DNA from: a virus
IMG/VR virus record: IMGVR_UViG_3300042260_000877
Location: 1-26,491 of that record
Strand: one strand, 5' to 3'
Length of the DNA: 26,491 bases
The notes beneath the pieces were generated by a model. That model had not been told where the DNA came from. It did not search any database and saw only the letters and a program-made list of their open reading frames with translations. Shown here piece after piece: positions 1 through 26,491 of this stretch. The first letter of the stretch is position 1. Every line of letters begins with the position of its first letter. A program made the position numbers and the translations under genes.

Positions 1-2
1 TA

Positions 3-653
3 GGGCGTGGATTGCAACCATCATTAGTAATCACAGGCGGAGCTGGTATGGGCAAGACGCATATTGTGAAAAGCACCTTAGAAGAAATGGGCCTCAAAGA
101 ATCCTATGACTTTGTTCACTTTAAAGGCCGCGCCACAGCAGCAGGATTGTTTGTAACCCTTTATGAGAACAATGACAAGATTATTGTGTTGGATGACTGT
201 GATTCAGTATTCCGCGATGACGACGCAGTGAATATCCTTAAGGGTGCATTAGACAGCTATGACACTCGCAAGATATCTTATATCTCCACTAAGCTCCTCA
301 AAGATGAGTTTGGCGGCGAGGTGCCACGCCATTTTGAATTCACAGGTCGCATCATCTTCATCAGCAATATCAACCAATCAAAATTGGATGAGGCAATCCG
401 CAGCAGATCCTTTGTAGCAGATGTGGATTTGACTACCGAGCAAATGTTTGAAAGAATTGAGCAACTCATCCCGAAGATGGAAAGTCGAGTGCCTCAAGCA
501 GCTAAGGAGCAGGCATTGGAATTGATGAAGGAGCTTGACGCAGAGTTTGAAATTGAAATCAACCTACGCAGCTTTATTAAGGCAGCACGCATATGTGCAA
601 TGGGCTTTGACAATCCTAAGATGATTGTAGCAGAGCAAATTTGTAAATTGTAA
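3..653 (+). CDS. AAA+ ATPase, 5' end cut by the window
   Basis: The frame is open to the left edge, so the true start probably lies upstream; the TTG at 12 is only the first possible start inside the window. Counting from that TTG, the Walker A loop GGAGMGKT is at residues 9-16, Walker B IIVLDD at about 57-62, a sensor-1-like Asn (ISNIN) near 119-121, and Arg residues that could act as finger or sensor 2 (IRSRSF) near 130-132. This order is that of a single AAA+ module, which would couple ATP hydrolysis to remodelling of DNA or protein. The gene is followed by a stable hairpin and then two small genes. Codons with G/C in third position are more common here than in the virion genes further right. 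The partner and process are unknown; a replication or loader role is possible but not shown. The fold call is firm, the function is not. Confidence 0.85.
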   Translation, partial: GRGLQPSLVITGGAGMGKTHIVKSTLEEMGLKESYDFVHFKGRATAAGLFVTLYENNDKIIVLDDCDSVFRDDDAVNILKGALDSYDTRKISYISTKLLKDEFGGEVPRHFEFTGRIIFISNINQSKLDEAIRSRSFVADVDLTTEQMFERIEQLIPKMESRVPQAAKEQALELMKELDAEFEIEINLRSFIKAARICAMGFDNPKMIVAEQICKL

Positions 654-677
654 TCATATCTCTCTCAATATGACAGG

Positions 678-701
678 ATCCGGCGTCGAAAGGCGTCGGA
701 T
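678..701. other. 10-bp hairpin with GAAA tetraloop
   Basis: The arms 678-687 and 692-701 pair over 10 bp (two of the pairs are G-U) around a GAAA loop at 688-691. It lies 25 nt after the ATPase stop codon. There is no T run after it on either strand, so a classical intrinsic terminator is not supported. A GNRA-type tetraloop on a compact stem suggests an RNA 3' end stabiliser or processing site. Confidence 0.6.
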
Positions 702-752
702 TCTACTGTAAAAAAAGTTCAAACAAATCGACAAAAAGATTAGGTTTGTATT

Positions 753-779
753 AGATTAATCGGTATCTTTATATAAATA
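753..779 (+). promoter_or_regulatory. Candidate promoter, TATAAATA type, upstream of 793
   Basis: AGATTAAT at 753-760 is followed after 11 nt by TATAAATA at 772-779 and then AAAAGAGA before the ATG at 793. The same AGATTAAT-N11-TATAAA arrangement precedes the CAP-protein gene at 10691. TATAAATA equals the T4 late promoter -10 box, but here it precedes a non-structural gene, so it may be an early or middle element. Which hexamer acts as the -10 box is uncertain. Confidence 0.45.
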
Positions 780-792
780 AAAAGAGATAGAT

Positions 793-1050
793 ATGACAAA
801 AAAAGAAATGATCCAAAGCATGCAGCAGCAAGAAGCCCGTTTATTCCTCGAGGCAAAGAAGTATGAGTTTTTATATGGTCGTGAAGATCGCATTAGCCAA
901 GCAGCATTAGGCAAATGGTTAGGAGTGCATCACTTAATGGAATCCCTAGGCATTGCAACGGATGCACCATTTCCAGAGACATCCGAAGCAGTAGAGTATG
1001 TTGTGCTTATTAGCAAACGAGACAAGGCAGCAGCAGAGAAATTATATTAA
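793..1050 (+). CDS. Small protein of unknown function (85 aa)
   Basis: I do not recognise this protein. It starts at an ATG preceded by an AAGAGATAG stretch that can serve as ribosome binding site, and it has its own candidate promoter upstream. The N-terminal 35 residues are rich in Gln, Glu, Lys and Ala and probably helical, and the C-terminal half contains EYVVLISKRDKAAAE. There is no signal peptide, membrane segment or metal motif. It sits between the partial ATPase and another small gene before a terminator. The three genes share relatively frequent GCA, GGC and CGC codons, so the two small genes may be non-virion phage genes. Confidence 0.7.
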   Translation: MTKKEMIQSMQQQEARLFLEAKKYEFLYGREDRISQAALGKWLGVHHLMESLGIATDAPFPETSEAVEYVVLISKRDKAAAEKLY

Positions 1051-1102
1051 TATAGTAGAGCAAGTAACCCAATCAAGTAACCAATAAATAAAACAAAGAG
1101 AT

Positions 1103-1321
1103 ATGAAAAACGTAACAGAAATCATCCAAGAGCAATTAGCTAAATTAGACAGAGGCTTCGTAGCAACTCCAAAGTCCCGAGAAGACCTATTAGCATTCGC
1201 AACAGCCAACCGCGGCAGCAACGACTTCATCCTAACGAATATGGCAATGCAATATGGTATGAAGGTAGCATTAGAGTTCCTAGCAGCAGAGTTAGAAGCA
1301 GCCACGTCTGATGTAGCATAG
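1103..1321 (+). CDS. Small protein of unknown function (72 aa)
   Basis: I do not recognise this protein. It begins MKNVTEIIQEQLAKL and is Ala- and Leu-rich, probably all helical. The ATG follows AAAGAGAT, similar to the ribosome binding site of the preceding gene at 793. It is the last gene before the strong terminator at 1346-1372, so 793 and 1103 are likely one transcription unit (gap 52 nt). No catalytic motif, membrane segment or signal peptide is visible. Confidence 0.7.
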   Translation: MKNVTEIIQEQLAKLDRGFVATPKSREDLLAFATANRGSNDFILTNMAMQYGMKVALEFLAAELEAATSDVA

Positions 1322-1345
1322 CATATCAAGTATAGGGGTAGCAAT

Positions 1346-1372
1346 GGGGGGTGTGATAGCCCCCCTTTTTTT
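1346..1372 (+). terminator. Intrinsic terminator (G6/C6 stem, T7)
   Basis: Six G at 1346-1351 pair with six C at 1360-1365 around an 8-nt loop, followed directly by seven T at 1366-1372. This is a textbook intrinsic terminator and closes the small-gene operon that ends at 1321. Confidence 0.9.
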
Positions 1373-1642
1373 ATGGGCATGCCCCCCCGGTTAAACCCCT
1401 ATAGACCCCCCCGTAAATAGGGGGGTGGGGGAGGGTTTCGTTAAGGGGTAAAGGACCCCCATTATACGGAGGGAGGTTATATATGTTTCTTCCGCGCGGG
1501 TAAAAATTTTGCTATATAGGTGCTCTTTATTGAATATGACGGTGTCATAGAGGGTAGTACGTATGTTCGCCACGCCTTTCGCCTTCGGCTCCCGCGGCAC
1601 ACACCCGTATACTTAGTATCGCGCGTGTCGATATATATTAAT
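1373..1642. other. Gene-free stretch with G/C homopolymer runs
   Basis: I see no convincing gene on either strand; the frames open here read as low-complexity shadows. The stretch holds the palindrome GGGCATGCCC (1375-1384), a C-run/G-run stem (1407-1412 with 1420-1425, loop GTAAATA), further runs of 4-5 G or C up to about 1480, and GCC-TTC-GGC and ATAC-TTA-GTAT small stems between about 1570 and 1615. It ends in GATATATATTAATATG at the next gene start, a one-base variant of the sequence at 3200-3215. The base composition is unlike the AT-rich remainder. The role is unknown. Confidence 0.5.
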
Positions 1643-2200
1643 ATGATCAAGTTAGCATCTTTATTACAAGAAATTAGTTTGGCGAGCGTATCCCCATACG
1701 CGACCCAATTTGTGTGGCGTAAACCCCACCCCGAAGACGACATATGGGAATGTGACTTTGAATTTGAAGATCAGCACCTAGATTATCAGAAGATTAAAAT
1801 GGTAATGCATCGATGGAAAACCCCTATACCCGATCATGAATATGAATATCAATTTGCATATTTTTCGCGAAGTGCTCCAGGTCAACCAACGGGATGGTCA
1901 ACGACGGCTACTAATTCGGCTGCTGCAGGCGCGGTTAATGTGCTTGCTCTGTTGAAAACAGTGGCACTTGCTATACGCGATTTTTCCGATCAAACGCCGG
2001 ATTGTGATGTGATTGACATTACCGGTGCAGATTCTGCATATGAGAAGGGTGAACAAAAGACTCGCATATATGCGGAGTTGTTTAGAGCCAATGGTATGCA
2101 CGTTGGATTTGCCATGAAGCATTATGGCGGTAAGCTCTATTTAATAAGGATTGGTATACGTGGGCGCACCGCAGATGCAACGGGTGTTAAGGACGTCTGA
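1643..2200 (+). CDS. Leader-bearing virion-type protein of unknown function (185 aa)
   Basis: The frame could be opened from a GTG at 1520, but the ATG at 1643 is chosen because it gives MIKLASLLQE, nearly the same leader as the genes at 2327 (MIKLKNILSE) and 3447 (MIRLTTLLNE). LLQE before Ile at residues 7-10 could be a prohead-protease-type cut site. The body contains YFSRSAPGQPTG followed by an Ala/Leu-rich helix, IRDFSDQTPDCDVIDI, then KTRIYAELFRA. This helix-strand-helix pattern reminds me of phage proteins with an I-x-D-F ... R-x-x-Y arrangement, but I cannot name the family. No clear Shine-Dalgarno is seen. The gene ends inside a 30-nt imperfect tandem repeat. Confidence 0.7.
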   Translation: MIKLASLLQEISLASVSPYATQFVWRKPHPEDDIWECDFEFEDQHLDYQKIKMVMHRWKTPIPDHEYEYQFAYFSRSAPGQPTGWSTTATNSAAAGAVNVLALLKTVALAIRDFSDQTPDCDVIDITGADSAYEKGEQKTRIYAELFRANGMHVGFAMKHYGGKLYLIRIGIRGRTADATGVKDV

Positions 2201-2257
2201 GAGCGGTCCTGGAGTCCGCAGGACGGTGAGTAGCGGAGCGTACCTGGAAGGACGCTC
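2190..2257 (+). repeat. Imperfect 30-nt tandem repeat with hairpins
   Basis: AGGACG recurs at 2190, 2220 and 2249. The first two copies continue with nTGAG, AGCGG and CCTGGA in the same order. The same segment can fold: GAGCG (2201-2205) pairs with CGCTC (2253-2257), enclosing GTCCTG (2206-2211) with CAGGAC (2219-2224) and a weaker GGT/ACC stem. It starts within the last codons of the preceding gene. It matches no ribozyme core I know and has no T tract. Confidence 0.5.
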
Positions 2258-2298
2258 TATACAATCGTACTAACGTTCTATGTATTTACAACGTACTA

Positions 2299-2306
2299 AT
2301 ATTTAT
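2299..2306 (+). promoter_or_regulatory. Candidate late promoter ATATTTAT for 2327
   Basis: ATATTTAT ends 20 nt before the ATG at 2327, leaving room for a short leader with the ribosome binding site AGGA. It is one of ten such octamers found just upstream of genes in this window. The flanking sequence contains a direct repeat CGTACTAA at 2266-2273 and 2292-2299. Confidence 0.6.
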
Positions 2307-2326
2307 TTTAAAATTAGGATACAACA

Positions 2327-3124
2327 ATGATTAAACTAAAAAATATTTTATCTGAGGGTTATGCTTGGGAACGTGAACCTGGCCAGCCTTTGCCTAACAT
2401 GAAAACCGTGCAGGAGAAGTATCAGAAAAATTTAAAAGAACAAGATCTGCAGTCTACGGATCCTGTATTGGGTAACCCTGGTAAACAAGTAAATGTAAAC
2501 CCGGCTAATCCGGAAGTATATGATATTAATGGAAATTTACTTCCAGACGTACCTGCAGATTTAAACAAGAATTTACGTGTACAAAATTATCGTGAAGTAA
2601 CTGTAACACCTAAATATTATTTCCAAACTAAAAATATGGGTGAGACAAATTATGTTAGATACGATGTAAAAACAGGTCAATTGATAGATAATAATACTGG
2701 AGAAAAATTAGTAAAACTTAGTCCAGGATTACCAGCACGTCAAGTTTATTTGTGGTTGAGAAGAAACCATATGGGTAAAGCAGATACTCGTTTTAAAAGA
2801 GAAAGCGTAAGACTTAAAGAATCTTTCGAAGATGAGTTGGATGCAGCAGACGAAGCCAATGAGGGTGCTAAACCTGATTACGTTGATCTAGATAAAGATG
2901 GCAACGAAGAAGAATCAATGAAACAAGCTGCTAAAGATGCTGAGGAATCAGACAAAGAAGTTAATGAAGAAGAAACTGAAGAAGAGTCTGATCATGCTGC
3001 TGATACTGCATCTGTGGATATGGATGTTTTGAATATGGGTTCTTTGGAAGAAGGATTTTGGAATCGTGTTAAAGGTAACTTGCATGGCCATGAATATATT
3101 TTAAGAGAAGCGTTTCGCAAATAA
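2327..3124 (+). CDS. Leader-bearing acidic virion-type protein (265 aa)
   Basis: The protein begins MIKLKNILSE before Gly-Tyr. ILSE followed by Gly matches the T4 gp21 prohead protease rule, (L/I)-X-E cut before Ala or Gly. Residues up to about 160 are mixed and contain VTVTPKYYFQTKNMG and YLWLRRNHMGK. Residues from about 165 to 230 are very rich in Glu, Asp and Ala, with the Ca-loop-like stretch DLDKDGNEEE, which lacks a Glu at loop position 12. The C-terminus is basic and aromatic (FWNRVKGNLHG). Acidic repeats of this kind are known from phage scaffold and core proteins, so a head-internal or scaffold-like role is possible. It has its own promoter motif and a strong terminator, making it monocistronic. 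Function is unproven. Confidence 0.75.
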   Translation: MIKLKNILSEGYAWEREPGQPLPNMKTVQEKYQKNLKEQDLQSTDPVLGNPGKQVNVNPANPEVYDINGNLLPDVPADLNKNLRVQNYREVTVTPKYYFQTKNMGETNYVRYDVKTGQLIDNNTGEKLVKLSPGLPARQVYLWLRRNHMGKADTRFKRESVRLKESFEDELDAADEANEGAKPDYVDLDKDGNEEESMKQAAKDAEESDKEVNEEETEEESDHAADTASVDMDVLNMGSLEEGFWNRVKGNLHGHEYILREAFRK

Positions 3125-3125
3125 C

Positions 3126-3165
3126 GCCTGCTACCTTAGGCATAACATTGCAGAGGCCAGTGTTA
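3126..3165 (+). other. Two tandem hairpins before the terminator
   Basis: GCCT (3126-3129) pairs with AGGC (3138-3141), and TAACATTG (3143-3150) pairs with CAGTGTTA (3158-3165) with one G-U pair. Both sit between the stop codon at 3124 and the terminator stem starting at 3168, so the mRNA 3' end would carry three hairpins in a row. Confidence 0.5.
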
Positions 3166-3167
3166 AG

Positions 3168-3193
3168 AGTGCGTCTTAGGGCGCACTTTTTTT
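3168..3193 (+). terminator. Intrinsic terminator
   Basis: AGTGCGTC (3168-3175) pairs with GGCGCACT (3180-3187) around a TTAG loop, with one G-U pair, and runs into seven T (3187-3193). It ends the transcript of the acidic leader-bearing gene at 2327. Confidence 0.9.
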
Positions 3194-3200
3194 GTGTTCG

Positions 3201-3208
3201 ATATTTAT
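3201..3208 (+). promoter_or_regulatory. Candidate late promoter ATATTTAT
   Basis: ATATTTAT lies directly after the terminator and only 4 nt before the ATG at 3213. If it is a -10 box, transcription would start at or just after that ATG, so the element may mainly serve the genes from 3304 onward. Confidence 0.55.
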
Positions 3209-3212
3209 TAAT

Positions 3213-3338
3213 ATGAATAGGTTATTTGCTTTTATTATAGGCACTGTGATATTTTGCTTTGCTGGGTTGTATTCGTTATATGAAATTTTAAAAAAGGGAA
3301 TCAATGGCAGCAAAGGCAAAAACAAACACAGCAAGTAG
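3213..3338 (+). CDS. Tiny membrane protein (41 aa)
   Basis: The frame from ATG 3213 gives one hydrophobic segment (FAFIIGTVIFCFAGLY, residues 5-20) followed by a basic tail rich in Lys and Gly. That is the look of a single-pass membrane peptide with a positive C-terminus. It overlaps the start of the next gene at 3304. The candidate promoter ends 4 nt upstream, so translation from this ATG would need a different transcript, or the peptide may not be made. Function is unknown; small phage membrane peptides of this sort are often involved in lysis or superinfection control, but nothing shows that here. Confidence 0.45.
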   Translation: MNRLFAFIIGTVIFCFAGLYSLYEILKKGINGSKGKNKHSK

Positions 3339-3450
3339 TTATATTTCGAAGCCGAAAGTAAAACGACCTGGAGTTCATGCTAAAAGTAAAATGAGTAAAC
3401 TCAAAACAAGTAAAAATTACGCTAAAGCTTATAGAGCACAAGGAAAATGA
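3304..3450 (+). CDS. Small very basic protein (48 aa)
   Basis: ATG 3304 is preceded by AAAAAAGGGAATCA, a good ribosome binding site at normal spacing. The protein contains about a quarter Lys and the stretch SKPKVKRPGVHAKSKMSK, ending AYRAQGK. I recall similar short proteins with an RPGVHAK core in T4-like phages, with no assigned function. Its high positive charge suggests nucleic acid binding. The stop codon overlaps the next start (ATGA at 3447-3450), so it is translationally coupled to the lysozyme gene. Confidence 0.7.
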   Translation: MAAKAKTNTASSYISKPKVKRPGVHAKSKMSKLKTSKNYAKAYRAQGK

Positions 3451-4553
3451 TACGATTAACTACATTATTGAATGAGGCATTGCGCGAACAAAAGAATGAT
3501 AATGCATTACGCATTTTGTTTGTCGGCGATGAAAATATGCGTTTTGCAAGGTCCGTAATCAAACAATTACAGGCTGATGGTTCAGTTTATAATTTTAAAG
3601 GAACTACTGCAGCGCAAATATTAAAAATAATCAAATCGCGCAATATTAACAAATACAACGTTGTTGTTATCATGGCAAGTAGTTATGACGGAGCTCCGGG
3701 TAAATCTAAAGCTGCTATCACAAATTTGTCAGAGGCATTCAATATAGTAAAACGGTCTGGAGCAAAATTAATTGCAATTTCAAATCCTACTAAAAGTTTT
3801 TTAACTAAGGATGATGGCAATTATAAAGACCATGGGTATCCTTCAAATGATGAGATTGGTACTTGGGTTAATCAACAAACTATATCAGATGAGACCATCG
3901 ATGTAAATTCTCTTGGTGAAAAATATTTAGCACCAAATCATGTTTCATTGAATACTGCAGCGCAAAAGTATATTGTTAAGAATTTGCTAGCGTTGGTTGA
4001 TGAATTGAACATAGAACCTAAAGATGATGTTAAGACAGCTACTGATACAAAGAGTATAGATGCTACAAAATCTTCTGCTGCTGCAGGAGCTGCAGATGTA
4101 ACTGACACTGGCGTTACTGTTGATGTTACAAAAGGTGAAATGGCTACGCCTAAACAAGTATTTGATTTCTTGGTAGGAAAAGGTTTATCTCCTGCAGGCG
4201 CAGCTGGCATTTTAGGAAACATGAAAGCAGAATCTAATTTTAAAACTAGTGCATTAGGTGATAGTGGTACTTCCGTTGGATTAGTTCAATGGCACGCTTC
4301 TAGAAAAGATAGATTGATGACTTGGGCTAAAGAAAAAGGATTAGACCCAATGTCAGTAGATGGACAGTTAGAATACTTGTGGTGGGAGTTAACTAATAAA
4401 TTTAGTAAACTAACAAGCTTGTTGAAAACTATTCAAGATCCATATGAAGCTGCATATCAATTTGCAAAACAATTTGAACGACCGGCGGTGATTGCAAAAA
4501 CACGAATGCTCGGCGCACAACAATATTTTGATATTTTTAATAAGTCTGAATAA
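3447..4553 (+). CDS. Leader-bearing protein with SGNH-like domain and tail-lysozyme domain (368 aa)
   Basis: Three parts can be seen. Residues 1-10 (MIRLTTLLNE, then Ala) form a leader with a T4 gp21-type cut site. Residues about 20-190 look like an SGNH/GDSL hydrolase fold: LRILFVGDEN at strand 1, VVVIMASSYDG in the middle and APNHVSLN where block V His would be. The usual GDS nucleophile is GDE, so it may be inactive. Residues about 230-368 match the phage tail-lysozyme type (Phage_lysozyme2): FLVGKGLSPAGAAGILGNMKAESNF, shown here from 4165 onward, with the likely catalytic Glu in KAESNF, then GLVQWHASRKDRL. The enzyme would cut peptidoglycan during entry or exit. An Ala/Thr-rich linker joins the domains. 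It overlaps the preceding small gene by ATGA. Confidence 0.8.
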   Translation: MIRLTTLLNEALREQKNDNALRILFVGDENMRFARSVIKQLQADGSVYNFKGTTAAQILKIIKSRNINKYNVVVIMASSYDGAPGKSKAAITNLSEAFNIVKRSGAKLIAISNPTKSFLTKDDGNYKDHGYPSNDEIGTWVNQQTISDETIDVNSLGEKYLAPNHVSLNTAAQKYIVKNLLALVDELNIEPKDDVKTATDTKSIDATKSSAAAGAADVTDTGVTVDVTKGEMATPKQVFDFLVGKGLSPAGAAGILGNMKAESNFKTSALGDSGTSVGLVQWHASRKDRLMTWAKEKGLDPMSVDGQLEYLWWELTNKFSKLTSLLKTIQDPYEAAYQFAKQFERPAVIAKTRMLGAQQYFDIFNKSE

Positions 4554-4571
4554 TTATATATAAAGGATACA

Positions 4572-4946
4572 ATGTTTGAAAAATTAATTTCTACATTAAT
4601 GGCATCAAGAGATCAAGCTCATATTTTTCATTGGCAAACTACAGGACCTGGCTCATTTGCTGCACACATGGCATTAGGTGCATATTATGATGCAATACCT
4701 GATATGGTTGATGCATTAGTTGAAACGCATCAAGGTAAGCATGGAATCTTAAAAGGATTTGAACCTGCTGAGCGTTTTGATGAATATTCTAAAGATGGAG
4801 CTATTAAATACTTTAAAGCATTGGCTACATATATTGATCGCGTATACAATAAAATTCCAAAAGAAGATACAAACATTATCAATCAAATCGATGCATTTAA
4901 AGATTTAATTTATACTACAATTTATAAGTTGGAGAATTTACAATGA
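4572..4946 (+). CDS. Dps/ferritin-like protein (124 aa, DUF5856-like)
   Basis: The N-terminal half has HIFHWQTTGPGSF followed by AAHMALGAYYD and MVDALVETHQGK. His20-Trp21, His32, Asp47 and Glu51 have the same spacing as the ferroxidase residues His31, His43, Asp58 and Glu62 of Listeria innocua Dps (from memory); the residue matching Dps Asp47 is Gly36. The protein is all helical in outlook but shorter than Dps (about 150-165 aa), so only part of the four-helix bundle may be present. Dps oxidises iron and coats DNA. The family of unknown function DUF5856 in phages has this look. The gene follows the lysozyme gene by 18 nt with AAAGGA as ribosome binding site and overlaps the next by ATGA. Confidence 0.7.
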   Translation: MFEKLISTLMASRDQAHIFHWQTTGPGSFAAHMALGAYYDAIPDMVDALVETHQGKHGILKGFEPAERFDEYSKDGAIKYFKALATYIDRVYNKIPKEDTNIINQIDAFKDLIYTTIYKLENLQ

Positions 4947-5368
4947 TTTTTGATGAAACAAATCCGCGCCACATTGAAATCTTACGCGAAGAGTTAAAAC
5001 GTGCTAAAAAATTAATGGCTGAACAAGAAACTCCAGCGCGAGGTACGGATGCTTGGGCTACTACTACTATTGCATCTAAAGATCCAACATTTGGTAGAGT
5101 TCTTTATAGAGGCGCGTTAGATATCATGAAACGAGATGAAAAGAATCGTCAGCGATATGATCGTTTACTTTCGCAATATCTTAAAAATGTCAATAAAGCA
5201 ACAATTGAAGAGTTAACCGTACGCGAAATGGAAAACTTTCATGATTTACTTATTAAGTTTAAAAATAAAATAACTACACCAGTTATGTGGACTACAGATA
5301 AACCATCTGCATTAACGCCTGATGCATATAAATCAGGACAAGGCCGCGGCGGTTGGCAAGGAGACTAG
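4943..5368 (+). CDS. Possible leader-bearing protein of unknown function (141 aa)
   Basis: The start overlaps the previous stop as ATGA. The N-terminus is a charged amphipathic helix (HIEILREELKRAKKLMAEQE, residues 10-29). LMAE before Gln resembles the hydrophobic-X-Glu endings of the other leaders in this window, though the segment before it is longer. The middle is helical and basic (YRGALDIMKRDEKNRQRYD), and the C-terminus is Gly-rich and likely disordered. No family is recognised. A virion or packaged protein is a reasonable guess from the neighbours only. Confidence 0.65.
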   Translation: MIFDETNPRHIEILREELKRAKKLMAEQETPARGTDAWATTTIASKDPTFGRVLYRGALDIMKRDEKNRQRYDRLLSQYLKNVNKATIEELTVREMENFHDLLIKFKNKITTPVMWTTDKPSALTPDAYKSGQGRGGWQGD

Positions 5369-5568
5369 AATGGAATCAGGGAGTTGCACGTTTTATTTTT
5401 ATAATTGACACTGATCAATCCGGGAAACAAACACCCCGGTTTCTTAACATATCTTGCATACAACAAGTATTTCAACGAGGCAATGATGTTTTTATTGAAA
5501 TGACTGATTATACTGAAATGTGCGTTAAAGATACTAATATCAACGTATTTATGGATCGTTTTATTTGA
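5353..5568 (+). CDS. Small protein with uncertain start (about 71 aa)
   Basis: The frame encodes RFIFIIDTDQSGKQTPRFLN and then INVFMDRFI at the end, a beta-rich small protein I do not recognise. No ATG or GTG is available before the conserved-looking part; the only usual start is TTG at 5353. Yet a good ribosome binding site, AAGGAG, sits 7 nt before an ATG at 5370 in another frame, which stops after 12 codons. Either the TTG is used, a rare ATT start is used, or a one-base change has shifted the true start out of frame. Confidence 0.5.
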   Translation: MARRLEWNQGVARFIFIIDTDQSGKQTPRFLNISCIQQVFQRGNDVFIEMTDYTEMCVKDTNINVFMDRFI

Positions 5569-5573
5569 TTCAA

Positions 5574-5581
5574 ATATTTAT
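5574..5581 (+). promoter_or_regulatory. Candidate late promoter ATATTTAT for 5604
   Basis: ATATTTAT ends 22 nt before the ATG at 5604, with AAAAAAAGG as ribosome binding site in between. It lies in the short gap after the stop at 5568. Confidence 0.6.
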
Positions 5582-5603
5582 AATAAATTAAAAAAAGGTT
5601 TTT

Positions 5604-5789
5604 ATGACATCACAAGAATTATTTGACACGATGAAAGAACATTGGTTAGCTTTCGAAGAGAACCATGTACGCTTTACAGAAAAAGGAACAAAGGCTGCTG
5701 GCGTTAGAGCACGTAAATCTATTAACGAATTGAAAAAATTATCTAGCAAGTATCGTTCAACTCAATTAGCAGAATCAAAAGTTAAATGA
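5604..5789 (+). CDS. Histone H1-like Hc1-family protein (61 aa)
   Basis: Residues 25-52 (from FTEKGTKAAGVRARKSINEL to SSKYR) follow the pattern of the Hc1 N-terminal domain, EKGNKAA-x-RVR-x-x-x-x-x-L-x-x-x-x-x-x-YR. Hc1 proteins condense DNA in Chlamydia, and short versions are common in Bacteroidota. This copy has the helical Hc1 core but only a short Lys tail (AESKVK), not the long Lys/Ala repeats of chlamydial Hc1. It would be expected to bind DNA, either host or phage. The gene starts a unit with its own promoter motif and overlaps the next gene by ATGA at 5786. Confidence 0.65.
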   Translation: MTSQELFDTMKEHWLAFEENHVRFTEKGTKAAGVRARKSINELKKLSSKYRSTQLAESKVK

Positions 5790-6616
5790 AACAACAAAGC
5801 CGCATATTAGAATCTATATTAGATAGCATCTTGCAAGAACAAGAAGATGCACAAGTTGCTGTAACAACAGACAATGCACCTAGTGATGCGGTTGATTCTC
5901 CCTTTACACCTGCAGAAGAACGATTCTTAGGTAAATTTGATGCATATGGTACACAGCACATTGGTATTATATATTCAACGTCGATAGCAGGCATCCGCGA
6001 GTTTGTTGCTAGAAGCGGTAGAGATTTAAATGTTACCCCAGGAATACTTTTAAAATTATTACGTAAAAAAATCATCAAGCTAGTTCCATATACAGGGTTT
6101 GGTCGTAACAATGACTATACAATTGAATTGCAATTATCATTAGATGACGTAAAAGGTTTAGGTACTGCAGATAAAGAAAAAGTACAAGCAGGCTCTGGTG
6201 CAGCTGGTGGCGGTGGCGGGTTAGATTTAGGATCAACACCTGAAACTCCTGCAGCACCTCCTGCACCTGAAGTTGCTTGGGTAATTAATTACGGAAATTT
6301 ATTGTCTGAAAGTGCAAAAATTGCAAAAACGCTGATAACATCACAAATTTCAGAAGCAAAAAAGTCAGATATTCAAATTTATACCGATGCATCTAGAATG
6401 CTAAAACGTTTTCCTAAACATTTTATATATCATTTGACAAAAATGGTAGAAACAATGGAGAAAAAAGCAAAAACTAAGCACGAAACGGAGCGTTTGATTG
6501 CAGACATCCTTGACAATTTGCAAGTCAACTTGAAATTGAAGCCTAGTGACGTGAAAAAATCATATGAATTTCACAAAAATCAAAAACGATTGCAAAAACA
6601 TTTGAAAACTAAGTAA
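5786..6616 (+). CDS. Leader-bearing virion-type protein of unknown function (276 aa)
   Basis: The leader RILESILDSILQE before Gln (residues 6-18) ends in the same X-Glu-Gln pattern as the minus-strand leader proteins. After an acidic stretch, residues 41-125 form a compact domain (RFLGKFDAYGTQHIGIIY, then TPGILLKLLRKKIIKLVPY). A flexible linker rich in Gly, Pro and Ala follows (about 134-162). The C-terminal 110 residues are basic and helical. No enzyme motif is seen. The architecture of leader, domain, linker and basic tail would suit a packaged DNA-binding protein, which is inference. It is coupled to the Hc1-like gene. Confidence 0.7.
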   Translation: MKQQSRILESILDSILQEQEDAQVAVTTDNAPSDAVDSPFTPAEERFLGKFDAYGTQHIGIIYSTSIAGIREFVARSGRDLNVTPGILLKLLRKKIIKLVPYTGFGRNNDYTIELQLSLDDVKGLGTADKEKVQAGSGAAGGGGGLDLGSTPETPAAPPAPEVAWVINYGNLLSESAKIAKTLITSQISEAKKSDIQIYTDASRMLKRFPKHFIYHLTKMVETMEKKAKTKHETERLIADILDNLQVNLKLKPSDVKKSYEFHKNQKRLQKHLKTK

Positions 6617-6660
6617 TTTTTCTTATTATTTAGGTAAGAAATCAAATAAAATATAAAAAA

Positions 6661-6870
6661 ATGAGTTATTACATTGCAAAAGTCCAATTGACGGACACGG
6701 TGGACACTCCGAAAGGTCCAAAAGAAAAGAAAGTTTCAGAAACGTATCTAGTAGAAGCACTTTCAGTAACTGAAGCAGAAGCAAAGGTGGTAAATGATTT
6801 CCAAGGTTATACCATGGATTTCGAAGTTAAGTCAGTTTCTGCAAGCAAAATCATCAAAATTATCGGATAA
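6661..6870 (+). CDS. DUF4494-like small protein (69 aa)
   Basis: The stretch KKVSETYLVEALSVTEAEAK (about residues 23-42), then a hydrophobic segment and FEVKSVSASKIIKII, resembles the DUF4494 family, small proteins frequent in Bacteroidota genomes and their phages. The fold is probably beta-alpha-beta. Function is unknown. The gene follows a weak hairpin (TTTCTTA 6619-6625 with TAAGAAA 6635-6641) and an AT-rich block. The stop and the next start overlap as TAATG at 6868-6872. Confidence 0.65.
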   Translation: MSYYIAKVQLTDTVDTPKGPKEKKVSETYLVEALSVTEAEAKVVNDFQGYTMDFEVKSVSASKIIKIIG

Positions 6871-7169
6871 TGTCATATAAAGCAGGAGACGAAGTAATCG
6901 TAACATCAGAGGGTGTTAATCGAGTAGCCGTGATCTTAGATCGACGCGTTATAAATAAATCTTCAGTATATGATGTATTGTTAGAAAACCGCAGTGCATT
7001 GGTTATGTTGAATACATCGCATAATGCACGTAATTTTATCAATAAAACTCTTACTGAAAAGTTATGTGAAAGTGGCGTAATTCAATCTACAATTCCTTAC
7101 AAAGATTTAGTTGCAAATGAACAATTGCCACATCTAGATGCAAATTCAGCAGGCAAAGCTTCTTGGTAA
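6870..7169 (+). CDS. Protein of unknown function (99 aa)
   Basis: The N-terminus MSYKAGDEVIVTSEGVNRVAVI reads like a small SH3-like barrel (strand-turn-strand with a GDxV turn). The C-terminus is short and Ala/Ser-rich. It is coupled to the DUF4494-like gene by TAATG and followed at 6 nt by a methyltransferase-like gene, so these are likely one operon. No specific family is recognised. Confidence 0.6.
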   Translation: MSYKAGDEVIVTSEGVNRVAVILDRRVINKSSVYDVLLENRSALVMLNTSHNARNFINKTLTEKLCESGVIQSTIPYKDLVANEQLPHLDANSAGKASW

Positions 7170-7175
7170 TCTAAA

Positions 7176-7847
7176 ATGAATTATATGGATGTTAATGAAT
7201 TAAAAAATCAAATTCTGAATAATCTTCAAAATGTTGACACACAATATCAACAATGGGATTCATTAGAACCAACTGATCCGGATTACATGATGTATCATCC
7301 TGCTCCGGTAGGTTATAATACAACTGCAGAGCAACGCTACTTAATGCAAAATTTATTAGTAGGATTTAGCGGCGGTTCTTTATTAGATATTGGTTGTGGC
7401 CGTTGTGATTTATATGATGTAGCTCGCGAAATGGCTGCGTTAAACAATGACACTATAGCATATAGTGCCATAGACCATAATCCTGTAATAACTGCATTAG
7501 GCGAACAAAAATGGGGCTTAAATGCAATCCGTGTAGGTGCATTTGAAACTGCTAAATTTAATCCACACCAATGGGTTGTTGCATCAGGTGTGTTTACTCA
7601 ACGACGATGCCAAACTGAATCAGATGATTTACAAAAACTGTTTGAAGATGTTGATATTCTTTATAACACTGCAACTCAAGTGGTAGCATTTAATTTACTA
7701 TCACCGATCAACACTACACGTCACGAAGGATTCTTTTATGTGCATCCTGGATTAGTTCTTGATATGTTGATTGAAAAATATCAAAACGTTGTGTTACGAC
7801 ACAATTATTCACCAGATGTATATACAGTATTAATTTATAAATTTTAA
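7176..7847 (+). CDS. Class I SAM-dependent methyltransferase-like protein (223 aa)
   Basis: Motif I is clear: SLLDIGCGRCDLYDVA at about residues 68-83, where GCG would bind S-adenosylmethionine. An acidic residue after strand 2 (YSAIDHNP, about 95-102) fits motif II. The C-terminal part has strand-rich segments (VVAFNLLSP and VYTVLIYKF) where the last strands of the Rossmann fold would be. The N-terminal 60 residues may cap the active site. The substrate cannot be read from the sequence: no NPPY or other DNA-methylase signature is present, so a small molecule, protein or tail component is possible. Confidence 0.75.
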   Translation: MNYMDVNELKNQILNNLQNVDTQYQQWDSLEPTDPDYMMYHPAPVGYNTTAEQRYLMQNLLVGFSGGSLLDIGCGRCDLYDVAREMAALNNDTIAYSAIDHNPVITALGEQKWGLNAIRVGAFETAKFNPHQWVVASGVFTQRRCQTESDDLQKLFEDVDILYNTATQVVAFNLLSPINTTRHEGFFYVHPGLVLDMLIEKYQNVVLRHNYSPDVYTVLIYKF

Positions 7848-7854
7848 AAAACAA

Positions 7855-8247
7855 ATGTTAAAAAGTATTAATCAACCATGGGCTATTTCTGAGAAAATTG
7901 CTAATCGTTATGGAGAAACTTGGACTAATTTAGATTTTGTCTTCGAAGACAAAATTTCAGAAGAAAATTTTAAAACAGATCCAATGAATTGTGCAATTGG
8001 CACTTTGCAAGTTGCAGGCCAAAAAATTCAAATGCGTTATAAAGATTTAATCTCTTACGCAAAGACAATGGATACATTGACTGCAAATATGTATGCATCA
8101 AAGCCAAAGAAAACAGATACCTTTGCTGTCGACATTAAAGGCCGCGTTGTAATGTTAGCAAAACATGAAGTTTCTAAATTAAATGATACAATTGCAGAAG
8201 CATATCAATCAACGAATCGAGGATATGAATTAGGACTATATTTATAA
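7855..8247 (+). CDS. Protein of unknown function (130 aa)
   Basis: It follows the methyltransferase gene by 7 nt. Residues are mixed, with IGTLQVAGQKIQMRYKDLI in the middle and FAVDIKGRVVMLAKHEVSKL near the end, suggesting an alpha/beta domain. No motif, signal peptide or membrane segment is visible and I do not recognise the family. Its last codons contain the promoter octamer for the next gene. Confidence 0.6.
   Translation: MLKSINQPWAISEKIANRYGETWTNLDFVFEDKISEENFKTDPMNCAIGTLQVAGQKIQMRYKDLISYAKTMDTLTANMYASKPKKTDTFAVDIKGRVVMLAKHEVSKLNDTIAEAYQSTNRGYELGLYL
8238..8245 (+). promoter_or_regulatory. Candidate late promoter ATATTTAT for 8266
   Basis: ATATTTAT lies over the stop codon of the preceding gene and ends 20 nt before the ATG at 8266, with AAAAGG as ribosome binding site. 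The spacing matches that at 2327, 5604 and 15935. Confidence 0.55.
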
Positions 8248-8265
8248 TTAAATAAAAGGTCCGAT

Positions 8266-8442
8266 ATGATCTACATTTTTCATTATAAGTCAGATACAAA
8301 ATGTGAACCAATTGGTCGTGTAATGGCAACGAGTTTGGACGAGGCACGAGAAATGATTTCAGAAATAAAAGTACTTTCTGAAGACATAATCGATGAATTG
8401 TTTGTAATAAAAAGGCTCGAAGACCATGAAAACCATATTTGA
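8266..8442 (+). CDS. Small protein of unknown function (58 aa)
   Basis: The ATG at 8266 follows AAAAGGTCCGAT, a good ribosome binding site. The protein runs MIYIFHYKSDTKCEPIGRVM to the end KRLEDHENHI, with a strand at the N-terminus and a helix rich in Glu in the middle (SLDEAREMISEIKVLSED). Its last 17 bases overlap the next gene in another frame. It is supported by its promoter motif, ribosome binding site and position. No family is recognised. Confidence 0.6.
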   Translation: MIYIFHYKSDTKCEPIGRVMATSLDEAREMISEIKVLSEDIIDELFVIKRLEDHENHI

Positions 8443-8857
8443 TAATATTTTTGTTAGTAAATTCGAATATAATTACTTTATGCAATTGGATTCGGTAGAT
8501 CAACTTAACTATTTCTTTGATATGTATGAGGCCGCAGTGCTGCCGAAGAATTCTATAGATTTATCTGGGTTCTTTGGTAGCATTAAGGATTCTATTGAAG
8601 ATAATTCAATTTCTCAAAAAAATGAAGACGTACCTGCAGATTCAGATCGAGTCGATGTAATGATCGATGATGAAAATATTTTGATTGAATCTAATAGTTT
8701 GCGTGCTGTCCGGCATATTGCATTACAATTCGTTGAAGCAGGATATATTTTGACTCGAGACAAAAACATGGAAAAAATGTTTCGCAAAGACAAAGTAACA
8801 AGATATATTCGCATCTTCAAGATAATTAATCAAGTATCAACATTATGTCTTAATTAA
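8426..8857 (+). CDS. Protein of unknown function (143 aa)
   Basis: It starts inside the end of the 58-aa gene and its stop overlaps the next start as TAATG. The N-terminus is aromatic-rich (FDNIFVSKFEYNYFMQL). The middle is acidic and probably disordered, and the C-terminus is a basic helix-rich segment (MEKMFRKDKVTRYIRIFKII). No motif is recognised. It is translationally coupled on both sides. Confidence 0.6.
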   Translation: MKTIFDNIFVSKFEYNYFMQLDSVDQLNYFFDMYEAAVLPKNSIDLSGFFGSIKDSIEDNSISQKNEDVPADSDRVDVMIDDENILIESNSLRAVRHIALQFVEAGYILTRDKNMEKMFRKDKVTRYIRIFKIINQVSTLCLN

Positions 8858-9417
8858 TGGCAAAAAAATCAAACGTTCCAGAAAACATTCAAAAACAATT
8901 TGATAAACCTCAATTCAAACAAGGAGATCCAGTATTCTTTTCTTGGTTGGGTTCTAAAAAATACGGTTATGTTACTTTCTTTAAAACAACAAATTGGGGT
9001 ATTCAGTATACGGTTGAAGAAAACAATGTACGCTATCCTTGCGGCATTGAAATTAAAACCTACAAAACTGCGTATACAACAGGATACATCCGATACGACG
9101 AAACTAGATCAATTGGACGAGATGAGCTCATTACACGCATCCAAACCGGACACTCAAGCACTTATTCAGAGCTTTTTATCGACACCCGAAGGACAGAGGT
9201 ACAAAGCGGAAGCACATCTGGAGTTAGCAAACGCGTATCTGCAAAGAATACTAAAGGAGTTAAATCAACCAAATCTAACGTTAAGGGAAAAGATGTTGTT
9301 CAACCTAGCGCTAATGGAAATACTGCAGGAGATAGAAAAAAACGAGGAAATACTGAACTCGACTCTGCAATAGAAAAGCAACGCAACTTTTTGAATGGTT
9401 TTGTTAAAAAAGATTAG
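8857..9417 (+). CDS. Protein with SH3-like head and disordered basic tail (186 aa)
   Basis: Residues 1-80 look folded: FKQGDPVFFSWLGSKKYGYV resembles a KOW/SH3-like barrel, followed by IQYTVEENNVRYPCGIEIK. From about residue 90 to 170 the protein is rich in Ser, Thr, Lys and Gly, with no hydrophobic pattern, and it ends in a short helix (IEKQRNFLNGFVKK). The disordered part coincides with a second frame at 9122-9373 that encodes a well-patterned helical protein. Basic tail plus small barrel suggests nucleic acid or protein binding; the family is not recognised. Confidence 0.65.
   Translation: MAKKSNVPENIQKQFDKPQFKQGDPVFFSWLGSKKYGYVTFFKTTNWGIQYTVEENNVRYPCGIEIKTYKTAYTTGYIRYDETRSIGRDELITRIQTGHSSTYSELFIDTRRTEVQSGSTSGVSKRVSAKNTKGVKSTKSNVKGKDVVQPSANGNTAGDRKKRGNTELDSAIEKQRNFLNGFVKKD
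9122..9373 (+). CDS. Nested overlapping gene for an 83-aa helical protein
   Basis: This frame lies wholly inside the 8857 gene. From ATG 9122, after TTGGACGAG as a possible ribosome binding site, it encodes MSSLHASKPDTQALIQSF, then AEAHLELANAYLQRIL and EKMLFNLALMEILQEIEKNE. The heptad-like spacing of Leu, Ala and Ile is that of a real helical bundle. The host frame is disordered over exactly this stretch, as expected when two frames are both constrained. The frame also opens upstream to 8900, but that part reads as a shadow. Third codon positions here are richer in G and C than in neighbouring genes. Family unknown. The alternative is chance. Confidence 0.45.
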   Translation: MSSLHASKPDTQALIQSFLSTPEGQRYKAEAHLELANAYLQRILKELNQPNLTLREKMLFNLALMEILQEIEKNEEILNSTLQ

Positions 9418-9446
9418 GATTTGGTTGGACGTTTGAATTTTTCTTC

Positions 9447-9472
9447 TTATATTAATAGTATAAAATAAGAGA
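9447..9472 (+). promoter_or_regulatory. 26-bp block shared with 10664-10689, upstream of 9474
   Basis: The block starts TTATATTAATAG and ends TATAAAATAAGAGA, and it is identical over 26 bp to the block at 10664-10689. It ends one base before the ATG. It probably combines a -10-like element (TATATT or TATAAA) with the AAGAGA ribosome binding site. No ATATTTAT octamer is present, so this is a different promoter class from the virion genes. Confidence 0.55.
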
Positions 9473-9473
9473 T

Positions 9474-9887
9474 ATGAAAAATTTATTCCTTTCTACAATC
9501 TTCGTGGTTATAGCATTTGCAAGTAATGCTCAATTGAAAATCATTAATGTGTATGAAGTTATTACTTTCAATAAAGATTCATTAACTACGACACCATATG
9601 ATGTTATCAAAAATCCATCTTATATCAGTGATACTTTAAAAATTTCAAAAAGATTTATTATTAATTTTTCTAATAATACATTTATTGAATATGAAAATGG
9701 CGAAAATATTTCTAATGGCACTGTAGAAATTATTCGAGAATTGGTTGGCGATGGATTTAAAGTTTTACTTAAGGATTCAAGCAATTTGATTAGAGGTATC
9801 GATAGTTATTTAATATTTTGTTATTATTTCGTTCAAACAGAAAACCAAACATCTGTTGAATACTTTGAAAGCTTTTCTATTTATTAG
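9474..9887 (+). CDS. Exported protein of unknown function (137 aa)
   Basis: A clear type I signal peptide is seen: MKNLFLSTIFVVIAFASNAQ, with likely cleavage after Ala-Gln or Asn-Ala near residue 19-20, the style common in Bacteroidota. There is no lipobox Cys. The mature part is rich in Asn, Ser, Ile and Phe and strand-forming (FIINFSNNTFIEYENGENIS). The family is not recognised. It is the plus-strand member of the first convergent cassette, with a bidirectional terminator 9 nt after its stop. The product would reach the periplasm or outside of the infected cell. Confidence 0.7.
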   Translation: MKNLFLSTIFVVIAFASNAQLKIINVYEVITFNKDSLTTTPYDVIKNPSYISDTLKISKRFIINFSNNTFIEYENGENISNGTVEIIRELVGDGFKVLLKDSSNLIRGIDSYLIFCYYFVQTENQTSVEYFESFSIY

Positions 9888-9895
9888 TACAGTAA

Positions 9896-9925
9896 AAATG
9901 GGGTAGTTATTAGCTTACCCCATTT
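9896..9925. terminator. Bidirectional hairpin terminator between convergent genes
   Basis: AAATGGGGTA (9896-9905) pairs with TACCCCATTT (9916-9925). A T-rich stretch follows on the plus strand, and an A run precedes it (9894-9898), giving T on the minus strand. It serves 9474 on the plus strand and 9938-10603 on the minus strand. The core ATGGGGTAGTTATTAGCT is repeated at 11258-11275. Confidence 0.8.
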
Positions 9926-9937
9926 CTATATTTTTAA

Positions 9938-10603
9938 CTATGCATTTAGTGTTGATAAAATTGATTTATCTGCAATTGGTGTCATTATTTCATTTTTAGG
10001 TGCATATGCGCCATATACATTTGGAAAATAGTATACTTTATTTCCTATAATACGAAAGTGTGCTTTCATTGGCAGACCTTTTAATTTATATTCATCAATT
10101 GTTAGTTTAGCATTCGGATCATATGATAATGGATACATTGTTCCCTGATTACCATTAGGACCAGCTATAGTCATTTTTTCACTACAAATAAAAATACAAT
10201 CTAAATCGCCTTCTTCAACTTGACCGCCTTTCATTAAGATGTGATTTTTTCCTTTATATGTTTCTACAATCGGAAAATTTGCTACCGGTGCAGTTACGCC
10301 AGTTAATGCTAATGTTTGTGATTGATCTTGAAAATTATATTGTGCGCCGAATTGTGCCGTTTTCGCCCAACCAACAGCTTGCTTTCCAACTACGCCGCTA
10401 GAATAATATGAAATTAAATTTTGCCAAATTATTTGATTTTGTTGCGAAGGTTCTGAAGTTTGTTTTATTCTAGGGTCTTGAAATGCAGATTCCAAATTTG
10501 ATATTTGTTCATTTAATGCAGCTTCTTCAATTTTTTTAATGTCAGATTCTTGTAAATTCTTTACGCCAAATCTAAGCATATTCTCTGCTAATTTATTTTT
10601 CAT
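9938..10603 (-). CDS. Leader-bearing protein of unknown function (221 aa)
   Basis: It begins MKNKLAENMLRFGVKNLQE, sharing LAENM-x-RFG-x-KNL with the other minus-strand gene ending at 11301. A possible processing site, ALNE before Gln, is at residues 29-32. The rest has mixed strands and loops (GQVEEGDLDCIFICSEKMTI, then AHFRIIGNKVYYFPNVYGAY). I recall this leader type in phage proteins, and here it probably marks the protein for the virion. The body family is not recognised. It reads against the neighbouring genes, has its own promoter octamer at 10634-10641, an AAAGGA ribosome binding site and a shared terminator. Confidence 0.7.
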   Translation of the reverse strand: MKNKLAENMLRFGVKNLQESDIKKIEEAALNEQISNLESAFQDPRIKQTSEPSQQNQIIWQNLISYYSSGVVGKQAVGWAKTAQFGAQYNFQDQSQTLALTGVTAPVANFPIVETYKGKNHILMKGGQVEEGDLDCIFICSEKMTIAGPNGNQGTMYPLSYDPNAKLTIDEYKLKGLPMKAHFRIIGNKVYYFPNVYGAYAPKNEIMTPIADKSILSTLNA

Positions 10604-10633
10604 ATTGTCCTTAAAGGTTACTTATTTTTTTAT

Positions 10634-10641
10634 ATAAATAT
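10634..10641 (-). promoter_or_regulatory. Candidate late promoter ATATTTAT (minus strand) for 9938-10603
   Basis: Read on the minus strand the octamer is ATATTTAT, ending 30 nt before the start codon at 10603. It lies 22 bp from the divergent plus-strand block at 10664, so two promoters of different classes fire in opposite directions here. Confidence 0.55.
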
Positions 10642-10663
10642 TTGGATTTGTGAAAAAGATTAA

Positions 10664-10689
10664 TTATATTAATAGTATAAAATAAGAGA
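10664..10689 (+). promoter_or_regulatory. 26-bp block shared with 9447-9472, upstream of 10691
   Basis: It is identical to the 26-bp block at 9447-9472. Here AGATTAAT (10657-10664) precedes TATAAA (10676-10681) by 11 nt, the same arrangement as before the gene at 793. The ATG follows at 10691 after AAGAGAG. Confidence 0.55.
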
Positions 10690-10690
10690 G

Positions 10691-11248
10691 ATGAAAAAGC
10701 TATTAGTTATCTTATTTCCATTCGTTGCATTTACTCAGGTTAATAATGCTGAGATTCAAGCAGAATTTACTAAATTGATAAATGCTCATAGAGCCGAGCA
10801 TGGTGTTGCTCCTCTTAAAACAAATGCAGATGCTCAAAAGGCTGCAAAGATTCAATCTGATTATTTAGCATCGACGTTGCGTGTTGAAAATGATCAAATA
10901 AAAGCTATTATCGGACATATTCATCCAGAGTTTCCGCGTGTTAGTGATCGATTGGAAGAAGCTAACGCAGTAACAGCTGAAAATTTTACAACCGGTGAGA
11001 ATGCTGCAGAATTTTTTAATGATAATAATCCATCAAGCAAAGATATTGCAAATCAACTTTTTGAACAATGGAAAGCAAGTCCGGGACATAACAAGAACAT
11101 GTTGCTTGGTGATTATACTCAATATGGTATTGCGGTTAGTGTAAGTCAAACAACTATAACTCATACATTTCCTAATACTAACACTACTTATACTACAACA
11201 TATGTTATGTATTCAGGCGTTACAGTTTTTTTATGGCCAACTAATTAA
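10691..11248 (+). CDS. Exported CAP/SCP-domain protein (185 aa)
   Basis: A signal peptide (MKKLLVILFPFVAFTQ) is followed by a CAP-superfamily domain with the usual landmarks: LINAHRAEHGVAPL (about residues 29-42), GHIHPEFPRVSDRL (from about 76), TGENAAEFF, WKASPGHNKNMLLGDY and YGIAVSVS. The His of NAHR, the Glu of GENAA and the His of SPGH are present, so the CAP cavity looks intact. Bacterial CAP proteins are secreted and of mostly unknown role; some bind lipids or act on the cell envelope. In a phage, an effect on the host envelope or on competing phages is a guess. It is the plus member of the second convergent cassette. Confidence 0.85.
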   Translation: MKKLLVILFPFVAFTQVNNAEIQAEFTKLINAHRAEHGVAPLKTNADAQKAAKIQSDYLASTLRVENDQIKAIIGHIHPEFPRVSDRLEEANAVTAENFTTGENAAEFFNDNNPSSKDIANQLFEQWKASPGHNKNMLLGDYTQYGIAVSVSQTTITHTFPNTNTTYTTTYVMYSGVTVFLWPTN

Positions 11249-11256
11249 ACATAAAA

Positions 11257-11283
11257 AATGGGGTAGTTATTAGCTACCCCATT
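11257..11283. terminator. Bidirectional hairpin terminator between convergent genes
   Basis: AATGGGGTAG (11257-11266) pairs perfectly with CTACCCCATT (11274-11283) around TTATTAG. An A run at 11253-11258 gives a T tract on the minus strand; on the plus strand the T tract is weak. Its core is nearly identical to the hairpin at 9896-9925. Confidence 0.8.
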
Positions 11284-11300
11284 ACTACTGTTTATTCATT

Positions 11301-12611
11301 TTAATCTTTAAAGAAACAATCAATCGATCTTTGAGGAGCTACAGCACCTGGGGTAACTTTATTAACAAATTGATTCCATTTATTATCTAAATTTAATTTT
11401 TTAAAGTTTACATCAATTGTAGGATACCAATATGGTATTTTAATTCCTTTTTGTTTGCGATAAAATTCAATTGTATATAAATTGCTTTTTATTTCTTGAC
11501 TTGCATCTGGTTGTTGCGCTTCTCCGGCTGTTGATGGAACTAATTTATTTTTCATTACTAAATCAACTGTTACAATAACATATTTGAATTCATCATATGC
11601 TGATTTATCTGGTTTCGGCGTACCAAAATCGTTTCTATTCTTTATTGTACATATTTGTTGATTTGTATCAGCACAACTCCATGTTTGTCTGCCATCTGTA
11701 TTAAATGGTGTAGGTGCCGGAGGGTTTGGACCAGTTGTACCATCTCCGTGTGAGCCTTTAGGATTGATAATGTATTGAGTTTCATATTTACCATTAGGAC
11801 TCTTGCCTACAAAAATACCCGCAGCTTTCATACGTTCAACTACATAAGCGCTAGCTGCATTTGCACGTTCTTGTGAAAGTTGTAACCATGTTTTATCTGC
11901 AGCAACGCCAGTATTACGGAATCGACTCGATGAGGTAGTTACTGACAATTTTAACAAGTAAAATTCAGGATCTGTAATTTTAGCATCTGCAGCAGCACGC
12001 TGAATTGATTGAATGAAAAAATCAACTTCACTTTTGAATTCATCGCGAATAATTGCTGTATTGTCATCAAAATATTGACGATTTGGGTTTGATGGAAATG
12101 CTAATGGAAAACTGATATCTTTTTGCCAATCCATACTACCGCCTTCAGTTTTCATTTTAGTTATGAATTCTTCTGACCCGACAAATACATTAGTCCATTT
12201 CATTTTTGGTTGCGTTTTTTCAAAATATGCAATTGCAGCAACTCCATACTTTACATTTTTTGGATCTGTTTTTAGTTGTTTCCAATTTTGTAAAGAACCT
12301 GGATCCATTAAACTTTCCATTAATTTTACTTGGTTAACAATATCGAATCCGTATATTTGTTTATTTGTAGCTAACATCGAAACCCATTGTTCTCCGGTAT
12401 AATTGCCATATGGAATATCGTAATTTTTTTCATCAAATTCTCGATCAGGTGCTGTATCAGATGCAGATTTTTTACCTACAAATGCAGTACCACTTTTGCT
12501 ACCAATATCAATACCATTTTGTTCCGATAAAATAAATTCATCTATCCATGATAAATTTTTAGCTCCAAACCGGATCATATTTTCTGCTAAACGTTGTTCT
12601 AAATTTTTCAT
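11301..12611 (-). CDS. Leader-bearing protein with OmpA-like region (436 aa)
   Basis: The N-terminus MKNLEQRLAENMIRFGAKNL carries the leader shared with the gene at 9938-10603, and ILSE before Gln at residues 27-30 could be a cut site. About residues 225-275 include LLKLSVTTSSSRFRNTG, then LQLSQERANAASAYVV and MKAAGIFVG. This follows the OmpA C-terminal pattern, in which LSxxRAxAVxxYLxxxGI binds peptidoglycan. The Asp normally before the loop is not evident, so binding may be lost or changed. A Pro/Gly-rich loop and a Cys pair (SCADTNQQICTI) follow. It is long for an OmpA domain protein, with large unknown parts on each side. A role at the cell wall is possible. Confidence 0.65.
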   Translation of the reverse strand: MKNLEQRLAENMIRFGAKNLSWIDEFILSEQNGIDIGSKSGTAFVGKKSASDTAPDREFDEKNYDIPYGNYTGEQWVSMLATNKQIYGFDIVNQVKLMESLMDPGSLQNWKQLKTDPKNVKYGVAAIAYFEKTQPKMKWTNVFVGSEEFITKMKTEGGSMDWQKDISFPLAFPSNPNRQYFDDNTAIIRDEFKSEVDFFIQSIQRAAADAKITDPEFYLLKLSVTTSSSRFRNTGVAADKTWLQLSQERANAASAYVVERMKAAGIFVGKSPNGKYETQYIINPKGSHGDGTTGPNPPAPTPFNTDGRQTWSCADTNQQICTIKNRNDFGTPKPDKSAYDEFKYVIVTVDLVMKNKLVPSTAGEAQQPDASQEIKSNLYTIEFYRKQKGIKIPYWYPTIDVNFKKLNLDNKWNQFVNKVTPGAVAPQRSIDCFFKD

Positions 12612-12640
12612 ATAGTTATCTTTAAGGTGAAATCTTTGTT

Positions 12641-12648
12641 ATAAATAT
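12641..12648 (-). promoter_or_regulatory. Candidate late promoter ATATTTAT (minus strand) for 11301-12611
   Basis: On the minus strand ATATTTAT ends 29 nt before the start codon at 12611, almost the same spacing as for the other minus-strand gene (30 nt). Confidence 0.55.
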
Positions 12649-12673
12649 GTAAATAATTAAAAATAACATTATT

Positions 12674-12701
12674 TTGATTCTTGCAAAAAATTTCATATAA
12701 T
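12674..12701 (+). promoter_or_regulatory. Sigma-70-like promoter for the UvdE gene
   Basis: TTGATT (12674-12679) and TATAAT (12696-12701) are 16 nt apart, close to the general bacterial consensus. TATAAAA overlaps downstream, as in the other accessory-gene blocks. The ATG follows at 12715 after ATCCT. A short 5' leader of about 7 nt would result. Confidence 0.5.
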
Positions 12702-12714
12702 ATAAAAAAATCCT

Positions 12715-13740
12715 ATGATACGTTATGGCTATGCTTGTATCAACATGGAGTTGTCGTCTCAAGGTATTCGTACCGGTCGCACCATGATTGATCGCAAATT
12801 TAAATTAGGCGGTTTGCAACTTGCATCCGACATTGCTCTTGCCAATGCTCGCGACTTGTTGACTATTCTGCAATGGAATGAACGTAATGGCATTCGCTTG
12901 TTTCGTTTAGGATCTGAGCTCTTCCCTCGTTGGAACCATTATGAGCTTGCAGATTTGCCGGATATTGCTCTTATTGCACAGCATCTTCGTGCCGCAGGTG
13001 ATTATGCCAAGGCGCATGGACATCGCATTACAACGCACCCTGGTCCGTTTCATATCTTAGGTAGTCCTGATGCAGCGGTTGTTGATAATAGCATCGTTAG
13101 TCTTGAACGACACTCTGAGCTCTTCGATCTTATGGGTTTTGCACCTAGCTTCGAAAACAAGATCAATATTCACGTAGGTTCTACATATGGTGATAAGCCT
13201 AGCACTATTGCAAGATGGTTGCACAACTATGATCGTTTATCAGATTCCGTTAAGGCTCGGTTAGTTATCGAAAATGATGATAAGGCATCTATGTATTCCG
13301 TACGAGAATTGCATAAAATGCTTCATGTTGAGATTGGTATTCCAATTACATTTGACTATTGGCATCATACTTTCAATACCGGTGACTTATCCGAAGAAGA
13401 AGCATTCTTCTTAGCACGCGAGACGTGGACTAAGTACGGTGTAACCCAATGTACCCATTACAGTGAATCCCGTCGTAGAGAGGCTCAAACCCTTATAGAA
13501 CGAATGTTTAAACATCATAACATTGCAATGGAGGATTTGCCGAAATGGCCCACCTTCCACAAACAATACAAAGAATTTACCAAGATCAAGGAGCAGGCTC
13601 ATGCCGACTTTATTTTAGCAACTCCGAATACATACGGTGTAGCTGATTTAGATATTATGGTTGAGGCTAAGGCTAAGGAGCAATCGTTAATGCAATTAAA
13701 TTTAGAATGTTGTCAAAAAACAGCATTAATTTTATCATGA
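12715..13740 (+). CDS. uvdE: UV-damage endonuclease UvdE/UVDE (341 aa)
   Basis: The whole length follows the UvdE family: MIRYGYACINMEL at the N-terminus, DLLTILQWNERNGIRLFRLGS (residues 47-67 region), THPGPFHILGS, SLERHSELFDLMGF, INIHVGSTYGDK, RLVIENDD, FDYWHH, then CTHYSES. The likely metal ligands are present: His108, His133, His153, Glu186, Asp214 or His217/218, and His248. UvdE nicks DNA 5' of UV photoproducts and other lesions. It has the role that T4 fills with the unrelated denV enzyme. G+C is clearly higher than around it (28 of 60 bases at 12901-12960, against 17 of 60 at 16381-16440), so recent acquisition is plausible. It stands alone with its own promoter. Confidence 0.92.
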   Translation: MIRYGYACINMELSSQGIRTGRTMIDRKFKLGGLQLASDIALANARDLLTILQWNERNGIRLFRLGSELFPRWNHYELADLPDIALIAQHLRAAGDYAKAHGHRITTHPGPFHILGSPDAAVVDNSIVSLERHSELFDLMGFAPSFENKINIHVGSTYGDKPSTIARWLHNYDRLSDSVKARLVIENDDKASMYSVRELHKMLHVEIGIPITFDYWHHTFNTGDLSEEEAFFLARETWTKYGVTQCTHYSESRRREAQTLIERMFKHHNIAMEDLPKWPTFHKQYKEFTKIKEQAHADFILATPNTYGVADLDIMVEAKAKEQSLMQLNLECCQKTALILS

Positions 13741-13741
13741 T

Positions 13742-13749
13742 ATATTTAT
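13742..13749 (+). promoter_or_regulatory. Candidate late promoter ATATTTAT for 13786
   Basis: ATATTTAT starts 2 nt after the UvdE stop and ends 36 nt before the ATG at 13786, the longest spacing in the set. The gap is almost pure A/T and holds AAAGG as ribosome binding site. Confidence 0.5.
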
Positions 13750-13785
13750 TATATATAATATTAATATAAATTAATAAAGGTTATT

Positions 13786-13968
13786 ATGAAAGCGTATTAT
13801 AAATACAAAAACAAAGTTACTGATGATTTAGAAGATGCATATGAAATTATCAAAATGGCCGGCCGCTCAATTACTGAAGGTAAAGCTGATAAAGATTCAA
13901 TATTGGATAATTTAGCACGTGCAATGAAAAAATTAGAATCTGCAAAATACTATATCGACCGCGAATAA
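13786..13968 (+). CDS. Small helical protein of unknown function (60 aa)
   Basis: The start follows AATAAAGGTTATT. The protein is charged and helical (VTDDLEDAYEIIKMAGRSI, then ILDNLARAMKKLESAKYYID), suggesting a two-helix hairpin. No motif or family is recognised. It starts a run of genes that continues through a zinc ribbon and an HD-domain protein to the late sigma factor. Confidence 0.6.
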   Translation: MKAYYKYKNKVTDDLEDAYEIIKMAGRSITEGKADKDSILDNLARAMKKLESAKYYIDRE

Positions 13969-13981
13969 ATCTTTTTTTTAA

Positions 13982-14143
13982 ATGAGAGCAAAATCCACTC
14001 CACCCCCAAAGGGGTATAAAAAATTACAATGTAAATATTGTGATACCATTTGCCAACGTGTAGATGAAAAAGCAACCGCAGTTACGTGTTGGGAATGTAC
14101 ATCGAAGTTAGTTGCAGGCAAACATTTGGAAGTACGAAAATAA
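13982..14143 (+). CDS. Zinc-ribbon protein (53 aa)
   Basis: ATG 13982 opens a frame with two Cys-x-x-Cys knuckles, CKYC (residues 17-20) and CWEC (36-39), separated by 15 residues, the layout of a small zinc ribbon. The N-terminus is Pro-rich and basic (RAKSTPPPKGYKKL). Such proteins often bind nucleic acid or RNA polymerase. No clear ribosome binding site is seen, but the gene fits neatly between 13968 and 14161. Confidence 0.7.
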   Translation: MRAKSTPPPKGYKKLQCKYCDTICQRVDEKATAVTCWECTSKLVAGKHLEVRK

Positions 14144-14160
14144 TTTCTAATAATAAATTT

Positions 14161-14937
14161 ATGTTAGAAGCAGAAAAAATCAAATCAAATTGGGAAGAAT
14201 ATCGCCAAGCGGTAAATACATATTTTCCAACCCGTAAAGATCAACTCAATCAGATGTATGATGCATTTGAAGATAGAATGGCTATGATGCCAGCATCTTC
14301 GATGGCTCATTTTCATAATGCATTTGCAGGTGGGTATGTAGATCATGTACTTCGTGTTATTGCGTGTGCTGAAAAGCTTTATAAATCTTGGTCCGAAATG
14401 GGAGCAGATATGTCTGGCTATACTTTAGAAGAACTTCGTTTTGCAGCAATGCATCATGATTTAGGTAAAGTAGGATTCCCGGGTGAAGGCAATGAAGTAT
14501 ATCAAGTAGAAACATCGGATTGGCATCGCAAGAACCAAAACAAGATGTATAAGCACAATGAAAATATTCCATTCACTATGGTACCAGATCTTTCAATTTG
14601 GTTGCTACAAGAGTTTGATGTAAAACTGTCTTGGACAGAATATCAAGCAATTAAGATTCACGATGGTATGTATGATGATGCAAATAAACCATACTTTGTA
14701 GCTCGTTCGGCACAAGCCAAATTGAAAACAAATTTGCCAATTGTTTTGCATCATGCAGATCATATGGCAGCACAAATTGAATTTGAACGTTGGAGAAACA
14801 AAGATCAAGTTACTCCAAAAGCAACTTCAGAAAAAAGCAAACTTACAAAAAGTAATGGATTGAAAAATCTAGCAGAAAATAATCCAGATGTTGAAAAAAC
14901 ATTGACTGATATTTTCAGTGCATTTAATCAAGATTAA
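14161..14937 (+). CDS. HD-domain phosphohydrolase (258 aa)
   Basis: The frame could open further upstream inside the zinc-ribbon gene; ATG 14161 is chosen because it lies just after that gene and starts a sensible helix. HD-superfamily residues are in order: His62 in GGYVDHVLRV, His99-Asp100 in MHHDLGKVG, His167, and the HHADH segment at 197-201. These bind one or two metals and hydrolyse phosphate esters. Family members cleave nucleotides, cyclic nucleotides or nucleic acid ends; the substrate here is not evident. A basic Lys/Ser-rich C-terminal tail (about 212-240) follows the core. The stop is 2 nt from the next start. Confidence 0.8.
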   Translation: MLEAEKIKSNWEEYRQAVNTYFPTRKDQLNQMYDAFEDRMAMMPASSMAHFHNAFAGGYVDHVLRVIACAEKLYKSWSEMGADMSGYTLEELRFAAMHHDLGKVGFPGEGNEVYQVETSDWHRKNQNKMYKHNENIPFTMVPDLSIWLLQEFDVKLSWTEYQAIKIHDGMYDDANKPYFVARSAQAKLKTNLPIVLHHADHMAAQIEFERWRNKDQVTPKATSEKSKLTKSNGLKNLAENNPDVEKTLTDIFSAFNQD

Positions 14938-14938
14938 T

Positions 14939-15232
14939 ATGATAGCAGGTTTATTAATAGTTGTATTGACATTGTTATCAATATATTTAGGTCACCGAAT
15001 ATGGTACTTAGCTGGCACATTAGCAGAAGCACAAGAATATATTGAAGGTTTAGAATCTACCAATCAATTCATGTATGAGCGCATTGCACAATCATATACA
15101 GCAATGCAAGCAATTGATAGATTAGGCGCTTTTGAAAAAGATGATGAGGCAGGAACTACATTTCAATTATTGAGTCAAGTAGTAGAAGAATTAAAGGAAC
15201 AGTTTGATGGCAGCGAAGCGCAAGAAAAGTAA
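14939..15232 (+). CDS. Small single-pass membrane protein with coiled coil (97 aa)
   Basis: ATG 14939 is chosen over an upstream start inside the HD gene, since it gives a clean N-terminal membrane helix (MIAGLLIVVLTLLSIYLG). The rest is an acidic, heptad-like helix (LAEAQEYIEGLE and QVVEELKEQF). This resembles small phage membrane-anchored coiled-coil proteins; a spanin or holin role cannot be shown. It overlaps the sigma factor gene by 26 nt. Confidence 0.6.
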   Translation: MIAGLLIVVLTLLSIYLGHRIWYLAGTLAEAQEYIEGLESTNQFMYERIAQSYTAMQAIDRLGAFEKDDEAGTTFQLLSQVVEELKEQFDGSEAQEK

Positions 15233-15908
15233 CGTATATTTTACAAAAATAACAGATTATGCAATTTCTGCATATAATCGAACGGAAAGTAATTCTGCAT
15301 TACGAGAAAAAATATATCGCAGATTTATTTACCCTGCTTTCATGAAAATGGCTGAAAATTTAATTAATAAAGTTAAACCAACTTATATTGATTCAACATT
15401 CTTAGACCTTCAAACCGACCTTGTTACCTACCTAACCGAACGTTTGAACAAGTTTAATCCATTAGCGGGTAAAGCATATTCATATTATACTAGAACGTCA
15501 TTTAACTATCTAATTGCAGAAAATCAAAAAGCTTATTCTAAATTAAAAGCAGATGCATTAGAAATCGATGTTGATGAACAACGAAATATCATAACTGAAA
15601 TACATAACGATGAAATGCAAGAAACATTGCATGAATTTATGGATGCATATATTGATTATTGTTATGATAATTTAAATTATATTTTCACAAACCCATCAGA
15701 TATCCATGTAGCTGATTCAATTCTTCATATATTTGAGAGCAGAGAAAACATTGAAGATTTCAATAAAAAAGCTCTTTATATTTTTATTCGAGAACGTACG
15801 GGTTTAGAAACAACTAATATTACTCGTGTAATTAAAGTATTAAAACAAATCTACGAAGAAAAATTTCTTGAATATGAACGTTCAAATTTCGTAAATTTAC
15901 CCTTTTAA
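15207..15908 (+). CDS. Late-transcription sigma factor, T4 gp55-like (233 aa)
   Basis: The ATG at 15207 follows AAAGGAAC at normal spacing. The core matches sigma region 2 as seen in phage late sigma factors: LDLQTDLVTYLTERLNKF, then NPLAGKAYSYYTRTSFNYLI with the aromatic residues used in promoter melting, and NQKAYSKLK. The protein begins basic (MAAKRKKS) and ends FVNLPF, a hydrophobic tail that might contact the sliding clamp, as in T4 late transcription (inference). It would direct host RNA polymerase to late promoters, most likely the ATATTTAT sites of this window. It stands at the head of the baseplate block. T4 gp55 is somewhat shorter (185 aa). Confidence 0.75.
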   Translation: MAAKRKKSNVYFTKITDYAISAYNRTESNSALREKIYRRFIYPAFMKMAENLINKVKPTYIDSTFLDLQTDLVTYLTERLNKFNPLAGKAYSYYTRTSFNYLIAENQKAYSKLKADALEIDVDEQRNIITEIHNDEMQETLHEFMDAYIDYCYDNLNYIFTNPSDIHVADSILHIFESRENIEDFNKKALYIFIRERTGLETTNITRVIKVLKQIYEEKFLEYERSNFVNLPF

Positions 15909-15915
15909 TATTTAT
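15908..15915 (+). promoter_or_regulatory. Candidate late promoter ATATTTAT for the baseplate block
   Basis: ATATTTAT overlaps the last base of the sigma-factor stop codon and ends 19 nt before the ATG at 15935, with AAAGGA between. It would start the long transcript of tail and baseplate genes. Confidence 0.65.
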
Positions 15916-15934
15916 TATTAAAGGATTTTACGTT

Positions 15935-16366
15935 ATGGACAAGAATGATGAAATATTTAAAGGCACTTCCTTTTCTGACTTAATGTCCGATGTCTATCAT
16001 AATTCTAAAAAGAAGGATAGGCAAATGAATCAATTGATTGCATCGTTACAGCCATTAATAAAAAATGCATCAGATGCAACGGTAGTTATGCCATTGATCA
16101 AGGACATATTAGATGTATCAATTAAAAATGATGATCATCTAGTTAAATTAACAGCAATTGTTCAACGATACATTTCAACAAAACAAACTATTACTGGTGC
16201 TGATAGTTTGCTATCAGATGAAGAAAAACAACAATTGTTACGAGTTGCTGAACAAACTTTATCGAGTGATTTAGAAGAATTAGATGACTTTAGTCAGGAA
16301 GATAAAATTCTACAACAACGTGCTAATCAAGTAAAAGAGCAAATCAGTAAAGGCGTTAATGATTGA
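15935..16366 (+). CDS. Helical acidic protein next to the late sigma factor (143 aa)
   Basis: The protein is charged and helical with FSDLMSDVYHNSKKKDR near the start and LSSDLEELDDFSQEDKIL near the end. I do not recognise it. Its place directly after the sigma gene and before the hub gene would suit either a late-transcription cofactor (T4 gp33 is small and acidic) or a baseplate/tail assembly protein; nothing in the sequence decides. It overlaps the hub gene by 8 nt (ATG 16359 before TGA 16364-16366). Confidence 0.6.
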   Translation: MDKNDEIFKGTSFSDLMSDVYHNSKKKDRQMNQLIASLQPLIKNASDATVVMPLIKDILDVSIKNDDHLVKLTAIVQRYISTKQTITGADSLLSDEEKQQLLRVAEQTLSSDLEELDDFSQEDKILQQRANQVKEQISKGVND

Positions 16367-17324
16367 TCAAAATTATATTAACTTTTATTTCGGTCAAGTC
16401 TTAGAATCAGATATTACTTATACAAGTGATACTGATGTTAACATGTTATTTACTATCAATGTAGAAATTCAACAGCAAAATAATTTTAAAATTTTGCAAG
16501 ATGTAAAACCTGCATTTTCTAATATCAAACAAATACCAGTAACTGGAGAGACGGTTTTACTGTTTCAAGGATATGATCATACCTCGAGCTATTTAACTAG
16601 AAAATTGCAATGGTATTACTTTCCCACAATTGGCATACAGTCAAATATTAATTCTAACATATTACCGGTTAATAGTAAGATATTTAAAGCAGATCCCAAT
16701 TTTATTCAACGTGCTACACCCATATTACAGCCATATTTAGGTGATATTTTAATTGAAGGTAGATATGGCAATTCAATTAGATTTAGCAGTACAATCAATA
16801 CAGGCAAATACAATCCATCGCCAACATGGTCTGGTGATAAAACTACAGATCCGATAATCATATTATCAAATTCATCAAAAACTAGTAAGGATAATAAGTT
16901 TGTTGTAGAAAATATACAAACCGATGATTCTTCATTATATTTAACTAGTACACAAAATATTGATAAACTAAATCTTTCTAACAACTTAACATATTATACA
17001 AATTTCGTTGGCTCGCAATTTGTAGGAGTAGGCGACCGTGTAATATTGCGTGCTAAAAAAGATGTTGCTGTATTAGATTCAGAAGAAGGTATTGTTTTAA
17101 ATACTTCGGGTGATGTTCGCATTGGGTCTGATGATGCAAATGAACCTCTGCCACACGGCACGGTTTTATATAAAATTTTGGACTTATTAGCATCGGCTAT
17201 ACAATTAGGTTGTACTGATACTAACGGCGGTATTGCAAAAACAAATGCTAGTTTGTTAATTAATCAAATCAAAGATTTATTGCCAGAATTAAATAGTACA
17301 AAATATAAAATAAAGAATAACTAA
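16359..17324 (+). CDS. Baseplate hub/central spike protein, T4 gp5-like without lysozyme (321 aa)
   Basis: The middle segment YLGDILIEGRYGNSIRFSST (about 125-145), then DPIIILSNSSK and DDSSLYLTSTQNI, is the pattern I know from gp5-like hub proteins of T4-type phages, where an OB-fold leads into a needle base. VGVGDRVILRAKKDVAV and GIVLNTSGDVRIG follow as repeated strands toward the C-terminus. In T4 gp5 a lysozyme domain is inserted after the OB-fold; here no lysozyme motif is present and the enzyme is found in the separate gene at 3447. The protein would sit at the tail tip. Confidence 0.75.
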   Translation: MIDQNYINFYFGQVLESDITYTSDTDVNMLFTINVEIQQQNNFKILQDVKPAFSNIKQIPVTGETVLLFQGYDHTSSYLTRKLQWYYFPTIGIQSNINSNILPVNSKIFKADPNFIQRATPILQPYLGDILIEGRYGNSIRFSSTINTGKYNPSPTWSGDKTTDPIIILSNSSKTSKDNKFVVENIQTDDSSLYLTSTQNIDKLNLSNNLTYYTNFVGSQFVGVGDRVILRAKKDVAVLDSEEGIVLNTSGDVRIGSDDANEPLPHGTVLYKILDLLASAIQLGCTDTNGGIAKTNASLLINQIKDLLPELNSTKYKIKNN

Positions 17325-17325
17325 C

Positions 17326-18156
17326 ATGGCGGTAACGGCACCATTAAATTTAATAACAAGTAAGCCAGCTTTAGCTGCTATAGCAATTTCTATTTCTATA
17401 GAAACCGCAAAACAGTTAATGATGGATAAAGTTAATGAAATAATAAAAGATGCTGACAAGCTATCTAGAAATATTAAATGTACCGATCCACGCGTTATAA
17501 AAGTTAAACAATCATTGAATCAAATAAATGATGCAATAGAACAAATAAATTCGGTTATTGAGCCATTATCACAAATTATTGCAATTTTAACTGTAGCAGC
17601 ACAAGTTGCATCGACAATTGCAACGGCAGCATTAGCAAATCCACTACCTACCGTATCTGCAGTTGAAGAGTCTAGAACATTGCAAAAAGAATTAGTAGCT
17701 AATATATTGGCTGCAATTGCTCAGATATCATTAACATTAACCGGGACAATTGCATCACTTCGATCGTTATTAAAAATATTAGTACCAGTTATCGATCGTT
17801 TATCTGCAATTTGTAATGATCAAGATATTCCTGTAACTGGAGAATATGAAAATGTAAATCGTTATTTGAATGATTTGAATACTTTAAATTTAGAATCTAA
17901 ATTTTATCAACTTTATAATGTATCACAACCGGATATAGATTTAAGAGAAGATTTAATCATACAACTGCAAGAACAACAACGTTCTTTATTAGATTTACTA
18001 GAAGCACCGAGTAGAGTGATTGTTGCAGAAAATACCAATGAATTACCTGCAGTCAACCAAGGTAAACAAGGGGATTTCTTTATTGATATTGAATCTAGAA
18101 CAATATATGGCCCGAAAAGTTCGGATACTGAATGGGGAACTCCTGTAATTTACTAA
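17326..18156 (+). CDS. Tail/baseplate protein with hydrophobic helical core (276 aa)
   Basis: The gene starts 1 nt after the hub gene. Residues about 10-170 form long Ala/Ile-rich helices (IIAILTVAAQVASTIATAAL and IAQISLTLTGTIASLRSLLK), probably a coiled-coil or membrane-active bundle. The C-terminus GKQGDFFIDIESRTIYGPKS (about 247-266) is a short motif common at the ends of phage tail and fibre segments. I cannot name a T4 counterpart. Position and C-terminal motif make a virion role likely. Confidence 0.6.
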   Translation: MAVTAPLNLITSKPALAAIAISISIETAKQLMMDKVNEIIKDADKLSRNIKCTDPRVIKVKQSLNQINDAIEQINSVIEPLSQIIAILTVAAQVASTIATAALANPLPTVSAVEESRTLQKELVANILAAIAQISLTLTGTIASLRSLLKILVPVIDRLSAICNDQDIPVTGEYENVNRYLNDLNTLNLESKFYQLYNVSQPDIDLREDLIIQLQEQQRSLLDLLEAPSRVIVAENTNELPAVNQGKQGDFFIDIESRTIYGPKSSDTEWGTPVIY

Positions 18157-18161
18157 TCAAC

Positions 18162-18169
18162 ATATTTAT
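18162..18169 (+). promoter_or_regulatory. Candidate late promoter ATATTTAT for 18184
   Basis: ATATTTAT ends 14 nt before the ATG at 18184 in the short gap after 18156. It would give a second start point within the baseplate block. Confidence 0.55.
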
Positions 18170-18183
18170 TTATAAATTTTTAT

Positions 18184-18693
18184 ATGGATTCAAAAGCACT
18201 TGTAAAAGCACTAAAAATAGCCGTACGTGAGGTTATTAAAGAAGAATTAGTTGAAATTCTTCGCGAAGGATTACAACCTACTATTTTAGAAATGACAAAT
18301 TCGTCAAAATCTGTAAAAGTACCCGTACATGAACCGCAGACTAAAACTACACCTATGCCTAAAAAGCGTGTGATGTTTGAAGAAAATAAATGGGCATCTG
18401 TACTCAATGAAACGGATGCATTATCAGAACAATCTCCGGGGGCAATGAATAGTTTTGCTGAAATGATGAATGAAGGTATAGAAGAAATTCGAATGACTTC
18501 AGCCAATGCTCAAGGATTTGGGGCAATGCGCGAAAATATGCGTTCTGCAATTACAGGTCAAGCAACAGCACCTAAGATAATGGAAGATCCGGAAACTGGC
18601 AAAACATTTGAAGTTCCCGAAGAGATACAACAAGCAATGACTCGTGACTATTCAGCTTTGATGAAAGCAATGAACAAGAAAAAAGGTATTTAA
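18184..18693 (+). CDS. Virion-block protein of unknown function (169 aa)
   Basis: The N-terminus is a basic/acidic helix (ALKIAVREVIKEELVEILRE, then Gly), followed by a linker rich in Lys, Pro and Thr and a helical C-terminal half with DPETGKTFEVPEEIQQAM. ILRE before Gly resembles the leader endings seen elsewhere, but it lies 28 residues in and may be chance. No family is recognised. It overlaps the gp25-like gene as TAATG. Confidence 0.6.
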   Translation: MDSKALVKALKIAVREVIKEELVEILREGLQPTILEMTNSSKSVKVPVHEPQTKTTPMPKKRVMFEENKWASVLNETDALSEQSPGAMNSFAEMMNEGIEEIRMTSANAQGFGAMRENMRSAITGQATAPKIMEDPETGKTFEVPEEIQQAMTRDYSALMKAMNKKKGI

Positions 18694-19127
18694 TGGCATA
18701 TGTTATACAACCGGCAGTACAAAACAATGTAGATACTAAATTAGGTGTCGCGCTTACGTTTGGAAACCCGGGTGTATTTACATCGTTATTAGAAACAACT
18801 GCGCAAGCAGCTAATAACTTGAAAAATTTGCTGTTAACTAGAATTGGAGAACGATATCATCAGCCAACATTTGGAACTACATTAATGAATATTGTATTTC
18901 AACCAAGTGATGATGAAATAAAACAAGATATTTATGATGCTATCATACCTCCGGTTAGTGTTTGGTTACCATATATTAATATAGATTCAATTGATGTTGT
19001 TACGCCTTTAGATGACCCATCAGTTGAATATCATTTAACGATTACAATCACATATAGTGTAAGTGGAATTGTTGTTGATCCGTTAAGGATTTTCGTTGAC
19101 GAAAATGGATCTGTAGAAATCGAATAA
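18693..19127 (+). CDS. Baseplate wedge protein, gp25/GPW family (144 aa)
   Basis: The family signature is clear: AANNLKNLLLTRIGERYHQP and FGTTLMNIVFQPSDDEIKQD (residues 36-75 region), then strand-rich IDSIDVVTPL and LTITITYSVSG. In T4 gp25 joins the wedge and starts the sheath; the EPR-like core of the family is here the IGERYHQPTFG loop. Length (144) is close to T4 gp25 (132). It is followed at 8 nt by the gp6-like gene, the order seen in many contractile tail clusters. Confidence 0.88.
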   Translation: MAYVIQPAVQNNVDTKLGVALTFGNPGVFTSLLETTAQAANNLKNLLLTRIGERYHQPTFGTTLMNIVFQPSDDEIKQDIYDAIIPPVSVWLPYINIDSIDVVTPLDDPSVEYHLTITITYSVSGIVVDPLRIFVDENGSVEIE

Positions 19128-19135
19128 GGGAGAAA

Positions 19136-21016
19136 ATGCAAGTTAAAAAAGATGTTTCATATATTAATAAAGATTTTGGTCAATTTCGAAAGAATTTGAT
19201 TGATTTTACCAAACAATACTTTCCTACAACATATACTGATTTTAACACCGAATCTCCAGGAATGATATTCATCGAAATGGCATCATATGTTGGAGATGTT
19301 TTATCATATTATGCTGATAATAACTTGAAAGAGTCTTTGTTAGAACAAGCATCAGAACGAGGCAATGTATTTGATTTAGCTCGTTCACTAGGATATACTC
19401 CTAAAAATGCAATACCGGCGTATACGGTATTAGACGTATATCAATTATTACCAGCAACTGGTACAGGTGCTTCAACTGCACCTGATTATACATATGCATT
19501 ATCAATTCAGCCAGGTTTACGAGTAAGGCAACAAAATGGCCCTGCGACTTTTCGTTCTATAGATTCAGTTGATTTTACATTTTCATCATCTATAGACCCA
19601 ACTACCGTTACGGTATATGAAAGTGATCCTTCAACTAATTTACCAACTTACTATCTTTTAAAGAAACAAGTTAAAGCAGTTTCAGGAGAAGTTAAAACTT
19701 CAACATTTACGTTTGGTACTCCGGTGGCATATGACAAAATTGTTTTACCAGATATCAATGTGATTGATATTATTTCAATTACAGAATCAGATGGCGATGC
19801 TTGGTACCAAGTTCCATATTTAGCTCAAGATACAATTTTCGAATCAGTACCAAATTTAGCTGAAAATGATCCAGATCTAGCAGTATACCGTGCATCATCA
19901 CCTAGTTTATTAAAACTAAAGAAAACAGCAAAACGATTCATAACTAGATTGCGTAGCGATAATAAATTAGAAATTCAATTTGGTGCAGGTGTATCAGATA
20001 ACAATGATGAAGAAATCATTCCAAACCCAGATAATGTAGGAAATGGATTAGCTGCATTTAGAATGCCAATCGATGTTGATATCGATCCATCAAACTTTTT
20101 ATATACTAGAACATATGGGCAAGCACCATCAAATACAACATTAACGGTTACATATACAACTGGTAATGGCATTTCAGATAATGTCCCAGCAAATGTATTA
20201 ACCAATTTGAATTTTATAGAATTTGATGATGATGTTAATTCTAATAACAATAGATCCATTGTTAATTTCGTAAAATCTACAGTAACTATAAATAACCCGG
20301 AGCCTGCAACGGGTGCTAAAACTGCAGATTCATTGCAAGATATTAAAAATGCAGCATTAGCTAATTTTGCAACTCAGAACAGATTAGTTACGAGAGATGA
20401 TTATATCATTCGTTCATATTCAATGCCATCGAAATTTGGTAGCGTATCAAAAGCATACATTGTGCCGGATGATCAAATTGCACAATCTGATTATCAAGGT
20501 ACTAGAATTCCTAATCCATTAGCAATGAACATGTATGTTTTAGGATACAATGAAAACAAACAATTAGTTGCATTAAATGATGCCGTAAAAACCAATCTAA
20601 AAAATTATTTAGATCAATATAGAATTTTAACAGATGCTATTAATATTAAAGATGCATTTATTATAAACATTGGATTGAAATTTGAAATCATTGTGTTATC
20701 AAATTACAATAGCAATGAAGTTTTATTGAAATGTATCGAACAAGTTAAATCACATTTTAATATCGATCGTTGGCAAATTAATCAGCCAATCATTAAATCA
20801 GATATTACAAATGTTATAGCAAATGTACCAGGTGTTCAATCAGTTGTTAATGTTGAATTTAGTAATTTATATGATTCTACATTGAACTATTCCGGCAATG
20901 TTTATGACATAACGATTGCAACTAGAAATGGAGTTATTTATCCTTCATTAGATCCTAGTATATTTGAAATCAAATTTCCAAATCAAGATATCAAAGGCCG
21001 CGTTGTTAATTATTAA
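19136..21016 (+). CDS. Baseplate wedge protein, gp6/baseplate J-like (626 aa)
   Basis: The N-terminus (YINKDFGQFRKNLIDFTKQY, then ESPGMIFIEMASYVGDVLSY and RGNVFDLARSLGYTPKN) is typical of gp6-type wedge proteins. The core and C-terminal part (DDYIIRSYSMPSKFGSVSKA, NVIANVPGVQSVVNVEF) fit the baseplate J-like domain. Length is near T4 gp6 (660). Gp6 forms the ring that holds the baseplate together and triggers sheath contraction. It sits directly after the gp25-like gene, with GGGAGAAA as ribosome binding site. Confidence 0.88.
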   Translation: MQVKKDVSYINKDFGQFRKNLIDFTKQYFPTTYTDFNTESPGMIFIEMASYVGDVLSYYADNNLKESLLEQASERGNVFDLARSLGYTPKNAIPAYTVLDVYQLLPATGTGASTAPDYTYALSIQPGLRVRQQNGPATFRSIDSVDFTFSSSIDPTTVTVYESDPSTNLPTYYLLKKQVKAVSGEVKTSTFTFGTPVAYDKIVLPDINVIDIISITESDGDAWYQVPYLAQDTIFESVPNLAENDPDLAVYRASSPSLLKLKKTAKRFITRLRSDNKLEIQFGAGVSDNNDEEIIPNPDNVGNGLAAFRMPIDVDIDPSNFLYTRTYGQAPSNTTLTVTYTTGNGISDNVPANVLTNLNFIEFDDDVNSNNNRSIVNFVKSTVTINNPEPATGAKTADSLQDIKNAALANFATQNRLVTRDDYIIRSYSMPSKFGSVSKAYIVPDDQIAQSDYQGTRIPNPLAMNMYVLGYNENKQLVALNDAVKTNLKNYLDQYRILTDAINIKDAFIINIGLKFEIIVLSNYNSNEVLLKCIEQVKSHFNIDRWQINQPIIKSDITNVIANVPGVQSVVNVEFSNLYDSTLNYSGNVYDITIATRNGVIYPSLDPSIFEIKFPNQDIKGRVVNY

Positions 21017-21024
21017 AGGAATTT

Positions 21025-22140
21025 ATGTTTAGAATATTTTATGCAGAACAAGATACTACATTATATGAAGCATATCCTGCTTATAATACCGGCGTCGATG
21101 AAATTTTAGAAATCGGAAAACGATTGGATACTGATGGAAGTAATTTATTACTTGCAAGAAGTATTGTTAAATTTGATATGGCGGAAATTTCTGCGTCATT
21201 AGCTAAATACAACAAAACGGTTAATGATTGTAAATTTGTATTGCAACTTTACACAACTGAAGCAAAAAATCTAGCAGCATCGTATACAGTAACTGCTAAA
21301 ATGTTAGGACAGTCTTGGGTTAATGGTACTGGATTTTTATCTGCATTGACCACAAATGGCGCAACATGGAATTATCCATTATCTGGGTCAAATTGGATAT
21401 CAGGTAGTCAACGAACTGAAATTGGCACAAGCGATTTATATATTTCAGGTTCTGGATTAGGTGGAAATTATTTATATTATTCCGGTTCTAGTACTGCTCC
21501 TGTTTTACAAACATCTGAATCTTTTTCTTATAGAACTAGCGATGTTAATATTAATGTTACATCTCAAATTAAAATTTGGTTGAGCGGCAGCAATAACAAT
21601 AACATTCCTAATTACGGATTCATGATACAATATTCAGACGCAGATGAGGCTGATAATAATGTAACGGGGTATGTTAGATTCTTTAGTAGAGAGACGCATA
21701 CCATATATGTTCCTAAGTTAACGATGTATTGGGATAATAGTGCTTTTACAACAGGATCATTGACTGTAATAGATACAGAGTCATTTGTAACATACACGAA
21801 CTTAAAACCAGACTATAAAGATACTGAGGTAGCCAAGGTTAGAATATATGCACGTGATAAATTTCCTAGAAAATCACCGACTAATTTATTTCCATATGAA
21901 ACAGTTAAGTATCTACCATCTAGCTCCTATTATTCAATAATAGACGCAGCTACAGATGAAGTCATAATTCCGTACGATAATATTTATACTAAATTAAGTT
22001 GTGATAGTACAAGCAATTATTTTTATATTGATATGAATGGCTTTATGCCAGAACGATATTATCGTTTACAATATAAATTAGTAGATGGCTTCACTGAACA
22101 ATATATTGATGACGAGAATTATTTCAAAGTAGTTAGGTAA
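21025..22140 (+). CDS. Baseplate/tail structural protein, DNRLRE-like N-terminus (371 aa)
   Basis: The start FYAEQDTTLYEAYPAYNTGV, then LLARSIVKFDM and VTAKMLGQSWVNGTGF, has the look of DNRLRE-type beta-sandwich proteins (D-T-x-L-Y start, N-x-G, R-x-x-VKFD). The middle is rich in Ser, Gly and Asn; the C-terminal 100 residues include VRIYARDKFPRKSPTNLF and FMPERYYRLQYKLVDG. No T4 homologue is obvious. It is set between the gp6-like gene (8 nt) and the next gene (TAATG overlap), so it is likely a wedge or wedge-associated protein. Confidence 0.65.
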   Translation: MFRIFYAEQDTTLYEAYPAYNTGVDEILEIGKRLDTDGSNLLLARSIVKFDMAEISASLAKYNKTVNDCKFVLQLYTTEAKNLAASYTVTAKMLGQSWVNGTGFLSALTTNGATWNYPLSGSNWISGSQRTEIGTSDLYISGSGLGGNYLYYSGSSTAPVLQTSESFSYRTSDVNINVTSQIKIWLSGSNNNNIPNYGFMIQYSDADEADNNVTGYVRFFSRETHTIYVPKLTMYWDNSAFTTGSLTVIDTESFVTYTNLKPDYKDTEVAKVRIYARDKFPRKSPTNLFPYETVKYLPSSSYYSIIDAATDEVIIPYDNIYTKLSCDSTSNYFYIDMNGFMPERYYRLQYKLVDGFTEQYIDDENYFKVVR

Positions 22141-22592
22141 TGGATAGTATTTCTTTAGAACAGGCAGCAGTATATGATTTAAATGGTATCACTGCATTAT
22201 CGAACAATAAATACGTTGTTCCTAGAAATGCTAATGGCCAAATTATTATTCAACCATCATCTTCTTTAGTAGTAATCGAAGGAATAACTACTAGTTATCT
22301 AGCTGAATCAGTAGTTCCATTATTAGATACTCAATTTAGATATTTTTCATTTCCTGCTCGTACTTCGATTGTTAATGACTCGATATTAAATTTAAATTTA
22401 GATTTAGATTTTGATACAAATTCATTAGACTTTACCAATCAAACACAAGATGAAAATAATTATGCTCCATTTGGTACCCCGGGTACTTATGACGGCGAAA
22501 CACGAGTTGATTCGATAATGTTAGAGTCTGGAGAACAATTCTCAGCTACATTTCAATGGAATGAATCAGAACAAATATGGGTACAGATATAA
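22140..22592 (+). CDS. Small beta-rich virion-block protein (150 aa)
   Basis: The protein is rich in Asn, Ser, Leu and Asp and strand-forming (LNLNLDLDFDTNSLDF), ending SATFQWNESEQIWVQI. It has no signal peptide or enzyme motif. Both ends overlap neighbouring genes by TAATG (22138-22142 and 22590-22594), so it is tightly coupled to the two structural genes. Probably a minor tail component; family not recognised. Confidence 0.6.
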   Translation: MDSISLEQAAVYDLNGITALSNNKYVVPRNANGQIIIQPSSSLVVIEGITTSYLAESVVPLLDTQFRYFSFPARTSIVNDSILNLNLDLDFDTNSLDFTNQTQDENNYAPFGTPGTYDGETRVDSIMLESGEQFSATFQWNESEQIWVQI

Positions 22593-25500
22593 TGTTGTTG
22601 CAATATAAAAATATCAATCAAATTAATGCATCGAAAAATGCAATTGCTGGACAACGTTTTAATGAAACTGAAACTAGTTTATTTTCATATCCGCAAGAAA
22701 AATATCCAATTGTTGATACTATTGTAGAAAACCCAGATGATGTAAAAATTGAACTTCATGTTTATTCTAACGATCAATGGGTATCTGGAAACCATCATAT
22801 ACAACCTACGAATCGTATTCCGGAAATTAGAGATACTGCTACAAATCAATTAATTTCATTAACTAATCCAATTGCAGTTGATTTACGTTCTGAGTTTGAT
22901 AACTTGAATATAACAGCTGGTTCATTTAAAATAGCAATTAACTTTTTTAAAAATTTAATTGGTAGTTATGAACTACAACATTTACGAATAGATGAAATTT
23001 CTACGGATCGCACTGAATTGCGATTACGTGCAATTAATTCTAAAAATGCTGAATATTTGCAGCAAGTTATCAATTATGTACAAACTGTTGATCAAACTAA
23101 AACGCAAGATGTTAGGGAAGAATTAGTTGGCTCTGCTCGTAATCAGCAAACTGTAATAAATAGAATTGAAACACCTTCATTATACAAAACATATTTACTA
23201 AATTTTAGTCGAAATCAAAATTTTGTATTTACCAATAGCGTTGTTAGTGGAGAATATGTTTATATAAAACTTTTAGATCCATTACCTCAACAATTTGAAG
23301 TTAATTTCAAATGTTGGATTGTTGAAGAATTAAAACAACCATATTTAGATAGCGTTGTTTTGTCTAATGCATTAGGCAGTTCACAAACAACATCATTAGC
23401 AGGCCCGAATTGGGATGCAATCGATTCTACAATAACATCAACTGACACTGGATTAAAAACATGGACCGATTTATTAGGTTCATCAACACAAACATCTCAA
23501 CAAATTGTAGATGCATATTTCTCAGGTTCATTATCGGGTGTTAAATTGAATATTGATTATTCAGATTTCAATAATTTTATATTTTATAGTTCAGCAACAG
23601 AACGTTTAGAAAATTTCAAATATAAATTAGAATTACTAGAATTTTATGCATCTCAAAGTTCTACAGTAGGTACATTATCTGGAAGTGTTGCTAGCAATAA
23701 TGCACAAGAATTTTTATCATTAAAAAGCAGCTTAATTGGTGGATTTGATTCATTTGAGCAATTTTTATATTATCAATCATCGTCGATTTTAACGACACAT
23801 GATATTCCGTTAATTGATGCTACAGTACCTGAATTAACTGGTAGTTATATCAACCCAGTGCCGAAGTCAAATTCTTCAGTACCATATGTATTATATCCAA
23901 TTAGCAGTAGCCAATTTAAAAATTGGTATGATGGTTTATATGAAAGTGCATCATTTTATGATACATACAATGCAAATTCTTTAATAAACGTAGTACCTGA
24001 TCATATTAAATTTTCTAATAATACCGAGCAGTTAACATCATTTGTTAATATGTTAGGTCATCATTATGATATTTTATATACCTATATCAATCATATGACT
24101 CGTATTAATAAGCGAGAAGAAAATCCAAAATTAGGTATGCCAAACGAATTGTTATATTCTGTAGCTAAACAATTTGGTTGGAATTTAACTGATGGCAATC
24201 AAAGTCAGGAGTTATGGCAATATGTATTAGGCACTAATGAAGCAGGAATACCACTAACAGGTTCAAATTCTGTCGGCGATCCAGCCGTTGCAGGTCGCGA
24301 CATTACATATTCAATTTGGCGCCGCATTGTTAATAATATTCCATTACTTTTAAAAAGTAAAGGTACAAAAAGAAGTGTCAATGCATTACTATCTTGTTAT
24401 GGAATACCTCAATCGTTAATTACGATTCAAGAATTTGGCGGGCCTAGGCTAGAACGAAAACCATTGTATGAAAAATTAAATTTTGATTATGCATTGGATT
24501 TAAGTGGTAGTTCTGCGGGTACCGTAACAGTAAATTATACGCAGCCAATCAATGCTGTTGAATTGCGTTTTCGTACGGCTGATGTTACAAAATACCCATT
24601 AATGCCATCTACGATGAATCTATATAATATAGGTTCGAATTCTGTTACTGTAGATTTTAGTAGTGGTACTAAAGGCGTTATACAAATTAATGGTACTGGC
24701 TCAGCTGAGTTTGAATTATTCAATGGCGAATGGATTAATACCGTATTAAGAACAAATGGTACTAATTTGGATTTAATTGCAAAAAAATCTAAATATGGTA
24801 AGATTGTAGCAACAGTATCTGCATCAGCTACTGCTTCATTTGCTAGTACTGGTACGCTGACATTAGGTAGCACAAGCACAGGAGCAAGTAGATTATTAGG
24901 TCAAATACAAGAACTAAGATTATGGACATCTAGTTTGCAAAATGATCCATTTGAAAATCATACTAAAGCACCGGCAGCATATAATGCAAATGTTGATGCA
25001 TTTAATGAATTAGTATTTAGATTGCCACTTACGCAAAAAATTAATCATGCAACAACAAGTAGTTTAACGGGAGCTCAACCTCGCACATCTGCTATTTCAG
25101 CATCATTTGCATCTTGGACATTGAATACCCCATATGATTCTATTGAAGAAACATATTATTATGATGCTATCTCTTTAGGCGCTGGCACATTTGATGACAA
25201 CAAAATACGTTTAGAAGATAATGAATTAGTTGGAACATTGGATGTTAAAACTAGAGCTGAACGTAGTCAATTTGATAAAGCTCCGTTAGATAGCAATAAG
25301 TTGGGAGTATATTTTTCTCCACAAACAATGATTGATGAAGATATCATTGCACAATTAGGATTTACATCATTAGACGACTATATTGGTGACCCGGGCAATA
25401 TAAATTCAAAATCATATCCAGATCTGATATATGCTGCTCAGTCATATTGGAAAAAATATGTAGATAAACATGATATTAATGCATACATAAGTATATTTGC

Positions 25501-26197
25501 ATTATTTGATTTATCATTCTTTAAACAATTAGAACAATTATTACCTGCAAGAACTGATAAAATTACTGGTTTATTAATAAAACCAAATTTATTAGAACGA
25601 AGCAAAGATACGATACTTCCTAAATTACAAATATTTAATCATTCATATACCGGAACGATTACAGAAACGCGTCCTTCCGTTACAGGATACGATGATAACC
25701 AAATACAAGCATATTTAACTGCGTCTAATGCACAAAAATATGAAGGAATGCAATATTCATTTGATTATCTATATAGATCAGGAACTGGCTATATTACAGG
25801 ATCATCGCCATATTGGTATAGTGCTGGTATTCAACCAATATATTTAAGTTCTATATCATCTATAGATAGATATATTTCTGGGTCTGTTACTTATTCAACA
25901 GGTAGTGGCGGCACTGGTATTACAGCAACATATGGTACAGCAACTTACGGAACAAGTACATATTATTTAGATCCGGCAGGCGCAGGTTGGGTTGGAACAT
26001 TAGCACAAGTTCAAGATTATTTACCTACTGGTATTAGAAATCATCGCTATGCTGGATGTAAACTTTCATCTCCAGGATTCAATGTAAATTCTACCGAAAC
26101 GATTGATGGTGGTCCGGTAGTAGAATGGCGAACATCAAATCCCAATCAATTGATTTATCAAACTCCGAATGAACAAGGAAGTTTTGTTTTGGCATAA
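22592..26197 (+). CDS. Large baseplate/tail protein with LamG-like domain (1201 aa)
   Basis: ATG 22592 is preferred to 22577 because it forms the TAATG junction used at four other gene borders here. Several regions stand out. Residues about 440-510 (FKNWYDGLYESASFYD, LGHHYDILYTYI) and 575-605 (IWRRIVNNIPLLLKSKGTKR, then SVNALLSCYGIP) are a pattern I recall from large tail proteins of marine T4-like phages. Residues about 655-785 resemble a LamG/concanavalin-like beta sandwich, ending LLGQIQELRLWTSS. The C-terminus has short repeats (TYGTATYGTSTYY). It may combine a wedge role like T4 gp7 with glycan binding; this is inference. Confidence 0.7.
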   Translation: MLLQYKNINQINASKNAIAGQRFNETETSLFSYPQEKYPIVDTIVENPDDVKIELHVYSNDQWVSGNHHIQPTNRIPEIRDTATNQLISLTNPIAVDLRSEFDNLNITAGSFKIAINFFKNLIGSYELQHLRIDEISTDRTELRLRAINSKNAEYLQQVINYVQTVDQTKTQDVREELVGSARNQQTVINRIETPSLYKTYLLNFSRNQNFVFTNSVVSGEYVYIKLLDPLPQQFEVNFKCWIVEELKQPYLDSVVLSNALGSSQTTSLAGPNWDAIDSTITSTDTGLKTWTDLLGSSTQTSQQIVDAYFSGSLSGVKLNIDYSDFNNFIFYSSATERLENFKYKLELLEFYASQSSTVGTLSGSVASNNAQEFLSLKSSLIGGFDSFEQFLYYQSSSILTTHDIPLIDATVPELTGSYINPVPKSNSSVPYVLYPISSSQFKNWYDGLYESASFYDTYNANSLINVVPDHIKFSNNTEQLTSFVNMLGHHYDILYTYINHMTRINKREENPKLGMPNELLYSVAKQFGWNLTDGNQSQELWQYVLGTNEAGIPLTGSNSVGDPAVAGRDITYSIWRRIVNNIPLLLKSKGTKRSVNALLSCYGIPQSLITIQEFGGPRLERKPLYEKLNFDYALDLSGSSAGTVTVNYTQPINAVELRFRTADVTKYPLMPSTMNLYNIGSNSVTVDFSSGTKGVIQINGTGSAEFELFNGEWINTVLRTNGTNLDLIAKKSKYGKIVATVSASATASFASTGTLTLGSTSTGASRLLGQIQELRLWTSSLQNDPFENHTKAPAAYNANVDAFNELVFRLPLTQKINHATTSSLTGAQPRTSAISASFASWTLNTPYDSIEETYYYDAISLGAGTFDDNKIRLEDNELVGTLDVKTRAERSQFDKAPLDSNKLGVYFSPQTMIDEDIIAQLGFTSLDDYIGDPGNINSKSYPDLIYAAQSYWKKYVDKHDINAYISIFALFDLSFFKQLEQLLPARTDKITGLLIKPNLLERSKDTILPKLQIFNHSYTGTITETRPSVTGYDDNQIQAYLTASNAQKYEGMQYSFDYLYRSGTGYITGSSPYWYSAGIQPIYLSSISSIDRYISGSVTYSTGSGGTGITATYGTATYGTSTYYLDPAGAGWVGTLAQVQDYLPTGIRNHRYAGCKLSSPGFNVNSTETIDGGPVVEWRTSNPNQLIYQTPNEQGSFVLA

Positions 26198-26210
26198 TTT
26201 TAAAATCATG

Positions 26211-26218
26211 ATATTTAT
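26211..26218 (+). promoter_or_regulatory. Candidate late promoter ATATTTAT for 26241
   Basis: ATATTTAT ends 22 nt before the ATG at 26241, with AAAAGG as ribosome binding site. Spacing matches the other sites. Confidence 0.6.
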
Positions 26219-26240
26219 TAAATAAATAAAAGGTATATTC

Positions 26241-26491
26241 ATGGCATATTTAGATAACTCGAGTGTAACAGTCGACGCAATTTTAACATTGAAAGGGCGC
26301 GAACTTTTGGCACAGGGCGGCAATGCATTTAATATTACACAGTTTGCAATTGGTGATGATGAGATTGATTACACATTATGGAATCCAGATCACCCATTAG
26401 GATCTAATTATTACGGGACAATAATTGAAAACATGCCCGTAACTGAAGCAATTCCAGATGAAACGCAAGCTCTGCGATATAAACTAGTAAC
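26241..26491 (+). CDS. Phage structural protein, 3' end cut by the window
   Basis: The frame is open to the right edge (83 codons seen). It begins MAYLDNSSVTVDAILTLKGR, then ELLAQGG and ITQFAIGDDEIDYTLWNP. I recall this N-terminus from T4-like phages of marine and Bacteroidota origin, where the protein is listed as structural without a defined role. It has its own promoter octamer and a good ribosome binding site. Confidence 0.7.
   Translation, partial: MAYLDNSSVTVDAILTLKGRELLAQGGNAFNITQFAIGDDEIDYTLWNPDHPLGSNYYGTIIENMPVTEAIPDETQALRYKLV

Follow-up and report, generated by a model that had tools for sequence, protein, structure and literature searches.

The window, i.e. the whole 26,491-base stretch of viral DNA analysed here, is a virus record that is itself only a fragment, and from its baseplate genes it is judged to derive from a T4-like phage with a contractile tail. 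In particular, the baseplate wedge genes at 18693-19127 and 19136-21016 (plus strand, span 18693..21016) match PHROGs 43/261 and 219/10646, and a tblastn comparison of the baseplate wedge gives Microcystis phage Mel-JY01 (53%), LR756508, an uncultured 484 kb huge phage, and Flavobacterium phage immuto (both 42%) as the nearest annotated relatives. The IMG/VR contig G106 is identical to positions 1-24017 of the window, and the contigs G127 and G125 are syntenic with it and keep its leader genes in the same order; both gp21 and gp23 are present in these two syntenic contigs, as they are in another relative, G038.

Leader-bearing genes

The N-terminal leaders quoted in an earlier note on this DNA are all present, on the plus strand at 1643, 2327, 3447, 4943 and 5786 and on the minus strand at 9938 and 11301. 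Three plus-strand genes carry near copies of one leader, M-I-K-L-x-x-L-L-x-E (class A), and the note was right that the bodies behind them are unlike, as none matches another. The first (1643..2200, 185 aa) has the leader MIKLASLLQE (1643-1672), with a putative cut site MIKLASLLQE|I and a body beginning ISLASVSPYATQFVW. When seven IMG/VR homologues were aligned, Glu10 was invariant and the other leader residues varied; the structure model contains a domain at residues 21-173, with low confidence for residues 1-20, and its comparison with the PDB gave no strong or convincing fold match. The second (2327..3124, 265 aa, acidic in its C-terminal half) has the leader MIKLKNILSE (2327-2356), followed by GYAWER, so that the site reads MIKLKNILSE|G, and its relatives begin MIKLKNLLKE|GFAWER, MIKLKNILSE|AYAWER or MKLKTLLE|GYAWER. 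The third (3447..4553, 368 aa), with the leader MIRLTTLLNE (3447-3476) and the site MIRLTTLLNE|A, ends in a phage tail lysozyme domain (PF18013, E 3e-33) and is the sole named putative cargo within the window. Its homologues mostly begin with A-type leaders whose last residue is Glu, for example MIRLKSLLFE or MIKLKHILTE, and a few have deviant ones (MKHIKLIEQ, MIRLKQILES).

Two further plus-strand genes begin with longer sequences, the propeptide MIFDETNPRHIEILREELKRAKKLMAE (4943-5023, gene 4943..5368), ending KKLMAE|Q, and the propeptide MKQQSRILESILDSILQE (5786-5839, gene 5786..6616), ending SILQE|Q. The 4943 pattern FDxxNPxHxxILxEE occurred, among the matches listed, in only 23 IMG/VR stretches, mostly of one family, in which the propeptide usually ends [LI][LIM]xE; it was rejected as a third portable leader class, being essentially one gene family. 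In a 26-member alignment of the 5786 propeptide, Glu18 is kept in more than 90% and most other positions are variable, consistent with a divergent propeptide specific to its family; the body resembles a winged helix only weakly, and no strong PDB match was found. The earlier note had placed both in a common leader set. Their leaders are real, and the Glu is mostly kept, but they are family-specific propeptides and not a portable leader.

On the minus strand, the gene at 9938..10603 (221 aa) carries a leader (10508-10603) that comprises MKNKLAENMLRFGVKNLQE and a second candidate site, AALNE|Q, while the gene at 11301..12611 (436 aa) begins MKNLEQRLAENMIRFGAKNL and ends its leader, MKNLEQRLAENMIRFGAKNLSWIDEFILSE (12522-12611), in FILSE|Q. 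These are class B leaders. Among the matches listed, more than 50 further IMG/VR stretches share the 9938 leader, in most cases with no similarity beyond the first 30-40 aa, and matches to 11301 are limited to its leader, the identical contig aside. The description of the 11301 protein as OmpA-like could not be upheld, with no Pfam match at E 0.05 and no PHROGs match. Adjoining the class B genes are a CAP-domain protein (10691-11248, PF00188) and a second small protein (9474-9887), each with a signal-peptide-like N-terminus; a UV-endonuclease UvdE is encoded at 12715-13740 (PF03851, E 6e-57). The gene at 1103 (MKNVTEIIQE) was considered as additional cargo and rejected, as the motif is absent from its immuto orthologue. 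Conserved phage genes without leaders, at 4572 and 5604, lie between the cargo genes, and a packaging module is therefore not proven by position alone.

Conservation and phage specificity of the leaders

Searched for in IMG/VR as degenerate DNA, MIKLKxLLxE opened ORFs of 60 aa or more in 138 of the 139 matches listed, compared to 1 of 120 for a control pattern with the same codons in shuffled order. Of the 118 matches listed for bacteria and archaea, 31 were in open frames and 11 were start-like. Such pattern scans yield rates only, and their totals are lower bounds. By a second count, 12 genomes or fragments together contained 111 leader N-termini, where shuffling the N-terminal residues left about 3.1; the regular expressions were chosen after the leaders had been seen, G106 duplicates the window, and the 26 leaders of LR756508 include many paralogues, leaving fewer independent events. 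The degenerate-DNA scan is the cleaner test of the two. Chance and compositional bias are ruled out by the shuffles, internal Met, the codon-shuffled pattern and the bacterial genomes. Moreover, the codons for leucine and other leader residues vary synonymously, indicating that the peptide is what is conserved.

When positions 9 and 10 were left free, Glu stood at position 10 in 85 of the 99 new ORF-opening matches listed, so that roughly a seventh of class A leaders lack it in this unconstrained test. In class A almost any residue can follow the Glu (A 56, K 46, G 44, S 43, I 39, E 37 and D 35; n = 419), whereas T4-type leaders have A there in 63 of 136. No description of these leaders was found in the literature searched, from which subscription journals were mostly absent.

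Two leader classes and their exchange

Class B leaders have the form (...LAE)NMxRFGxKNLxE, i.e. class A plus a 12-residue extension. Of the 135 AENMxRFGxKN matches listed across IMG/VR, 129 are no more than 20 aa from the start; the usual start is an A-like segment, e.g. MIKLKNILAENM, and many leaders read MIKLKNILAENMxRFGTKNLxE. The two classes proposed earlier were both confirmed, but class A is contained in class B.

There are 23 loci with both class A and class B leaders, and one with class A and T4-type leaders. Two zeta-type kinases, L507 with a class A and L543 with a T4-type leader, align at 42% over 236 aa starting directly after the Glu, MIKLMDLLNE|GVRDPGIFKAIFLAGGPGSGKS versus MKTFQDFIQE|GVNDPGIFKAFYTAGGPGSGKS. 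Likewise, L050 (A) and L294 (B) have homologous bodies (67% over 108 aa), and there are additional, weaker pairs; some pairs align deeper in one protein and were not counted as evidence of exchange at the junction. Homologous cargo joined near the Glu to A, B or T4-type leaders makes the leaders look interchangeable. In immuto (L003, 2294-18931), near the head genes, the N-termini MENFDLKKFLVENKLTxNSxLLxE and MKKSxLxxxIKEEL recur, and are possibly other leader classes.

The gp21 protease and the predicted capsid-protein site

The earlier note had called for a search for a gp21-like protease. The window, being a fragment, contains no match, but the protease is found in relatives, including the syntenic G127 and G125, and all three of the first relatives have it. 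With all contigs at least 16 kb long, gp21 is present in 28 of 50 contigs with class A leaders and in 7 of 37 control contigs (p = 8e-4), although some controls are themselves gp21/gp23 phages. Because contig sizes differ between the sets, the figure conditioned on gp23 is better: 21 of the 22 class A contigs having gp23 also have gp21. The protease was detected in 6 of 31 class B contigs, many of them short, and in 12 of 35 T4-type contigs. The existence of leader-bearing phages without gp21 was considered and rejected, as the large class A contigs in question (G022, G034) lack gp23 as well, and in all likelihood they are fragments; in G010, gp23 is near the contig end and gp21 is absent.

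Aligned to mature T4 gp23, the relatives' major capsid proteins have a predicted site ENQAKQ[LI][LIV]xE|[AS], the same hydrophobic-hydrophobic-x-Glu as in the leaders, and the protease N-termini carry [LI]xE|S. Separately, the prohead protease and T4-type portal genes of LR756508 (L012:6480-8201, L011:45763-49920) and G013 (L658:11424-12500, 6664-9720) have intein-like insertions that match Intein_splicing, Hint and LAGLIDADG; the protease insertion follows ELDHPD.

Predicted cargo repertoire

A search for further proteins with the same leaders, also proposed earlier, found at least 699, whose bodies form 280 clusters by single linkage. Pfam matches were few among 148 representatives (lysozyme, SLT, VanY, M23, NUDIX, HD and one 5'-3' exonuclease, which may be a chance leader), and zeta-type kinases are also among the cargo. 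Lysozyme, SLT, VanY, NUDIX and zeta-type kinase cargo could plausibly be injected enzymes. Leader proteins of immuto include gp082 (MRLLELLRE|A) and the product of the gene at 24569 (MIKLIDLLTE|S). In LR756508, a cluster of roughly 15 paralogues carries leaders and shares conserved R, ESKF and E motifs (L015:29494-37884, L014, L013, L012); the assignment of this LYRG cluster to ADP-ribosyltransferases was confirmed by neither Pfam nor PDB profile searches, and one other cargo has weak Tpt1/ART matches. In leader proteins of G127 (L714:9893-10426), immuto (gp093, L003:3366-3806) and relatives, a kinase-like GxGxxGxVY...FKIT is visible by eye, for which no Pfam support was found.

Discussion

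The portable leaders are in all likelihood capsid-targeting propeptides of a head-targeting system. The sequences themselves show that the leaders are conserved, portable and specific to phages, that they follow the Glu rule and swap with T4-type leaders, and that relatives have gp21/gp23; packaging, cleavage and ejection are inferred. With that reservation, comparative evidence gives good support to the earlier note's central inference, that diverse cargo is routed to the head and trimmed by a gp21-like protease. Under this explanation, the N-terminal leader would pull late-made cargo into the prohead as it assembles, the leader's hydrophobic residues at about positions 4, 7 and 8 presumably binding the scaffold core; a gp21-type protease would then cleave after the Glu of the hydrophobic-hydrophobic-x-Glu motif, and the mature cargo would remain with the DNA until ejected into the host. 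In class B this signal would be lengthened by 12 residues, which end in a further LxE site. Capsid targeting is supported by the T4 register of the leaders, their exchange with T4-type leaders, gp21/gp23 in relatives and the matching capsid-protein site; counting against it are the free residue after Glu, the roughly one-seventh of leaders without Glu10, and the deviant homologues of 3447.

A restriction of this explanation, rather than a full alternative, is that only class A serves packaging, with another role for class B, or for the 4943 and 5786 propeptides, e.g. in scaffold or structural proteins trimmed in place. Each of these propeptides is confined to one family and class B occurs in a narrower contig set; however, classes A and B share loci and swap on homologous bodies, and class B leaders usually start with an A-like segment, making the restriction unlikely. 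The leader could also be a tag for another structure or compartment (tail, baseplate, membrane or phage nucleus), its Glu being a docking motif and not a cleavage site. Such a destination would suit the tail lysozyme-type protein in the window, the cargo matching tape-measure or tail-lysin PHROGs, and the unconstrained residue after Glu, but it is improbable when homologous cargo swaps with T4-type leaders, whose type is proven to target the capsid, when the capsid protein has the same type of site, when leaders co-occur with gp21/gp23, and when the Glu is kept within variable propeptides. Finally, an RNA-level or translation-initiation element, or recently duplicated gene starts without protein function, would account for likeness limited to the first codons, yet is scarcely tenable given the free synonymous variation of leader positions, the persistence of Glu over hundreds of unrelated bodies, and the swapping on one body of leaders that differ in both DNA and protein sequence.

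Returning to capsid targeting, many unrelated proteins of this uncultured bacterial virus, and of a large set of related viruses, share a tag that very probably carries them into the head before it is removed. The tag could serve to predict which proteins the particle carries and may inject into bacteria; for only a handful of phages are such proteins known. Genomes can be searched with a short peptide rule for candidate packaged proteins, about 280 cargo families having come from few scans, and the address tag would mark a large, mostly unknown packaged proteome. The leader proteins are thus candidates for roles in early host takeover and counter-defence, and the leaders themselves suggest new tags with which proteins could be loaded into phage heads. 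More speculatively, the class B NMxRFGxKNLxE might be a second sorting or timing signal, dividing head cargo into at least two sets (through a different place in the core, processing in two steps, or the order of ejection), all belonging to a single address system shared by T4-like phages, the Flavobacterium phage, the Microcystis phage and the 484 kb huge phage; this remains a tentative possibility.

Comparison with known head systems

In T4, ten residues of the targeting sequence are enough for packaging, positions 4 and 7 acting in targeting and 8 and 10 in processing (PMC9026906). According to the T4 record, IPII and IPIII start MKTYQEFIAE, and class A has the same register, with hydrophobic L4, L7 and L8 and with E10. 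Both systems have a short leader, usually of 10 residues, on unrelated bodies, together with a gp21-family protease and a gp23-family capsid protein; homologous cargo takes either leader, and the T4-type pattern is equally start-specific (136 of the 137 IMG/VR matches listed). They differ in that class A is Leu-rich (MIKLKxLLxE) where T4 has MKT[YF]xxFIxE, in the unconstrained residue after Glu, in the added NMxRFGxKNLxE of class B, and in the number of leader proteins, which reaches about 26 per genome in distant phages; processing of the class A and B leaders is inferred. Class A does not meet the T4 signature MKT[YF]xxFIxE|A and, being Leu-rich with a variable residue after Glu, is a functional analogue or variant outside it. 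The T4 capsid-targeting principle would thereby extend to very distant phages.

Iyer and colleagues (PMC9503650) similarly predicted that enzymes, including ARTs and NUDIX proteins, travel inside myovirus heads and are injected; in the part of that work available, these predictions derive from neighbouring genes and fused domains, whereas the peptide tag is a direct sequence criterion. In phiKZ and SPN3US, internal head proteins are cut after Glu by a gp21 relative, the phiKZ motif being S/A-x-E (PMC9026906); in contrast, the system described here has a conserved, short and portable leader with a hydrophobic-hydrophobic-x-Glu end, and belongs to gp23/gp21 phages.
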